DNA of 64,000 nucleotides. It comes from an uncultured Sphingomonas sp. Its GTDB lineage: Bacteria > Pseudomonadota > Alphaproteobacteria > Sphingomonadales > Sphingomonadaceae. Location: the NCBI RefSeq assembly GCF_913774285.1, contig NZ_CAJYHX010000028.1:62001-126000 (forward strand), written 5' to 3'. Position 1 is the stretch's first letter. Every line of letters starts with the position of its first letter. Made by a program: the position numbers and the translations under genes. Below, piece after piece: positions 1 through 64,000 of this stretch. The notes under the pieces were generated by a model, which saw only the letters and a list, made by a program, of their open reading frames with translations, was not told the origin of the DNA and made no database searches.

Positions 1-852
1 ATACAGCTTGACCGAGCGGAAGCTGCCACCCGCGGACGGGCCGCCGGCCGCGAGAAGCGCGTTCACCAACGTCGACAGGCTGGTGACCGAATAGGCCCCC
101 GGATTGTTAGCGAAGCCGGTTACGTAGACGCGAACGCCGGCCAGCTTCTTGATGCTGACCGCAACGCCATAGCCGCGATACTGGCGGCCGATGGCGGTGG
201 CGATGCGGTCCTTGAGATCGCGATAGCGGACGCCGATCAGGCTGACCGCACCCACATTGGGCAGGAAGATGCGGCCGTCGCGATCGATTTCGCGATCGAT
301 GCTGCCTTCCACCGAACCGGTGAGCGAGATCGACACGGTGTCGCCGACGTTCAGCGCATAGTCCGGCGGAATGGTCGTCGTCGACGGTACCGCGAAATCG
401 CGTGCCGCCGGCACCAAGAGGTCGGAGCCATAGCGCTTGAGGTCGCGACCGGTAACGTCGCGCGCCCATTTTTCGAACTCGCCGGGCGCGGCGGGCTTCT
501 TCAGATCGAGGCTGTCCAGTTCGAGCAAGCCGTTGGCGCCGCGGCGCGGCCCGAGGCGGCGGCTATCGCCATAATCGCCCTCGGACGACGACGGATCGCG
601 GACGGCAACCGGCTCATAGGGGCTGCTGGTGGTCGTCGTCTGGCTGTTGTCCGACCGATCGTTCTGGTCCCTGCGACCGCTCTGCTGCTGGTCGGAAGCG
701 TTCTGATCGCCCGTCGAGGTCCGCGGAATCGTATTCGGGTCGATGAGCTGTGCGAAGACCGGAAGAGGAGCGAGAAGCAAGGCGCTCGCCGATACGGAGC
801 GGGCAAGAAGGCGCATCGCCGCGTGCCTGCCCGTCTTGGTCATTGCCGTCAT
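1..852 (-). CDS. Wza-type polysaccharide export protein (partial, C-terminus outside window)
   Basis: Outer-membrane polysaccharide export protein of the Poly_export/SLBB class, expected to form the exit channel for capsule or exopolysaccharide. The start ATG at 852 opens a signal peptide (LLARSVSASALLLAPLPVFA), then a Gln/Asp/Ser-rich linker. A Poly_export-like stretch follows (YALNVGDTVSISLTGSVEG, then GRIFLPNVGAVSL), and then the beginning of an SLBB-like segment (VRVYVTGFANNPGAY). The frame is open to base 1, so 284 codons are seen and the rest lies left of the window. The ORF track misses it because no stop codon is present. It follows the SDR gene by 84 bp on the same strand, so it is probably the distal part of the rfb-type operon. 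Function is a family inference. Confidence 0.85.
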   Translation of the reverse strand, partial: MTAMTKTGRHAAMRLLARSVSASALLLAPLPVFAQLIDPNTIPRTSTGDQNASDQQQSGRRDQNDRSDNSQTTTTSSPYEPVAVRDPSSSEGDYGDSRRLGPRRGANGLLELDSLDLKKPAAPGEFEKWARDVTGRDLKRYGSDLLVPAARDFAVPSTTTIPPDYALNVGDTVSISLTGSVEGSIDREIDRDGRIFLPNVGAVSLIGVRYRDLKDRIATAIGRQYRGYGVAVSIKKLAGVRVYVTGFANNPGAYSVTSLSTLVNALLAAGGPSAGGSFRSVKLY

Positions 853-936
853 GTAGTCTCGTGTCCTTCGATTGTCGTCTTGCTCGCCGGGGCAGCCCCT
901 ATCACGCACCAGAATGGGAGGCCAGCATCGAGCGGA

Positions 937-1881
937 TCAGGAATGGCGGGCGCTCAGAAACGCCGCCGTCTCGCGGATTTGAACGTCTAGCGGCACCGGC
1001 GTGATGCCGTGGCGCGCCAGCAGGGCAGCGTAGGTCGGGCCGTCGCCGGCATAGCGGTCGGCCGTGGCTTCCATCACCGCGGCACGCTCGACGCCCGCCC
1101 CACCCAGCGTCTCGGCCACGGCGGTCGCGACCGCGCCCAGTTCCAGAACGCTGCCGCCCGAATCGAACCGAGCCACGCCCGAGCGCTCGGCTGCCATCAT
1201 CGCAACGATCAGCGAAATGAGCTCACGGATCGCGACATAGGCCCGGAACACCTCGCGCGGTGCACGCACCGCGATCGGCCGATGGGCCAGCGCATCCAGG
1301 ATGAAATTGGCGATCGCATAGGCCGCATGCTTGTTGATGTAGGGCCCGGTGATGTTGAAGATCCGGCCGATCACGGCGCGACGCCCCGACTCCTCGGCCC
1401 AGGCTGCGAAGCGGCGCTCGTCCTCCAGCTTCATCTCGCCGTACAGGCGCATTGCCGCGCTCGCCTGCGGATCGTCCAGCTTGGTCACCGCTCCCGAGGA
1501 AGCGACGAACAGCGCCTCGACCGGCAGGCTCCGCGCCGCCGCCAGCACCGTTGCGCTGATCGCGTCATTGGCTGCGCGATAGTCTTCCTCGCTCAGCGTC
1601 TCCGCACGATCCTTGGTGAGGAAGGCGAAGTGGAACAGCCAGATGCGCTCTGCCTGCAGGCGCGGCAAGTCGGCCAGCGGCTGCTGCTGCACCTCGCGGC
1701 CGCTCTGCAGCAGCAGCGTGCGGGCAGCGCTGCCGTAGCAGGAGACGCGCTCCTCAAGCGCATCGCCAAGCACCTTCTCCAGCAGGTCGAGGGTCGCCAG
1801 CCCGAGCCACCCGCCCGCACCGGCGAGAACGATATGCTGGTCGCCCTCCGCCAGAAGCCGGGCGACGGCCGGTTCAAGCAT
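937..1881 (-). CDS. NAD(P)-dependent SDR epimerase/dehydratase, candidate branched-sugar ketoreductase
   Basis: Extended short-chain dehydrogenase of 314 residues acting on a nucleotide sugar in the cytoplasm. Seen: the Rossmann glycine motif GAGGWLG near residue 17 and the catalytic YxxxK as YGEMK near residue 145. The ATG at 1881 is preferred over the longer track start (1980), because it overlaps the upstream HAD stop by 8 bp (ATGCTTGA) and begins just before the Rossmann fold. It sits directly downstream of a ThDP carboligase and a HAD phosphatase. By analogy with YerF of the yersiniose pathway it could reduce the keto group of a branched CDP-sugar. That role is inference; a plain 4-ketoreductase or an epimerase is the alternative. 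Confidence 0.8.
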   Translation of the reverse strand: MLEPAVARLLAEGDQHIVLAGAGGWLGLATLDLLEKVLGDALEERVSCYGSAARTLLLQSGREVQQQPLADLPRLQAERIWLFHFAFLTKDRAETLSEEDYRAANDAISATVLAAARSLPVEALFVASSGAVTKLDDPQASAAMRLYGEMKLEDERRFAAWAEESGRRAVIGRIFNITGPYINKHAAYAIANFILDALAHRPIAVRAPREVFRAYVAIRELISLIVAMMAAERSGVARFDSGGSVLELGAVATAVAETLGGAGVERAAVMEATADRYAGDGPTYAALLARHGITPVPLDVQIRETAAFLSARHS

Positions 1882-2536
1882 GGACCGACCCGATCCGCTC
1901 CGACAAGGCGTCGGTGAAGGTGGTGAAGCAGTCGAAACAGTCGGACTCGCCGGGATCCCATTCGGGATCGGCATAGCCATAGGTCATCAGGTAGAAGGCC
2001 ATTCCTGCGTCGCGCGCGACCGCATGATCGAGTTCGCTGTCACCGACGAACACCGCTTCGTGCGGAGCGCAGCCCAGACGATCGGTGACCGCACGCAGCA
2101 GATCGGGCTCGGGCTTCGGCCGCAGCCCCGGCTGGCCGCCGACCACGACTTCGAAATACTGTGCCAGCCCGGTGTCCTCGAGCACCTTGTCACAGAGATT
2201 CTGCGGCTTGTTCGAGCAGATCGAGAGGCGAAGGCCGGCGCGGTGCAGCCGCTCCAGCCCGGCGGCCACCCCCGGGAAGAGACTCTCCCGCCGGGTGACG
2301 TGGCGCGCATAGCGGGTACGGAAATCGGTGAGATCGTCCGCGAAGTGGCGCCGCGCAGGCCCCAGCAGTGCCGAGACCATCTCAGCACCGCCGCTGCTCA
2401 TGTGCAGCCGCGCCTCGACCGGATCGATCGCGTGCTTGACGCCGCGATCGCCGATCATGCCAGTGAGGATCGAAACGCACACCTCGCAGCTGTCGACCAG
2501 CGTGCCGTCGAGGTCGAAGATGACGTGCCGGATCAC
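1874..2536 (-). CDS. HAD-superfamily phosphatase (phosphoglycolate phosphatase-like)
   Basis: Cytoplasmic HAD hydrolase of 220 residues. Motif I is FDLDGTLVDS at the N-terminus, with the Asp nucleophile and the acid/base Asp. Motif II is ICSNKPQ and motif III/IV is KPEPD followed by VFVGDSELDHAVA. A helical cap (residues about 20-95) gives the PGP/beta-PGM subfamily appearance. It overlaps the upstream ThDP enzyme by 4 bp (ATGA) and the downstream SDR by 8 bp, so the three are translationally coupled. The substrate is not evident; a phosphorylated sugar intermediate of the same pathway is an inference, since the known yersiniose pathway needs no phosphatase. Confidence 0.85.
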   Translation of the reverse strand: MIRHVIFDLDGTLVDSCEVCVSILTGMIGDRGVKHAIDPVEARLHMSSGGAEMVSALLGPARRHFADDLTDFRTRYARHVTRRESLFPGVAAGLERLHRAGLRLSICSNKPQNLCDKVLEDTGLAQYFEVVVGGQPGLRPKPEPDLLRAVTDRLGCAPHEAVFVGDSELDHAVARDAGMAFYLMTYGYADPEWDPGESDCFDCFTTFTDALSERIGSVHA

Positions 2537-4377
2537 GGGCGCATCGCCTCGGCCAGTTCCTCACGCGGAAGGAAGGGCGACAGATCCTCGAGCGTCGGCG
2601 ACACCATCGTGCCGTCCTCCAGGCGCCGCGAGCTGAGCTTGGGCGCGAATTCCTGGCGCTTGTCGATCATCACTTCGCACAACTGCGGCCCCTCGCCGTC
2701 GAGCGTCGCGCGGATCGCCGCCGAGAGATCGGCATGCGTCGCGACGTTCGACGAGGGCAGGCCGAAGCCCGCTGCCAGCTTGGCGAAATTGGGGAAGGAC
2801 AGACCGCTGTCCGGGCCGCAGCCGACGATGTTGTCGGGGAAGTGGTTCTGCTGCGACTGGCGGATCGAGTGATAGCCGTCGTTGTTCAGCACGAAGATCT
2901 TCACCGGCAGCTGCTGACCGACGATGGTCTGCAGCTCCTGCAGGTTCATCATGATGCTGCCGTCACCGGCCAGGCAGATGATCCGCCGTCCGCCGCCGGC
3001 CTGATAGGCGCCAATCGCCGCCGGCAGGTCATAGCCCATCGAGGCGCAGCCGGAATTGGTGAACAGGCGCTGCCCTTCCTTCAGGTCCGCCGCCTGGAAC
3101 ATCGTGACGCAGGCGGTGCCGTCGCCGGAGACGATGATGTCGCCTTCCTCCAGCTCGCGGAACAGCAGCTCGCCGAACACGTACGGATTGATCAGCCCGT
3201 CGGTCTCCCAATAGTCGGGCAGGACCACCGGATATTGCGCGGCACGCGCGCGGCTGCGCGCCAGGAAGGCGGCGCGCGCCTCGGCCTTGTCGCCTTCGGG
3301 CAGCGGCAGCGCCGCCGCGGCCGCGAAGAAGGCACGCAGATCGGCGTGGATCGGGCGGTGCAGGTTGAGCGTCGGCTTGGCGAGCTCGGCGCCGTCGATC
3401 TCGACCATCGCGACGCGCGCGTTGCGGGCGAAGCTCTGCCAGTTGTAGCTGATCTGGCGAATGTTGAGGCGCGAGCCGAGCACGAGCAGGTAATCCGCGG
3501 TCTGCACCGCGAAATTGCCGCCGCGATCGCCGACCGTGCCGGGCCGGCCGACATAGAGCGGGTGCGCGTTGGGCATCGCATCGTGCGCGTTCCAGCCGGT
3601 CACCACCGGCACGCCCAGCCGTTCGACGAAGCGCAGGAACTCGGCATGCTGGCCGGAAATGCGCACACCGGCGCCGACCAGCACGACCGGACGCTCGGCA
3701 GCGCAGAGCTCGCCCAGCATCGCGGCGACTTCCGCCTCGAGCGCCGCACCTTCCAGCAGGCCGAGTTCGGCCTGATTGTTCGCCACCTCGCCCGCCTCGT
3801 CCGCGGTTGCTGGGTCGAACGGCTCGAGCGCATCGAAATCGACCGGCGCGGCCTGCACGTCGATCGGCACATCGATCCACACCGGGCCGGGACGGCCGCG
3901 GCGACAAAGGTACAGCGCCTTCTCGACCACCTTGCGGGTGTCGAGCGGATCGTTGAGCACCACGGCGTATTTGGTGATGCCGCGCACCATCGAGACGATA
4001 TCGACTTCCTGGTCGCCCAGCTGGCGCAGCGGGATGGCCGGATAATTGCCTGCATAGGTCTCGCGCTTCACCTGGCCCGACACCACGACCATGCCGATCG
4101 AATCGACATAGGCACCATATACGCCATTGAGCGCATTGACGCCGCCCGGCCCGGTGGTGACGTTAACTACCGCCGGCGTGCCGGAAAGACGGCAATAGGC
4201 CTCGGCTGCAATAGCCGCGGCCTGTTCGTGATGGGTGAAGACCTTGTTCAGGCCCTTCTCTCGACCAAATGCATCGTTCAGATGCATGGCACCGCCGCCG
4301 GTGAGCATGAAGCAGTCGGTGATCCCGTGCTCCACCAGCATGCGGGCAATGAGATCGGCTACGCGCGTTTTTGCCAT
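2533..4377 (-). CDS. Thiamine diphosphate-dependent carboligase, acetolactate synthase-like (YerE-type candidate)
   Basis: ThDP enzyme of 614 residues with the three-domain AHAS/POX architecture. The PYR domain starts MAKTRVADLIARMLVEHG and carries the catalytic-Glu region HHEQAAAIAAEAYCR. A central domain follows. The PP domain has the cofactor motif LAGDGSIMMN ending in VLNNDGYHS. Placed after rfbFGH rather than with branched-chain amino acid genes, it resembles O-antigen carboligases such as YerE, which adds a two-carbon unit from pyruvate to the 4-keto group of CDP-3,6-dideoxy-4-keto-glucose. The 180-bp gap before it (4378-4556) is the only sizeable gap in the operon and could hold an internal promoter. 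The YerE assignment is inference; family membership is clear. Confidence 0.85.
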   Translation of the reverse strand: MAKTRVADLIARMLVEHGITDCFMLTGGGAMHLNDAFGREKGLNKVFTHHEQAAAIAAEAYCRLSGTPAVVNVTTGPGGVNALNGVYGAYVDSIGMVVVSGQVKRETYAGNYPAIPLRQLGDQEVDIVSMVRGITKYAVVLNDPLDTRKVVEKALYLCRRGRPGPVWIDVPIDVQAAPVDFDALEPFDPATADEAGEVANNQAELGLLEGAALEAEVAAMLGELCAAERPVVLVGAGVRISGQHAEFLRFVERLGVPVVTGWNAHDAMPNAHPLYVGRPGTVGDRGGNFAVQTADYLLVLGSRLNIRQISYNWQSFARNARVAMVEIDGAELAKPTLNLHRPIHADLRAFFAAAAALPLPEGDKAEARAAFLARSRARAAQYPVVLPDYWETDGLINPYVFGELLFRELEEGDIIVSGDGTACVTMFQAADLKEGQRLFTNSGCASMGYDLPAAIGAYQAGGGRRIICLAGDGSIMMNLQELQTIVGQQLPVKIFVLNNDGYHSIRQSQQNHFPDNIVGCGPDSGLSFPNFAKLAAGFGLPSSNVATHADLSAAIRATLDGEGPQLCEVMIDKRQEFAPKLSSRRLEDGTMVSPTLEDLSPFLPREELAEAMRP

Positions 4378-4556
4378 GCTATTCGAACCAGCTCACTTTT
4401 CGCCGTGAAAATCTCCATCATTGTAGATGCGACTTCCTTAACCGGCTCGATATCGTTGACGATTGTCTACGGGATTCGACGGATAGTTGCCGCCCTTGTT
4501 CCCACCAGTGGCTGCCGGGCGCGCGCGCCTGCGCCGCCCGGCACCCAGGCTCCGCT

Positions 4557-5918
4557 TCAGGCGCCCTGACGCAGGAAGAGCGCGATCTGCTCGACGATAT
4601 AGTCGAGATGATCGGCGGTCAGCCCCGGATAGACGCCGATCCAGAAGGTGTTGGTGGTCACCAGATCCGCATTGGTGAGGTCGCCGACCACGCGATAGTT
4701 GCGGCCCTTCATGTAGGGCTGGCGCAGCAGGTTGCCGCCGAACAGCAGGCGCGTGCCGATCTTCTTATCGTTGAGGAACTGGACCAGCGCCTCACGATCG
4801 ATGCCCGCTTCCGGACGGATCGTGATCGGGAAGCCGAACCAGGACGGCTCGCTGTTCGGAGTCGCCTCCGGCAGGATGAACACGTCCTCATGGGCGCGCA
4901 GGCGCTCGGTGAGCCCGGCGAAGTTACGGGCGCGGGCCGCGATGAAGCCGTCGAGATGACCGAGCTGGGAGAGGCCGACAGCGGCCTGCATGTCGGTGAT
5001 CTTCAGATTGTAGCCGGCGTGACCATAAGTGTACTTGTGGTCGTAGCCCATCGGCAGCGTGCCGAGCTTGCGGGCGAAGCGCTTGCCGCAGGTATTGTCC
5101 TGGCCCGGCTGGCACCAGCAGTCGCGGCCCCAGTCGCGCATCGATTCGATCACGCGCTTGAGACGCGGCTTGTCGGTGAACACCGCACCGCCCTCGCCCA
5201 TCGTGATGTGGTGCGCCGGGTAGAAGCTGAGCGTGCCGATATGGCCGAAGGTGCCGACGCCCTGGCCGTTATAGGTGGCGCCCAGCGCGTCGCAGCAATC
5301 CTCGACGACCCAGAGATTGTACTTCTCGGCGACGCGCATCACCTCGGCGAGGTCGAACGGATTGCCCAGCGTGTGCGCGATCATGATGGCGCGGGTCTTG
5401 TCGCTGACCGCCGCCTCGATCATCTCGGGCTTGATGTTGTAGGTCGGGATGTCGACGTCGACGAATACCGGGGTCAGGCCGTACTGCAGCGACGGGTTGA
5501 CCGTGGTCGGGAAGCCGGTTGCGACGGTGATCACCTCGTCGCCCGCCTTCAGCGCGTCGCCGCGGAAATAATGCGAGGTCAGCGTCGACAGCGCCAGCAG
5601 GTTCGCCGACGAGCCGCTGTTGGTCGTCAGCGCGTGCGCGACGCCGAGGCGCTTGGCCAGCTTGGCCTCGAATTCTTCGTTGAAGCGACCGGTGGTCAGC
5701 CAGAAGTCGAGCGAGGAATCGACGAGATTCCGCATGTCGCTCGAATCATAGACCTTGCCCGAGACGGGCACCACGCTCTCGCCGGGGATGAAGGTCTTGG
5801 GCGCGTGGAAGCGCCGGGCATATTCCTCGGTCAGGTTGAGGATCAGCGAGCGCAGCTGGCCCTCGTCGCAATCTTGCGCCAGCGCCGCCGGGTTGGCAGC
5901 CAGTTCCTGAACAGTCAT
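4557..5918 (-). CDS. rfbH: CDP-4-dehydro-6-deoxyglucose 3-dehydrase (E1), RfbH
   Basis: PMP- and [2Fe-2S]-dependent dehydrase of 453 residues, the usual RfbH/DdhC length. It removes the C-3 hydroxyl of CDP-4-keto-6-deoxyglucose on the way to 3,6-dideoxyhexoses. Diagnostic features are visible: the PLP-lysine of the DegT fold is replaced by His ([13 protein letters not shown]), and a cysteine cluster suited to the Fe-S centre is present ([15 protein letters not shown]). The start is the ATG at 5918 ([10 protein letters not shown]), 4 bp after the rfbG stop, not the 118-residue longer track start. No E3 reductase partner is encoded in the window, so electrons must come from a reductase elsewhere. 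Confidence 0.93.
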
Positions 5919-5922
5919 GATC

Positions 5923-6996
5923 CTACTTTCTCCCCGCCAGCACGCGGTCCAGCTGCTGGCGATATGCGTCCAATTGGTCGATCGATGTTGCAAGCGCATT
6001 GCCGCCATCGGCGACGGCGCGGTGCCAGTCGACGATGTAGCGCAGCGCTTCTTCAAGCCGCAGTGCCGGGCGCCAGCCGAGTTCGGTGCGCGCCTTCGAG
6101 CAGTCGAGCTTGAGGATCTTCGCCTCGTGCAGCTGCGCCTGCTCCTCGGTGCGCCAGCCGGGGCCGCCCCAGGCCGCGCACATGCGATCGGCGATCCAGC
6201 GCACCGGCTGGGTGTCGTCGTCGGCCGGGCCGAAATTCCAGCCGGTCGCCGCCCAGGCGTCGCCCGCGGCAAGATGCTGCGCGATCATCAGATAGCCGCC
6301 CAGCGCCTCGAGCACGTGCTGCCACGGCCGGATCGAACCCGGCGAGCGGATGAACGGCGCCTCGCCTGCGATCAGTGCGCGGATGATGTCCGGGATCAGC
6401 CGATCGGCCGCCCAGTCACCGCCGCCGATGACGTTGCCGGCGCGCACCGAGGCGAGCTGCGGCCCGTTGGCAAAGAAGCTGCGACGATAGGCCGCGATGA
6501 TCAGCTCCGCCGCGCCCTTGCTGGCGCTGTACGGATCATAGCCGCCCATCGGATCGCTCTCGCGATAGGGCCAGACCCATTCGCGGTTCTCGTAGCATTT
6601 GTCGCTGGTGACGCAGACGATGGCCTTCAGCCCGTCGACGCGACGGCAGGCATCGAGCACGTGCGCGGTGCCCTGAACATTGGTCGCGAAGGTCTCGACC
6701 GGCGTCTCGTAGGACAGGCGCACCAGCGGCTGCGCGGCGAGGTGGAACACCACCTCCGGCTGCGCCGCGGCCATCGCCGCCTCCACCGCCGCCATGTCGC
6801 GGATGTCGCCTTCGACATGGGTGACCATGTCGGCGATCCCGGCCTGGCGGAACAGGCTGACCGGCTCCGCCGCGAGCGAGAAGCCGGTAACCTCGGCACC
6901 CATGCGGGTGAGCCACAAGGCCAGCCAGCTGCCCTTGAACCCGGTGTGGCCGGTCAGGAATACCCTGCGGCCACGCCAGAAATCTTCGTTCACCAT
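5923..6996 (-). CDS. rfbG: CDP-glucose 4,6-dehydratase
   Basis: Extended SDR of 357 residues converting CDP-glucose to CDP-4-keto-6-deoxyglucose. The NAD-binding motif is [10 protein letters not shown] near residue 14, CDP-glucose dehydratases typically showing GFKG, and the catalytic tetrad YxxxK is YSASK. The true start is the ATG at 6996 ([16 protein letters not shown]), which overlaps the rfbF stop by 7 bp; the track ORF begins 48 codons too early. It is translationally coupled to rfbF and followed 4 bp later by rfbH, giving the classical FGH order. Confidence 0.95.
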
Positions 6997-7763
6997 GACT
7001 TCCAGGGAGCTCCCTGCGCCCACAGGGCCTCGAGATGCTGCTTGTCGCGCAGCGTGTCCATCGGCTGCCAGAAGCCGTCGTGGCGATAACCCATCAGCTC
7101 GCCCGAAGACGCCAGGCGCTCCAGCGGCTCGCGCTCCCAAATCGTATCGGGCGCGTCGATCAGATCGACCACTGAGGGATCCAGCACGAAGAAGCCGCCG
7201 TTGATCAGCCCACCGTCGCCGGCCGGCTTCTCGACGAAGCTGCGCACGCTGTCACCCTCGAACTCGAGCGCGCCGAAGCGCCCCGGCGGTGCGACGGCAG
7301 TGATCGTCGCCTTGCGGCCATGCGCACGGTGGAACGCGAGCTGCGCCGTCACGTCGATGTCGGCAACGCCGTCCCCGTAGGTGAAGCAGAAGGGGGTGCC
7401 CGGCTCCAGATACTGGCGAACGGCGCGCAGACGACCGCCGGTCATCGCATCCTTACCGGTCTCGACGAGCGTGATGCGCCACGGCTCGCTCCAGTTCTGA
7501 TGAACCTCCATGCTGTTCTTGGAAAGGTCCAGGGTCACGTCGGCAGTATGCAAGAAGTAATTGGCAAAATACTCCTTGATCATATAGCCCTTATACCCGA
7601 GGCAGATCACGAAGTCGTTGATTCCATGACTGGAATAGATCTTCATGATATGCCACAGAATCGGCATCCCGCCCACTTCCACCATCGGCTTGGGACGCAC
7701 GGACGTCTCTTCGCCTAGGCGGGTTCCCAGCCCCCCGGCTAGGATAACTGCTTTGACCGACAT
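6990..7763 (-). CDS. rfbF: Glucose-1-phosphate cytidylyltransferase
   Basis: Nucleotidyltransferase of 257 residues making CDP-glucose from CTP and glucose-1-phosphate, the entry step of the CDP-dideoxyhexose pathway. Seen: the signature AVILAGGLGTRLGEET with RPKPMVEVGG, then ILWHIMKIYSSHG and the product-site motif TYGDGVADID. Length and motifs match the family throughout. It is the first gene of the leftward operon; roughly 296 bp of non-coding DNA separate it from the DUF2235 gene, so the operon promoter should lie there. Confidence 0.95.
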   Translation of the reverse strand: MSVKAVILAGGLGTRLGEETSVRPKPMVEVGGMPILWHIMKIYSSHGINDFVICLGYKGYMIKEYFANYFLHTADVTLDLSKNSMEVHQNWSEPWRITLVETGKDAMTGGRLRAVRQYLEPGTPFCFTYGDGVADIDVTAQLAFHRAHGRKATITAVAPPGRFGALEFEGDSVRSFVEKPAGDGGLINGGFFVLDPSVVDLIDAPDTIWEREPLERLASSGELMGYRHDGFWQPMDTLRDKQHLEALWAQGAPWKSW

Positions 7764-7798
7764 GATATTCCAGTAACTGAGATGACTTTGCCCGGGCC

Positions 7799-7827
7799 TC
7801 CGTGGAAGCTTCCGGTTTGCGTGTCAA
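7799..7827 (-). promoter_or_regulatory. Possible promoter/operator upstream of rfbF
   Basis: On the minus strand a perfect TTGACA hexamer (7822-7827) is followed by a 10-bp palindrome GGAAGCTTCC (7804-7813), about 40 bp upstream of the rfbF start. No good -10 hexamer sits 17 bp downstream, so this is a weak promoter call. The rest of the gap 7764-8059 holds no convincing gene. Confidence 0.25.
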
Positions 7828-8059
7828 GTTCTCTCTCAGACAGCTGGCCGCATGCGCAAAACGGCGTCAGCCAGCGGCGCGCGCACATGAAGAAGAAAAT
7901 AGGCCAAGGCCCCCTGCCCTGGCTTCTTCGACAGCAGCGGCTGCCGCAGCGCCAGTTGCAACACGACTTCATTTTGCAACAATCCAGCGCCGTTATTCGC
8001 GTTGACAGCCGTCTGCAGCCGTTTTCCGGCATGCCGGGCGGCGAACTGCCCGGTCGCCG

Positions 8060-9139
8060 CTAGACCCGTACCGCCCCGGGCGGCAGCCGCTTGTCGTAGC
8101 CCGGGATCTCCCAAGCCACGCGGTGGACCAGCGGCGCATCGGGCAGGGTGCGGCGGCGGAACAGGTTCGCCCGCCATTCCCAGCGCTGCCGGTCGAAGCT
8201 GTAGCGCTTCTTCGGCACGAATTCGGCGAGCGACCAGAACAGGGTCATCGTCCGGTCGTGCAGCGTCGCGGTGGGGGATGCCGGGGCGTAGCGCGGATTG
8301 GTCTTGCCGAGGACTTCGTCGAGCCGTGCCTGGTCGAGCAGCAGCCCCGCCGCGCGCGCCTCGTCCGCCATCCACTCCAGGGCATATTTCGACAGGCCGC
8401 TGTCCGCCTCGGGCCAGCCGCCGCCGACGTCGCCGTGCCAGCCGGGAAACCACACTTCTTTGAGGTCCCGCCCCGGAATCGCCTCGAACCAGTTGACCCG
8501 GAAGAAGCCGCGGCGCTCGTCGAGCGCCATGGCGTGGCGGATGATCGCCGCACCCGGCACCTTGCGGGTATAGGGCAGCGCCAGCGGGTTGCCGATCCAG
8601 CCGACCGAATTGACCGTATCCCACACGCCGAGGAAATGGACCGGGCATTCGCGACCGGAGATCGTCGCCTTGAAGTCGGCGGCGAGCTGGAAATAATCCG
8701 CGCGGTCGGACTCGCGCCTGGCGCGCCGGATCGCCCACAGCATCTCGACCGCGAACGGCACCAGCGCATCGTTGCCCGGCGCCGCAAGGCCGTACATCGA
8801 CAGCATCGCCGCTACCACCCGCGCGGTATAGGCGCCGCGGCTGAAGCCGAACAGGAACACCCGGTCGCCGGGCTGGTAGGCGTTCATCAGGAAGCGATAG
8901 GCATCGACAATGTCGTCCTGCAGCCGGTAGCCGAAGGCGAGCCCCAGCCACTTGCCGACGGTGCCGCCCACCCTGGTGCCGATGCCGGTCGGTGCGCGCG
9001 TGCCAATGCCCGGGTGATAATAGACCGCCTGCCGGGCCGGATCCTTTTCTAGTGCGTGAAAGAGCTTGATCACGCTGGTGCGGTCCTTGGCGAACTCGTT
9101 CGAAGTACCGTCGCAGCACAGCACAATGTTCCGCGCCAT
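8060..9139 (-). CDS. DUF2235 domain-containing alpha/beta hydrolase
   Basis: Protein of 359 residues of the DUF2235 (T6SS phospholipase effector Tle1-like) family. The N-terminus MARNIVLCCDGTSNEF is the family hallmark. The lipase-type nucleophile elbow is FGFSRGAYTAR near residue 97, and the later GWHGDVGGGWPE segment is also typical. The start was set at the ATG at 9139 because the conserved domain begins there; the track start is 57 codons too early and reads non-conserved sequence. No VgrG, PAAR or immunity gene is adjacent, so a housekeeping or envelope-lipid role is as likely as an effector role. Substrate unknown. No signal peptide. Confidence 0.85.
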   Translation of the reverse strand: MARNIVLCCDGTSNEFAKDRTSVIKLFHALEKDPARQAVYYHPGIGTRAPTGIGTRVGGTVGKWLGLAFGYRLQDDIVDAYRFLMNAYQPGDRVFLFGFSRGAYTARVVAAMLSMYGLAAPGNDALVPFAVEMLWAIRRARRESDRADYFQLAADFKATISGRECPVHFLGVWDTVNSVGWIGNPLALPYTRKVPGAAIIRHAMALDERRGFFRVNWFEAIPGRDLKEVWFPGWHGDVGGGWPEADSGLSKYALEWMADEARAAGLLLDQARLDEVLGKTNPRYAPASPTATLHDRTMTLFWSLAEFVPKKRYSFDRQRWEWRANLFRRRTLPDAPLVHRVAWEIPGYDKRLPPGAVRV

Positions 9140-9396
9140 TTCCCCCGCCCCCGCCGATGGTTCCGCCCGCGGACTATTTTGCCCGTTTTGCACAACGCTG
9201 TCACGATCCGAAGCAGAGACGGTGGCGGGATCCGTGCGGGCGACAACTCTGCGCTGCGCTGTCCAAACAAGGATGGCGACCGGAGACCCGCGCCTGGGCT
9301 GCTGCCGCATCGGGTTGACGGTCGCTTCAATTTGTCTGACTAAAGCCTTGGACGGCGTGCCGATGGTAGGGGCGCTGGGGGTATGAGGCGGATGTC

Positions 9397-10494
9397 ATGA
9401 TCGAAGGCCGGGATGCGAACAGGCGCGGCGACGCGGAGACGGACGGCGCGGCCGCGTTGCAGCTCGGCCGGCGAAGCCTGGTCGGAGGCCTCGCGGCGCT
9501 GTCGTTTGCCCCTGCCGCGGCATGGGGGCGGGCAACCGCAAGCATCGTCAACCCGGTGGTGCGGCAGCGGGCCGATGCGCAGGTCTTCCGGCACACCGAC
9601 GGCTGGTATTATCTGACCGGTTCGGTGCCCGAATATGACCGGCTGGTATTGCGCCGGTCGCACACGCTGGCGGGGCTCGCCACCGCGCCCGAGCGCGTGC
9701 TGTGGCGGCACGAGGCACGCGGGCCGATGTCGGGCTTTCTCTGGGCGCCCGAGCTGCACCTGGTCGACGGCAAATGGGTGATGTACTTCGCCGCCGGGCC
9801 CAGCGGCGGCGGCGAGGACGTGTTCCGCATCCGCACCTACGCCGTAGCGTGCGACGGCCCCGATCCGATGACGGGCACCTGGTCCGTGCTCGGCCAGCTC
9901 CAGACGCCGTGGGACAGCTTCAACCTCGATTCCACCAGCTTCGTCCACAAGGGGCGGCGCTATCTCGCCTGGGCGCAGCGCGAGCCCGGCATCGAGACCA
10001 ACTCGAACCTCTATCTGGCCCCGCTCGCCTCGCCGCTCACGCTCGCCGCCAAACCGGTGCGGCTGTCGGTGCCGACGCTCGACTGGGAGGTGCAGGGCTT
10101 CAAGGTCAACGAGGCACCCGCCGTGCTGATCCGCAACGGCAAGCTGTTCATGACCTATTCGGCGAGTGCTACCGATGCGCGCTACTGCCTGGGCATGCTC
10201 ACCGCCCGCGCCGATGCGGACCTGATGGATGCGGCCAGCTGGTCCAAATCGCCGGTGCCGGTGTTCCAGACCTCCACCGCGCACAAGATCTTCGGGCCGG
10301 GGCACAACAGCTTCACGGTCGACGAGCGCGGACGCGATGTGCTGGTCTATCATGCGCGCGATTATGCCGAAATCCAGGGCGACCCGCTGTTCGATCCCAA
10401 TCGCCACACCCGCATGCAGTATTTCCGCTACCGCGCCGACGGCACGCCGGACTTCGGCGAGCCGGTCGCCAACGGCCCGCTGCCGCGGCGTTGA
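9397..10494 (+). CDS. Glycoside hydrolase family 43 protein, probable exo-alpha-L-arabinofuranosidase, Tat signal
   Basis: Five-bladed beta-propeller glycosidase of 365 residues, probably periplasmic. A twin-arginine-like leader is visible (LGRRSLVGGLAALSFAPAAAWG). The GH43 catalytic positions fit: Asp in RADAQVFRHTDGWYYLTG, the segment FLWAPELHLVDGKWVMYFA, and Glu in NEAPAVL. The opening NPVVRQRADAQVF resembles exo-acting arabinofuranosidases, but linkage specificity cannot be read reliably. Its stop overlaps the start of the next GH43 gene (TTGA), so the two are coupled. It is divergent from the DUF2235 gene across 257 bp that must hold its promoter. Confidence 0.85.
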   Translation: MIEGRDANRRGDAETDGAAALQLGRRSLVGGLAALSFAPAAAWGRATASIVNPVVRQRADAQVFRHTDGWYYLTGSVPEYDRLVLRRSHTLAGLATAPERVLWRHEARGPMSGFLWAPELHLVDGKWVMYFAAGPSGGGEDVFRIRTYAVACDGPDPMTGTWSVLGQLQTPWDSFNLDSTSFVHKGRRYLAWAQREPGIETNSNLYLAPLASPLTLAAKPVRLSVPTLDWEVQGFKVNEAPAVLIRNGKLFMTYSASATDARYCLGMLTARADADLMDAASWSKSPVPVFQTSTAHKIFGPGHNSFTVDERGRDVLVYHARDYAEIQGDPLFDPNRHTRMQYFRYRADGTPDFGEPVANGPLPRR

Positions 10495-11489
10495 GGCGCC
10501 CGGCATCGCTTGCGCTGGCCCTGCTCGCGGCGGCGGGCGGGGCGACCGCCAGCGCGCCGCGCCCAGCGCCGCTGGTGCTGGAGGGCGCGATTGCCGGTGT
10601 GCATGATCCGGCGATCCTGCAGGACGGCGACACCTATTATCTGTTCGCTACCGGCCATCTGGGCAGCAAGCAGGGCCTGCTGCCGCTGCGCACCTCGACC
10701 GATCTGCGCCACTGGACGCTGCGTGGACCGAGCTATGCGCAGCTGCCGGCCTGGGTGCGCACCGCCGTGCCGGGGGCAACCGGGATTTGGGCGCCGGATA
10801 TTTCGAAGGCCGGCCGCGAATACCGGCTCTATTATGCGGTCTCGACCTTCGGGAAAAACCGTTCCGCCATCGGCCTTGCCACCGCGCCGCGAGTCGATCC
10901 CGCGGCGCCCGCGGCGCATTGGACCGACCGCGGTCCCGTCGTGACATCGGGGCCGGGCGACGATTTCAATGCGATCGATCCGATGCCGTTCGGCGATGCG
11001 GAGGGCCGCGCCTGGCTGGTGTTCGGCAGCTTCTGGTCGGGGATCAAGCTGATCCGGATCGATCCCGCGACCGGGCTGCGGCTGGCCGGCGACCAGCCGC
11101 CCCGCGCCCTCGCCGCCCGGCCGGACCCGGGCGCGGTGGAGGCGCCGTATGTGATCCGCCACGCCGGGCGCTATTATCTGTTCGTGTCGTTCGACTTCTG
11201 CTGCCGCGGCGCCGCGAGCAGCTACCACACCGTGGTCGGCCGGTCCTCGGCGCCCGACGGCCCGTATGTCGATCGCGACGGGCGGCCGATGCTCGCGGGC
11301 GGCGGCACGGTCGTGCTCGGCAACGGGCGGGGAACCCGCTTCGTCGGGCGCGGCGGCGCCTCGATCCTGCAGCGGCGCGACGGCGATGTCATCGTCTACC
11401 ACGCCTATGACACGCAGCATGGCGGGACGCCGACGCTGCGGATCCAGCGGCTGGGCTGGACGCGCGACGGGTGGCCGGTCGCCCGCTGA
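10491..11489 (+). CDS. Glycoside hydrolase family 43 protein, probable endo-1,5-alpha-L-arabinanase
   Basis: GH43 enzyme of 332 residues. Catalytic positions: base Asp in GVHDPAILQDGDTYYLFAT, pKa-modulating Asp in FNAIDPMPFGD, acid Glu in AVEAPYVI. The arrangement and the FDFCCRGAASSYHTVVGRS segment resemble endo-arabinanases. The track reports only a long ORF from 9702, which includes out-of-frame sequence of the neighbour. I place the start at TTG 10491, overlapping the previous stop as TTGA, because the next residues form a signal peptide (RRPASLALALLAAAGGATASA). The product is expected in the periplasm or at the surface, acting on arabinan taken up through the nearby TonB receptor. Confidence 0.82.
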   Translation: MRRPASLALALLAAAGGATASAPRPAPLVLEGAIAGVHDPAILQDGDTYYLFATGHLGSKQGLLPLRTSTDLRHWTLRGPSYAQLPAWVRTAVPGATGIWAPDISKAGREYRLYYAVSTFGKNRSAIGLATAPRVDPAAPAAHWTDRGPVVTSGPGDDFNAIDPMPFGDAEGRAWLVFGSFWSGIKLIRIDPATGLRLAGDQPPRALAARPDPGAVEAPYVIRHAGRYYLFVSFDFCCRGAASSYHTVVGRSSAPDGPYVDRDGRPMLAGGGTVVLGNGRGTRFVGRGGASILQRRDGDVIVYHAYDTQHGGTPTLRIQRLGWTRDGWPVAR

Positions 11490-11511
11490 CGACCGGCCTG
11501 GTGAGCATCGC

Positions 11512-12657
11512 TCAGCGTGCGGCGGGCACCACGCCCTTGGGCGCAGCGGACAGGCGCCGGATTAGGTCGACCTCGGCCTGGCGATAGGGCTTGCCGTCGC
11601 CGTGGAACACCTCGTGGAACCAGACGGTCGGCTCCTCATAGGTATAGGGCTTTTTCCAGCTGTCCCAGGGCAGCCGGGTCTGCGACTTGCCGTCGACGAA
11701 ACCCCAGTTGAACATGGCGATGTTCAGCCGCTTGCCGATCGGCAGCGTGCCGTCGAAGGTGGATCCGTTGCCGCGCGCCATATATTCGGTGCACAGCACC
11801 GGCCGTCCATAGCCGAGCATCTGCTTGGCGCGGCGTTCGAACGTCTCGGGCCAGCTGTAATCGTGGAAGCTCAGCACGTCGGACTGGGCGATCTGGATTT
11901 TCTCGACGGCGTCGAGCGTGCTCTGGTCGTCCCAATGGTCGCCGATCCACACGCCCGAGGTGAGCGGCTGGATCGGATCGGCCGACCGCGCTGCGGCGAA
12001 TACGCGCGGCAGCAGCAGGGCCACATATTTGTTCTTGTCCGGCGTCGGCGCGTAATTGCCGCCGCCGGGATTGTTGGGCTCGTTCCAGACGTCCCAGCCG
12101 AGCACGCGCTCGTCCTTGGCGAAGGTGGTGACGATGTCCTTCACATAGGCTTCGAGCTTGCCGTACTGCGCCGCATCCTTGAGCCGCGCGGCGCCGGGGG
12201 ACTGGGCCGAGCCGGAATTGTGGACGCCGGGAATCGGTGGGTGCTGCGGGCCGGCATGGGGATCGGGATCCCAGCAGCTGTCGAAGAAGATCCACAGCGT
12301 CTTGATGTGGTGCCGGGCCGCGATCGTCATGAATTCGTCCATGCGCCGCTTGAGCCCGGCCGCATCGGTTTCCCAGAGCAGGTGGTGCAGGTTCACCCGC
12401 ATCACGTTCATGCCGATCTTCTCGGCCCAGCCGAGTTCGAGATCGATGCGCTTGGGATCCCAGGTCTCGGCCTGGAACATCTCGAGCTGGTTGATCGCCG
12501 TGGCGGGCGTGAAGTTGGCCCCTACCATCCAGGGCTGCTGGGCATACCAGGCGTTGGCCTGCGCCTTGGTCCATTGGTCGCGCGCCTGTGCCCCAGGCAC
12601 GGTGGCGGCGATCGCCAGCGCTGCGCCGGCGAGAAGAAATGTGCGGCGGATCATCAT
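11512..12657 (-). CDS. Secreted clan GH-A glycoside hydrolase (GH5-like)
   Basis: Glycosidase of 381 residues with a signal peptide (MMIRRTFLLAGAALAIAATVPGAQA) and a TIM-barrel fold. The clan-A acid/base motif is GWDVWNEPNNPGG and the nucleophile strand is PVLCTEYMARGNGSTF; the early YxxxxNxVRVNLHHLLWE strand also fits. Close relatives are often loosely labelled 1,4-beta-xylanase; the real substrate here is unknown but should match the arabinose-rich glycan implied by the neighbours. It lies 23 bp downstream of galM on the same strand (operon) and converges on the GH43 pair. Confidence 0.78.
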   Translation of the reverse strand: MMIRRTFLLAGAALAIAATVPGAQARDQWTKAQANAWYAQQPWMVGANFTPATAINQLEMFQAETWDPKRIDLELGWAEKIGMNVMRVNLHHLLWETDAAGLKRRMDEFMTIAARHHIKTLWIFFDSCWDPDPHAGPQHPPIPGVHNSGSAQSPGAARLKDAAQYGKLEAYVKDIVTTFAKDERVLGWDVWNEPNNPGGGNYAPTPDKNKYVALLLPRVFAAARSADPIQPLTSGVWIGDHWDDQSTLDAVEKIQIAQSDVLSFHDYSWPETFERRAKQMLGYGRPVLCTEYMARGNGSTFDGTLPIGKRLNIAMFNWGFVDGKSQTRLPWDSWKKPYTYEEPTVWFHEVFHGDGKPYRQAEVDLIRRLSAAPKGVVPAAR

Positions 12658-12680
12658 CTGGTCTGCTCCCCTGTTGTCGT

Positions 12681-13841
12681 TCAGCGCTTCTTCGGCGCCG
12701 CGGCCTGGCCGGTGGTCAGGCGGTAGGTCATCACGTTGCGATAGGTCTGGCCGGGATCGAGCCGGGCGTTCGGAAAGCCCTTCTGGTTGGGCGCATCCGG
12801 GAAGATCTGGGGCTCCATCACGATTGCGTCGCCCTCGCGGTAGATCCGCTTGGACTTGCCATGCGTGGTGCCGTCGAGAAAATTGCCCGAATAGAATTGC
12901 AGCCCCGGCTGGTTCGACCAGAGCTCGAAGCCGCGCCCCGAGGCGGGGTCAGTGACCTTCGCCATCAGATGCTGGTCGGGCGTCACCTCGCGGCCGATCA
13001 CCCAGTTGTGATCATAGCCGCGGCCAAAGACGATCTGCTGGTCGCGCGCATCGCGGACGCGGTCGCCCACCGCCTGCGGCGTGCGGAAGTCGAACACCGT
13101 GCCGGCGACGCTCTTGAACGCGCCCGTGGGTATCGCGCCGGCATCGGTGGGCAGATAGGTCTGCGCCGGAATGGTGACGCGGTGGCCCATCGCACCGCCC
13201 GTCGCGCCCTCGCCGGAGAGGTTCCAGTAGCTGTGGTTGGTGATGTTGGCGATCGTCGGCGCGTCGGTGGTCGCGGTGTAGGTGATCGTCAGGTTGTTCT
13301 GCTCGTCGAGCGCATAGGTGGCGTCGACGGTCATCGTGCCGGGATAGCCCTGGTCGCCATCGCGGCTGACATAGCGCAGCGTCACCGAGGCGGTGGGCCC
13401 GTCCTTCACCGAGACGACCTCCCACAACACCTTGTCGAAGCCGACCGTGCCGCCGTGCAGCGCGTTCTTGCCGTCGTTGACCGGCGTCTGGAAGCTGCGG
13501 CCGTCGATCCGGAAGCGGCCCTCGGCGAGGCGGTTGGCGAAGCGACCGACGGTGGCGCCGAAATACTGCCCCTTGGCGAGATAGTCGGCCATGTTGTCAT
13601 AGCCGAGGATCACGTCCGCCTTGCGGCCGGCGCGATCGGGCATGACCAGCGACTGCAGCATCGCGCCGTACGCGACCACCGTCGCCGATACGCCGCGCCC
13701 GTTGCTGAGCGTTACCGAGGCGACGGCGCGCCCGTCCGCCATCTTGCCGAAGGTGCCGCGCCGGGCGGTCGCCGCCTCGGCATGGCTCGACAGCGCGACC
13801 AGCGCGGCGATGCCGCAGATCGCCATTGCACCCTTCATCAT
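12681..13841 (-). CDS. galM: Aldose 1-epimerase (galactose mutarotase)
   Basis: Mutarotase of 386 residues interconverting alpha and beta anomers of released sugars. A signal peptide (MMKGAMAICGIAALVALSSHAEA) indicates a periplasmic enzyme. Family motifs: GATVGRFANRLAEG, the catalytic His in ITNHSYWNLSGEG, and Glu in MEPQIFPDAPNQ. The start ATG at 13841 has a strong GGAGGAGAAGG Shine-Dalgarno immediately upstream; the track ORF begins 186 codons too early, inside the TonB receptor gene on the other strand. First gene of a leftward two-gene operon divergent from the TonB receptor. Confidence 0.93.
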   Translation of the reverse strand: MMKGAMAICGIAALVALSSHAEAATARRGTFGKMADGRAVASVTLSNGRGVSATVVAYGAMLQSLVMPDRAGRKADVILGYDNMADYLAKGQYFGATVGRFANRLAEGRFRIDGRSFQTPVNDGKNALHGGTVGFDKVLWEVVSVKDGPTASVTLRYVSRDGDQGYPGTMTVDATYALDEQNNLTITYTATTDAPTIANITNHSYWNLSGEGATGGAMGHRVTIPAQTYLPTDAGAIPTGAFKSVAGTVFDFRTPQAVGDRVRDARDQQIVFGRGYDHNWVIGREVTPDQHLMAKVTDPASGRGFELWSNQPGLQFYSGNFLDGTTHGKSKRIYREGDAIVMEPQIFPDAPNQKGFPNARLDPGQTYRNVMTYRLTTGQAAAPKKR

Positions 13842-13913
13842 CCTTCTCCTCCCAAGCGCTGTTCTCGTGATTCTCACCGTGCGGGACACGCACATGTAAA
13901 AATATGATAAATA

Positions 13914-13942
13914 TGTTGCTTGCGATGTCAGGCTTATATAAT
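13914..13942 (+). promoter_or_regulatory. Promoter of the TonB-dependent receptor gene
   Basis: A perfect TATAAT (13937-13942) lies 56 bp before the receptor ATG. Upstream TTGCTT (13916-13921, 15-bp spacer) or TGTTGC (13914-13919, 17-bp spacer) could be the -35. The surrounding 13880-13945 stretch is strikingly AT-rich compared with the GC-rich flanks and serves both divergent genes. Confidence 0.55.
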
Positions 13943-13998
13943 CTCCGCGGCACGAACAAGCCCGCCATACGAGCGGCGTGAAAAAGGGGAGGAATAGC

Positions 13999-16779
13999 AT
14001 GAAGATGAAGCCGTTCTTGTGCGCGTCCGTCTCGGCCGTCATCGGCCTGGCGCTGGCGCCCGCCGCAACTGCCCAGACCGCCCTGGAGTCGCCGAAACCG
14101 CAGACGTCCAGCGCCGACAGCATCAACCCCGCGTCGCCCACCGCTGCCGTGCAGGAAACGGGTGCGAGCGCCGAAGACACGATCGTCGTCACCGGCCTGC
14201 GCCGCAGCCTCCAGTCCGCCCAGTCGATCAAGCGCAACTCGGACGGCATCGTCGACGCCATCGTCGCCGAGGATATCGGCAAGCTGCCGGACACCTTCGC
14301 CTCCTCGGCGCTGCAGCGTGTCGCCGGCGTCAACGTCACCCGTGGCGGCGGCGAGTCGGCGGGCGTCACCGTCCGTGGTCTGCCCGACCTTACCACCACC
14401 TATAACGGCCGGCAGATCTTCACCGCCGAGGGCCGCTATGTCGCGATCCAGGATTTCCCCGCCGGCACCGTCGCCGCGCTGGAGGTGTTCAAGTCCGGCC
14501 TCGCCAATCAGATCGAGGGCGGCATCGCCGGCGAGATCAACGTCCGCGGCCGCCGCCCCTTCGACTTCAAGGGCTTCGAGCTGTCCGGCTCGGTCAACGG
14601 CGTGCTCTCGCAGCAGTCCAAGGGCACGACCTGGAACGGCAACCTGCTGGTCAGCGATCGCTGGAACACCGGCATCGGCGAGATGGGCCTGCTGGTCAAC
14701 GCTTCCTATGTCGGCATCAACTTCCTCGATTCGACCCGCGAACAGTCGCTGGTGATCGCGACGACCAACGCCGCCAACGCGCCTGCCGGCCAGGCGGGGC
14801 TGCGCTATCCCGACGCACAGGGCCTGTTCCTCGGCTATGGCGATCGCTGGCGCCCCTCGGCCAATGCCGCCTTCCAGTGGAAGCCGACGCCCGAGCTCGA
14901 GATCTATGCCGACGGGCTGTTCCAGGGGTTCCGCTCGCGCGATTACAATCGCTACATGTTCATGCCGATCTTCGGCGACAATCTGCAGCTGTCGAACATC
15001 ACGACGCAGGCGAATGGCAGGAACATCGCCAGCATGACGGTGACCGGCGCCTCGCGCCCGGACGGCTATAGCGGCTCGTTCAACGGCCATACCGACACCT
15101 ATCAGGGCGGCGGCGGCGCGATCTGGACGCGTGACCGGCTGCGCATTTCGGCCGACGTCGCCTATACCGACAGCACCTACACCGCGAACAACGTCAATAT
15201 CGACTATGCGGCGGCCAGCTCGCCGGTGCGCAACGTACAGTTCGAGGCGCCGGTCGACGGCGGCCCGAGCCAGCAGTTCGTCAACTTCAGCCTGACCGAC
15301 CCCGCCAACTATATCAGCCGCGGGCTGTGGCAGGAGCTTCTGGTGGTGAGCGGCACCGACTGGCAGGCGCGCACCGACCTATCCTATGATTTCGACGGAG
15401 GCTTCCTCAAGCGGATCGACGTCGGCCTGCGCTATTCCGACCGCAAGGCGGCGCGCGATCTCGGCAATCTCTACATCAACAACGAGGCGTCGCGCATCCC
15501 GCTGGCCTCGCTGCCAGGTGCCGATGTACGCCCGACGCTGCCGGGCTTCGCCTATCACGACGGGTACCCCAACGTCTTCTATGCGGCGAGCACGCGCGAC
15601 AGCATCCGCAACAACCTGCCGGCGCTGCGCAGCTTCTTCGGCGCGCCCGCAGGCATCCCGCCGTTCAACCCGGCCGAGACCTTCCGCGCCAACGAGAAGT
15701 CCTACGCCGCCTATGCGCAGGTGAAGTACGGCTTCGATCTGGGCGGCACCAATATCGACGGCGTCGTCGGTCTGCGCGCGGTGAAGACCAAGACCAGTAT
15801 CAACGGCTTCTCGCGCGTCGAGGATGCGGGTGGGGTGGTCACCAACCCGCCGGTGAGCGCGAAGAACGAGTATACCGACTATCTGCCCAATGCGAGCGCG
15901 CGCATCGGCTTCACCGACAAGCTGCAGCTGCGCCTCGCCTTCACCCAGACCCGCACCCGGCCCAATTTCTTCGACCTGCGGCCCAATACCTCGCTGGGCC
16001 AGCCGGTGATTCTCGCCCCCGGCGATCCCTGTCTCACGAATGCCACCACCCCCGAATGCGTCGAGCGCCTGCGCCGCGGCGGATCGTCGGGCAACCCGTA
16101 TCTCAAGCCGCTGACCTCGGACAATTACGACGCCAGCCTGGAGTGGTATTTCTCGCGGACCGGATCGTTCACCGCCGCGATCTTCCGTCACGATGCCAAC
16201 GGCTTCCTCGCGACCGTCGACGATCGCACCCAGCCGGGGCTGCGGCTGGCCTCGCCGGTCAATCTCGGCAAGACCAAGCTGCAGGGCGCAGAGCTGACCT
16301 TCACCAGCTTCCTCGACATCGACGGGCTGCCGGACTGGGCCAAGGGCTTCGGCATCCAGGCCAACGGCACCTATATCGACGCCAAGGGCGACCTCGTTCC
16401 CAATTTCGCCGCGACCTATGGCAACCGCCAGCAGGCCTTCCCGGGCGTGTCAAAATGGTCGGGCAACCTGGTCGCGCTCTATGAAAAGCCGCAATTCTCG
16501 GCACGCGTGGCGTACAATTATCGCTCGAAATTCGTGTCCTTCTACAGCTTGGAGGCGCTCGACCCGATCGCCCATCCGGTGATCGAGAAGGGCCGCGGCC
16601 AGCTCGACCTGTCGGCAACGGTGACCCCGGTCGAGAACATCACCATCGCCTTCGACGTGGTCAACGTGCTCGGCAATCCGCTGCAGCGCTATCGCCAGTT
16701 CGATACCGGCGACAGCTACACGCGGCAGGTGCTCTACCTCGAGCGTGCCTATTCGCTGGGCGTACGCTTCCGCTTCTGA
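13999..16779 (+). CDS. TonB-dependent receptor (Xanthomonas/Caulobacter carbohydrate type)
   Basis: Outer-membrane active transporter of 926 residues. A signal peptide (MKMKPFLCASVSAVIGLALAPAATA) is followed by a TonB-box-like DTIVVTGLRRSLQSAQ. The plug domain reads IVDAIVAEDIGKLPDTFASSALQRVAGVNVTRGGGESAGVTVRG, typical of the TIGR01782-type group. The beta-barrel ends in a C-terminal aromatic (RAYSLGVRFRF). The ATG at 13999 has a GGGGAGGA ribosome site; the track start is an upstream GTG without one. Surrounded by glycosidases, it probably imports arabino-oligosaccharides. No inner-membrane transporter or local regulator is present in the locus. Confidence 0.93.
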   Translation: MKMKPFLCASVSAVIGLALAPAATAQTALESPKPQTSSADSINPASPTAAVQETGASAEDTIVVTGLRRSLQSAQSIKRNSDGIVDAIVAEDIGKLPDTFASSALQRVAGVNVTRGGGESAGVTVRGLPDLTTTYNGRQIFTAEGRYVAIQDFPAGTVAALEVFKSGLANQIEGGIAGEINVRGRRPFDFKGFELSGSVNGVLSQQSKGTTWNGNLLVSDRWNTGIGEMGLLVNASYVGINFLDSTREQSLVIATTNAANAPAGQAGLRYPDAQGLFLGYGDRWRPSANAAFQWKPTPELEIYADGLFQGFRSRDYNRYMFMPIFGDNLQLSNITTQANGRNIASMTVTGASRPDGYSGSFNGHTDTYQGGGGAIWTRDRLRISADVAYTDSTYTANNVNIDYAAASSPVRNVQFEAPVDGGPSQQFVNFSLTDPANYISRGLWQELLVVSGTDWQARTDLSYDFDGGFLKRIDVGLRYSDRKAARDLGNLYINNEASRIPLASLPGADVRPTLPGFAYHDGYPNVFYAASTRDSIRNNLPALRSFFGAPAGIPPFNPAETFRANEKSYAAYAQVKYGFDLGGTNIDGVVGLRAVKTKTSINGFSRVEDAGGVVTNPPVSAKNEYTDYLPNASARIGFTDKLQLRLAFTQTRTRPNFFDLRPNTSLGQPVILAPGDPCLTNATTPECVERLRRGGSSGNPYLKPLTSDNYDASLEWYFSRTGSFTAAIFRHDANGFLATVDDRTQPGLRLASPVNLGKTKLQGAELTFTSFLDIDGLPDWAKGFGIQANGTYIDAKGDLVPNFAATYGNRQQAFPGVSKWSGNLVALYEKPQFSARVAYNYRSKFVSFYSLEALDPIAHPVIEKGRGQLDLSATVTPVENITIAFDVVNVLGNPLQRYRQFDTGDSYTRQVLYLERAYSLGVRFRF

Positions 16780-16842
16780 TCGGAAGCGCGCAGGGCGCGG
16801 CCATGATGCTGCGCCCTGCTTCCCCCTGTGCACGGAGCCTGC

Positions 16843-17808
16843 ATGCGACGCTTCATCCTGGGGTGCGGACTGGCCGCGCTCCTTGCGGGCACCGCGCTCG
16901 CCGACAACCCGCAGTTCACCGGCGCGGACCCGCATGCGGTGTTCCTCGGCAAGACGCTCTGGATCTTCCCGACCGGCGGGCCCGGCGGCAGCTGGGCGGC
17001 AGACCGCTTCGGCGCCTTCTCGTCGCGCGACCTGCGGCACTGGCGGACGCGCGGCGAACTGATCCGCCGCGATCAGATTTCCTGGATCGCGGACGACGGC
17101 GCCCCGGCGCATTTCCTCTGGGCCCCGGCGCTCGCGCAGCGCCGCGGACGCTACTACCTCTATTTCTCGGTGGGGCCGCAGAACCCGACGCCCAGCCGCA
17201 TCGGCGTCGCCGTCGCCGATCGTCCGCAAGGCCCCTTTCGCGATATCGGCCATCCGCTGATCGCCGATGGCGGCAATGGCTTCGAGGCGATCGACCCGAT
17301 GGTGTTCGTCGATCCCCGCTCGGGCAAGGCCTATCTCTATGCGGGCGGCAGCGCCGGCGCCCGGCTGCGGGTATGGGTGCTGAACGCCGACATGACCAGC
17401 ATCGCGCGCGAGATCCCCGTCGCCACCCCGCCCAACTTCACCGAAGGCGCCTTCCTGCATATGCGGGGCGGCACCTATTACCTGTCGTACAGCCATGGCC
17501 GCTGGAACGGCCCCGACTATTCGGTCCACTATGCGACCGCCACGTCGCCGACGGGCCCCTGGACCTATCGTGGCGCCATTCTGACGGGGGACGCACGGCA
17601 TCAAGGGCCCGGACACCATAGCATCGTACGTACGCCTGCGGGCAACTGGCTGATCGTCTACCACCGATGGGAGGGCGCGCGCGGCCCGGAGCCCTATCGC
17701 GGCGAGCGCCAGATCGCGATCGACCGGCTGCGCTATGCCAAGGATGGCCGCATCGTGCCGGTAACGATGACCGACGGCGCCGCAGCCCCGACGCTGCCGG
17801 GGAGGTGA
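16843..17808 (+). CDS. Glycoside hydrolase family 43 protein (arabinosidase/xylosidase type)
   Basis: Third GH43 enzyme of the locus, 321 residues with signal peptide (MRRFILGCGLAALLAGTALA). Seen: Asp in FTGADPHAVFLGKTLWIF, the AIDPMVFVD blade motif, and Glu in FTEGAFLHMRGGTYYLSYS; the SHGRWNGPDYSVHYATA blade resembles xylosidase/arabinofuranosidase members. The ATG at 16843 is chosen over the GTG at 16828 because GGAG lies 5 nt upstream. It follows the TonB receptor by 63 bp, likely co-transcribed. Its stop lies only 17 bp from the left boundary of the genomic island, so it is the last chromosomal gene before the insertion. Confidence 0.85.
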   Translation: MRRFILGCGLAALLAGTALADNPQFTGADPHAVFLGKTLWIFPTGGPGGSWAADRFGAFSSRDLRHWRTRGELIRRDQISWIADDGAPAHFLWAPALAQRRGRYYLYFSVGPQNPTPSRIGVAVADRPQGPFRDIGHPLIADGGNGFEAIDPMVFVDPRSGKAYLYAGGSAGARLRVWVLNADMTSIAREIPVATPPNFTEGAFLHMRGGTYYLSYSHGRWNGPDYSVHYATATSPTGPWTYRGAILTGDARHQGPGHHSIVRTPAGNWLIVYHRWEGARGPEPYRGERQIAIDRLRYAKDGRIVPVTMTDGAAAPTLPGR

Positions 17809-17825
17809 TCACGGCGGAGGAGTAC

Positions 17826-17841
17826 GTGGCGGAGCGGGAGG
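17826..17841. repeat. att direct repeat, left end of island
   Basis: GTGGCGGAGCGGGAGG, identical over 16 bp to 43714-43729 at the tRNA-Ser 3' end. It starts 17 bp after the stop of the last chromosomal GH43 gene. Confidence 0.9.
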
Positions 17842-17902
17842 AAGCCTGAGGTTGATCTTAAGTAATTCAATTTACATCTTAATATATGAGGCCGCGAAAG
17901 GC

Positions 17903-17938
17903 GCCCCCACATTTTTCCCCACACTTTCTGTGAGATTG
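17903..17938. repeat. Putative integrase arm-type binding sites, left
   Basis: A degenerate (GCCCCCACATTT) and an exact (TTCCCCACACTT) copy of a 12-mer in tandem, followed by TCTGTGAGATTG. The same three-part block, with two exact 12-mers and CGCGTGAGATCG, occurs inside the right end at 43579-43614 in the same orientation: 29 of 36 positions match. Paired tandem motifs flanking the core on both sides are what a lambda-family integrase needs. Confidence 0.7.
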
Positions 17939-17971
17939 CCAGGAACGATCTGGCACGACTGCCGACCGCTA

Positions 17972-18035
17972 CGCGCCCAAAGCCGGACATTCAGGGGAGC
18001 GATCAACCGCCCTGAAAGCGGACGCAAATCGGTAG
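17972..18035 (+). repeat. Dispersed intergenic repeat, copy 1
   Basis: Begins GCGCCCAAAGCCGGACATTC and continues to CTGAAAGCGGACGCAAA. A second copy lies at 20971-21035 in the same orientation. TTCAGGG and CCCTGAA within the unit can form a 7-bp hairpin. No coding potential. Confidence 0.65.
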
Positions 18036-18263
18036 ACTTTCGCCGCTCGGCGGGTGGCCGGGCCCAGGGAGCGAGCCGTCCGAGCGAGGTGGGCTAGGGA
18101 GACGGCAGCTAGTTCGGGCTCCCCAGCTGCATAAGGAACTATACAGCGCGGCTCGTCCGCGCACCATGCTTCGAACGGCGCCAGCTAAGTCCCTATAACC
18201 CCGCAACCTTTTGGAACCGCATTCGTTCTCATAGTCCCTGAACAGTAACTAGGTTACGCAGTT

Positions 18264-18335
18264 GGCGGGCTCTCGCACCCCCCATCCGTCAACTGTGAAA
18301 GAGCCCGCCATGCTCCGCAGCCGGCGGGCTCTTTT
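18264..18335 (+). terminator. Strong intrinsic terminator with an attenuator-like alternative hairpin
   Basis: AAAGAGCCCGCC (18298-18309) pairs perfectly with GGCGGGCTCTTT (18323-18334) over 12 bp around a 13-nt loop and runs into TTTT. An upstream GGCGGGCTCT (18264-18273) is identical to the 3' arm core, so the middle arm can pair with either side. The hairpin also stands 78 bp beyond the stop of the leftward FeeM-like gene and can terminate it from the other strand. Confidence 0.75.
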
Positions 18336-18412
18336 ACGCCTTCAGGAAAATGCCACGCTTCAGGTCAGGCGGTGAATATCCATTCCGCGACCCGCCGCCG
18401 CGTCGGCTGGCT

Positions 18413-19180
18413 TCATGCCTGCCCTGTGGGTTGAGGGGAAACGGCACGAGCAACTTCGACGTCGTGGAACGCGGTGGCCATCGCTGCTTCGTCGACTTCT
18501 CGGAGGAAATACGGGTACAGCGAGCGCGAGCTGCCCTTGGTCGCTTGCCTGTGGCTGGCGATGTTCGCCCTTATGGTCTCTACGCTGAGCCAAAGTAGAT
18601 GCGAAGGCGCCTGCACACTTTCATTTGTTCGAGCGTCTCCCACAGGACGAAAGCCGAGCATCGCTTCGTAGAAGCTTCGATGCCGCGGGTTCACCTCGAT
18701 GAAGAGGTCCGTGCATTGGTGCTTGGCCGATCCATAGATCAGCACGGCATGAAACAGGTGCGCCAAGCGGGGCCGAGCAGGGGTGGACGCGTCGAAAGCG
18801 AATTTCGTCAGCTCACAAATGCTGGCGCCTGGGGCAGCACGAAACGTGTCTAGGACATCCCCGAAGGTACGATCAGCAGCAAGGCCCGCACCGCCGTCGA
18901 CCGTCAGTGTAAGTGTGCCTACCAGAGCTTCGTCGGATGCGGCGAGGAATGTAGTGCAACGCTCTCCCTCAGGAATTTGATGATCGCAGCCATAACCCCG
19001 CCATCCATACATTCTGTTCAGAAGGTCTGCAGCTTCGGACCGGTGCTGCCGATTTGATGCGATCCGGATACCGAAGTCGGCAGCGGCCACAGGCGGCGAT
19101 TTATGCAACCACTCTGCCGCTAGGGATCCAACGGCTGCTGACGTGCGTCCGGCAGCCGCATTCACTGCGTCCAATGTCAT
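18413..19180 (-). CDS. FeeM-like N-acyl amino acid synthase / GNAT-fold acyltransferase
   Basis: Protein of 255 residues resembling the long-chain N-acyl amino acid synthase (FeeM) group, which joins acyl chains from acyl carrier protein to amino acids. Recognisable segments: IRIASNRQHRSEAADLLNRMYGWRGYG near residue 35, then LVGTLTLTVDGGAGLAADRTFGD, ICELTKFAFD, and FIEVNPRHRSFYEAMLGFRPVG, the GNAT-type acyl-binding end. The ATG at 19180 is preferred because the 67 codons upstream in the track ORF look unconserved. It is divergent from a PEPxxWA-CTERM gene, an association reported for this enzyme group. No signal peptide. Substrate is inference. Confidence 0.72.
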   Translation of the reverse strand: MTLDAVNAAAGRTSAAVGSLAAEWLHKSPPVAAADFGIRIASNRQHRSEAADLLNRMYGWRGYGCDHQIPEGERCTTFLAASDEALVGTLTLTVDGGAGLAADRTFGDVLDTFRAAPGASICELTKFAFDASTPARPRLAHLFHAVLIYGSAKHQCTDLFIEVNPRHRSFYEAMLGFRPVGDARTNESVQAPSHLLWLSVETIRANIASHRQATKGSSRSLYPYFLREVDEAAMATAFHDVEVARAVSPQPTGQA

Positions 19181-19455
19181 GATAATCCCGTCATTTTTGC
19201 TCTCGACCCGAGCTACGGGGTACCGCGACAGCCTAACGTTTGCGCTAAGGGTTGCCCACATTTCGGCCGTAGCGTTCTGAAAACGCGGCCAAAATTTCAA
19301 ACTTGTGGAACGGCCTAGTTTATCGCTGAGCGGTTGAGGCAGTGTGCCTCGTTTGATCGCATTTTTGCTGAATGGAACCAATCACTTGGCTAGGCGTTCG
19401 GCCCTCCGGCCGAAAATCGTTAACGGCTTGGTAACCTTTTCAGGGAGTCTACTGT

Positions 19456-20082
19456 ATGAAGCGCTATCTCGCGGCCGTTGCCGCCATTTCGGCGGGCCTT
19501 CTTGGCACGACCGCAGCCCAGGCTGCAACCACGATCATCACCCCGAGCTCGCAGCCGAAGGGCACGACTTTTGTTGTTTCGGGCGATCCGTTCTCCGGTC
19601 CGGTCGCTGCAACGTTCGGTCACACCGGCATTGCCAAGGGCGCTTTCACCGACATCTTCCAGTTCACGCTTGGCCAGGACGGCACCGGAAGCGGGTCCGT
19701 GACGACCAGCGTCACCAAGACGGGCTTCCTGAAGTTCACTGATCTCGACATCACCTCGGTCGTCTTCAACGGCATCGCTGCTACCAGCACTCTGTTCGAC
19801 CTCGGCGGCAACGTCTGTTCCACCCGCGGCGTCGGCAGCTGCGGAGCCAGCGAGTCCTTTGCCCTCACGGACGCGATGGTTAAGGCCGGCGTGCTGAACA
19901 CCATCACCATCACCGGCGTTTCTCGCGGTCTGGGCTCCTATGGCAGCAACGCGACCTTCGATCCGTCCGCCGTTCCTGAGCCCGCCTCATGGGGTCTCAT
20001 GATCGCCGGCATCGGTGCGGCCGGCTTCAGCCTGCGCCGTCGTCGCTCGAGCAATGGTCGCCGGTCGGTCCAGGCGGCCTGA
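19456..20082 (+). CDS. FxDxF family PEPxxWA-CTERM protein
   Basis: Secreted protein of 208 residues. It has an N-terminal signal peptide (MKRYLAAVAAISAGLLGTTAAQA), the FxDxF motif FTDIF near residue 75, and a low-complexity Thr/Ser/Gly beta-rich body. The C-terminal sorting signal is VPEPASWGLMIAGIGAAGFSLRRRRS: the PEP motif, a transmembrane helix and an arginine cluster. Such proteins are processed by exosortase/archaeosortase-like enzymes and usually associate with extracellular polysaccharide. No exosortase is encoded in the window, so a host enzyme must act on it. AGGGAG lies 8 nt before the ATG. Base composition is less GC-rich than the neighbours, consistent with island cargo. Confidence 0.9.
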   Translation: MKRYLAAVAAISAGLLGTTAAQAATTIITPSSQPKGTTFVVSGDPFSGPVAATFGHTGIAKGAFTDIFQFTLGQDGTGSGSVTTSVTKTGFLKFTDLDITSVVFNGIAATSTLFDLGGNVCSTRGVGSCGASESFALTDAMVKAGVLNTITITGVSRGLGSYGSNATFDPSAVPEPASWGLMIAGIGAAGFSLRRRRSSNGRRSVQAA

Positions 20083-20552
20083 ATCTAGGCTGTCTTTTCC
20101 GGTGCTATGGTCTCATCTGGGATTGGAGCACCGGAAGTGGATTGAGAGTGCTCCATCGCCCGGAGCACAAAGGCAAAAGGGCCCAGGTAGACACCCCTGG
20201 GCCCTTCGCTTGCCAGGCCACCTGAAGCCTAGGTGGCAGCCAAGATCGGCTCAAAATCTCTTTCGCTTCGCCGGCTGCATCCCTTAGACGTCGTAGGCTC
20301 TCCGGTAGCCTTGCGTTTCTTGAGCGGAGGCCTCATCCAAGCTCCCAAAAGATGGTTAATGCGCTGGCCACGTGGTCGAATTGGCGTGTCGCGCTACCGA
20401 GGTCAAGCGGATGGCGTTGATGCACCAGATTTCGATCGTTCAAGCTCACCAAGGCATGCCTGGAAGCGAATTTTCGTGAGCGAGAGAAGCTAGCACAAAC
20501 GGCGCTTGCAACCGAGCTGTCCTGAGATAAACGAAATATCAAACCCGGGCGT
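20083..20552. other. Non-coding stretch after the PEP-CTERM gene
   Basis: 470 bp holding the terminator at 20177-20206 and a second small hairpin, GCCACCT (20217-20223) with AGGTGGC (20231-20237). Track ORFs here (for example 20233-20493) have no recognisable features. Nothing else seen. Confidence 0.5.
20177..20206 (+). terminator. Terminator hairpin downstream of the PEP-CTERM gene
   Basis: AAGGGCCCAGG (20177-20187) pairs with CCTGGGCCCTT (20196-20206), an 11-bp perfect stem with an 8-nt loop, about 95 bp beyond the stop. The T-tract is poor. Confidence 0.6.
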
Positions 20553-20777
20553 ATGGCCGTTGCGAGAGGGGTGCCCGTGACTTCCGAGGAAGAGACGAGG
20601 GCGTTTCTGATTGCCGAAGAGCTCATTGAGCAATACGGTGACGCCGTTCACCTGTTCTTGGGCGCAAAGATCTTCGAGACGCAGTCCCAAGGAAACCTCG
20701 AGCAGATGGAAGCGTGGCTCGTCATTCGTGAAACCGCCTTAACGGTGCTTGAGGCATACTCTCGACCCATGCACTGA
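20553..20777 (+). CDS. Small conserved-looking hypothetical protein
   Basis: Acidic, fully helical 74-residue protein: EEETRAFLIAEELIEQYGDAVHLFLGAKIFETQSQGNLEQMEAWLVIRETALTVLEAY. It resembles small uncharacterised sphingomonad proteins of the DUF6961 type, but that match is from memory and uncertain. The GTG at 20577, 6 nt after a GAGAGGG ribosome site, may be the true start, which would give 66 residues. No signal peptide or membrane segment. It stands alone between non-coding stretches. Function unknown. Confidence 0.55.
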   Translation: MAVARGVPVTSEEETRAFLIAEELIEQYGDAVHLFLGAKIFETQSQGNLEQMEAWLVIRETALTVLEAYSRPMH

Positions 20778-21129
20778 TTGTCTCGCAACGACGTTACGCT
20801 CCCCGCTGGCAGGTCTCGCCGGAGCGCACCTGCTGCGACGTCCAAGCAATTTGAACCGACTCGCAAGAGCGAAGCCTGCCTTCTAAAATAGAACTCGTGC
20901 TTTCGGGTATCTCATTGTAGATCGCCCCAGAGGGTATTTGGTCGCAGGGGGAATGGTGATTGGTGAGCTAAGCGCCCAAAGCCGGACCTTCCGGAGGCCG
21001 ACCGCCCTTCCTGAAAGCGGATGCAAACGATAGCATCTGGTCAAAGCGGCCAGCAACAGAAACTGGTAGGTTTCTCGCAGACCCATGGTTTGACGACTGA
21101 GAGCAATCGCTAAGCTCGGATCTTGAAAC
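20778..21129. other. Non-coding stretch with second repeat copy
   Basis: 352 bp between the small helical protein and the GGDEF-EAL gene; apart from the dispersed repeat at 20971-21035 nothing is recognisable. Confidence 0.5.
20971..21035 (+). repeat. Dispersed intergenic repeat, copy 2
   Basis: AGCGCCCAAAGCCGGACCTTC to CCTGAAAGCGGATGCAAA, matching 17972-18035 in the same orientation. The two copies bracket the FeeM/PEP-CTERM/small-protein segment. Confidence 0.65.
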
Positions 21130-23445
21130 TCAGCTCGCCCGTCGGCCGGTGATTTGCAGGTTCGGAGCGCCGTTAATTCCGATGGATAGCTCCTCCTCTC
21201 GAAGAGCCCTTGAGAAGAGATAGCCCTGTAGCTCATTGCAGCCGGCCGTTCGAAGCAACGAGCCTTGCTCGCTGGTCTCAACGCCTTCGGCGGTGACCGA
21301 CAGGTTCATCGCATGACCGAGCGCGATGACAGCCTGCACGATCGCGATCGCCTCCTGGTCGCGGCCGACACGCTTGATGAAGCTCTTGTCGATCTTGATC
21401 CGGTCTACCTTGAACTGCTTGAGATAGCTCAGGCTGGAATAGCCGGTGCCGAAATCGTCCAGAGCGATCCGGAAGCCCGCGTCGCGCAGTTCATGCAGGG
21501 CGGCGCGCACCTCTTCGCCGTCATCGAGGAGGATCCCCTCGGTCACCTCCAGCTCGATTTGTCGCGGATGCACGCCGCAGCGCTGGACGGTGGATCGAGC
21601 GGCTGCGACGAAGCCCGCCGCCTTGAACTGAACGGGAGATACATTCACGGCCATCGTAAGATCGGGCCACTTTTTCGAGACGCGGCACGCTTCCGCGAGC
21701 ACCCAGCTTCCCAGCGCGTGAATCAGACCCGCTTCCTCGGCGATCGGAATGAAAAGATCGGGCGTTAACAGACCCTTTTTCGGGTGATCCCAACGAACAA
21801 GCGCCTCCAGTCCCACCACCGTCGCGCCGTTTGCATCCATTTTCGGCTGATAGGCGACGAACAGCTGCTGTCGGGCGCCCAGCGCCTTTCGTAAATCCTC
21901 TTCCAGCCCGCGCCGATTGGCGAGGCTCTCGTCCATCTCCGCAGTGAAGAAGCGATAGCCGTCGCGGCCGCTGGCCTTGACGCTGTACATCGCAATGTCG
22001 GCCTTGCGTAGCAGCTCGGTGCGATCGGAGCTGCGGGGAGTTCCCGTGGCAATGCCGATGCTGCCGCCGATCTGCACTTCCGATCCGAGGATCGGAAACG
22101 GATTGCGCAGCTCCGCGAGGCAGGCCTCCGCAAGCGCGTGGAGCGCTTCCGGCTCGACGCCCTCGGCCAGGCAGATGGCGAACTCATCGCCGCCCAGCCG
22201 CGCCAGCAGCCCGCCTTTGGGCAACTGGGCCAAGAGGCGGCCGGCAACGCTTTGGACCAATTGGTCCCCGGCAAGATGGCCGAGCGTGTCGTTGACGTGC
22301 TTGAACTTGTCCAAATCGATGAGCAGCACGCCGAGCGCCTGCTGGGCCATGTTGCCCGCGGCGCCATCGACGAAACGATTGAACGCGGCTCGGTTCGGCA
22401 GCGAAGTGAGCACGTCGTGATTGGCGAGATACTGGGCGCGTGCTTCCTTCGCTTGAAGCTCGACGCGTGCGGCCTCAAGCGCGCCGATCGAGCGGGCATC
22501 CCTGAACATCAATCGCCCGACGACGAAGACGAGCGCCGCCAACAAGGCAATCAGCGCAGCCGCCGCCGCGCCGCCGCGCCTGGCTATCGACCGGAGAATG
22601 TCGCGACCGGGCATGTCCGGCCGCCAGCCAAGATGACCGAGCAGCACGCCTTGCGACGAGCGCAGGGGAGCGCTGTACATCCCGGCTCTTATCGAGGCCG
22701 GGGCCGACAATACCCGCGCATCGCGGATGCCGCGGATGCGGCCCAAATCGCCCATCAGCTTGCTGTCCAGAAATCGAATGCTGACCAGCATGGGCTGCCG
22801 CCCTGGAGAGCCGACCACGAGCTTGGAATCGGGGATCATCCGCATCACGCTGACCGCGGCCACGCGCCCGGAGATCTGCACGAGATCGGTCGCGTGGAAT
22901 GCGGCCGGCGAAGTGCGCACCGTGCTGTTCTGCGCCAATTTTTGGCCAGGCAGGCGCTCATGGGTGTTGGGTGCCCGGCGGAGCGCGCCTCTCGCCGCCC
23001 GGATCAGGGGGAGCAGCTCCGGTCGGACGCGCGCGAAGATGGCAGGGGAAATCCGCTCACCGCCTCGCATGGCGTAGACCGGCCGATCCTGACCGTTGAT
23101 GATAATGTCCAGCTCGTGATTGAACACATAGTTCAGCCATACACCCACATTCTTGTCGAGCCACTCGACATTGGGCTTGGCCTTCTGCACCTCCACATAG
23201 GCCGGGTCCCAGATGGCTACACCCGCTTGGCTTTGCGCGAGATCGTCGAGCACCGCGCCCAAAGCCAGATGAACATCGTTCGCCTGCCGTGCGCGGATCG
23301 ACTCGTCGACCTGATTGGCCGTTGCCCACAAGCTCCAGGTTCCGAACAGAACCAGCGCCACTGCAAGGCAGAGCGCTGGTGCCGCCACGAAGGTGGTGAA
23401 CCGCAGAAGGGGGCTGAGACGGGGAAGGCCAGGACGGTGGGACAT
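21130..23445 (-). CDS. CHASE4-like sensor with GGDEF and EAL domains (cyclic di-GMP turnover)
   Basis: Inner-membrane protein of 771 residues. An N-terminal transmembrane helix (about 12-35) and a second one (AAAAALIALLAALVFVVGRLMF, about 300) bracket a periplasmic CHASE4-like sensor containing GVAIWDPAYVEVQKAKPNVEWLDKNVGVWL. The GGDEF domain is intact (NHDVLTSLPNRAAF, LARLGGDEFAI) and so is the EAL domain (VGLEALVRWDHP, LDDFGTGYSSLSYL, FKVDRIKIDKSF), so both synthesis and hydrolysis are possible. The ATG at 23445 is preferred to the upstream TTG. It is island cargo next to a truncated TPR gene. Confidence 0.9.
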   Translation of the reverse strand: MSHRPGLPRLSPLLRFTTFVAAPALCLAVALVLFGTWSLWATANQVDESIRARQANDVHLALGAVLDDLAQSQAGVAIWDPAYVEVQKAKPNVEWLDKNVGVWLNYVFNHELDIIINGQDRPVYAMRGGERISPAIFARVRPELLPLIRAARGALRRAPNTHERLPGQKLAQNSTVRTSPAAFHATDLVQISGRVAAVSVMRMIPDSKLVVGSPGRQPMLVSIRFLDSKLMGDLGRIRGIRDARVLSAPASIRAGMYSAPLRSSQGVLLGHLGWRPDMPGRDILRSIARRGGAAAAALIALLAALVFVVGRLMFRDARSIGALEAARVELQAKEARAQYLANHDVLTSLPNRAAFNRFVDGAAGNMAQQALGVLLIDLDKFKHVNDTLGHLAGDQLVQSVAGRLLAQLPKGGLLARLGGDEFAICLAEGVEPEALHALAEACLAELRNPFPILGSEVQIGGSIGIATGTPRSSDRTELLRKADIAMYSVKASGRDGYRFFTAEMDESLANRRGLEEDLRKALGARQQLFVAYQPKMDANGATVVGLEALVRWDHPKKGLLTPDLFIPIAEEAGLIHALGSWVLAEACRVSKKWPDLTMAVNVSPVQFKAAGFVAAARSTVQRCGVHPRQIELEVTEGILLDDGEEVRAALHELRDAGFRIALDDFGTGYSSLSYLKQFKVDRIKIDKSFIKRVGRDQEAIAIVQAVIALGHAMNLSVTAEGVETSEQGSLLRTAGCNELQGYLFSRALREEELSIGINGAPNLQITGRRAS

Positions 23446-23841
23446 GCAACTGCGCAACCAAGAAAGACTTGATGCAAGTTCTTCAGACTGCCTGGTTCAG
23501 GACCGTTGCAGCCTCCATTGCTTGCTCCTCAGATTAGGAACAAAACCTTGTTTTTCAGTGAACTGCTCTGACGCAGGATTGGGGGCGATGCATCCCGTTG
23601 AACGCCGAAAGAACGGGCGTCGGCTTCTGCATCTCGATTCCCAGCCTCTTTTACCGGCATCGGCCTTCCACGATGTCGAACATTTCGAGCGATCCGTTTG
23701 ATGGGTGTTTCCTGCCAAGGCACAGATCGCCGGGGTGCAGGCCTCGCCATTTTCGTTTCGCCTCTGTGGTTTGGCGGACTGATCCGCTGTGCTGCAACGA
23801 TCCTATAATGCTGGGAGCGCGCCTTCCGCGCTGGGAGGACG
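23446..23841. other. Non-coding stretch between the GGDEF-EAL gene and the truncated TPR gene
   Basis: 396 bp with no convincing gene; track ORFs here are short and compositionally odd. It should contain the promoters of the two divergent genes. Confidence 0.45.
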
Positions 23842-24195
23842 ATGCGAGCAGCCGCGATCATAATTTGTACGACGATGCTGATCGCAGCGCCTGTCTCCGC
23901 GCAGGCGCCACTTGCCGAGCAGCAAGTTGCCCGCGCCATCGACCGCATGTTCGCCGACCCCCAGGCTGCGCTAGCCGCCGCCCGTGCTGCCGAGGGCGCT
24001 GCTAACAAGGGGCCCAAGCCGAGTCCTCTCGCTGCCAAGGCTCGATGGCTCGAAGGCGAGGCACTGTCGCGGCTGGATCGCGATGCCGAGGCGGAACCGC
24101 TGATCGGGCGTACCTTGGCGGAGGCGCGCGCCCGCTGGCCGAATACCCGTCTTCTTGCCGATCTGCTCATGACCTGGGGCGGCATCCTGCGGCGT
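23842..24195 (+). pseudogene. 5' fragment of an exported TPR-like protein gene
   Basis: Begins with a clean signal peptide (MRAAAIIICTTMLIAAPVSAQAPL). Helical repeats follow (AIDRMFADPQAALAAARAAEGAAN, ARWLEGEALSRLDRDAEAEPLIGRTLAEARARWPNTRLLADLLMTWGGIL), of the kind found at the N-terminus of periplasmic TPR sensors. After about codon 118 the frame runs into the antisense of the DUF6118-like gene (RHRRPLGQDVDRTAH...), so the native C-terminus is missing. The track ORF to 24579 is therefore a chimera. The native protein may have been a TPR sensor kinase or cyclase; that is inference. Confidence 0.65.
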
Positions 24196-24420
24196 CAGCG
24201 TCATCGCCGGCCGCTTGGCCAGGATGTTGATCGCACCGCACACCTTGTCGTAGCCGTCGCGGATCTTCTCCAGGTCTGGGCCATAGTCACGCGCATGCAA
24301 TTCCTGCTGCCGCGCGGCGAAGCCGTCGACCGCAGCGGTGAGCCCCGCCAGCTTGCGCGACATGTCGTTGAACGCCTGGACGGTCTGGTTCGCTTCGGCG
24401 GGAGGTTCTTGGCTACCCAT
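24190..24420 (-). pseudogene. 5' fragment of a DUF6118-like mobilisation-associated gene
   Basis: Starts 2 bp after the traA stop (ATG at 24420) and reads MGSQEPPAEANQTVQAFNDMSRKLAGLTAAVDGFAARQQELHARDYGPDLEKI to LAKRPAMTLTPQ. This resembles the N-terminus of DUF6118 proteins that follow traA in sphingomonad elements. Beyond about 24190 the frame continues only as antisense of the TPR fragment, so roughly two thirds of the expected protein is lost. Two 5' fragments meeting tail to tail imply a deletion or inversion junction. Confidence 0.65.
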
Positions 24421-24422
24421 GG

Positions 24423-27400
24423 CTACATTCCAATCCCAAGGCCCCGATCCCGATCGATCGAGAAGGTGAGCTGGCGGATGACCGAGCGCGTACGAGCATC
24501 ATCGCCAAGCGCCCGGCTGACGCCGCCGTCGCGGCTGCCGGGCGTCCATTCCGGCGACCACTGCCGCCCGAACAACTGACTACCCCGGCGGCTGAGCGCG
24601 GCGCCGAGCGCCGGGTCCTTCTCCAGCCCCTTCGCCATCGAGCGCATGGCGTTCTCGACACCTGCGCGCTTCTCTTCATTCTCCCACCCGCCCAACTTGC
24701 CCCGACGCGCCTGAAGCTGCTGCCAGGCCTGGACAAACCGATCAGCGCGCAGCTCAGGGTTGGTGCGCACCTCGGCCTCCAGCTGCATCTGGCGAATGGC
24801 TTTGGCGGTGCGGCCGTTGGCGGCTTCGCTAACCAAGCCCGGCGTCCGCTCGAACGCCATGTCGAGATCGCGGGACCCGTGGGGATGCAGCGCGTTGATC
24901 GCCTCGGCGGTGCGCGCGAGCGCTGCCTTCTGAACTTCGAGCGGCGCGCGGCCTTGGCCCGTCATGCGGCCTGCATCCTGTACGGCACGCGCATAGCCTT
25001 CGACCGCCCGCTCCAGCTTCTGCGTTGCGGATGCCTCGGGCGTAGCCGCCGGCACCGAGAGTTTGAGCCCGTCGAAGCGCAGCTTTGTGGGCGCTCGCTC
25101 TGGCTCGGGGATGGACAGCCGCAACCCATCGAACATGCCGCGACGGGGTCCCGGTGCAGGCGCGCTACGCTCGGGTTCGACCAGCGGCTCTTTGGCAAGC
25201 GTATCGAGAATGCGCGACCGTTCGACACCGCGCCGGGCGGCGAAACGCTCGGCAGCAGCCTCATAGTCGAGGGCATTGTCTTTCGGCCGGTCCCGCGACA
25301 GCGTGCGGGCCAGCTTGCCCTGGTCAGCGAAGTCGTCGCGGCCATAATGAAGCTGCACGGCGTCGCGATGCCGCGACAGCGCGACATAGGCAGCGTGCCG
25401 GTCGAGCCCTGGCGTCGCCAGAACGTGCACCCGGTCGACGGTGACACCCTGCGCCTTGTGAATCGTGGCGGCATAGCCATGGGCGACGTCGGCGTAGTTC
25501 TTGTGGTCGAAGGCGACCTGGCGACCATCGTCCAGCCGCACGGCCATGCGGGCGTGATCGACCTGTTCGATGGTGCCGAGACTGCCATTCTTCACACCAA
25601 GGCTGCGTTCGTTACGCAGGAACATGACCCTGTCGCCTGCCCCGAACAAGCGTTCTCCGCGCGTGGTTTCGACAGCAATATCAGCATCTAATGCCCCACT
25701 GCGTTTCATCGCGTCGCGGGCCAGCGCATTCAGTTCATCGCATTCCTGGTTGGTGTGGGTCAGAATGATGCGCAACGCACCCGGATCGGCGATCCGCTCG
25801 CGATCCCAGCGCGCAATGAGCGCCGATCGAGCCTCGACTCGCGTCTCCGAGTCGACGACCATGCCGGCCTGGGCATACGCCTCCAGCGCCTCGACTGCGC
25901 GTCCAGTTGCGAGCTGCCGCGTCGCCATCCGCTGCCAGTCCTCGCGCTGCCGGCGAATGTCGGTAATCTCGATGGCGCCATGCCGCTCGGCGACTGAACC
26001 GAACGCCGCGCCGGCTTCGATCGCCTGCAACTGCTCGGGGTCGCCGACCAACACCACCTTGGCGTGGCGCTTCTCAGCTTCGGCGATCACCCGCTCCATC
26101 TGGCGCGTGCCGATCATGCCGGCTTCGTCGATCACCAGGATCGACCTGTCGGTCAGTAGTTCACGACCCTGTCCCCATTGATGTTCGATGCTGGCGATCG
26201 TGCGCGACGTGATGCCCGATCCGCTTTCCAGATTCTCCGCGGCGATGCCGGACAGCGCCAGTCCCCGCACCTGATAGCCGGCGCTCTCCCACGCTTCTCG
26301 TGCAACGCCGAGCATCGCCGATTTGCCGGTACCGGCATAGCCGACGACAACGCCCAGATCCTTGCCGCTGGTGACATGATCAAAGGCGCTGCGCTGTTCG
26401 CTCGACAGGACCAGCCCGCGCATTTCGGCACGGGCCAGGGCGAGCTTGCGATGCTGCTCGTCCATGCCATGCCCGCGACTGGCATCGAGCTTCACCGTCG
26501 CGCGCTCCAGCCGCGCTTCAGCCTCGACCATATCGCGGCTGGTGAAGCGATCTTCGCCGCACCCGTCCTTACCCAGCTTCACGAGCTCGGGCGACGCGCG
26601 CACCGCTGCCATCACCTGGTCGAACTGCTCTTTGCCTTCGCTATGACGATGCACGAACATCGCCAGATCTCGGGTGGTGAAGGTCGCCTGGGTGCGGGTG
26701 ATCGCGTCGAGCGCAATCGCCGGATTGGCCAGCAGCTTTTCGCCATTGGCGCGCGCGATATCGTGATGCTCTTCGAGCCGTTCGGACGACAGCCCCTGCT
26801 CGGCCATTCGCGCCGCCGCTGAACCGATCTTGTGCTGCGGCTCTAGCTCGATGCCCTGCGCTTCCAAGGAGCGATGATCCACGCGCGCATCGATGTCCAA
26901 GTCGGCCAGCCGCGCATTGACGTGCCCCGCCCAGCGCTCACGCCATTTCTCCAGAAGGTCGGTGCGGTTCCAGTCGCGGTTCTTCTTGCCGAACCCATCA
27001 GCATCGACCTCACGCAACGCTATCATGACATGCGCGTGCGGCTTCGCTTCGCCATCGGCGCCGACATCCCAATGGACATTGAGATCGGCGACCATGCCGC
27101 GGTCCACAAATTCGGCCTGGACGAACTCGCTCGCCAGCCGAATGCCCTCGACCTGGTCCAGCTCGCGTGGGATCGCGAATTCGATCTCGCGTGCAAGCTG
27201 CGCGTCCTTGCGCAGCTCGACGGCTTCGACCGCATTCCACAGCTTCTCCCGATCGCCGAGATGCTCGGGCGCACCGTCCGGCAGCAGCACTTCGGAATGC
27301 ACGACGGCGGCCTTGTTCGAGAAGTCGTGATGCCGATCGAGTCGCTGATCGTGCAGCCGCGAGGCGGAGCGATAAGAGGCAGCGGCAAGTGCCGACGATC

Positions 27401-27446
27401 CGCTGGCGCGGCTGATGATCTTGGCCGAGAAATGGTAGATCGCCAT
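24423..27446 (-). CDS. traA: Ti-type conjugative relaxase/helicase TraA
   Basis: Relaxase of 1007 residues (MobQ-like). The N-terminal MobA/MobL domain starts MAIYHFSAKIISRASGSSALAAASYRSA and carries the metal-binding histidines in HWDVGADGEAKPHAHVMIAL. The central RecD-like helicase has Walker A GYAGTGKSAML and Walker B ILVIDEAGMIG, with later motifs AHGYAATIHKAQGVTVDRVHV. The start at 27446 is set by the highly conserved N-terminus, 20 codons inside the track ORF. It nicks DNA at oriT, for which a good candidate lies just upstream (27476-27504). traC and traD are divergent. No coupling protein or T4SS genes are present, so transfer needs a helper. Confidence 0.93.
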   Translation of the reverse strand: MAIYHFSAKIISRASGSSALAAASYRSASRLHDQRLDRHHDFSNKAAVVHSEVLLPDGAPEHLGDREKLWNAVEAVELRKDAQLAREIEFAIPRELDQVEGIRLASEFVQAEFVDRGMVADLNVHWDVGADGEAKPHAHVMIALREVDADGFGKKNRDWNRTDLLEKWRERWAGHVNARLADLDIDARVDHRSLEAQGIELEPQHKIGSAAARMAEQGLSSERLEEHHDIARANGEKLLANPAIALDAITRTQATFTTRDLAMFVHRHSEGKEQFDQVMAAVRASPELVKLGKDGCGEDRFTSRDMVEAEARLERATVKLDASRGHGMDEQHRKLALARAEMRGLVLSSEQRSAFDHVTSGKDLGVVVGYAGTGKSAMLGVAREAWESAGYQVRGLALSGIAAENLESGSGITSRTIASIEHQWGQGRELLTDRSILVIDEAGMIGTRQMERVIAEAEKRHAKVVLVGDPEQLQAIEAGAAFGSVAERHGAIEITDIRRQREDWQRMATRQLATGRAVEALEAYAQAGMVVDSETRVEARSALIARWDRERIADPGALRIILTHTNQECDELNALARDAMKRSGALDADIAVETTRGERLFGAGDRVMFLRNERSLGVKNGSLGTIEQVDHARMAVRLDDGRQVAFDHKNYADVAHGYAATIHKAQGVTVDRVHVLATPGLDRHAAYVALSRHRDAVQLHYGRDDFADQGKLARTLSRDRPKDNALDYEAAAERFAARRGVERSRILDTLAKEPLVEPERSAPAPGPRRGMFDGLRLSIPEPERAPTKLRFDGLKLSVPAATPEASATQKLERAVEGYARAVQDAGRMTGQGRAPLEVQKAALARTAEAINALHPHGSRDLDMAFERTPGLVSEAANGRTAKAIRQMQLEAEVRTNPELRADRFVQAWQQLQARRGKLGGWENEEKRAGVENAMRSMAKGLEKDPALGAALSRRGSQLFGRQWSPEWTPGSRDGGVSRALGDDARTRSVIRQLTFSIDRDRGLGIGM

Positions 27447-27475
27447 AGCGGCAATCCATTTACACCAAACAAGCG

Positions 27476-27504
27476 ACGTCGGCACGACGTATAAGCGCGC
27501 CCTC
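27476..27504 (+). other. Candidate origin of transfer (oriT), Ti/RSF1010 nic family
   Basis: ACGTCG-GCA-CGACGT inverted repeat (27476-27490) is followed directly by ATAAGCGCGCCCTC (27491-27504). The latter closely resembles the nic regions of RSF1010 (GTAAGTGCGCCCTC) and Ti plasmids (TATAATTGCGCCCTT). It lies between traA and traC, where oriT sits in Ti-type systems. Confidence 0.75.
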
Positions 27505-27617
27505 AAAAGATTTCATCTTTTTCTCGACTTGATCATCCCAAGATGTTTCACGATATTTTCGCTGATCGACGCAGTTCCTAAATCACCGAACATCAGTCAT
27601 CAACTTCGGAGAGTTCG

Positions 27618-27938
27618 ATGCGCAAACCGAGGGACTTCGATTCGGAACTGAAGGCGCTCGACAGCAAGGCGAGGCAGCTCAAACAGGCCAAGCTCCACCA
27701 GCTTGGCGAGCTGGTAGTCGCGACCGGTGCCGATGCGCTGCCGGTCGAGCAACTGGCGGGTGCGCTGCTCACCGCTGTCAGCGCGTCCGACATGATCGTA
27801 CGGGAGGACTGGCGCCAGCGTGGCGCGGCCTTCTTTCTGCTGCAGGGAAAAGCTCGCGGCGGCGCTCGTTCGCGTGCGGCATCGGCTGCGGCAGCTGACA
27901 GCAGCACGGCACCGATTGGAAGCGAAGCGGGCGCGTAA
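27618..27938 (+). CDS. traC: Conjugal transfer protein TraC-like (annotated TraC/TraD in Ti-type elements)
   Basis: Basic 106-residue protein: MRKPRDFDSELKALDSKARQLKQAKLHQLGELVVATGADALPVEQLAGALLTAV, the recognisable helix of the small relaxosome accessory proteins next to traA. A middle WRQRGAAFF motif is followed by a short Ala/Ser-rich tail. The ATG follows a GGAGAG ribosome site. It is divergent from traA across the oriT candidate and overlaps traD in another frame. It likely helps the relaxase at oriT. Confidence 0.8.
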   Translation: MRKPRDFDSELKALDSKARQLKQAKLHQLGELVVATGADALPVEQLAGALLTAVSASDMIVREDWRQRGAAFFLLQGKARGGARSRAASAAAADSSTAPIGSEAGA

Positions 27939-28173
27939 TGACACGCGGGAATGGATGGTGAAGCGCCGCGAACGAACGCGCCAGCTGATCGAGCTGGGCG
28001 GGCTGGTCACAAAGGCCGGGCTCGTCGACCTTACCGACGACGATCGCGCCGTATTGTTAGGGCTGATGGTCGAAGCCGCGGCTACCTTGCAGGGCGAACA
28101 TCGCGACCAGGCGCTGACACTCTGGCGACGGCGCGGGCGGCGTGCATTTGCCGAAAGCGCCGCAGAACTATGA
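27874..28173 (+). CDS. traD: Conjugal transfer protein TraD-like
   Basis: Small basic protein. A positively charged helix (RHRLRQLTAARHRLEAKRARN) is followed by the conserved TraD core REWMVKRRERTRQLIELGGLVTKAGLVDLTDDDRAVLLGLM and a WRRRGRRAFAE end. The start is uncertain: GTG 27874 gives 99 residues with the usual layout; ATG 27820 gives 117 residues, and ATG 27955 would remove the basic helix. The gene overlaps traC out of frame by about 65 bp, implying coupling. Its stop overlaps the end of the convergent YbaK-like gene by 6 bp. Confidence 0.75.
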   Translation: MRHRLRQLTAARHRLEAKRARNDTREWMVKRRERTRQLIELGGLVTKAGLVDLTDDDRAVLLGLMVEAAATLQGEHRDQALTLWRRRGRRAFAESAAEL

Positions 28174-28635
28174 CGGCAGCGAACAGAGATCGGCCCAGGT
28201 CCCGCCCACCAGTTCTGCGAGCCGTTCGGTTGTGATCCGCACCGACGCGGTGCGCGATCCAGCGGCGGGATAGACGGTGGCGAATTGGCGCAGCGAAATG
28301 TCGCAATAGATGGGCAGCGGCGTCGGCAATCCGAATGGGCACACGCCGCCAACCGGATGGCCTGTCAGCTGCTCGACGTCTTCGGCCGCGAGCATGCGTG
28401 GGCGACTGCCGAGCGCGTCCTTCACCTTGCGATTGTCGAGCCGGTAATCGCCGGCCGCCAAAACCAGCACCACCGCATCGCCGACGCGCAGTGACAGCGT
28501 TTTGGCGATCTGCCCCGGCAGCACATCAAGCGTGGCGGCAGCTTCGAGCACCGTTGCGGTGCTCGAAGCCCGTTCGATAATCGGAATGTCGGGTGCCCGC
28601 GCCTCCAGGAAGGCGCGGACGGCCTCGATCCCCAT
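28168..28635 (-). CDS. YbaK/EbsC-like aminoacyl-tRNA deacylase
   Basis: Single-domain protein of 155 residues with the YbaK fold. Seen: LPGQIAKTLSLRVGDAVVLVLAAGDYRLDNRKVKDALG, then the active-site region LTGHPVGGVCPFGLPTPLPIYCDISL. Family members hydrolyse mischarged tRNA such as Cys-tRNA(Pro). The start codon overlaps the HU stop as TGATG, so it is translated from the HU message. Its presence in the mobilisation backbone is common in sphingomonad elements, but its role there is unclear. Confidence 0.88.
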   Translation of the reverse strand: MGIEAVRAFLEARAPDIPIIERASSTATVLEAAATLDVLPGQIAKTLSLRVGDAVVLVLAAGDYRLDNRKVKDALGSRPRMLAAEDVEQLTGHPVGGVCPFGLPTPLPIYCDISLRQFATVYPAAGSRTASVRITTERLAELVGGTWADLCSLPS

Positions 28636-28910
28636 CAGCCGTTGAGCTTGTCCTTCACGGCCTTGGCGGGCGTGAAGGCAAGCTTCTTCGACGCCGCAAT
28701 CTGGATCGCCGCGCCGGTGGAAGGATTACGGCCTTCGCGCGCGGCGCTTTCCTTGACCTTGAACTTGCCGAAGCCGTTCAGCGACACTTCCTCGCCGGCC
28801 GCCGCTGCCTCGGTGATGGCAGTGAAAATGCCGTCAACCAGCTTGCGCGCGTCGGCCTTGGTGAGGCCGTGCGCTTCGGAAACGCGGTCGGCGAGATCGG
28901 CATTGTTCAT
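28635..28910 (-). CDS. HU-family DNA-binding protein
   Basis: Histone-like protein of 91 residues: NNADLADRVSEAHGLTKADARKLVDGIFTAITEAAAAGEEVSLNGFGKFKVKESAAREGRNPSTGAAIQIAASKKLAFTPAKAVKDKL, with the GFGKF and GRNPxTG DNA-arm motifs intact. The ATG at 28910 follows GGAG; the track ORF starts 30 codons too early. It is likely an accessory DNA-bending protein for transfer or excision. First gene of a two-gene unit with the YbaK-like protein. Confidence 0.95.
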   Translation of the reverse strand: MNNADLADRVSEAHGLTKADARKLVDGIFTAITEAAAAGEEVSLNGFGKFKVKESAAREGRNPSTGAAIQIAASKKLAFTPAKAVKDKLNG

Positions 28911-28983
28911 GGACGTTTTCTCCGTGTGAAAAGGGGCGTGCCCTCTAGGTGCGGTGCCCGATGCTGTCCAGCAGCCGACGCGA

Positions 28984-29907
28984 TCATGCGGCGGCTGCAC
29001 GCTCCAGCGCGGCGATGCGTTCTTCGCAGATAACCTGCACCGCCTGCCCTAACACTTCGACGCGCTCGCCCAGCCACGCCAGTTCCTCGGCGTTGATCCG
29101 ATAATGCTTCGAATAGCGCGCCTTCACATAGGCTTCTTTGAGCTTCTCGAACCGCGAACGGTCGCCACGCTGGTCGCGCGGCCACGCGTCCACAAGGCGT
29201 GGATCGATCCTCTCGGCCTGCGTACGCAGAAACCCAAGATTGTGGATATGCGGCGTATAGAAGGTGCAGACCAACAGCACGCAGTGGTAGAGGCTCTCGA
29301 CAGTCTGGTGCAGTTCGAATGCGGTCTCGCGAGAGTGCCCCTTCTCTAAGCCGAAGCGCACGAAGTCATGTCTGCGCATGGCTGCTGAGAACCACTCTTC
29401 GAAGTACTCCCGCGCCATCGCCAGCGCCTGGGGAGGCGTCTTGGGCTTCGGTTGGTGCAGTTCGGTAGGATCGCTCTCGTATAGCGCGATGCCGTCGCGG
29501 GCGACGTCCATGAAGAAATAGCGACCATGTGCCAGCCCGTCGTTCACCTCCTGAAGGGTGTGCACGATGAAATTGACGGGCGTGCGCAGCGTCTTGGTGA
29601 TCGCCAGTTCGCGGTTCAGCCGGTCCTCGGCGGTTGCCCAGAACTCGACGCGGTCGGTTAGCTTGTCGCTGTTGACGATGACCAACAGGTCAAAGTCGGA
29701 CTGATATCCCTTGGCGGTGTGTGGTTCGTCGACCCAGCCGCCGCGCGCATAGCTCCCGTACAGGATCACCTTGAGGATGCGCGCCTGCTTCTTCCAATCC
29801 GCCGTGGCAATGGCGATCGCGTCACCAAACTCCTCGAACAGGATCTGGACGACACGCTCCAGCTCGCGCTGCTTGGCTGGCGGCAGATGGTCGAGGCTGG
29901 TCCTCAT
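28984..29907 (-). CDS. Nucleotidyltransferase-HEPN fusion protein
   Basis: Protein of 307 residues. The N-terminal polymerase-beta-type nucleotidyltransferase has ILYGSYARGGWVDEPHTAKGYQSDFDLLVIV, where GS and DxD are the catalytic signature. The C-terminal HEPN-like helical domain (about 165-300) includes EYFEEWFSAAMRRHDFVRFGLEKGHSRETAFELHQTVESLYHCVLLV and KARYSKHYRI. Such MNT and HEPN domains often form toxin-antitoxin pairs; here they are fused in one chain, giving either a self-neutralised toxin or a nucleotidyltransferase with a regulatory helical domain. Located between HU and the ArdC operon, all on the minus strand. Activity unknown. Confidence 0.85.
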   Translation of the reverse strand: MRTSLDHLPPAKQRELERVVQILFEEFGDAIAIATADWKKQARILKVILYGSYARGGWVDEPHTAKGYQSDFDLLVIVNSDKLTDRVEFWATAEDRLNRELAITKTLRTPVNFIVHTLQEVNDGLAHGRYFFMDVARDGIALYESDPTELHQPKPKTPPQALAMAREYFEEWFSAAMRRHDFVRFGLEKGHSRETAFELHQTVESLYHCVLLVCTFYTPHIHNLGFLRTQAERIDPRLVDAWPRDQRGDRSRFEKLKEAYVKARYSKHYRINAEELAWLGERVEVLGQAVQVICEERIAALERAAAA

Positions 29908-29940
29908 GGATCGATCCTAACGCGCTGATGCGGCGGCGTA

Positions 29941-29969
29941 CACCTCGCCCGGTTCCCCGGGGCGAGGTG
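29941..29969 (-). terminator. Hairpin at the end of the ArdC-like operon
   Basis: CACCTCGCCC (29941-29950) pairs with GGGCGAGGTG (29960-29969), a 10-bp perfect stem with a 9-nt loop, 10 bp beyond the stop of the sigma-like gene. There is no T-tract, so it may be a terminator only in part. Confidence 0.45.
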
Positions 29970-29978
29970 TCGCATCGC

Positions 29979-30188
29979 TCATGGCTGCTCGCCCCGCTCT
30001 GCTCGACCCAGCGCGATCAGCACGCGGGCGACGGTTTGCTCCACCTCTTCCACCGTGCAGCCATGGCGCTCGGCCGTTTCGATGTAGTCGCAATCATCGA
30101 ACCGCACCGATCCGAAGACTGCCCGATCGCGTTCGGGCAGTGCACGGAAGGCGCGACGCATCCGCCGCAGGCGAAGCCAGCGCATCAT
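29979..30188 (-). CDS. Small sigma-70 region 4-like HTH protein
   Basis: 69-residue basic protein: RAFRALPERDRAVFGSVRFDDCDYIETAERHGCTVEEVEQTVARVLIALGR. It has the LPERDRAVF...AERHGCTVEEVEQ pattern of sigma factor region 4 helix-turn-helix proteins but no region 2. Its start overlaps the ArdC-like stop (ATGA), so it is translationally coupled. It may be a regulator of island genes; that is inference. Confidence 0.7.
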   Translation of the reverse strand: MMRWLRLRRMRRAFRALPERDRAVFGSVRFDDCDYIETAERHGCTVEEVEQTVARVLIALGRAERGEQP

Positions 30189-31093
30189 TGTGCCGCCTCC
30201 TCATCCGAGACGAACCCAAGCAGGTAATCGGCCGCCTTGCTGGCCGCACTCGCCGCCCGAAAGATCGCCTTTTCGTCCTGCCGCAGCACGGCCAACCAGC
30301 TGCCAATATAATCGGCGTGTCGCACGGTCGGCCGGATTGCCAGCGACGCACAGGTGAACGCGCTCGCCATCTCGGCAACCAGCTCCTCCCTACTATAGGC
30401 GGCGCTGCCAAATGCGCCGGATTGGTCGCGGCCGAGCCGGCAGTCATGCCCAGTCCAGTGCGCAAGCTCGTGCAGCACGGTGCGATACCAGTTGATGCGG
30501 TCGTAAAAGGCCAGCTGTGGCGGCACCGCGACATAGTCGCCGCCCGGGCTGTAATAGGCCTCGCCACCACCAATCCGGATATCAGCGCCACACGCTTCCA
30601 TCAGCGCATGCGCAGCAGGAATGCGATCCGCCTCGGCCACCGGTTCGGCGTGCTCCACCGCCCCCAGCCGCTCGGGCAGCCCCTCGCACTGTTCGACGTT
30701 GAACACGGTGAACCGCTTCAGAAACGCCAGCTGCCGCGCCTCGCGCTCCTCGTCCCGCGCTCGCTCAGCCTCGTCCTTCGGCGTAAAGCGATCCGCATAG
30801 CAGATCGTCGTCCCCCGCTCGCCACGCCGCACGCTGCCGCCGGCTGCCTGCGCCTGCCTAAAGGTCAGCCAGCGCTGCGAGGCGTACCGCCCCTCGATCA
30901 CTGCCGCCCACAGGATCAGCACATTGATCCCCGAATAGCGCCGCCCGGTCACGGCATTGGCCGGCATCGCGCAGCCACATGCCGCAGCATCCCAAGGCTG
31001 CACCCAGGGCAGCCGTCCCTGCTCCAGTTCGGCAATCACCCGTCCCGTCACCTCGGCATAGAGGCTCGCCCGGTTCTCGTGTCCAACACCCAT
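30185..31093 (-). CDS. ArdC-like antirestriction protein with zincin metallopeptidase domain
   Basis: Protein of 302 residues. The N-terminal DUF1738-type ssDNA-binding domain reads RASLYAEVTGRVIAELEQGRLPWVQPW...NAVTGRRYSGINVLILW. The C-terminal zincin has the HExxH motif in TVLHELAHWTGHDCRLGR and the later EELVAEMASAF glutamate. The ATG at 31093 is chosen because the family N-terminus begins here and AAGGAG lies upstream; the track ORF adds 156 residues of non-coding sequence. Such proteins protect incoming ssDNA during conjugation. It starts the operon whose second gene is the sigma-like protein. Confidence 0.9.
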   Translation of the reverse strand: MGVGHENRASLYAEVTGRVIAELEQGRLPWVQPWDAAACGCAMPANAVTGRRYSGINVLILWAAVIEGRYASQRWLTFRQAQAAGGSVRRGERGTTICYADRFTPKDEAERARDEEREARQLAFLKRFTVFNVEQCEGLPERLGAVEHAEPVAEADRIPAAHALMEACGADIRIGGGEAYYSPGGDYVAVPPQLAFYDRINWYRTVLHELAHWTGHDCRLGRDQSGAFGSAAYSREELVAEMASAFTCASLAIRPTVRHADYIGSWLAVLRQDEKAIFRAASAASKAADYLLGFVSDEEAAQ

Positions 31094-31859
31094 GGTCCTT
31101 GCTCCTTCCAAAACACCGCAACCGGCGCCGGAAGGGCGGGGGGAGCGGCAGGAGCGAACCGACAGTCCTGCCGTCAGAGGCAGGCTGCACCCGCAGGGCC
31201 GCAACGGAGTGAAGGAGCCGGGCACCGCCCGGCTTGCGGCATGCCGCGGCAGGACTAGAGGCGAGCGACGCTCCCCCCGCCCGTCCGCGTGCCGGCGCAC
31301 CAACGCCGCCGCGCTTTCGCGCGGCGACCATCCTGTCAGCGCAACCGCGCTGCCGGGCGCCACCGGCGCCGGACAAGAACCGCACCCTTGCAACCGGGCG
31401 GGCCTGCGCGGGCGGCGTGCGCGCGCCAGCACGTGCGCCAGCCGCCGCCCGTGCCCCCGTCCGGGCAAGTGTGTCACGCGGGCACCAACAACATGCGCGC
31501 CCAGGTGTCGCCGCAGGCGTGCGCCAGCGCGTGCACCGCACCCGCGTTCCGCTGCCGGCACCTGCCGGCCGCCGATCCACCGGATCGGCGAGCGTCAGCG
31601 ATCAAAGCCCGAAGGGCCGAGACGGCCACGCCGACTCGGTGCCGCGCCAGCGGCGTGCGAGCGCAGTCACGCCGAAGGCGTGAGACGCCCTGGCACGCCT
31701 GCCTTGAACCTCAGATGTTTCTTGCTCGACGATAAGGGGGTCGGGAGTCCCCAGGTTGCCCCATCTGAGCCCAACCAGGCTCTTTTTCCCGACCCACCAC
31801 TCGGCGCAACCTTGCCCCGGAGCGCTCCACCAACCCTCACACGATGCAAGGTGATCGCA
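31094..31859. other. Long non-coding region with nested inverted repeats
   Basis: 766 bp between divergent ArdC-like and AlpA genes. Dyads seen: GGGCGGGGGGAGCG (31134-31147) with CGCTCCCCCCGCCC (31269-31282); AGTCCTGCC near 31164 with GGCAGGACT (31249-31257); AGCCGGGC-ACC-GCCCGGCT (31216-31234); the palindrome GCGGCATGCCGC (31236-31247); and two copies of ACCGGCGCCGGA about 240 bp apart. Several ORFs cross it in multiple frames on both strands, as expected from extreme GC content; none has a recognisable domain. It could be a replication, partition or control region. Confidence 0.55.
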
Positions 31860-32075
31860 ATGCAACCCCCACCCCAAGACCGCATCCTCCGGATCAAGGC
31901 TGTCCTGGCACTGACCGGTCTCACCCGCTCCACTCTCTATCGCAAGATGGAAGCCGGCACTTTCCCCAAGAACACCCGGATCAGCACCCGCTGCATGGGC
32001 TGGCGCGAGTCCGCGGTCTCCCAATGGCTGGACAACCTCAAGGCACAGGAGGCTGCCGTCCGCCCGCGCGCCTGA
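31860..32075 (+). CDS. AlpA-family HTH regulator / excisionase-like
   Basis: 71-residue protein: DRILRIKAVLALTGLTRSTLYRKMEAGTFPKNTRISTRCMGWRESAVSQWLDN, the AlpA winged-helix pattern with the classical TGLTRSTLYRKMEAGTFP recognition helix. The ATG at 31860 follows AAGGTGAT; the track buries it in a 327-residue ORF from 31092. AlpA proteins typically activate integrase or act as excisionases in tRNA-integrated islands, so it may control excision of this element. Confidence 0.88.
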   Translation: MQPPPQDRILRIKAVLALTGLTRSTLYRKMEAGTFPKNTRISTRCMGWRESAVSQWLDNLKAQEAAVRPRA

Positions 32076-32196
32076 CGATCCCCTCCCACACGTCCGACTG
32101 CACCAATCCTATGCGGTGAAACGGCCTCGGCCCATCGAAAGATCTCCGAGCCCACCGTTTCACCTCACCGCCGCGATCCGCCGGACATGCTCGCCA

Positions 32197-32787
32197 TTAC
32201 AGCGACAGCACGTGCGCCCGCAGCACGTCGACGGTCTCGGTCAGCCCATCGGCTTCCATATCGAGCAGCAGCACTTCGGCCGTCTTCTCCGGACGCTTGA
32301 ACCGCTCGCGCATCCGTCGAATGGCCGCCACGGCCCTGCCTGGGTCAAGTGCAATGGTGTCGGCGATGAACTGATCCGCCGACCGGGCCTCCATATTCAG
32401 GCCGGCAAGAATTGCCCCGGGGAAGTCCTTCAGATTCTCGGTGACGATCGTTGCCGCCTGCGTCTTCAGCGCTGCAGCGACGACATGCGCATCGTTCGGA
32501 TCGGGCAACCCGACACACGCGCCCAGGAAGACGTCATACTCCTCCACAGCCGCATCTTCGAACGCGGCTTCCATGCTCGAGCAAGCGCGCGCGGCACGAT
32601 CCTCGGCATCCGCCACACCCTTGCCGCCGAGGATCCTGGCGATCGCAGCCTCGGTTTCGTCCATCACCCGTTCGGACCAGCGGACGCGGAAAAACTCGGC
32701 CTCGGCAAGCGTCAGCAACAGATTGCGCTTGAGCGTGCCCGCCAATGTACAGGCGTCAATGAACGCGGTGTACCGATTGGCGAACAA
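32197..32787 (-). CDS. PIN-domain toxin (type II toxin-antitoxin)
   Basis: Putative RNase of 196 residues. MFANRYTAFIDACTLAGTLKRNLLLTLAEAEFFRVRWS supplies the first acidic residue (FIDA); MDETEAAI and GLPDPNDAHVVAAAL give the others of the PIN active site. The start codon is TTG at 32787, 2 bp after the antitoxin stop, supported by the conserved N-terminus and by coupling. It forms a unit with the HTH protein upstream and probably stabilises the island. Confidence 0.85.
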   Translation of the reverse strand: MFANRYTAFIDACTLAGTLKRNLLLTLAEAEFFRVRWSERVMDETEAAIARILGGKGVADAEDRAARACSSMEAAFEDAAVEEYDVFLGACVGLPDPNDAHVVAAALKTQAATIVTENLKDFPGAILAGLNMEARSADQFIADTIALDPGRAVAAIRRMRERFKRPEKTAEVLLLDMEADGLTETVDVLRAHVLSL

Positions 32788-32789
32788 TT

Positions 32790-33245
32790 CTACAGGTGCT
32801 CCGCGTCCAACTCGGCGAGTGCTGATAGCGCGCTGCCGCGCTTGCCGTCGCGCGCGCGCTTGTAGGCGAACAGGTCCTCGGCCTTGATTCGACGATGCCG
32901 ACCCACGGTGTCGAACGCGATCTCGCCCTTCTCCAGCAACGAAATGAAGAAGGGACGGGAGACGTTCAGGATGTCCGCCGCCTGCTGCGTGGTCAGCATC
33001 TGGCTGACCGGCACCAGCGTTACCGCATCGCCCCGTCCGACGTGCCGCAGCAACTCCATCAGCAGCCGCGACAGGCCTGGTGTTAGCGTAATCTCGGTCG
33101 ACGTCTTGTCATCGTCCAGAACTCTGAGGGTCGCATCGCCGGAGGCGTGCGACGCCAGGATCTGACGGAGCTGATTGGCCGCTGCCTTCTCGCTCGCGGA
33201 AGGCAGACGGCTGCCGAGTTCCTCGGCAAAGGCTGGCATGGTCAT
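32790..33245 (-). CDS. HTH antitoxin of the PIN toxin
   Basis: Protein of 151 residues. The C-terminal excisionase/MerR-like helix-turn-helix reads MLTTQQAADILNVSRPFFISLLEKGEIAFDTVGRHRRIKAEDLFAYKRARDGKRGSAL; the N-terminal half (LPSASEKAAANQLRQILASH) is helical. The ATG at 33245 follows GGAGAG, in preference to the track start 8 codons upstream. First gene of the TA unit, so likely autoregulatory at the repeats upstream of 33276. Confidence 0.8.
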   Translation of the reverse strand: MTMPAFAEELGSRLPSASEKAAANQLRQILASHASGDATLRVLDDDKTSTEITLTPGLSRLLMELLRHVGRGDAVTLVPVSQMLTTQQAADILNVSRPFFISLLEKGEIAFDTVGRHRRIKAEDLFAYKRARDGKRGSALSALAELDAEHL

Positions 33246-33275
33246 GGGGCTCTCCGTGGGCCGATCCACTATCCG

Positions 33276-33309
33276 ATATTCGCATTAAACGCAATGAACG
33301 AAATATTCG
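33276..33309 (-). promoter_or_regulatory. Possible autoregulatory site of the toxin-antitoxin unit
   Basis: An AT-rich patch in GC-rich DNA with ATATTCG at 33276-33282 and again at 33303-33309, and CATT/AATG dyad between, 31-64 bp upstream of the antitoxin start. Confidence 0.3.
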
Positions 33310-33520
33310 TAACCGGGATAGGTTCCGACCTTGGACGCGACCCGCATCCGTGGCCGAAGCGGAAGTGGCGGTGCAGTGTCCTGCAGCAACATTGGGCCAG
33401 CACATGCTGCCATGCTCGCCGTGTAGATCAGCCTGGGCGCGGATCGGTGCATGCGTGACCTGCGATTGTCAGGGAACGGCCACGGTGTTGCAGCATTTTG
33501 CTGCAGATGAAGGCCATGTC

Positions 33521-33907
33521 ATGAAATCCGTACTCATCGTCGAAGACGAAATCTTCATTGCCATGGAGATCGAGCGGATTCTTCAGGATGCCGGCTACAC
33601 CGTCGTCGCGATCGCCGCGGATCAGAGCGAAGCGCTATCCGCTGCAGCAGCAGCGAAGGTTGCCTTTGTCGATCTTAACCTGCGCGACGGGCCGACCGGC
33701 CCCGGCCTTGCGCTCGAATTGGCGGAAAAGTTCGGGGTGCGGATCGTCTATGTCACGGCCAATCCGAACCAGATCGACCGACCAGCACCGACCGCTGTCG
33801 GCTATATCCGCAAGCCGTTCTCCGAAGAGGCAATCGTAGCGGCAGCTGCGATCGCAGCGCAGCTGGAGACGCCGGACGCCACACACCAGGATGTGATCAG
33901 CCTCTAG
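33521..33907 (+). CDS. Single-domain response regulator
   Basis: Receiver domain of 128 residues only: KSVLIVEDEIFIAMEIERILQDAGYTVV, phospho-acceptor Asp in VAFVDLNLRDGPTG, conserved Thr/Ser region IVYVTANP and Lys in YIRKPFSEE. The ATG at 33521 begins the receiver fold; the track ORF adds 57 upstream codons of non-coding sequence. No output domain. It converges on, and overlaps by 11 bp, the HWE kinase, the likely partner. Such single-domain regulators relay phosphate or titrate kinases of the general stress system; that is inference. Confidence 0.88.
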   Translation: MKSVLIVEDEIFIAMEIERILQDAGYTVVAIAADQSEALSAAAAAKVAFVDLNLRDGPTGPGLALELAEKFGVRIVYVTANPNQIDRPAPTAVGYIRKPFSEEAIVAAAAIAAQLETPDATHQDVISL

Positions 33908-35411
33908 GGGATGGTCCTTGCTGCCGGTGCAGCGCCGCGGCGGGCAGCTCGAGATTCAACCGCAAGCCGTCCGCAGCCCATTCGCGTTCAATCCGGCCGC
34001 CCAACTGCTTGATCGCGCTGAGCTCGATCAGCTTGGTGCCAAACCCATCGGTGATCGGCGCGCTGACCAGCGGCCCGCCGCGCTCCCGCCACTCGATCCG
34101 GACATGCGTGTCGGCGGAGACGATCGCTATCCGCACATCGCCTTCGGGAGACGACAGCGACCCATATTTCGCCGCGTTGGTCGCGAGCTCGTGAAACAGA
34201 AGCGCGAGCGGCGTCGCAGAGCGATCGTCGATCGTCGCATCGTCGCCGACAAGGACAACACGACCCGCATAGGCGTCCAGCAGTTCGCCCAGCATTCCGG
34301 AAAGGCTGTCCTGCACGGCGCTGGGCCGCGATGCTTCGCTGTGCGGACGCACGAAGTCATGTGCCCGGCCCAGCGCCAGAATGCGCTCGCGCAACTCGTC
34401 GGCAGCCTGCTTGATCTGGGGATGGTGGCGCGTGGAGAAGCTAATCAGACCGCTGATCACCGCGAAGATGTTCTTGATGCGGTGACTGAGTTCGTGCGCG
34501 ACGACCTCCCGCTGCGCCTGGATCATCTTCTGATCGTGGATGTCGGTGCAGGTGCCGAACCAACGCGTGATCGCGCCATCCCGGTCGCGGATCGGCAACG
34601 CTCTGCCCAGCGTCCAGCGATATGCGCCATCCGCGTTTCTCAGGCGATATTCGATTTCATAGGGATCGCCGGTTGCAAGCGAGTGGCGCCAGGCAGCCCA
34701 GGCTCTTGGCTGATCCTCCGGGTGGAACATGCCGTTCCATCCTTCCCCGTCGGTCGATCCTGCCGGCACGCCGGTGAATTCGTACCAGCGCGCATTGTAA
34801 TAGTCGTGAAAGCCATCCGGGCGGGTCGACCAGACCATCTGCGGCATCGCATCCGCCAGAATCCGGAACTTGGCTTCCTGCTCGTCCAACTCTCGGCCCG
34901 TGCGGCGCGACGCGCGCCGGGCATGCAGCAACGCCATGATGTTCGCGGCCAGCACGGTCAGGCCGTCGCGCTGCAGCTCGGTCAACCCGGCGCGGGGCGC
35001 GCGATCAATGACGCACAGCGCGCCGAGCTGGACCTGGTCTTCCGAGACAAGCGGCGTCCCTGCGTAGAACCGGATATGCGGATCGCCGGTCACCAGCGGA
35101 TTGTCGACGAACCTCGGGTCCTTCGTCGCGTCGGGCACGACCATGATGTCCGCACCCAACATCGCGTGCGCGCAGAACGAGGTCTCGCGCGGTGTCTCGC
35201 CCACATCCAACCCCGTGCGCGCGGGAAACCACTGCCGCTCGCCTTCGACGACGCTCACCAGCGCAATCGGAGAAGCACACAATGCCGATGCGAAATCGGT
35301 GATGCGCGTCAATTCGGCGCTACCCATCAAGTCTGCCAGCCCAAAGCCCTGCAGTGCTTCGTGCCGCTCAGCCTCTTCCAAGCAGAGCGCTCCGTCGATT
35401 TCGTCAGTCAT
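33897..35411 (-). CDS. GAF-PAS HWE/HisKA_2-family sensor histidine kinase
   Basis: Soluble kinase of 504 residues. The GAF domain (about 25-160) includes GERQWFPARTGLDVGETPRETSFCAH and ALCVIDRAPR. A PAS domain with PAC motif (about 180-300) reads FRILADAMPQMVWSTRPDGFHDYYNARWYEFTG...GTCTDIHDQ. The HisKA_2 phospho-acceptor region is EVVAHELSHRIKNIFAVISGLI and the ATPase N-box is LFHELATNAAKYGSLS. No transmembrane segment, so it senses an intracellular signal. Convergent with the single-domain regulator. Island cargo. Confidence 0.9.
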   Translation of the reverse strand: MTDEIDGALCLEEAERHEALQGFGLADLMGSAELTRITDFASALCASPIALVSVVEGERQWFPARTGLDVGETPRETSFCAHAMLGADIMVVPDATKDPRFVDNPLVTGDPHIRFYAGTPLVSEDQVQLGALCVIDRAPRAGLTELQRDGLTVLAANIMALLHARRASRRTGRELDEQEAKFRILADAMPQMVWSTRPDGFHDYYNARWYEFTGVPAGSTDGEGWNGMFHPEDQPRAWAAWRHSLATGDPYEIEYRLRNADGAYRWTLGRALPIRDRDGAITRWFGTCTDIHDQKMIQAQREVVAHELSHRIKNIFAVISGLISFSTRHHPQIKQAADELRERILALGRAHDFVRPHSEASRPSAVQDSLSGMLGELLDAYAGRVVLVGDDATIDDRSATPLALLFHELATNAAKYGSLSSPEGDVRIAIVSADTHVRIEWRERGGPLVSAPITDGFGTKLIELSAIKQLGGRIEREWAADGLRLNLELPAAALHRQQGPSPRG

Positions 35412-35875
35412 GCGCGGAGCATTCTCTTCCTAATAGGGTCGCCGGGTTGAAAGTGGCACAGGGGGGCGCCCCGAGCAGACGGAAATGGCTCCACGGCGCC
35501 GTTCGCGGGGAATTGCAAGTGGTCCGAGCGGCGTTGAAGCAACCTACCGTCTCCCTGGCGGCAGACGACACCATAAGGTGCCTGCGCCTCTCATCATCCT
35601 TCCCTCGGCCGTTTCGAAGACCGTATTCGTTAACGGACTTACCTAGATCAGGTTCCTCTCGATCCCGTGCCCGCGGTTCTGCAGATGTCGGGGCTGAAGA
35701 AGGCCGAGGCGCTAGCTATCGCGCGGCTGGGTACCTTGGCCCCGTCGACCCTGCGTCCCATTTTTCAAGCCCCTGCCGTTGACCACTAAGTCTACATATG
35801 TTGATATGATGTGTTCGGCGTGAGTTTCTGGGCGGGCACTCCGTACCGCCGATCGACGTCGCTGGAGATGCAACA
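35412..35875. other. Non-coding stretch upstream of the serine hydrolase
   Basis: 464 bp with no recognisable gene; it ends in the promoter/operator block at 35779-35811 and the serine hydrolase leader. Confidence 0.5.
35779..35811 (+). promoter_or_regulatory. Promoter and PadR-type operator of the serine hydrolase gene
   Basis: TTGACC (35779-35784) precedes TCTACATATGTTGATATGATG (35791-35811), which matches 20 of 21 bases of the site before the padR gene at 37415-37435. Both have the same 12-bp offset from a TTGAC(C/T) hexamer. The box contains ACATATGT symmetry and a TATGAT that could act as -10. Confidence 0.6.
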
Positions 35876-37381
35876 ATGACCTTCGCACTGACCGCGATGC
35901 TCGCCCTCCTGGCCGGCACGGCCGCCGCGGAGCCAGCCATAGCACAAGCCTCGCCATTGCCTTGCCCGATGCCGGACCGTGCCGCAGGTGGCCGCAGCAA
36001 CATCCATACCCGCGTCGTCGAGACCAACCTGACGCCGCCGGTGCGTGCACCGGGGGAAGCACCGTCCAGCCTGGCGGCACGCATGCGCCTCTATGGCGTA
36101 CCGGGGATCAGCATCGCGGTCATCCACCGGGGCCGGATCGACTGGGCCCGCGGCTGGGGGGTGCGGGATACTGCCAGCTGCGCGCCCGTCACGCCGGATA
36201 CGGCGTTCCAGGCCGCGTCGATCAGCAAGGTTGCCACCGCCGTTATCGCACTCCGCTTGGTGGAGCAGCACAAACTGGCGCTCGACAGCGACATCAACCG
36301 GTCCCTGCGCGGTTGGCACCTCCCCGGCGACACCCATCTCGCGCCGCGGGGTGTCACACTGCGACAACTGCTGAGCCACACGGCCGGGCTGGGCGTGCAT
36401 GGCTTCGACGGCTATCTCCCCGGAGCGCCGTTGCCGACGACGGTGCAGATCCTGGAGGGCGCGGCGCCGGCCAACAACATGGCGGTGCGCAGCGTGCTGC
36501 CGGTGGGCGCGCAATTCCAATATTCCGGCGGTGGCTATGTCGTCACGCAACTCGCCCTGCAGGATGTTACCGGCCTGCCCTTTGCCGAGCTCGCGCAGCG
36601 CGAACTCCTCGGTCCCTTGCACATGACGCGGAGCGCGTTCGCGCAGCCGCCGTCCGCCGACATCCTTGCAAACATCGCCTTCGGCCATGTCTCGGGTCAG
36701 CCGGTCCCCGGCAACTATCACGTCTATCCCGAGTTGGCGCCGGCCGGGCTGTGGACGAGCGCCGGCGATCTCGCGCGCCTGCTGATCGACCTGCAGGCGT
36801 CGGCCGCCGGTCGCCGGGGCCATCGGCTGTCCCCGGCAATGGCGCGGGCGATGCTGCGGCCGGTCAAAGACCATTGGGGGCTGGGCGTCGAGCTCTACAC
36901 CACCGCGCCCGAACGCTTCGGGCATGACGGGGTCAATGAAGGCTTCCAGTCGTACATGATCGCCTATGCCGGCAAGGGCGAGGGCATTGTCGCGCTCACC
37001 AATGGCGGTCAGGGACGTCGGCTGATCGACGAAGTCGTCCGCGCGGTGGCGACCGACTATGGCTGGACGGACATCGCGCCGCCCGCGGTGCAGGAACAGC
37101 AGCTCCCGCTTGCCGTGTTGGCGAAGGCGGCGGGGCGGTTCGAGGGCGGCGGCCTTTCGGTGCGCCTGGAAGCCCGTCCTGAAGGATTGTTCGCCGACGC
37201 GGGCGCGCCCAGTCCGGAGCGGCTTGCGGCGCTGTCGCCGACGCGGTTCTTCTCCAACGCGCTCGGCGTGGTGATTGCCTTCGATGCGGACTATGCAAGT
37301 TTCACGATCGTCGAAGGCGGGCCGCCGATGCGCCTTGTCCGGACGACCGCGGCGCCGGCCGCAACGGGCAAGGACCGCTGA
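35876..37381 (+). CDS. Exported serine hydrolase of the class C beta-lactamase / EstB fold
   Basis: Protein of 501 residues with signal peptide (MTFALTAMLALLAGTAAAEPAIA). The SxxK motif is SISK in FQAASISKVATAVIALRLVEQ near residue 120, the Tyr motif is FQYSGGGYVV (YSG in place of YxN), and the third motif region is FGHDGVNEGFQS. A C-terminal beta domain (about 400-500) resembles those of esterase/peptidase members. This group covers esterases, D-amino-acid peptidases and beta-lactamases; nothing here establishes antibiotic hydrolysis. TGGAGA precedes the ATG. It is controlled, I infer, by the PadR protein encoded downstream through the shared operator. Confidence 0.85.
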   Translation: MTFALTAMLALLAGTAAAEPAIAQASPLPCPMPDRAAGGRSNIHTRVVETNLTPPVRAPGEAPSSLAARMRLYGVPGISIAVIHRGRIDWARGWGVRDTASCAPVTPDTAFQAASISKVATAVIALRLVEQHKLALDSDINRSLRGWHLPGDTHLAPRGVTLRQLLSHTAGLGVHGFDGYLPGAPLPTTVQILEGAAPANNMAVRSVLPVGAQFQYSGGGYVVTQLALQDVTGLPFAELAQRELLGPLHMTRSAFAQPPSADILANIAFGHVSGQPVPGNYHVYPELAPAGLWTSAGDLARLLIDLQASAAGRRGHRLSPAMARAMLRPVKDHWGLGVELYTTAPERFGHDGVNEGFQSYMIAYAGKGEGIVALTNGGQGRRLIDEVVRAVATDYGWTDIAPPAVQEQQLPLAVLAKAAGRFEGGGLSVRLEARPEGLFADAGAPSPERLAALSPTRFFSNALGVVIAFDADYASFTIVEGGPPMRLVRTTAAPAATGKDR

Positions 37382-37402
37382 CCCGAGCAATATGGCGTGA
37401 GC

Positions 37403-37435
37403 TTGACTCTTAAATCTACATATGTTGGTATGATG
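37403..37435 (+). promoter_or_regulatory. Promoter and PadR-type operator of padR
   Basis: TTGACT (37403-37408) and TCTACATATGTTGGTATGATG (37415-37435), the near-identical partner of 35791-35811. The box ends 1 bp before the padR ATG, so bound repressor would block its own gene, and the message is probably leaderless. Confidence 0.6.
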
Positions 37436-37436
37436 C

Positions 37437-37739
37437 ATGGTTCGGAATCGAAAGCCCTCGAAGCAGATGTGTCGCCTCCTGGACGCGCTCTCGGAGACGC
37501 AGGGCGAATGGCGGCACGGGTACGACCTGATGAAGGCCACCGGCCTGTTGTCCGGCACGCTGTATCCGCTGCTGATGCGGATGACAGAGCAGGGGCTCGT
37601 CGAGGCCGAGTGGCGCGAGCCCGCCCAGCCCGGACGACCCGCCCGCCACGCCTACCGCCTGACCTCGGCAGGTGCCGCGCTCGCGCGCGACCTCGCGGGC
37701 AGTGCGCCGGGCCAATCGTTCAAGGGAGCGCTGGCATGA
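37437..37739 (+). CDS. PadR-family transcriptional regulator
   Basis: Winged-helix repressor of 100 residues: KQMCRLLDALSETQGEWRHGYDLMKATGLLSGTLYPLLMRMTEQGLVEAEWREPAQPGRPARHAYRLTSAGAALA, with the PadR hallmark SGTLYPLLMRMTEQGL and GRPARHAYRLT wing. The short C-terminus marks it as subfamily 2. Its ATG touches the operator-like box and no ribosome site is present, consistent with a leaderless transcript. Its stop overlaps the next start (ATGA). Likely represses itself and the upstream serine hydrolase. Confidence 0.9.
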   Translation: MVRNRKPSKQMCRLLDALSETQGEWRHGYDLMKATGLLSGTLYPLLMRMTEQGLVEAEWREPAQPGRPARHAYRLTSAGAALARDLAGSAPGQSFKGALA

Positions 37740-38380
37740 AGGCATCGTTCGCACGCGCGCTGCTCCGCCTGGCCGCCGCTTGTTTGGGCGAGCGCAAGCG
37801 CGACTGGGCCATGGCGATGGAAGCGGAGCTGGACACGGCAATCGCCGAAGGTGCGCCGGTGCAGTTCGCGTTCGGGTGCCTTCTGGCAGCAGGGCGTGGA
37901 CTGTTCGCCGCTGAGGAAGGACAGTTTGTCCTCACCAGCTATGCTGTGGCGATCGGGGTGCTGCTGCCGATGGCGGCGCTGCAGATCGGCTGCGCGCTGT
38001 TCGGGCTGCCCTATCTCTATCCCGGCCGGCACGGGCTGGGCGGCGCGCTGATCGACGGCGGCCTTCAGGAGAGCCTGCTGCGCGGTGTCTACCAAGCCGC
38101 GATCCCGTCCTTGGCGCTGCTGCAGCTGTTGATCGGGCTGGGGCATCTGCGGATCGCCTGGGTGGTGCTGGAGCGCGATTGGGCGGCAGCGCTCCGCTGG
38201 GGCAGCCTGAGCTTGGCTGCATCGGCGACACTGGTGACGTTCCTCAGCGTGTTGTTCATCGATGGCCGGCAGGCGCTGCTCCAGGGTGCGGTGCTCGCGA
38301 TCGAGCTGGCGATCATCGCCAGCGTGGCGCGCTGGCACGCGCATTTCTCGCCCGGTCCGGCACCCACGCCGGTCCGCTAA
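37736..38380 (+). CDS. PadR-associated integral membrane protein
   Basis: Protein of 214 residues with an N-terminal amphipathic region (SFARALLRLAAACLGERKRDWAMAMEAELDTA) and about four to five hydrophobic segments (SYAVAIGVLLPMAALQIGCALFGL, AIPSLALLQLLIGLGHL, WGSLSLAASATLVTFLSVLFI, AVLAIELAIIASVARW). Translationally coupled to padR by ATGA. Genes of this pattern regularly follow PadR regulators in sphingomonads but have no assigned function. The track shows it only inside a longer ORF from 37397 with a false N-terminus. Confidence 0.75.
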   Translation: MKASFARALLRLAAACLGERKRDWAMAMEAELDTAIAEGAPVQFAFGCLLAAGRGLFAAEEGQFVLTSYAVAIGVLLPMAALQIGCALFGLPYLYPGRHGLGGALIDGGLQESLLRGVYQAAIPSLALLQLLIGLGHLRIAWVVLERDWAAALRWGSLSLAASATLVTFLSVLFIDGRQALLQGAVLAIELAIIASVARWHAHFSPGPAPTPVR

Positions 38381-38525
38381 GCGCGTCGCACCGCGACGGA
38401 ATGCAAGACGATCTTCGGGTGCACCGCCCCGGAGCACGAGGCCGCATGGCCGCAAGCGGTGCCATGAAGCGACGCGTTCGTCGCTGCGGAGCCCCCGCCG
38501 CATCCTCGGGGCAAGGAGATGATGC

Positions 38526-39041
38526 ATGCGAACCGCAGCCCTGCGTTCCATCCTGTGCTGTTCGGCGACAGCCTTGTTCCTGATGCCCGTCGGGGCGGCC
38601 GTTGCGGGACCGGAGGGCTCCCCCGTGAGCCGGTCCCCTTTCCTGGGAACCTGGGAACTGGACCTCAGCCGCATGCCCGGCAACTATGGTCCGCCGCCCC
38701 GCCGGGTACTCTACACCTTCGAGGATGTCGGCGCTGGTCAGTGGCGGACGACCGTCGACATCACCGCGCCGGACGGCAGCGTCCGGCACATGGCGGTGCG
38801 TTATGCGCGCGACGGATCGGCGTCGGCAGGCGATGGCGACCTATCGGAAGCGGACAGCGCCGCGATCAACCAGCCCGCATACAACGTGCTGGTCATGAGC
38901 CTTGCGAAGCACAAGATGCTCGGCTCGGTACGGGTCTATGCAATCTCATCGGACGGCAAGGAAATGACGGAATCTGCGGCGGCGGCGGACGCCGGTGGAG
39001 CGCCCTTCGTCAGAAACTTCCATTTCCGCCGCCTGAGGTGA
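38526..39041 (+). CDS. Exported hypothetical protein
   Basis: Protein of 171 residues with signal peptide (MRTAALRSILCCSATALFLMPVGAAVAG). Its lipocalin-like beta-rich body begins SPFLGTWELDLSRMPGNYGPPPRRVLYTFEDVG and continues TTVDITAPDGSVRHMAVRYARDGSA. AAGGAG lies upstream of the ATG. The FLGTWELDLSRM opening is frequent in uncharacterised periplasmic proteins of this clade. Function unknown. Confidence 0.7.
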   Translation: MRTAALRSILCCSATALFLMPVGAAVAGPEGSPVSRSPFLGTWELDLSRMPGNYGPPPRRVLYTFEDVGAGQWRTTVDITAPDGSVRHMAVRYARDGSASAGDGDLSEADSAAINQPAYNVLVMSLAKHKMLGSVRVYAISSDGKEMTESAAAADAGGAPFVRNFHFRRLR

Positions 39042-39136
39042 GCCGGCCGCGTCGCCAACGAGGGCGATAAAGCTGCCCGGCGGAACCGTGGCCGCTTCTC
39101 TGCGGAGAGATCGACCCAACCTGACAGGAGAAGATC

Positions 39137-39496
39137 ATGAAGTTGTTGGTGCTCCTCGGCGCCGCGCTGCTGCCGGCTTGCGCCAGCGGCACGTCGGCGC
39201 TGGCATTTCCACCTCGCATGACAGTCGCATATCGCGGTCTGCGGCTTGATACGGCGGCCGATCGCGCCAAGCTGGTACGCCGGGTCGACCGTGCGGCTGT
39301 CGCCTTCTGCAAGGCGTACGACCCGATGGATCCGGAAACGCGGTTCGATGCGCGGCTGGCAAGCCCACGGCACTGTCCCGGTGCTGCCGCTATCCTGCTG
39401 GCGCAGCATATGCCTGCGAACGTCCGACGGGCATATCGTGCAGGGCGTCGAGAACAAGGTGGAAGCCGAACGCCCGCGATGCGCAACGCGAATTAG
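39137..39496 (+). CDS. UrcA family protein
   Basis: Exported protein of 119 residues with leader MKLLVLLGAALLPACASGTSALA. The UrcA core is MTVAYRGLRLDTAADRAKLVRRVDRAAVAFCKAYDP and the second cysteine is in SPRHCPGAAAILLA; the paired cysteines probably form a disulphide. AGGAG precedes the ATG. UrcA proteins are common in sphingomonads and have no established function. The tail after about residue 95 is basic and unlike the core. Confidence 0.8.
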   Translation: MKLLVLLGAALLPACASGTSALAFPPRMTVAYRGLRLDTAADRAKLVRRVDRAAVAFCKAYDPMDPETRFDARLASPRHCPGAAAILLAQHMPANVRRAYRAGRREQGGSRTPAMRNAN

Positions 39497-39843
39497 GCAA
39501 TCCCAGGGCTGACGCTGGTTGGAACCGGAAGCTGCCACGCCGATGCCGCCTCTCCGCTGGCGGAGGCTGATCGTGCCAGATCTGCCGCACGAGACGCGCT
39601 GAAGAACCTGCTGCATCAAACGAAATCGATTGCCCGCACAGGTGCGCTCCACTCGATTGGGGAGCAGCCCCCGAGGACCCACTCCGATTTCCGTTCTCGC
39701 CCGCCCCGGAAAATTTAAGGCTGGGACTCACAAAGACCCGATCACGCTGGCAGCGAGAGCTGGATACGCTTCAAGGAAGTTGGGGTTCTCGCCACCACGC
39801 GCTAGGGGTGCAGGCTGCATGATGTCACGAGGAAAGGGCCGCG
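39497..39843. other. Non-coding stretch
   Basis: 347 bp between the UrcA gene and the next exported protein; an AT-rich GGAAAATTTAAGGC patch near 39710 may be promoter DNA. Nothing else seen. Confidence 0.4.
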
Positions 39844-40557
39844 ATGTACGACGATCCGCTGAGCCGTCGGGCCGTGCTCGGGGCCGCCGCTATGACGGTG
39901 GCCTCCGCTGCGCCCGTGCCTGCGTTTGCCACGCGACGGGCCTCCGGGCGGACAGGGCTGGAGCATGGCACGATCCGCGCGATGGGCGTCGAGGCGGTGC
40001 AAACGGCCTATAAAGGCCGTGCCGCTCTGCGCGCCATCGCCTTGGAGGATGTCTCGGGTCCCGACAGATTGGTGATGCTGGACACGCCGGCTTTCGGCGA
40101 CGGCGTCCTCGAAGCCTGGATCAGCGGCGCCTCCATGGCCACGGCAAGTGCCACGGCGCGAGGGTTCGTCGGGCTGGCCTTCCGTGTGCAGGACGGAGAT
40201 AGGCTGGAAGCCATCTATCTGCGCCCGACCAACGGCAGGGCCGACGACCAGCTGCGCCGCAACCACGCCGTCCAGTACGTCTCGCATCCCGACTATCCAT
40301 GGGAGCGACTGCGCGCCGAAACCCCTGGCAAGTACGAGACCTATGTCGATCTCGAGCCGGGTCGGTGGACGCAGGTGCGTATCGTCGTGGCAGGAACCCA
40401 TGCCCGGCTCTATGTCGATGGCGCCCTACAGCCGACCCTGATCGTCGACGACCTCAAGCACGGTGCCAGCGCGAAGGGCGCCGTGGCACTCTGGGTCGGT
40501 CCGGGGACGGAAGCGCATTTCAGCGAGGTGAAGGTCCGCGGATTCGCGAGCAGTTGA
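39844..40557 (+). CDS. Tat-exported jelly-roll (LamG/DUF1080-like) protein
   Basis: Protein of 237 residues with a twin-arginine leader (DPLSRRAVLGAAAMTVASAAPVPAFA). A concanavalin-like beta sandwich follows: LVMLDTPAFGDGVLEAWISG, ARGFVGLAFRVQDGDRLEAIYLRPTNGRADDQ, GRWTQVRIVVAGTHARLYVDG, GAVALWVGPGTEAHFSEVKVRG. This arrangement resembles 3-keto-disaccharide hydrolase/LamG domains that bind or cleave glycans. No clear catalytic acid pair can be assigned. Stands alone on the plus strand. Confidence 0.72.
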   Translation: MYDDPLSRRAVLGAAAMTVASAAPVPAFATRRASGRTGLEHGTIRAMGVEAVQTAYKGRAALRAIALEDVSGPDRLVMLDTPAFGDGVLEAWISGASMATASATARGFVGLAFRVQDGDRLEAIYLRPTNGRADDQLRRNHAVQYVSHPDYPWERLRAETPGKYETYVDLEPGRWTQVRIVVAGTHARLYVDGALQPTLIVDDLKHGASAKGAVALWVGPGTEAHFSEVKVRGFASS

Positions 40558-40743
40558 ACGGGATGCAGAGGCGTCGGTAGCCGCCGCATGTGGAAGCGCG
40601 CGATAGCAGACCGAGCTGCTCACTGACGTGCGGCCGCCGTGCCACGATTGACAGATCCTTCGATTGCCCGCAGGCGCATCGTTCGGACACCGCTCCTGAA
40701 CCGGCAAGCGCACCGCCGCCGCTGCCTGACCTGGAAGAAAAGC

Positions 40744-41124
40744 ATGTCGCCGTCCGCTGCAACGCACATCACCTTCGGCCGTACCGCGCCCGGAATTCGT
40801 GTACGGGACCTCACGGCCGCACATGATTTCTACGTGCGCGTACTTGGCTTCGAGAAGGTGTTCGAGAACGGAGATCCGGTCGGCTTCATGGTGCTGAAGA
40901 AGGATGATGCCGAGATCCATCTCAGCCGGAAGCCCGACCACAAACCCTCGACGGTCAACGTGATGCATATGTTCGTCAGCGATGCTGCGGCTCTGTACGC
41001 GCTGTGCGAAGAGGCTGGGGTCCGGATCATCAAGCGGTTGGCAGACAAGGAGTATGGCCAGCGCGCCTTCGTCTTCGCCGACCCTGATGGAAACCGGATC
41101 GATGTTGGGGAGCGCCTTGCCTGA
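40744..41124 (+). CDS. VOC (glyoxalase/bleomycin-resistance fold) family protein
   Basis: 126-residue protein with two betaalphabetabetabeta units: ITFGRTAPGIRVRDLTAAHDFYVRVLGFEKVFENGDPVGFMVLKKDDAEIHLS, then VNVMHMFVSDAAALYALCEEAG ending RAFVFADPDGNRIDVGE. The ATG at 40744, after GGAAG, replaces the track start 35 codons upstream. Resembles the non-metal bleomycin-resistance-like branch; ligand unknown. Confidence 0.8.
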   Translation: MSPSAATHITFGRTAPGIRVRDLTAAHDFYVRVLGFEKVFENGDPVGFMVLKKDDAEIHLSRKPDHKPSTVNVMHMFVSDAAALYALCEEAGVRIIKRLADKEYGQRAFVFADPDGNRIDVGERLA

Positions 41125-41175
41125 TCCCGCCAGGCGAGACTGCCGCGTGGCGGGAATTAGCTAAGACGTCCGCTG

Positions 41176-42309
41176 CTACATGCCGAAGTCGATGATCATG
41201 CCGTTCAGCGGCAACTGGCCGGTGCGAGGGCTACGCACGCCGGTCTTCGGGTCCATCACGCTGTAGTGATCGATGACATAGGGCAGGCCTTCGCCCTCCA
41301 AGGTCTCGCTCGCGTCGGTGACTTCCAGATGGACATGTGGCTCGCGAGCATCCCCTGATGCACCTATCGCGCCGATCACTTGTCCCTTTCGCACATGATC
41401 GCCCACCCGGACCCGGACGCTACCGGTCTTGAGATGAAAATAGTGGACATATTGTCCATCTCCCAGGTCGAGCACGATCAGATTGCCGCCCACATTGTCG
41501 ATCGTAATCGGCTCGGCAGGGTGGAAGTCGGCGCCGTGCCCGGCGGGGTTATCGGGATGACCGTCCTCGACGCGCACCACCTTGGCGTCGCCCACCGCAA
41601 GCAGCGGCCGACCATAGGCATAGTAGGAGGTCGCGGCGTGCGCATCGCCGCTGTAGGATCGGCCGTTCCTAATCACCTTCCAGTCGATCGCGAGGCGTCG
41701 CGAGTCGGTCAGCGATCCGTTGCTGATGAAAAGGCCGCGACGATGATGGTTGTCAGGATCGCTGCCCGGTCCGTCCGCTGCGATCCAATCGCTCCCCGTG
41801 ACCGGCCGCCCGAGCATCTTCACGGCACGACGCACAGGTATCGCCGCCATGACGATGGTGCCGTCGCCGATCGAGACGCGGTGAACGAGATGCCGGGGAA
41901 TCGCATGCCCTGCTGGGATCTTGAGCTCGACGAAGACGATCTGCGTTCCCCCTGCGGGAATCGGCACCATTGCCGCGCGGTCTTCCTGACCAACCGTGCG
42001 CACAAGAGCCGCCAGAGCCTCCGACGAAAAGCTGGCAAGCGGCGCTGCCGCCGGGGCGTCGCCATCGATCACGTCGAGACCTTGCAATTGGATCGGCGAT
42101 CCCGAGAAATTCGTCAGGTGCACCTCGTAAAATAGGTGCTGCGCGCCCTCGGACGGAAAAGCGCTGGGAGCGTATGGTACCATCGCGCTGACTTGGATGG
42201 GCCATGGAGCAGCGCCTTCCGAAACGGATCGCTGCGACATTGCCGATGGGCCGCCAATCGTCGTGGTGGCGGTTAGGCAAGCGAGCCAAAACCCGATTGA
42301 AGAGTGCAA
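41176..42309 (-). CDS. Exported M23-like peptidase-fold protein
   Basis: Protein of 377 residues. The C-terminal M23 (LytM-like) domain has the HxH motif PHVHLEVTD and the strand HYFHLKTGSVRVRVGDHVRKGQVIGAIGASG. The usual first motif HxxxD is RLAID here, with Arg at the first zinc-ligand position, so hydrolase activity is doubtful. The N-terminal half is a beta-rich domain (HLFYEVHLTNFSGSPIQLQGLDV). I set the start at TTG 42309, 6 nt after GGGGGAGG, giving a signal peptide (MHSSIGFWLACLTATTTIGGPSA); the track's GTG 42345 lies inside the dyad. Confidence 0.75.
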   Translation of the reverse strand: MHSSIGFWLACLTATTTIGGPSAMSQRSVSEGAAPWPIQVSAMVPYAPSAFPSEGAQHLFYEVHLTNFSGSPIQLQGLDVIDGDAPAAAPLASFSSEALAALVRTVGQEDRAAMVPIPAGGTQIVFVELKIPAGHAIPRHLVHRVSIGDGTIVMAAIPVRRAVKMLGRPVTGSDWIAADGPGSDPDNHHRRGLFISNGSLTDSRRLAIDWKVIRNGRSYSGDAHAATSYYAYGRPLLAVGDAKVVRVEDGHPDNPAGHGADFHPAEPITIDNVGGNLIVLDLGDGQYVHYFHLKTGSVRVRVGDHVRKGQVIGAIGASGDAREPHVHLEVTDASETLEGEGLPYVIDHYSVMDPKTGVRSPRTGQLPLNGMIIDFGM

Positions 42310-42314
42310 GCAAG

Positions 42315-42354
42315 ACCTCCCCCGTGTGTTATCCACATAACACACGGGGGAGGT
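42315..42354 (-). promoter_or_regulatory. Perfect 18-bp dyad overlapping promoter and ribosome site of the M23-like gene
   Basis: ACCTCCCCCGTGTGTTAT (42315-42332) and ATAACACACGGGGGAGGT (42337-42354) are exact reverse complements around CCAC. On the minus strand a TTGACT (42359-42364) lies 18 bp before TTATGT inside the dyad. The downstream arm ends in GGGGGAGGT, the ribosome site of the M23-like gene. Confidence 0.65.
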
Positions 42355-42390
42355 TCGAAGTCAACTTCTTCCAGATTCGCCCACTTCCAA

Positions 42391-43560
42391 CTAATCGCTG
42401 ATCGTTCGAACGGGCGCCTTGGTACAGAAGGCACTCCAATCGCGCATGAGGAGCCGTCGCTTATCGAGGAAGTCGGTTCGACGGTACGCTGCCTCGACCT
42501 TGTTCGAGACCGTGTGGGCGAGCGCCGCCTCTGCAATCTCGCCGGAATAGTCGGTTTGCTCCGCAACCCAGTCGCGAAATGCCGAACGGAACCCGTGCAC
42601 GGTCACCGCGAGCTCCATATCCCGTAGGATCTTGAGGAGGGTCATGTCCGAGAGCGGCTTCTTCACGTTCTGACCAGGGAACACCAAGTCGCTAGCGCCA
42701 GCCTTGAACTTCTTGGCGCGCTCGAACACGGCCACCGCTTGTGGTGCGAGAGGCACGACGTGCACTCTCCCCATTTTCATCCGTTCGGCCGGGATAGTCC
42801 ACAACGCTGCTTCCAGGTCGAGTTCTGACCAGGTCGCACCCCGAATTTCGCCTGATCGCGCGGCTGTCAGGATCAGCGCTTCCAACGCTACGCGCCCCAC
42901 CGATTCACGCGCGGCCAGCTTCTCCATGAAATCCGGGACCGAAGCATAAGGCAGAGCCGCGAAATGGTTGTCCTTCTTGGGCTGGCGAGGCAGCCCCTTG
43001 GACAACGAGCGCATAGGCGCTTCCGTTGCGCGGAACCCACGCGCATACGACCAGTCGAGGACCGTGCCGATGCGTTGCCGGACGCGGCGCGCAGTCTCCG
43101 GCTTCGACAGCCAGATCGGTGCCAGCACATCGCGGATTAGCGGCCCCTCGATCTCGCTGACCAAGCGGTCGCCCATCTTCGGGAAGGCGTAGGTCTTCAG
43201 CGTCGTGATCCATTGGTTCTGATGCTTGCCGTTCTTCCAAGCCTTTTCGTGTTCCTCGTGGACCATTTCGGCGGCCTTGCGGAACGTTGGGATGACCTGC
43301 CGTTCCTGCTTGCGTTCAGCGACAGGGTCGATGCCCTGCGCGATCTTCTGGCGGGTAGCAAAGGCAGCTTCCCGAGCCTCTTTGAGAGAAACGGCTTTTG
43401 AGGAGCCCAGCCCGATATCCTGGCGCTTCCCATTATTCTGGACCCGGAGGATCCAGCTGGCCGCTCCCTTGCCGTTGATTTCGAGGAACAGGCCATCCCC
43501 ATCGGAATAGCGACCGGGTTCGGTAAGCGACCGGATCTTGAGCGCAGTGAGCTTTCCCAT
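42391..43560 (-). CDS. int: P4-type tyrosine integrase of the island
   Basis: Site-specific recombinase of 389 residues. The N-terminal DUF4102-like arm-binding domain reads MGKLTALKIRSLTEPGRYSDGDGLFLEINGKGAASWILRVQNNGKRQDIGLG. Catalytic residues: Arg in ILTAARSGEIRG, the HGFRSAFRDW box, His in ALAHTVSNKVEAAYRR with the Tyr nucleophile in AAYRR. It lies between the att-proximal arm motifs and the M23-like gene, transcribed away from the tRNA. It should catalyse integration into and excision from tRNA-Ser. Full length, so the element may still excise. Confidence 0.95.
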   Translation of the reverse strand: MGKLTALKIRSLTEPGRYSDGDGLFLEINGKGAASWILRVQNNGKRQDIGLGSSKAVSLKEAREAAFATRQKIAQGIDPVAERKQERQVIPTFRKAAEMVHEEHEKAWKNGKHQNQWITTLKTYAFPKMGDRLVSEIEGPLIRDVLAPIWLSKPETARRVRQRIGTVLDWSYARGFRATEAPMRSLSKGLPRQPKKDNHFAALPYASVPDFMEKLAARESVGRVALEALILTAARSGEIRGATWSELDLEAALWTIPAERMKMGRVHVVPLAPQAVAVFERAKKFKAGASDLVFPGQNVKKPLSDMTLLKILRDMELAVTVHGFRSAFRDWVAEQTDYSGEIAEAALAHTVSNKVEAAYRRTDFLDKRRLLMRDWSAFCTKAPVRTISD

Positions 43561-43578
43561 GCCACCTCCACCTCATTC

Positions 43579-43614
43579 TTCCCCACACTTTTCCCCACAC
43601 TTCGCGTGAGATCG
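43579..43614. repeat. Putative integrase arm-type binding sites, right
   Basis: Two exact tandem copies of TTCCCCACACTT (43579-43590, 43591-43602) and CGCGTGAGATCG, 19 bp upstream of the integrase start, partner of 17903-17938. Position at the integrase promoter suggests autoregulation. Confidence 0.75.
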
Positions 43615-43643
43615 TGTCGGATTGAGTGAAACGCAGCGGAACG

Positions 43644-43665
43644 AAAAAACCGCTGATTTCTGCGG
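43644..43665 (-). terminator. Terminator of tRNA-Ser, supplied by the island
   Basis: On the minus strand CCGC-AGAAATCA-GCGG is followed by TTTTTT, about 50 nt beyond the tRNA 3' end and inside the island boundary. Confidence 0.6.
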
Positions 43666-43713
43666 CTTTTTAGCAGTTTTTAGGAGGTTTGGGGAGCCCC
43701 AAAAAGGGCGCAG

Positions 43714-43729
43714 GTGGCGGAGCGGGAGG
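43714..43729. repeat. att direct repeat, right end of island (tRNA-Ser 3' end)
   Basis: GTGGCGGAGCGGGAGG, identical to 17826-17841; on the minus strand it is the 3' end of tRNA-Ser including the CCA. Confidence 0.9.
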
Positions 43730-43805
43730 GATTCGAACCCTCGATACGGTTTTGCCGTATACTCACTTTCCAGGCGAGCGCCTTCGACCACTCGGCCACC
43801 GCTCC
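43715..43805 (-). tRNA. tRNA-Ser (anticodon GGA)
   Basis: Minus strand GGAGCGGTGGCCGAGTGGTC at the 5' end. The acceptor GGAGCGG/CCGCTCC is perfect, the anticodon stem-loop is CTCGC-CTGGAAA-GTGAG with anticodon GGA (43769-43771), a long variable arm is present (TATACGG...CCGTAT), the T-arm is GAGGG-TTCGAAT-CCCTC, and the discriminator G and CCA are encoded. Length and long variable arm fit class II tRNA-Ser. Confidence 0.96.
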
Positions 43806-43883
43806 GCAGGATACCTGGAAGGCGCGGCCCTACCGTTCCTTGGGCGGCTAGGCAAGCGTCCGTTGGCGTGCCAAGCTCACCCC

Positions 43884-44771
43884 ATGGCAAAAACCCTGCT
43901 CGTCCTCGCCGCGGCCCTCGCCGCCGCGCCGCTCGCCGCCCAGACTGCCCCGCAGACCGCCGCGCCGCCGCGCCCTGCCCCCTCGGCGGCCGAGCCGGCG
44001 CCCGAGGACTGGCGCGACATTCCCGATGACGAGATCCTGCTGATCCAGCTCCAGAGCGGCAAGCAGGTCGCGATCCGCCTCGCCGCGCGGTTCGCGCCCG
44101 CGCACATCGCCAACATCCGCAAGCTCGCCGCGGCGCGCTGGTGGGATGGGGAAAGCGTCTACCGGGTCCAGGAAAACTGGGTCGCGCAATGGGGCGACCC
44201 GACCGAGAAGAAGCCGCTGCCCCCCGAGCTTCTCACCCGGCCGCCGGCCGAGTTCGAGATTCCCGCCTTCACCCCTGCCCAGCGCCTCTCCAAGCCTGAC
44301 TCCTACGCGACCGCCACCGGCGTCACCGCCGATGGCTGGCCGATCGCCAGCGACGGCAAGGCGGCATGGCTCACCCATTGCTACGGGATGGTGGGCGTGG
44401 CGCGCGATGCGCTGCCCGATACCGGCAGCGGATCGGAGCTGTTCACCCCGATCGGCCAGTCCGCGCGGCGGCTCGATCGCAACTATACGGTGGTCGGGCG
44501 GATCATCGAGGGGATGCAGTATCTCTCGGCGCTGCCGCGCAGCGACGCGGCGATGGGCGTCTATGCGACCGCAGCCGAGCGGACCGGCATCGCCTGGGTG
44601 CGGCTCGCCAGCCAGCTGCCGCCCGACGAGCGGCCGCACTTCCAGGTCCGCGCGACCGACAATCCGCGCTATGGCGCGATGCTGGCGCTGCGCGAGAACC
44701 CCGCCCCGCCGACCGTGGCGACGGGGCTCAACGTCTGCGACCTGCCGGCAGCAATCCGCCGCCGGCCCTGA
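43884..44771 (+). CDS. Periplasmic cyclophilin-type peptidyl-prolyl isomerase
   Basis: Protein of 295 residues with signal peptide (MAKTLLVLAAALAAAPLAAQ) and a Pro/Ala linker. The cyclophilin fold includes FAPAHIANIRKLAAARWWDGESVYRVQENWVAQWGDP, GMVGVARDALPDTGSGSELFTPIGQSARRLDRNYTVVGRIIEGMQYLSALPR. The last part corresponds to the cyclophilin core with degenerate catalytic positions. The ATG at 43884 gives a proper leader; the track ORF starts within the tRNA. First chromosomal gene right of the island, with its stop 4 bp from that of the convergent lipoprotein gene. Confidence 0.88.
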   Translation: MAKTLLVLAAALAAAPLAAQTAPQTAAPPRPAPSAAEPAPEDWRDIPDDEILLIQLQSGKQVAIRLAARFAPAHIANIRKLAAARWWDGESVYRVQENWVAQWGDPTEKKPLPPELLTRPPAEFEIPAFTPAQRLSKPDSYATATGVTADGWPIASDGKAAWLTHCYGMVGVARDALPDTGSGSELFTPIGQSARRLDRNYTVVGRIIEGMQYLSALPRSDAAMGVYATAAERTGIAWVRLASQLPPDERPHFQVRATDNPRYGAMLALRENPAPPTVATGLNVCDLPAAIRRRP

Positions 44772-44775
44772 TCGC

Positions 44776-45369
44776 TTACTTGCCGACCCAGTCGGCGACT
44801 TCGGCGGCGACCTGGTTGGCGGCCTGGTTGAGTGCCGGGCCGATCGCGGCCGTGGTCACCGCGGTGATCGGCACGTGCGCCTCGAAGCGGCGGCGCTCGA
44901 AGCTCTGGGTGCCCTCGCGGCCGAGCGAGGCGTCGAACACCACCACGGCTTCCATCTTGGTCGCATCGACGCCGAAGCTGCGCACGTCGCCGCCCAGGCT
45001 GGCGCTGGGGGTGCTCAGCGACTGGCGGCGGCTCAGCACGATGCGGCCGGTGCGCGCGGCGATGGTGTCTGCGAGCAGCCGGCCGAACAGGCTGGCGGGC
45101 CCTTCGACCCATTGCGCATCCTTCACATAGGCGATCGTCGTGCCGCCCGGGCCCGAATGGACCGGCACGCGGGTGGTCGCCAGTTCCTGCGGCGCGTTGA
45201 CCGGGCCGATCGTCACGGCCTTGACCGTGCCCGACTGCTGGACCTCGCCCGCCGGCAGCACCGCCGCCGGCTGCAGCGTCAGCAGCGAGGCGGGCGGCTT
45301 GGCCGCGAACGAGATGCAGCCGGAAAGCGACGCGGCGGCGAGCAGCGCGGCGATGGCGGACTTGTTCAT
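44776..45369 (-). CDS. ABC-type transport auxiliary lipoprotein
   Basis: Lipoprotein of 197 residues; lipobox SLSGC after MNKSAIAALLAAA. Then the ABC_trans_aux fold: LLTLQPAAVLPAGEV, VKAVTIGPVNAPQELATTRVPVHSGPGGTTIAYVKDAQWVEGPASLFGRLLADTIAARTG. It is the last gene of the MlaE-MlaF-MlaD-like operon and probably bridges the transporter to the outer membrane, as PqiC-type proteins do. The ATG at 45369 is set by the lipobox; the track ORF reads through from the MCE gene in another frame. Confidence 0.88.
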   Translation of the reverse strand: MNKSAIAALLAAASLSGCISFAAKPPASLLTLQPAAVLPAGEVQQSGTVKAVTIGPVNAPQELATTRVPVHSGPGGTTIAYVKDAQWVEGPASLFGRLLADTIAARTGRIVLSRRQSLSTPSASLGGDVRSFGVDATKMEAVVVFDASLGREGTQSFERRRFEAHVPITAVTTAAIGPALNQAANQVAAEVADWVGK

Positions 45370-45377
45370 CCGGAACC

Positions 45378-46343
45378 TCACTTCTTCGGCTTGTAGGTGG
45401 GCAGCGCAGGCGCGCCGATCAGGCTGGAGGCTCCGCCCTGATCGAGCTTGTGCGCGACATTGGTGAGCGCGATCGACATTTCGCGCAGATCCTGCACGAG
45501 CTGGCCGACCTCGGGCATGGTCTTGTTCGAGAAGGCCTGGATCCCCGGCCGGGCATCGCCGATCGTCGCGTCCAGCGTCTCGACGCTCTTGCGCGCCGAG
45601 GTGATCGTCGCGTTCAGGTTGGCGATGGTCGGCTTGATGTCGCTGTTGACCAGGCCGTTGGTCGTGCCGGCCAGTTCGCCGATCTGCTGCGCGGCGGCGC
45701 CGGCCTGCTGGATCGCGATGCGGGTTTCGGCCAGCGTCGCGGCGATTTCGGGCCCGCGATCGGCCAGCGACTTGGTCAGCCGGTTGGTGTTGGCGAGGAT
45801 GCCAGAGATCGAGGCCTGGTTCTTCTCGTCGAGCAGGTCGGACACGCGCTCGGTGAGCGTGGTCAGCCGCTCGAGCAGCTTCGGCGCCGAGCTGAGCAGC
45901 GCGCCGAGTCCGCCGGCCTTGGTCGGGATCACCGGCACGCCCAGGGGGCAGGCGGCGCGGGGATTGTCCTTGGGGCATTCGATCGGCGGCTGGCCCTTCA
46001 CCGCACCGTCCAGCTGCACGGTGCTGGGGCCGGTGAAGCTGCCCTGGATCGTCGCGTTGGTGCCTTCGAGGATCGGCACGTCGGGCTGCACGCTGATGCG
46101 CACGCGCACCAGGCTGGGGTCCGGACGCCAGAACTGGATGTCCTTCACCGTGCCGGCGGGGACGCCCGAGAAGCTGACCGAGGAGCCGCGGCTGAGACCG
46201 TCGACCGACTGCTTGAAGAAGATGTCGTACTGGCGCTCGTCGCCACCACCCAGCCGCGACAGCCAGACGATGAACAGCGCAAGCACTGCCAGCAGGATCA
46301 GCACCACCGCGCCGACCAGCACATGATTGGAACGCGTTTCCAT
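45378..46343 (-). CDS. MlaD-type MCE-domain protein
   Basis: Protein of 321 residues with one N-terminal transmembrane helix (HVLVGAVVLILLAVLALFIVWLSRL). A single MCE domain reads QYDIFFKQSVDGLSRGSSVSFSGVPAGTVKDIQFWRPDPSLVRVRISVQPDVPIL and a long coiled-coil-like C-terminus follows (about 140-300). It forms a periplasmic ring that shuttles phospholipid between membranes. Its start overlaps the ATPase stop. The C-terminal helical tail is longer than that of E. coli MlaD. Confidence 0.93.
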   Translation of the reverse strand: METRSNHVLVGAVVLILLAVLALFIVWLSRLGGGDERQYDIFFKQSVDGLSRGSSVSFSGVPAGTVKDIQFWRPDPSLVRVRISVQPDVPILEGTNATIQGSFTGPSTVQLDGAVKGQPPIECPKDNPRAACPLGVPVIPTKAGGLGALLSSAPKLLERLTTLTERVSDLLDEKNQASISGILANTNRLTKSLADRGPEIAATLAETRIAIQQAGAAAQQIGELAGTTNGLVNSDIKPTIANLNATITSARKSVETLDATIGDARPGIQAFSNKTMPEVGQLVQDLREMSIALTNVAHKLDQGGASSLIGAPALPTYKPKK

Positions 46344-47164
46344 CAGCCCCTCTTATCCTCATGCACCGGCCGGTTCGGGCCCGCGACCGCGGCGCGCCCG
46401 CGCGGTCCGTTGAAATATTCCTGGATCCACGGATGGTCCAACGCCAGCAGCTCGGGGATGGTCCCCACCGCGATCACCCGCTTGTCCGCCAGCACCGCGA
46501 CACGGTCGCAGATCGCGTAGAGCGTATCCAGATCATGGGTGATCAGGAACACGGTGAGCCCCAGCGTCTTCGACAGCGATGCGGTCAGCTCGTCGAACGC
46601 CGCCGCGCCGATCGGGTCGAGCCCGGCGGTCGGCTCGTCGAGGAACAGCAGTTCGGGATCGAGCGCCAGCGCGCGCGCCAGGCCGGCGCGCTTCTTCATG
46701 CCGCCGGACAACTCGGCCGGATATTTGGGGCCGGCCTCGGGCGGCAGGCCGGTCATCACCACCTTGTAGGCGGCGATTTCCTCGAGCAGCGCCTGGTCGA
46801 TGCCCGGATAGAATTCCTTGAGCGGCACCTGGACGTTTTCGGACACGGTGAGCGTCGAGAACAGCGCACCGCCCTGGAACAGAATGCCCCAGCGCTTGCG
46901 GATGTTGACCGCTTCGGTTTCCTCGCGGCCGATCGTGTTCTCGCCGAACACCTCCACCGATCCGTCGAGCGGGGTCTGCAGCCCGATGATCGAACGCATC
47001 AGCACCGACTTACCGGTGCCCGAGCCGCCGACCACGCCCAGGATTTCGCCCCGACGCACGTCGAGGTCGAGATTGTCATGGACGATCTGCTCGCCGAAGC
47101 CGTTGCGCAGGCCGCGGACGCGGATGAGGATTTCGCGGTCGTCGCCGCGTGCAGCGTCGGTCAT
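46343..47164 (-). CDS. MlaF-type ABC transporter ATP-binding protein
   Basis: ATPase of 273 residues: Walker A GGSGTGKSVLM, Q-loop ILFQGGALFSTLTVSENV, signature LSGGMKKRAGLARALAL, Walker B LLFLDEPTAGLD, H-loop LITHDLDTL. The GALFSxLTVxENV segment marks the Mla/Ttg2A group that drives lipid transport. The ATG at 47164 overlaps the permease stop by 4 bp; the track ORF begins too early, in the permease gene. Confidence 0.94.
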   Translation of the reverse strand: MTDAARGDDREILIRVRGLRNGFGEQIVHDNLDLDVRRGEILGVVGGSGTGKSVLMRSIIGLQTPLDGSVEVFGENTIGREETEAVNIRKRWGILFQGGALFSTLTVSENVQVPLKEFYPGIDQALLEEIAAYKVVMTGLPPEAGPKYPAELSGGMKKRAGLARALALDPELLFLDEPTAGLDPIGAAAFDELTASLSKTLGLTVFLITHDLDTLYAICDRVAVLADKRVIAVGTIPELLALDHPWIQEYFNGPRGRAAVAGPNRPVHEDKRG

Positions 47165-48270
47165 GTCCAGCCCACATTGGTGAAGAACACCGCGAAAAAG
47201 GCGTCGAGCACGATCACCAGGAATATCGCCTGCACCACCGCCGTGGTGGTGCGCTGGCCGACCTGCTCGGCATCGCCTTCCACCTGCATGCCGTGGAAGC
47301 AACCGGCCATGGCGATGATCGCGCCGAACACGGGCGCCTTGACCAGCCCGACCCATAGATCGGTGAGCGGCACCACTTCGCGGATGCGCTGGATGAAGGT
47401 GACCGGCGTGATGCCGAGATCCACCCAGCAGAGCAGGCCGCCGCCGAGAATCGAGATGATCGAGGAATAGAAACCGAGCAGCGGCAGCATGAACACCACC
47501 GCGAAGACGCGCGGCAGCACCAGCGCCTCCATCGGCGAGACGCCGATGGTGCGCATCGCGTCGATCTCTTCGGTCAGCTTCATCGTGCCGAGCTGCGCGG
47601 CAAAGGCCGATCCCGAACGGCCCGCGATCATGATCGCGGTCATCAGGATGCCGAGCTCGCGCAGCGTCAGCCGCCCGAGCAGGTTGATCGTGTAGATCTC
47701 CGCGCCGAACTGGCGGAGCTGCACCGATCCCTGCTGGGCGATGACGATGCCGATCAGGAAGCTCATCAGCGCGATGATGCCGAGTGCGCCGACGCCGACA
47801 ACCTCGAAGCGCTGCACCGTCGCGTTGAAACGGAAACGGCGCGGATGGGTGATGACGTGCCACAGCGCGAGCACCGTCGCCCCCATGAAGCCGAGCAGGC
47901 CGTAGAGCGTCTTGCCCGAATTGATCACGGCGCCGCCGATCTCGTCGAGCGCGCGGGTGATGGAGCCGGGCGGCGGCGGCGGCAGCTGGATCGGATGCTC
48001 GGCGGCGATCACCTGCTCCAGCAGATGCTGCTCGTCCGCGCCGAGGCCCTCGATCGTCGCGCCGCGATCGCGGGCGAAGCGGTGGACCACCCAGGCGCCG
48101 ACCGTGTCCATCCGGCCGACCTCGCGGAGGTCGAGCCGGGCGACGTCGCCCTCCACCGTTTCCAGCCGCGCGGGCAGGTCGCCCAGGCAGGCAAGCGAAA
48201 GATTGCCGGAGAAGCGGAGCACCGCCTCGCCGTTGTCGTCGGACCGTTCAAAGTCGGCGGGTGCCCTCAT
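47161..48270 (-). CDS. MlaE-family ABC transporter permease with N-terminal STAS domain
   Basis: Protein of 369 residues. The STAS domain (about 1-90: VLRFSGNLSLACLGDLPARLETVEGDVARLDLREVGRMDTVGAWVVHRFA) is fused to the MlaE permease (INSGKTLYGLLGFMGATVLALWHV, EVVGVGALGIIALMSFLIGIVIAQQ, GRSGSAFAAQLGTMKLTEEIDAMRTIGVSPMEALVLPR). In E. coli the STAS protein MlaB is separate. GGGGG precedes the ATG at 48270. First gene of a four-gene lipid transport operon; divergent from the HAD-IB gene. Confidence 0.94.
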   Translation of the reverse strand: MRAPADFERSDDNGEAVLRFSGNLSLACLGDLPARLETVEGDVARLDLREVGRMDTVGAWVVHRFARDRGATIEGLGADEQHLLEQVIAAEHPIQLPPPPPGSITRALDEIGGAVINSGKTLYGLLGFMGATVLALWHVITHPRRFRFNATVQRFEVVGVGALGIIALMSFLIGIVIAQQGSVQLRQFGAEIYTINLLGRLTLRELGILMTAIMIAGRSGSAFAAQLGTMKLTEEIDAMRTIGVSPMEALVLPRVFAVVFMLPLLGFYSSIISILGGGLLCWVDLGITPVTFIQRIREVVPLTDLWVGLVKAPVFGAIIAMAGCFHGMQVEGDAEQVGQRTTTAVVQAIFLVIVLDAFFAVFFTNVGWT

Positions 48271-48331
48271 CGAAACCCCCTTTCCGCGATTCTGGCTGGA
48301 ACGGCAAGTTCCTCCGTGGCTAGAGAGCGCA

Positions 48332-49009
48332 ATGCAACGCCTCGCCATCTACGACATGGACAAGACCATCACCGCGAAACCCACCTGGACGCGGTTCCTG
48401 CTGCACGTCGCGCGCACCCGTGCGCCGTGGCGGCTGGGGCTGTTCCCGGTGGTGGGGCTGGGCGGCCTCGCCTATCTGGCGCGCCGGATCGATCGCGCGG
48501 GGCTGAAGCGCCTGTCGCAGCGGCTGCTGCTCGGCCGCGCGCTGCCCCCCGCCGAGATGACCGCGGTGGCCGAGGCCTTCGCCGACCTCGAGCTGCAAAA
48601 GGGCGTGCTGCAGGGCGCCCGCGCGCAGATCGAAGCCGATCGCGCCGCCGGCTACCGGCTGGTGATGGCGACCGCCTCGCACCGCTACTACGCCGAGGCG
48701 ATCGGCAAAAGGCTGGGCTTCGACGACGTGATCGCCACCAATGCGAAGCGGGACGGGCAAGGGCATATTCTCTCCGAACTCGAGGGCGAGAACTGTTACG
48801 GGCCCGTAAAGCTCCACATGATCGAAAATTGGTTGGCGGCAGAGGGTCTGCTGCGCGCTAACTGTTACGTCCGCGCCTATTCGGACCATGTCTCCGACGC
48901 GCCGCTGCTCGGCTGGGCGGACGAGGCGTTCGCGGTCAACGCCCACGGCCCCTTGGCGAAGCTTGCGGCAGCACGCGGTTGGGCACGATTGGACTGGCGT
49001 CGCGCTTGA
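48332..49009 (+). CDS. HAD-IB family phosphatase
   Basis: Protein of 225 residues. Motif I is IYDMDKTIT, motif II is MATASHRYYAEAIG, motif III/IV is YSDHVSDAPLL, as in SerB-like HAD-IB hydrolases with an alpha-helical cap (about 15-85). The ATG at 48332 is taken because motif I starts five residues later; the track ORF extends 140 codons into antisense of mlaE. Substrate unknown; relatives act on phospholipid-derived or serine phosphates. Confidence 0.88.
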   Translation: MQRLAIYDMDKTITAKPTWTRFLLHVARTRAPWRLGLFPVVGLGGLAYLARRIDRAGLKRLSQRLLLGRALPPAEMTAVAEAFADLELQKGVLQGARAQIEADRAAGYRLVMATASHRYYAEAIGKRLGFDDVIATNAKRDGQGHILSELEGENCYGPVKLHMIENWLAAEGLLRANCYVRAYSDHVSDAPLLGWADEAFAVNAHGPLAKLAAARGWARLDWRRA

Positions 49010-49101
49010 GATTTTCCTAGTGCTTCCAAAAGGTTCGCAACCGAAACGGCGTTTCGCGCATTTGTCTGGCGGGTTGCTGTGATCACGAGGAAGCTAGACG
49101 C

Positions 49102-50814
49102 GTGCAGAACGACGACGAGCACAAGCCGAGCGCGACCGGAGAGCCCGCCGGCGATCTGAGGGATTCGACCTCCTACAGCCCGACGGGCAACCATCCGACG
49201 CATCATTGGAAGCGCGCGATCATCGGCGCGCCGGGACTTGGCGATCGCAGCACGGTGTTCTTCGCCGCGCTGCAGATGACGCGGATGCCGATGATCCTCA
49301 CCGATCCGCGGCAGGACGACAATCCGATCGTCTTCGCCAACAAGGCGTTTCTCGACCTGACCGGCTATGAGGAAAGCGAGATCCTCGGCCGCAACTGCCG
49401 CTTCCTTCAGGGCGCCGAGACCGATCGGGATTCGGTGGCCGAGCTGCGCGAAGCGATCGCGCGCAAGGAAGCGATCGCACTGGAGCTGATCAACTATCGC
49501 CGCGACGGCAGCTCCTTCTGGAACGCGGTGTTCATCGCGCCGGTGCTCGGGCAGGACGGCGAGCTGCTCTATTTCTTCGCCAGCCAGCTCGATGTGACGC
49601 GGCGACGCGAGTCCGAACAGGCCTTCCGCCAGGCGCAGAAGATGGAGGCGATCGGCCAGCTCACCGCCGGTCTGGCGCACGACTTCAACAACCTTCTCCA
49701 GGTCGTCTCGGGCAATGTCGACATCGTTGCGAGCCAGGTCGAGGACGAGCGGCACCAGCGGCTGCTGAACAACGCCGCGCGCGCCGCCGATCGCGGATCG
49801 AAGCTCACCCGCCAGCTGCTCGCCTTCGCGCGCAAGACCCGGCTCGAGCCCAAGACCGTCGACATGAACGAGCTGATCCACGAGTTCGGCGATCTGCTCG
49901 ACAATACCGTCGGCGCGCAGATCCGGCTGGTCACCGCGCTCGAGCGGCGGCTGCCGGCGGTGCAGATTGATCCCACCCATCTCGAAATGGCGATCCTCAA
50001 CGTGCTGCTCAACGCACGCGACGCCATGCCCAAGGGCGGCACCGTTACCATCGCGACCCGGCTGTGGAAGCTCAACGGCGACGCGCCGATGCACCAGCTG
50101 CCCGAGGGGGACTATGTCGTCCTCACCATCCGCGACGAAGGCGACGGCATGCCCGACCATGTCCGCCGCCGCGCGACCGAGCCCTTCTTCACCACCAAGG
50201 GCGCCGAGCGGGGCACCGGGCTGGGGCTTGCGATGGTCCATGGTTTCGTCCAGCAATCGCTGGGGCGGCTGGAGATCGACAGCGCGCCGGGGGAAGGAAC
50301 CGAGATCCGCATGCTGTTTCCGGTTACCAGTGCGATGGCCGGCGCGACCCCACCGCCCGCGCCTGCGCCGAAGCGCGCCAGCGGCCAGGGTGCCACCGGC
50401 GGCAGCGAAACCATCCTGCTGGTCGAGGACAGCGACGATGTGCGCGCGCTGGCGCAGGAGCAGATCGCGGCCCTGGGCTACCGCGTGGTGCTCGCATCGA
50501 GCGGCGAGGAGGCGCTGGAGCGGCTCAAGACCGAGACGATCGACCTGCTGTTCACCGACATCGTCATGCCCGGCGGCATGAGCGGGCTCGAACTGGTCGA
50601 GCAGTTCCGCGAAACCCACCCGGACACGCCGGTGCTGATGACCACCGGCTATAACGAGGATCTCGTCGCCGATATTCCGCGCGGCTCGAACCTCGACGTG
50701 ATCGGCAAGCCCTATCGGCGCGAGCAGCTGGCCGATCGCATCCGCGCCGCGCTCGACCGGCGCACCACGGGTCCCCGCCGCGACGTCAATCCGATCGTGC
50801 CCGCCGAGGGATGA
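49102..50814 (+). CDS. LOV-domain hybrid histidine kinase with receiver
   Basis: Protein of 570 residues. The LOV photosensor (about 50-165) has the flavin-adduct motif GRNCRFLQG with the reactive Cys and, at its end, FFASQLDVT with the conserved Gln, so blue-light sensing is expected. HisKA follows (QAQKMEAIGQLTAGLAHDFNNLLQVV, His in AHDF), then HATPase_c (LNARDAMPKGG, GTGLGLAMVHGF), then a C-terminal receiver (LLVEDSDDVRALA, phospho-Asp in LLFTDIVMPGG). The start is GTG 49102. Its stop overlaps the next kinase gene by 4 bp (ATGA), so the two are co-translated. Confidence 0.93.
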   Translation: MQNDDEHKPSATGEPAGDLRDSTSYSPTGNHPTHHWKRAIIGAPGLGDRSTVFFAALQMTRMPMILTDPRQDDNPIVFANKAFLDLTGYEESEILGRNCRFLQGAETDRDSVAELREAIARKEAIALELINYRRDGSSFWNAVFIAPVLGQDGELLYFFASQLDVTRRRESEQAFRQAQKMEAIGQLTAGLAHDFNNLLQVVSGNVDIVASQVEDERHQRLLNNAARAADRGSKLTRQLLAFARKTRLEPKTVDMNELIHEFGDLLDNTVGAQIRLVTALERRLPAVQIDPTHLEMAILNVLLNARDAMPKGGTVTIATRLWKLNGDAPMHQLPEGDYVVLTIRDEGDGMPDHVRRRATEPFFTTKGAERGTGLGLAMVHGFVQQSLGRLEIDSAPGEGTEIRMLFPVTSAMAGATPPPAPAPKRASGQGATGGSETILLVEDSDDVRALAQEQIAALGYRVVLASSGEEALERLKTETIDLLFTDIVMPGGMSGLELVEQFRETHPDTPVLMTTGYNEDLVADIPRGSNLDVIGKPYRREQLADRIRAALDRRTTGPRRDVNPIVPAEG

Positions 50815-53405
50815 ACCCGCCGGCGGGCCTCGACGCCCCCGGCGCGACGCCGCTCGATCGGCTGATCGCGGCGCGTGACTGGTCGGGGTCGCCGCTCGGT
50901 CCGCCCGAATGCTGGCCCCGCAGCCTGCGCGACGCGCTGGCGCTGATGCTGCCGTCGCACGCCCAAGTCGCGATCTTCTGGGGCCCCCAGTACATCGCGC
51001 TCTACAACCCCGCCTATGCCCAGACGATCGGCAACAAGCACCCGGAGGCGCTCGGCAACCCGGCGCAGCCCCATTGGGCCGAGACCTGGGACGAGCTGGG
51101 ACCGATGCTCGACCATGTCCGCACGACCGGCAAGACACTGTCGGCACGCGACCGGCGCTTCTACACCGAGCGCTACGGCTTCGGCGAAATCGTCTATTTC
51201 GATATCTCGGTCTCCCCCGTGCGGGACGAAGACGGCGTGGTCGGCGGCGTGATGTCGGTCGTCTCCGAAACGACCGAGCGGGTGAAGGGCGATCGCCGGC
51301 TGCGCGAGAGCGAGGCGGCGCTGCGCGCCAGCGAGGCGCTCGCCCGCGAGCAGGCCGACGAACTGGCGGTGATGTACGACAACTCGCCGGTCGGGCTGGC
51401 GGTGCTCGATACCGACCTGCGTTACCTGCGGATCAACCGCCAGCTCGCCGAATGGAACGGCCTGTCGGTGGCCGCGCATATCGGCCGGCATGTCAGCGAG
51501 ATCGTCCCCGAGCTTAGCGACCAGGTGGTGGAGACGCTGTACCGGGTGCTGGGCGGCGAGCCGCAGCTCGGGATCGAGATCAGCGGGCCGACCCGCGGGC
51601 GGCCCGACGGAAACTCCAGCTGGCGCCAGAACTGGGTGCCGATCTACGACTGGGACGGCAAGGTCCACCAGATCGCCATCTCGTGCGAGGACGTGACCGA
51701 GGAACGCCGCGCCCAGGCGGCGCTGGAAACGCTCAACCGGGTCGGCGCCGCGCTCTCGGCGGAGCATGACCTCGAACGGCTGGTGCAGATGCTCACCGAT
51801 GCGGGGGTAGAACTGACCGGCGCCACGGTCGGCGCCTTCTTCCACAATGTGATGGACGAGAGCGGCGAGCGGCTCCACCTGTTCACCCTGTCGGGCGAGG
51901 ATCGCAGCCGTTTCGAGAAGATGGGCCGTCCCCGCGCGACCGGCATTCTCGGCCCCATCTTCCGCAATGTCGTGATCCGTTCGGACGACGTGACCCGCGA
52001 GCCCGAGTACGGCCAGAACGCACCCCATCGCGGCATGCCGGCAGGCCATCCGGTAATCACCAGCTATTTGGGCGTGCCCGTGGTCTCGCGTGATCGCTCG
52101 GTGCTGGGCGGCTTGCTGTTCGGCCATCCCCAGCCCGGCCGGTTCACCGCACGGCACGAGGAACTGGCGCGCAGCCTCGCCGCGCAGGCCGCGGTGGCGA
52201 TCGACAATGCCGGGCTGCTCGCCGATGTTCGCGCCGCCAACGAGACGCTCGAACGCCGCGTCGAGGAACGCACCGCCGCGCTCCACGAGACCGAGGCGGC
52301 GCTGCGCCAGAGCCAGAAGATGGAAGCGATGGGCCAGCTGACCGGCGGCGTCGCGCACGACTTCAACAACCTGCTGACCCCGATCATCGGCAGCCTCGAC
52401 CTGATCCTGCGCAAGCGCGGCGACGATCCGGTGCTCCACCGCTTGCTCGACGGCGCGATGCGCTCGGCCGAGCGGGCGAGCACATTGGTCCAGCGTCTGC
52501 TCGCCTTCGCCCGGCGCCAGCCGCTCCAGCCCGCGCCGGTGGACATGGCGGCGCTGGTCGAGGGCATGGTGCCGCTGCTCGCCAGTACGCTCGGCCCCAA
52601 GATCGCGCTGTCGGTGACCAGGCCCGAGACGCTGCCGCCCGCCCATGCCGATGCCAACCAGCTCGAAATGGCGCTGCTCAACCTGGCGGTGAATGCGCGC
52701 GACGCGATGCCGGAAGGCGGCGCGCTGGAGGTGCGGCTCGGGTTGGGTGATGCGGGCGATGCGCCGACGCCGCTCGCCGCGGGTCACTATGTGCGGCTGG
52801 CGGTGCGCGATACCGGATCGGGAATGGACGCCGCCACGCTTGCCCGCGCGATCGAGCCCTTCTTCTCGACCAAGGGGGTCGGGCGCGGCACCGGGCTCGG
52901 CCTGTCGATGGTGCACGGCCTGGCGAGCCAGCTGGGCGGCACCATGGGCCTGTCGAGCCGCCCGGGTAAAGGCACCGAGGTGGAGCTGTGGCTGCCGGTC
53001 AGCGCCGAGGCGCCTGCCATGACCGACGCGCCGCAGCGCCACGAGCCGCATGACGGCGCCGGCACGGTGCTGCTGGTCGACGACGAGGATATCGTCCGCG
53101 GCACGGCGGCGGAGATGCTGCAGGCCCTGGGCTATCAGGTGCAGCTGGCGGATTCGGCCGAGGCGGCGCTGGGGATGCTCGACAGGGGGCTAGTGCCCGA
53201 TCTGCTCGTCACCGATCACCTGATGCCGGGGATGACCGGCACCGAGCTGGCGCGCACCGTACAGGCGCGGCTCGGCACGCTGCCGACGCTGATCGTCTCG
53301 GGCTATGCCGATGTCGAAGGGCTGGGGCGCGACTTCGCGCATCTCCCCAAGCCCTTCCGCCAGGCCGACCTCGCCCGCGCGCTGACCCTGCTCGGCGTGC
53401 GCTGA
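50811..53405 (+). CDS. PAS-PAS-GAF hybrid histidine kinase with receiver
   Basis: Protein of 864 residues. The first PAS-like region (about 20-160: WSGSPLGPPECWPRSLRDALALMLPS...FFISV-type PAC) is followed by a second PAS (MYDNSPVGLAVLDTDLRYLRINRQLAEWNG), then a GAF (LNRVGAALSAEHDLERLVQMLTDAGVELTGATVGAFFHN...SYLGVPVVSRD). HisKA (QSQKMEAMGQLTGGVAHDFNNLLTPIIG), HATPase_c (GTGLGLSMVHGL) and a receiver (LLVDDEDIVRGTAAEML, Asp in LLVTDHLMPG) complete it. No transmembrane segment. Translationally coupled to the LOV kinase, suggesting joint or cross-phosphorylation. Confidence 0.92.
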   Translation: MNPPAGLDAPGATPLDRLIAARDWSGSPLGPPECWPRSLRDALALMLPSHAQVAIFWGPQYIALYNPAYAQTIGNKHPEALGNPAQPHWAETWDELGPMLDHVRTTGKTLSARDRRFYTERYGFGEIVYFDISVSPVRDEDGVVGGVMSVVSETTERVKGDRRLRESEAALRASEALAREQADELAVMYDNSPVGLAVLDTDLRYLRINRQLAEWNGLSVAAHIGRHVSEIVPELSDQVVETLYRVLGGEPQLGIEISGPTRGRPDGNSSWRQNWVPIYDWDGKVHQIAISCEDVTEERRAQAALETLNRVGAALSAEHDLERLVQMLTDAGVELTGATVGAFFHNVMDESGERLHLFTLSGEDRSRFEKMGRPRATGILGPIFRNVVIRSDDVTREPEYGQNAPHRGMPAGHPVITSYLGVPVVSRDRSVLGGLLFGHPQPGRFTARHEELARSLAAQAAVAIDNAGLLADVRAANETLERRVEERTAALHETEAALRQSQKMEAMGQLTGGVAHDFNNLLTPIIGSLDLILRKRGDDPVLHRLLDGAMRSAERASTLVQRLLAFARRQPLQPAPVDMAALVEGMVPLLASTLGPKIALSVTRPETLPPAHADANQLEMALLNLAVNARDAMPEGGALEVRLGLGDAGDAPTPLAAGHYVRLAVRDTGSGMDAATLARAIEPFFSTKGVGRGTGLGLSMVHGLASQLGGTMGLSSRPGKGTEVELWLPVSAEAPAMTDAPQRHEPHDGAGTVLLVDDEDIVRGTAAEMLQALGYQVQLADSAEAALGMLDRGLVPDLLVTDHLMPGMTGTELARTVQARLGTLPTLIVSGYADVEGLGRDFAHLPKPFRQADLARALTLLGVR

Positions 53406-53409
53406 CGGC

Positions 53410-54351
53410 TCAACCCGCCAGCTGCGTCTCCAGCTGCCCGAGCACGCGGTAGCAATCCAGCACCTTGCCCACCGAACTGTTCGGCTCGCGCCCCTCGCGG
53501 ATTGCCGACACGAACTCGCGGTCCTGCAGCTCGATGCCGTTCATCGACACGTCGACCTTGCTGACGTCGATCGGTTCTTCCTTGCCGTTCACCAGATCAT
53601 CGTAGCGGGCGATATAGGTCCCGTTGTCGCAGATATAGCGGAAGAAGGTGCCCAGCGGCCCGTCATTGTTGAAGCTGAGCGACAGGGTGCAGATCGCGCC
53701 GCTTTCGCTCTTCAGCTGGATCGACATGTCCATGGCGATGCCCAGCTCGGGATGGATCGGCCCCTGCACCGCATGCGCCTGGACGATCTTGCCCGCCTGA
53801 TAGGCGAACAGGTCCACCGTGTGCGCGGCGTGGTGCCACAGCAGATGGTCGGTCCAGCTGCGCGGCTGGCCCTTGGCGTTGATGTTCTTGCGGCGGAAGA
53901 AATAGGTCTGCACGTCCATCTGCTGGACGGCGAGCTCGCCCGCGGTGATGCGGTTGTGGACCCATTGGTGGCTCGGATTGAAGCGCCGCGTGTGTCCGAC
54001 CATGCAGACCAGCCCCGTCTCCTGCTGCTTGGCGAGCACGGCCTGCGAATCCGCCCAGCTGTCCGCCAGCGGGATCTCGACCTGGACGTGCTTGCCCGCA
54101 TTCATACAGGCGATCGCCTGCTCGGCGTGCATCTGGGTGGGGGTGCACAGGATCACCGCATCGACATCGTCGCGGGCCAGCGCATCGGCCAGCTCGGTGG
54201 AATGGTGCTTGGCGCCGTATTTCTCGGCGACGGCGGCGGCCTGCTCGGCGGTGCGGCTGATGATCGAAGTGATCTCGACGCCGTCGATCTTCTGCAGGCC
54301 GTCGAGATGCTTTTCGCCGAACGCGCCGGCACCGGCCAGGGCAATACGCAT
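53410..54351 (-). CDS. ligC: 4-carboxy-2-hydroxymuconate-6-semialdehyde dehydrogenase LigC
   Basis: Gfo/Idh/MocA-fold NADP dehydrogenase of 313 residues that oxidises the protocatechuate ring-cleavage product (CHMS hemiacetal) to 2-pyrone-4,6-dicarboxylate. The Rossmann start is MRIALAGAGAFGEKHLDGL. Segments such as VILCTPTQMHAEQAIACMNAGKHVQVEIPLADSWADSQ and HLLWHHAAHTVDLFAYQAGKIVQAHAVQGPIHPELGIAMDMSIQLKSE are very close to SYK-6 LigC. Last gene of the leftward lig operon. The track ORF begins 216 codons too early. Confidence 0.95.
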   Translation of the reverse strand: MRIALAGAGAFGEKHLDGLQKIDGVEITSIISRTAEQAAAVAEKYGAKHHSTELADALARDDVDAVILCTPTQMHAEQAIACMNAGKHVQVEIPLADSWADSQAVLAKQQETGLVCMVGHTRRFNPSHQWVHNRITAGELAVQQMDVQTYFFRRKNINAKGQPRSWTDHLLWHHAAHTVDLFAYQAGKIVQAHAVQGPIHPELGIAMDMSIQLKSESGAICTLSLSFNNDGPLGTFFRYICDNGTYIARYDDLVNGKEEPIDVSKVDVSMNGIELQDREFVSAIREGREPNSSVGKVLDCYRVLGQLETQLAG

Positions 54352-54374
54352 GGGTGTCTCCTGTAAGTCTTGGA

Positions 54375-55626
<1,252 letters not shown>

Positions 55627-55630
<4 letters not shown>

Positions 55631-56652
55631 AGCCCGCGCGCCTTCAGCTTGGCGTCGAGCAGCGGGAATACCCGGCGGGCATTGCCCTCGAAGATCGCAT
55701 GGCGCTCCGCCTCGGGCAGGTTGAGCGCGTCGACATAGCGCTTGGTGTCGTCGAAATACTGGCCGGTGGTGGGATCGATGCCGCGCACCGCGCCGACCAT
55801 CTCCGAACCGAACAGGATGTTCTTCTTGTCGATCACATCCGCCAGCAGATTGATGCCCGGCTGGTGATAGACACAGGTATCGAAGAAGATGTTGTGCATC
55901 AGATGTTCGTCGAGCGACGGCTTCTTGAGCATGTCCGCAAGGCCGCGATAGCGCCCCCAGTGATAGGGCACCGCGCCGCCGCCATGCGGAATGATGAAGC
56001 GCAGCGTCGGAAAATCCTTGAACAGATCGCCTTCCAGCAGCTGCATGAAGGCGATCGTGTCGGCTGCGATGTAATAGCCGCCGGTCGCGTGCATCGCCGG
56101 GTTGCAGCTGCCCGAGACGTGGATCATCGCCGGTACGTCCAGCTCCACCATCTTCTCGTAGAAGGGGTACCAGTAGCGGTCGGTCAGAGGCGGATGGGTG
56201 AAGTGGCCGCCGCCCGGATCGGGATTGAGGTTGCAGCCGATGAAGCCGAGTTCGGTGACGCAGCGCTCCAGCTCCGCGATCGAACCCGCCATGTCCGCCT
56301 TGGGGCTCTGCGGCAGCATGCACACGCCGACGAAGGTTTCGGGAAACAGGTCGACGACGCGCGCAATCAGGTCGTTGCAGCGGCGCGCCCATTCCTTCGC
56401 CACCTTCTCGTCGCCGACATGCGGCGCCATCGCCGAGGCGCGGGGCGAGAAGATGGTGAGGTCGGCGCCGCGCTCCTTGATCAGGCGCAGCTGGTTGGCC
56501 TCGATCGTCTCGCGGATCTCGTCGTCGCTGATTTCGGGATAGGGCGGCGGGCAGGTGCCGGCCTTGAACGCTGCCTTCTGCGCCTCGCGCCAGGCGTCGT
56601 GCGCCTTGGGGAGCACGGTGTAATGGCCGTGACAGTCGATGATCATCGTCAT
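55627..56652 (-). CDS. ligJ: 4-oxalomesaconate hydratase LigJ
   Basis: Amidohydrolase-fold hydratase of 341 residues, the SYK-6 LigJ length, adding water to 4-oxalomesaconate to give 4-carboxy-4-hydroxy-2-oxoadipate. Metal-binding opening MTMIIDCHGHYTVLPKAHDAWREAQ; further His in MIHVSGSCNPAMHATGGYY and FIIPHGGGAVPYHWGRYRG; Glu in ILFGSEMVGAVRGIDP. Overlaps the upstream dehydrogenase stop by 4 bp and the downstream ligA start by 4 bp. Confidence 0.94.
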
Positions 56653-57521
56653 TGCGATTTCGTCCTCTCCTCGATCGCGGCGAGCTTGGGCGCCAGCCCC
56701 TCGGGCGGGGTGCCGAGCCCGAGCGTGCCGATCGCGCGCTGGCGCTCGACGGTGCCGCGGGTCATCGCGGCGCCGGTGCCCAGCGCTTCAATCGTCTTGA
56801 CCACTTCCTCCATCTCGGCGGCGCGGCGCAGGCCGTGGACCAACATGCGGTCGAGATTATAGTCGGCGCGCACTTCCCAAGGACGCGGCCGCTCGCTGGC
56901 ATCTAGGGAAGCGAGCACCGCGTCGCGCACCCCCGCTGCTTCGGCCGCGAGCAGGCATTCGGCGGTGAGCGCCTCGAGCCCCTTCACCATCACCGAGCGG
57001 ATCATCTTGATCGACGAGGCGCGGCCGACCGCATCGCCCACGATGCTGATATTCTGGAAGCCTAGCGCGGCCAGCACCGCCGCCGCAGCTTCGGCCTGCG
57101 CCCCGCTCACTAGCAGCGGCACCGCGAGCCGCGCGGGATCGACGGGCGCGAGGATGGCGCAATCGACATAGTGCGCGCCCGCCGCCTCCACCGCACGGGC
57201 GGCGGCCTGCTTGGTCTGCGGCGCGACGCTGTTGCCGTCGCAGTACAGGGCACCAGGGGCCAGATGCGGCGCGGCGGCTTGCGCCACGGCGAGCGCCTGG
57301 TCGGCGGTGACGAGCGAGAGGACCAGCGGGCGGTCGGCCAGTGCTTCGGCCAGCGTCGCCGCGCCTTCCACTCCAGCATCGGCATAGCGCGCGCGCATCG
57401 TGGCGGCATCGGCGCCGTCGGTCTTGCGATCGAACACCCGCGCATCGGCTTCCCAGCCGCCAGCGCGCGCGAAGGTCGAGCCTGCCTCTCCAAAGCCGAT
57501 CAGGGCGATCCTGTCTTGCAT
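56649..57521 (-). CDS. DUF1932-containing NAD(P)-dependent dehydrogenase of the lig operon
   Basis: 6-phosphogluconate dehydrogenase-like protein of 290 residues. The N-terminal Rossmann fold is MQDRIALIGFGEAGSTFARAGGW; the central helix with the conserved Lys is GRASSIKMIRSVMVKGLEALTAECLLAAEAAG; the DUF1932 helical domain ends ERQRAIGTLGLG. First gene of the leftward lig operon, ahead of ligJ. The known 4,5-cleavage pathway is complete without it, so it may reduce a side product or a related substrate. The ATG at 57521 starts the Rossmann fold, 12 codons inside the track ORF. Confidence 0.85.
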   Translation of the reverse strand: MQDRIALIGFGEAGSTFARAGGWEADARVFDRKTDGADAATMRARYADAGVEGAATLAEALADRPLVLSLVTADQALAVAQAAAPHLAPGALYCDGNSVAPQTKQAAARAVEAAGAHYVDCAILAPVDPARLAVPLLVSGAQAEAAAAVLAALGFQNISIVGDAVGRASSIKMIRSVMVKGLEALTAECLLAAEAAGVRDAVLASLDASERPRPWEVRADYNLDRMLVHGLRRAAEMEEVVKTIEALGTGAAMTRGTVERQRAIGTLGLGTPPEGLAPKLAAIEERTKSQ

Positions 57522-57572
57522 GGGCCCGGCATGGCCGAGCCGCGCCGGGGTCTCCAATCGAATCCGCCGCCA

Positions 57573-57598
57573 CGCTATAAGTTTTTACGTATATAGCG
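57573..57598 (-). promoter_or_regulatory. Candidate LysR-type operator of the leftward lig operon
   Basis: CGCTATA-N12-TATAGCG inverted repeat; on the minus strand it contains GTAAAAACTTAT (57577-57588), which matches GCAAAAACTAAT before ligK in 10 of 12 bases. It lies 55 bp upstream of the first operon gene and overlaps the 3' end of the LysR gene. Confidence 0.5.
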
Positions 57599-58742
57599 TT
57601 GCCGCGGAAGCATGGAGCGTGGCCAGAAACGCTGCCTGCGCGCGGGTTGGCCGCCAGTCGGCGCGGTAGGTCACCCCGATGGTCCGCGTGACGGCGCCCG
57701 GCGCCGGTCCCAGATCGACGAGCAGCCCGCTGGCCAGCTCCACCGAGAGCTGGTCGACCGAGAGCAGGGTCAGCTCGTCCCCGGCCTGGAGCAGCTCGCG
57801 GATCGTCATCACCGAACCGCATTCGATCGGCACCGGGGGGAGCGGCCCGCCGATCGCGGCGAACAGGTTGCGCCACAAGGTACGCAGCGGCGTGCCCTCG
57901 GGGGGCACGATCCAGCCAAAGCGATGGAGCGCCGCGAGCCGGTCCGGCGCGGTCGCCAGCGGGTGCCCGGCGCGGGCGATAATCGTCGGCCGGTCGTCGA
58001 ACAGTGGCGCCTGGACGAGGTCCGGCCCCAGCGTCTCGGCATCGCGCAGCGCGCCGATCATCAGGTCGACCTCCCCGTCGCGCAAGGGGCCGACTAGCTC
58101 GCCATGCGCGCCCTCGTGGATCAGCAGGTCGATACCCGCATGGTCGCGGCGGAAGGCGTTGATCGCATGGGGCAATAGCCGCGCCCGACAGAGCGGCATC
58201 GCGCCGATCGAGATGCGGCCCGCGCTGCGTCCGAGCAGTTCGCCGAGATCCTCCACCCCCGCGCGCAGCTCGGCAAGCGCCAGTCGCAGCCGCCGCGCTA
58301 CCTGCCCCCCGTGATGGGTGAGCACCAGCCCACGCCCCCGCCGGTCGACCAGCCGCTGGCCCAGCGCCAGCCCGAGATCGCCGACCGCGCGGTGCAGCGA
58401 GGAGACAGTCACGCCCGCCGCCTGCGCCGCCGCGGGGTAGCTGCCCTGCTGCGCCAGCGCGACGAACGCACGCAGCTGCGCCGCCGTCACCCGATTGCTG
58501 CCAATCAGTCGCAGCGCGACTTCCACCCGCGGGGCGAGCCGGTGGGCGGCCTCGGTGGGTACCATGCCGGTCGCGCGCCGCTCGAACAGGGCGGTCCCCA
58601 GCTGCGCTTCCAGCTTGGCGATTCCCTGCGTCGCCGCCGGCTGAGTGAGATTTACCGCCTCCGCCGCGCGGCTGACGCTGCCCAGCCGCACCGCGGCGGC
58701 CATGGCGGCGAGATGGCGGATATTGAGCTGATCGACGTGCAC
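57585..58742 (-). CDS. LysR-type regulator with two tandem winged-helix domains
   Basis: Regulator of 385 residues, about 80 longer than ordinary LysR proteins. It has two N-terminal helix-turn-helix segments: RHLAAMAAAVRLGSVSRAAEAVNLTQPAATQGIAKLEAQLGTALFER, and RAFVALAQQGSYPAAAQAAGVTVSSLHRAVGDLGLALGQRLVDR. The effector-binding domain follows (GRISIGAMPLCRARLLPHAINAFRRDHAGIDLLIHEGAHGELVGPLRDGEVDLMIGALR). The start is GTG 58742 (HVDQLNIRH) or TTG 58751. It sits between the two lig operons and is the obvious candidate activator of both, responding to a pathway intermediate. Confidence 0.88.
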   Translation of the reverse strand: MHVDQLNIRHLAAMAAAVRLGSVSRAAEAVNLTQPAATQGIAKLEAQLGTALFERRATGMVPTEAAHRLAPRVEVALRLIGSNRVTAAQLRAFVALAQQGSYPAAAQAAGVTVSSLHRAVGDLGLALGQRLVDRRGRGLVLTHHGGQVARRLRLALAELRAGVEDLGELLGRSAGRISIGAMPLCRARLLPHAINAFRRDHAGIDLLIHEGAHGELVGPLRDGEVDLMIGALRDAETLGPDLVQAPLFDDRPTIIARAGHPLATAPDRLAALHRFGWIVPPEGTPLRTLWRNLFAAIGGPLPPVPIECGSVMTIRELLQAGDELTLLSVDQLSVELASGLLVDLGPAPGAVTRTIGVTYRADWRPTRAQAAFLATLHASAATLYT

Positions 58743-58750
58743 GGAATACA

Positions 58751-58766
58751 ATTAGCAAAAACTAAT
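58751..58766 (+). promoter_or_regulatory. Candidate LysR-type operator before ligK
   Basis: ATTAG-CAAAAA-CTAAT, a 5-bp dyad of the T-N11-A type in the LysR-ligK intergenic region, 77 bp before the ligK start and touching the regulator's own start. Shares GYAAAAACTWAT with 57577-57588, in each case pointing toward the controlled operon. Confidence 0.55.
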
Positions 58767-58842
58767 GGCCCTGGCATCCTTCCGATTGGATGCCGCCGCC
58801 CCACACGCGCACCTCCATCGGCAAAAGACCAGAGGAGCTGCC

Positions 58843-59509
58843 ATGTCGGGCATCGTCGTCCAGAACATCGAACGCGCCGATCCTGCGGTGATCGACGGCC
58901 TCGCCCATGCCGGCGTCGCCACCGTCCACGAGGCGCAGGGCCGCACCGGGCTGCTCGCCCCGCATATGCGGCCGATCTATGCAGGCGCGCGGATCGCGGG
59001 CAGCGCCGTCACCATCTCCGCGCCGCCGGGGGACAACTGGATGGTCCATGTCGCGATCGAGCAGCTGCGCGACGGCGATATTCTGGTGCTCGCCCCCACC
59101 AGCCCGTGCACCGACGGCTATTTCGGCGACCTGCTCGCCACCTCGGCCCAGGCGCGCGGCTGCCGCGGGCTGATCATCGACGCGGGCGTGCGCGACGTGC
59201 GCGATCTGACCGCGATGGGCTTCCCGGTCTGGTCGAAGGCGGTGCATGCGCAAGGGACGATCAAGGCGACGCTCGGCTCCGTGAACGTGCCGGTGGTCTG
59301 CGCCAATGCGCTTATCAACGCCGGCGACGTGATCGTCGCCGACGACGACGGCGTCTGCGTGGTTCCCCGCGCCACTGCGGCGGCGGTGCTGGAAAAGGCA
59401 CAGGCGCGCGAGGCCTCCGAGGAGGCGCGGCGCCAGCGGCTGGCGGCGGGCGAACTCGGGCTCGACATCTACGCTATGCGCCCGAAGCTCGAAGCAATGG
59501 GCCTGAAAT

Positions 59510-59517
<8 letters not shown>
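58843..59517 (+). CDS. ligK: 4-carboxy-4-hydroxy-2-oxoadipate aldolase LigK
   Basis: Class II HMG/CHA aldolase of 224 residues cleaving 4-carboxy-4-hydroxy-2-oxoadipate to pyruvate and oxaloacetate. It starts [46 protein letters not shown]; later it has [48 protein letters not shown], where the metal and pyruvate-enolate positions ([10 protein letters not shown]) are typical. GAGGAG lies 6 nt before the ATG at 58843; the track start is 26 codons upstream. First gene of the rightward lig operon. Confidence 0.95.
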
Positions 59518-61449
<1,932 letters not shown>

Positions 61450-61569
61450 CGTTAACCTTCAATATTTAGGCTTAAGGCGCAACCGCACGCCCTCCCCCTC
61501 GTTCAAGGCGAAACCAGAGGGAGGACACCACATGGCTTCGGCCGTTTTCGGCACCGGGTGCGCGCGCGC

Positions 61570-62685
61570 ATGAAACTTCCGGGGTCCGACGATTCTTCGA
61601 CGCTTCTCTACGACCTGCGCAGCGATACGCGCAGCGTCGGCATCCTCACCTTCCATCGCTGCATCAACTACGGCTCCTATTGGCAGGCCCGCTGCCTCGC
61701 CGAGGGCGTGCATGCGCGCGGCCACCGGGTGATGCTGCTCGATCATGAATCGCCGCACGTCACCCGCGCCGAGTGGCGCAACGCGCTGCAGCCGACGCTG
61801 CCGGTACGATCCAGCGCCGAGGACCGCCGGCTGTACGGCGCCAAGCTCCGCAAGTTTCTCTGCGCCTTCGATGCGCTGCCGCTCTCGCCCGGCTTCGACC
61901 TGGTCGATCCGCTCGAGATGCCGCGTGTCGATACGGTGCTGGTCGGCAGCGACGAGGTGTGGAACCTGCGCCACCCCTGGTATGGCGGCGCTTCGATCTT
62001 CTTCGGCCAGGGGCTGAACGCCGAATGCGTCGCCGCCTATGCCGCCAGCTTCGGCAGCTATGATGCCGATGCCGGGCTCGACCCCTATTGGCAGGATCAG
62101 CTGCGCCGGTTCGACACGATCGCGGTGCGCGACGAGAACAGCCGCCGGCTGGTGGCGCAGGCGACCGGCAAGTCGCCTCCGCTGGTGCTCGATCCTTGCC
62201 TGCAATTCCCGCCCCAGCCCGATGCCGCGACGCCGGTGCCCGAGGGCAACTATGCCCTGGTCTATGGCCATGGCATGCCCGAGGACTTCGCCGCAGCCGC
62301 CCGCAGCTGGGCGTCGGCACGCGGCATAAGGCTGATCAGCATCGGCTATCGCAACGACTGGGCGGATGAGCAGTGGCTCGATGCCGGCCCGCACGACTTC
62401 GCCGCGGCGATGGCGGGCGCGCAGGCGGTGCTGACCAATTTCTTCCATGGCTGCGTGTTCGCATTGCTCAACGACACGCCCTTTGCCTGCGCGCCCTCGC
62501 CCTATCGGATGAACAAGGTGCGCGACCTGACCGAGCTGCTCGGCGCGGAGCGGCACCTGCTGGTGCCCGGCGCGCGGATCGATCTCGGCGCGATCCTCGA
62601 CGTGCCGCTGGACGCGGCGATCGGCGGCCGGATCGAGGCGATGCGCGACCGGTCGAACGCCTATCTGGACAAGGTGCTTGGCTGA
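61570..62685 (+). CDS. Polysaccharide pyruvyl transferase family protein
   Basis: GT-B-like transferase of 371 residues (PF04230): VGILTFHRCINYGSYWQARCLAEGVHARGHRVMLLDHE at the N-terminus, VDTVLVGSDEVWNLRHPWYGG, AYAASFGSYDADAGLDPYWQDQLRRFDTIAVRDENSRRLV, and the C-terminal VLTNFFHGCVFALLNDTPFACAPSPYRMNKVRDLTELLG. It adds a pyruvate ketal to sugars of an exopolysaccharide. The ATG at 61570 is preferred to GTG 61558. Coupled to the next gene by overlap. Confidence 0.88.
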   Translation: MKLPGSDDSSTLLYDLRSDTRSVGILTFHRCINYGSYWQARCLAEGVHARGHRVMLLDHESPHVTRAEWRNALQPTLPVRSSAEDRRLYGAKLRKFLCAFDALPLSPGFDLVDPLEMPRVDTVLVGSDEVWNLRHPWYGGASIFFGQGLNAECVAAYAASFGSYDADAGLDPYWQDQLRRFDTIAVRDENSRRLVAQATGKSPPLVLDPCLQFPPQPDAATPVPEGNYALVYGHGMPEDFAAAARSWASARGIRLISIGYRNDWADEQWLDAGPHDFAAAMAGAQAVLTNFFHGCVFALLNDTPFACAPSPYRMNKVRDLTELLGAERHLLVPGARIDLGAILDVPLDAAIGGRIEAMRDRSNAYLDKVLG

Positions 62686-64000
62686 GGCGCCCAGCCCGGC
62701 CGCCATCATTCGCTCGGGACTGTGCATCGGCTGCGGCGGCTGCGCGTCGGACGGCGGCGGCGGGCATATGGGATGGGACGGCTATCGCCAGCTCAAGCCC
62801 CAGGGGCCGCCCGGCTGGCACGAGACCCCGACGCCGCGCTTCGCCGCCACCTGCCCCTTCTCGCCGGAAGCCGTGGACGAGAATGCGATCGCCGAAGATC
62901 GCTTTCCAAGCGCGCCGATCGCCGACCAGCGGATCGGCCGGTTCGAGACGGCCTATGTCGGCCATGTCGCCGAGGGGGATTTCCGCGCCGGCGGCAGCTC
63001 GGGCGGCATGGTCAGCTGGGTCGCCGCCGAACTGCTGCGGCGCGGGCTGATCGACGGCGTCGCGCATGTCGTGCCGCTGCCGGGTCCCGGCGCCCCGCAT
63101 TTCGGCTATCGCATCTCGCGCAGCCTGGAGCAGATCGCCGAGGGCGCGCGCTCGCGCTACCATCCGGTCCACCTCGCCCATGTGCTCGACGAGATCCGCC
63201 GCGTCCCCGGCCGCTATGCGGTGGTCGGCATTCCCTGCTTCGTGAAGGCGGTCCACCTCGCCCGCGCCGCCGAGCCGGTACTCGCCGAGCGGATCACCGC
63301 TACGCTGGGGCTGTTCTGCGGCCATATGAAGAGCGGGCGGCTGGTCGACAGCTTCGCCTGGCAGCTGGATGTGGATCCCGACGCGGTCACCGCGGTGGAG
63401 TATCGCCGCAAGGATGCCGATCGTCCCGCCAACTGGTACACCGCGCACCTGACCCTCGCCGACGGCAGCGCACGCTGGCAGGACTGGTGGCATCTGGCGG
63501 ACGGCGACTGGGGTGCCGGCTTTTTCCAGAACAGCGCGTGCAACATGTGCGACGACGTCGTTGCCGAGACCGCCGACATCGCATTCGGCGACGCCTGGGT
63601 GGAGCCCTATTCCTCCGACGGCCGCGGCACCAATGTCGTGATCGTCCGGTCGCCGCAGCTGCGCGACGTGGTGGCGGCGGCGATCGGCGACGGGCGGCTG
63701 GCGCTGGATGCGGTGGACGCCGACTTCATTGCGGGAACCCAGGATGCCGGGCTGCGCCATCGCCGCGAGGGACTCGCCTATCGGCTGACCTGGGCGCGGC
63801 GTGGGATTCGCCCGAAGAAGCGCGTGGCCCCGAGTGCGGCAGGGATCGGGTGGCGACGCAAGCTCGTCTATCGCACCCGCGCTGGGATCGCGGCCTGGAG
63901 CCACCGTATCGCCTGGGCGGCGGATCGGTTCGGCGCGCCGGGTCTGTACATCCGCTGGGCCAGGGTGTCGCTCGGCCTCTACCAGGCGCTCACCTATTCG
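62678..64000 (+). CDS. FrhB/FdhB-like (coenzyme F420 hydrogenase beta-subunit family) protein, partial
   Basis: 441 codons, open to the last base of the window. The start is probably TTG 62678, overlapping the pyruvyl transferase stop by 8 bp. An N-terminal ferredoxin-like cysteine motif SGLCIGCGGCASD is followed by the FrhB fold: GGSSGGMVSWVAAELLRRGLIDGVAHV, YAVVGIPCFVKAVHLARA, LGLFCGHMKSGRLVDSFAWQL, SACNMCDDVVAETADIAFGDAWVEPYSSDGRGTNVVIVRS. Proteins of this kind accompany pyruvyl transferases in polysaccharide clusters, with F420-independent and unknown function. No ATG is available in frame near the start. Confidence 0.78.
   Translation, partial: MAEAPSPAAIIRSGLCIGCGGCASDGGGGHMGWDGYRQLKPQGPPGWHETPTPRFAATCPFSPEAVDENAIAEDRFPSAPIADQRIGRFETAYVGHVAEGDFRAGGSSGGMVSWVAAELLRRGLIDGVAHVVPLPGPGAPHFGYRISRSLEQIAEGARSRYHPVHLAHVLDEIRRVPGRYAVVGIPCFVKAVHLARAAEPVLAERITATLGLFCGHMKSGRLVDSFAWQLDVDPDAVTAVEYRRKDADRPANWYTAHLTLADGSARWQDWWHLADGDWGAGFFQNSACNMCDDVVAETADIAFGDAWVEPYSSDGRGTNVVIVRSPQLRDVVAAAIGDGRLALDAVDADFIAGTQDAGLRHRREGLAYRLTWARRGIRPKKRVAPSAAGIGWRRKLVYRTRAGIAAWSHRIAWAADRFGAPGLYIRWARVSLGLYQALTYS

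Follow-up and report, generated by a model that had tools for sequence, protein, structure and literature searches.

What does a putative N-acyl amino acid synthase of the FeeM type have to do with the single PEP-CTERM surface protein encoded next to it, on a mobile island whose neighbourhood holds no exosortase locus? We examined this locus in a 64,000-nucleotide stretch of DNA from an uncultured Sphingomonas sp. (hereafter, the window). A link between such synthase genes and PEP-CTERM/exosortase systems has already been published (Craig, Cherry and Brady 2011, J Bacteriol 193:5707, as cited in PMC7293339, PMC4897644 and PMC11072679), and papers citing that work describe synthase genes near PEP-CTERM/exosortase genes in Stieleria as well. 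In Methylomonas LW13, a polysaccharide band depends on a synthase annotated as part of such a system, a result backed by complementation (PMC11072679). The literature that we searched contains no mention of FxDxF PEP-CTERM proteins and no treatment of Sphingomonas together with exosortase and PEP-CTERM.

A FeeM-type synthase divergent from an FxDxF PEPxxWA-CTERM gene

The two genes and the region between them are arranged as follows.

18413-19180, minus strand: FeeM-type N-acyl amino acid synthase gene, 255 aa from the ATG at 19180 (PF21926)
19181-19455: divergent intergenic region, 275 bp, delimited by the ORF boundaries
19420-19434, plus strand: CtrA-like box TTAA-N7-GTAA, at an aligned position conserved in loci L027, L028 and L032
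19456-20082, plus strand: FxDxF-family PEPxxWA-CTERM protein gene (NF038126, NF035944)

The synthase ORF is readable upstream to a TTG at 19381, but homology begins only after the ATG at 19180, so 18413-19180 is most likely the extent of the gene. By profile, sequence and predicted fold, its product is a member of the FeeM family, with a predicted activity that converts acyl-ACP and an amino acid to an N-acyl amino acid. Specifically, a profile search matches it to PF21926 (E 2.2e-41; 141.7 bits against a curated cut-off of 27), and phmmer aligns it with the sequence of FeeM in PDB entry 2g0b (E 9e-13). An AlphaFold model built on an alignment with 45 relatives (mean pLDDT 83.7, pTM 0.79) retrieves FeeM (2g0b) chains as all of its top six PDB matches in Foldseek, with E from 1.2e-14 to 1.2e-12, TMt 0.83 and 29% identity in the structural alignment. 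Across the 45 relatives E162, P165-R166-H167 and Y171 are invariant, all of them found in the window synthase, and E123 and N164 are nearly so; the enzyme also has the stretches CELTKFAFD, EVNPRH..FYE.MLGF and RSLYP, whose columns are invariant or at least 90% conserved. The FeeM-like ORF proposed in the initial annotation is thus confirmed, fold residues included. The window enzyme differs from FeeM (2g0b) in being partnered with a PEP-CTERM gene and not with a biosynthetic cluster. Membership in the exosortase-associated acyltransferase family TIGR03694 (exosort_acyl), likewise tied to exosortase systems, was rejected, with no match in the window enzyme, the 45 relatives or the host genome.

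The neighbouring gene clears both NCBIfam cut-offs, with 77.6 bits against 50 for the full-length FxDxF profile NF038126 and 41.3 bits against 35 for the PEPxxWA-CTERM profile NF035944, and the 275-bp region described earlier does separate it from the synthase. Its product has a signal peptide (judged by eye), a beta-rich domain and a PEP-CTERM tail with the PEP motif near residue 174, a TM helix and RRRR; the structure model (pLDDT 85.5) ends in a helix at residues 176-200 with basic residues. The partner alignment has 39 members, every one of which matches NF038126. A PDB fold search with the partner model returned no informative match, only weak ones (query-based TM no higher than about 0.3), and we therefore draw no function from the partner fold.

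Among the other fold matches of the synthase model are the AHL synthases BjaI, LasI and MesI, as well as Naa60. Since the GNAT-type fold includes protein N-terminal acetyltransferases such as the last of these, and since the synthase is strongly paired with one protein family (see below), the enzyme might acylate the partner protein itself instead of a free amino acid. We consider this very improbable, because FeeM itself is the best structural match, and because no export signal was seen on the synthase, whereas maturation of the partner takes place outside the cytoplasm, where removal of the signal peptide creates its N-terminus.

The pair is carried by an integrative element in tRNA-Ser

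On sequence grounds, the pair is cargo of an integrative element of about 25.9 kb inserted in tRNA-Ser(GGA), and lies just inside its left end. The following features define the element.

17826-17841, plus strand: attL core GTGGCGGAGCGGGAGG, left end of the element (exact repeat)
24423-27506, minus strand: MobA/MobL relaxase-helicase (PF03389, 5.6e-66)
42391-43560, minus strand: tyrosine integrase adjoining the tRNA-Ser (PF00589, PF13356, PF22022)
43714-43729, plus strand: attR core, overlapping the 3' end of tRNA-Ser(GGA) (exact repeat)
43715-43805: tRNA-Ser(GGA)

The 16-bp att core is present in two exact copies in the window, with no third, against a chance expectation of 0.01, and TraD-like and AlpA genes lie between the two copies, as does the MobA/MobL relaxase gene. 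A tyrosine integrase beside a tRNA gene and direct repeats at both ends mark this as a tRNA-targeting integrative element.

A sister genome, that of Sphingomonas sp. TDK1, has a related element at the same tRNA-Ser, without the FeeM pair. This element is 91% identical to the window over 24251-39115 and about 92% identical over 42167-45885, and its far end is 92% identical to window positions 17826-17979; the left cargo differs between the two elements. Since TDK1 has the same element but no pair in it, the pair is variable cargo, and the earlier claim of portable cargo on a mobile island is supported. TDK1 does possess a pair of its own on another contig, the two genes being 60% and 66% identical to those of the window. 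When the window is compared with the 20 kb around the TDK1 pair, only the two genes match, and the sites differ. As a caveat, in the two closest relatives the region corresponding to the left flank (a GH43 region) is not beside this tRNA-Ser, so these genomes do not supply the left chromosomal junction of an empty site.

Two further genes of the element deserve mention. A neighbour of the pair encodes a CHASE4-GGDEF-EAL protein (21130-23457, minus strand). It falls within the stretch that the TDK1 element lacks, and this c-di-GMP enzyme may belong to the same variable cargo. Another island ORF (28984-29907, minus strand) combines nucleotidyltransferase (Polbeta) and HEPN domains, possibly as a toxin-antitoxin type element.

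The host genome encodes a resident exosortase

The island protein had been expected to rely on a resident exosortase, and the host genome supports this: it has one exosortase only, of the XrtV type (348 bits against a cut-off of 313); its gene and that of EpsI-V are on contig C33, which is not the contig of the window. The window partner, with its sorting tail, and the host, with XrtV and EpsI-V, thus resemble the PEPxxWA-CTERM/exosortase V system of Sphingomonadales (NF035944, NF035943), except that the partner gene belongs to a mobile element and lies far from xrtV. The host genome contains 24 PEPxxWA-CTERM matches, one of them on the island, and a single copy of FeeM. Exosortases of any type are found in 289 of the 295 genomes of the genus and FeeM in 20, weak FeeM matches of about 20-31 bits being left out of the count, indicating that FeeM is an accessory and not a core component.

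Judged by gene content, pair hosts supply both the exosortase and other FxDxF proteins. All 20 FeeM genomes encode FxDxF proteins, compared with 76 of the 275 others in the genus (Fisher, p=4e-11), and 17 of the 20 encode XrtV, compared with 52 of the 275 (p 2e-9); these and the binomial values ignore the relatedness of the genomes and serve for description only. One genome (G223) encodes many FxDxF proteins and a linked FeeM, with no exosortase found by PF09721 or XrtV searches at an estimated completeness of 100%, which is due either to a gap in the assembly or to a divergent sortase.

Synthase and FxDxF genes recur as neighbours

We gathered FeeM relatives by FeeM sequence or profile alone, and then applied the tail profile and the partner profile to their surroundings. 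Of the 51 non-redundant FeeM loci, 34 have an FxDxF-family partner no more than 1.1 kb away, whereas the density of PEPxxWA genes (24 per 4.28 Mb) would predict about 2%. The partner model was then held fixed for a later test in two other genera of the family, in which a partner was found beside all four FeeM genes. On a megaplasmid of Sphingomonas paeninsulae, FeeM and its partner, which others have annotated as 'FxDxF family PEP-CTERM protein', are about 1.1-1.15 kb apart with a Crp/Fnr-family regulator gene between them. The adjacency is therefore a recurring one, and the lack of recurrence that the initial annotation named as a refutation was not seen. Its description as divergent applies to the window pair and not in general, as the 34 linked loci comprise 15 divergent, 15 convergent and four same-strand arrangements, all equally real. 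The FeeM tree requires at least eight orientation changes among linked members, indicating that the adjacency has been maintained or rebuilt, not merely inherited. These comparisons show that, across Sphingomonadales, FeeM and FxDxF genes have remained adjacent despite repeated inversion and relocation.

Chance proximity, or passive hitch-hiking on an island, could be imagined from the many FxDxF paralogues per genome and the tendency of islands to gather unrelated genes, but it is hardly credible given the frequency of the pairing in both surveys and its repeated reorientation.

FeeM and partner distances are correlated (r 0.78, and 0.52 after thinning of close relatives; 0 of 2000 permutations), which partly reflects shared species history. 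Most FxDxF proteins do not adjoin a FeeM. The linked ones are strongly clustered on the tree (0 of 500 shuffles had as few label changes); that they form one clade was rejected, the tree having eight label changes. When neighbouring ORFs were clustered, no further widely conserved neighbour family emerged beyond shadow ORFs and the synteny of close relatives. In one locus (L095, G001:C6), a single FeeM gene has an FxDxF PEPxxWA-CTERM gene on each side, the two being sister genes.

A candidate portable surface module

The recurrent pairing, together with the presumed use of the host's sorting enzyme, suggests that lipid and protein cooperate on the cell surface. Our preferred reading, to which we give a probability of about 0.55 on genomic evidence, is that the pair is a small, portable module for the cell surface whose products cooperate. 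By analogy with its family, the cytoplasmic synthase would use acyl-ACP to attach a long acyl chain to an amino acid, and the resulting N-acyl amino acid would move to the envelope. The partner would be exported by Sec, processed by the resident XrtV at its PEPxxWA-CTERM tail, and released into or onto the surface or exopolysaccharide matrix. There, the amphiphile could be bound, displayed or co-assembled with the partner, altering adhesion, flocculation or matrix properties.

A bolder version, which we hold as a tentative possibility, makes the N-acyl amino acid a specific ligand or covalent partner of the FxDxF substrate, and the pair a horizontally spreading, self-contained surface cassette for any exosortase V host. 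As a mobile two-gene unit away from the EPS locus, the pair narrows the question to a single enzyme and a single protein, open to joint deletion or transfer, and it could expose what exosortase attaches proteins to, or the surface role of N-acyl amino acids.

Unlinked synthases and exosortase loci

A partner next door is not obligatory, since 17 of the 51 FeeM loci lack an FxDxF partner within 1.1 kb. These belong mainly to betaproteobacteria and to recent multi-copy lineages in which a genome has three or four FeeM copies. Distant FeeM homologues in another family of the order (E 1e-21 to 1e-31) have no partner in the 1.5 kb of flanking sequence searched.

Some of the unlinked genes lie close to exosortase components. 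In Pseudoduganella, two tandem FeeM genes follow genes for the exosortase A-associated acyl-CoA ligase, PLP decarboxylase and PrsT (TIGR03098, TIGR03099, TIGR02917), as annotated at positions 99-7338 of locus L049 (Pseudoduganella ginsengisoli) and seen also in L047, and in one multi-copy Sphingomonas a FeeM gene lies about 2 kb from XrtV/EpsI. Judging from these loci, the enzyme seems to be a companion of exosortase systems, with the Sphingomonadales pair as a version that has become separated from them.

Such loci, one of them with the exosortase-associated decarboxylase and acyl-CoA ligase, would also be expected if the N-acyl amino acid, or an amine derived from it, were the acceptor or lipid anchor to which exosortase attaches proteins after cleavage of the PEP-CTERM tail. 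To our knowledge, no acceptor of a bacterial exosortase has been described, which leaves room for this idea. We nevertheless find it quite unlikely, because the near-universal exosortases and rare FeeM genes of the genus indicate that the synthase is not needed for sorting in general, and because the host has far more PEPxxWA proteins than its single FeeM.

The proposal that the module is an undescribed add-on must be narrowed in the light of the published link between synthases and PEP-CTERM/exosortase systems. As the citing papers present them, the systems of Craig 2011 show the same kind of genomic association as the window, with a synthase near PEP-CTERM/exosortase genes, but the window has a compact mobile two-gene unit with one PEP-CTERM family and no exosortase locus in its neighbourhood. 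With prior work judged through those papers, what is new is the detached, mobile two-gene form with a dedicated partner family.

Upstream regions of the partner genes

The N-acyl amino acid might instead be a signal or regulator of matrix and PEP-CTERM production, in the manner of the product of an AHL synthase, with no direct contact with the partner. The FeeM fold is related to those of the AHL synthases matched above, a GGDEF/EAL protein adjoins the pair on the island, the S. paeninsulae genes flank a Crp/Fnr-family regulator, and the promoters of partner genes have CtrA-like boxes, or sigma54-like -24/-12 sites in the case of four loci. We regard this explanation as unlikely: no regulator is conserved beside the pair, and a signal need not travel with one structural surface-protein family, as the synthase does.

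The CtrA-like box of the window (consensus TTAA-N7-(A/T/G)TAA) lies 36 bp upstream of the PEP-CTERM start, with matching places in three relatives. In a post hoc comparison, such boxes were found upstream of 13 of 32 FeeM-linked and 3 of 47 unlinked PEP-CTERM genes, and in about 1% of shuffles; the box-bearing loci include L027, L028, L035, L043, L044, L053, L062, L067 and L095, among others. These boxes tentatively suggest a cell-cycle type control of the surface protein. A promoter box common to both genes was sought and not found, and the absence of a CtrA-like box from the FeeM upstream regions means that co-regulation of the pair is not supported. In one clade (L060, L063, L088 and L089), sigma54-like -24/-12 sites (TGGCAC-N5-TTGC) were recognized by eye upstream of the partner. 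Different lineages thus appear to regulate the same partner gene by different regulators, CtrA-like in some and sigma54-like in others.
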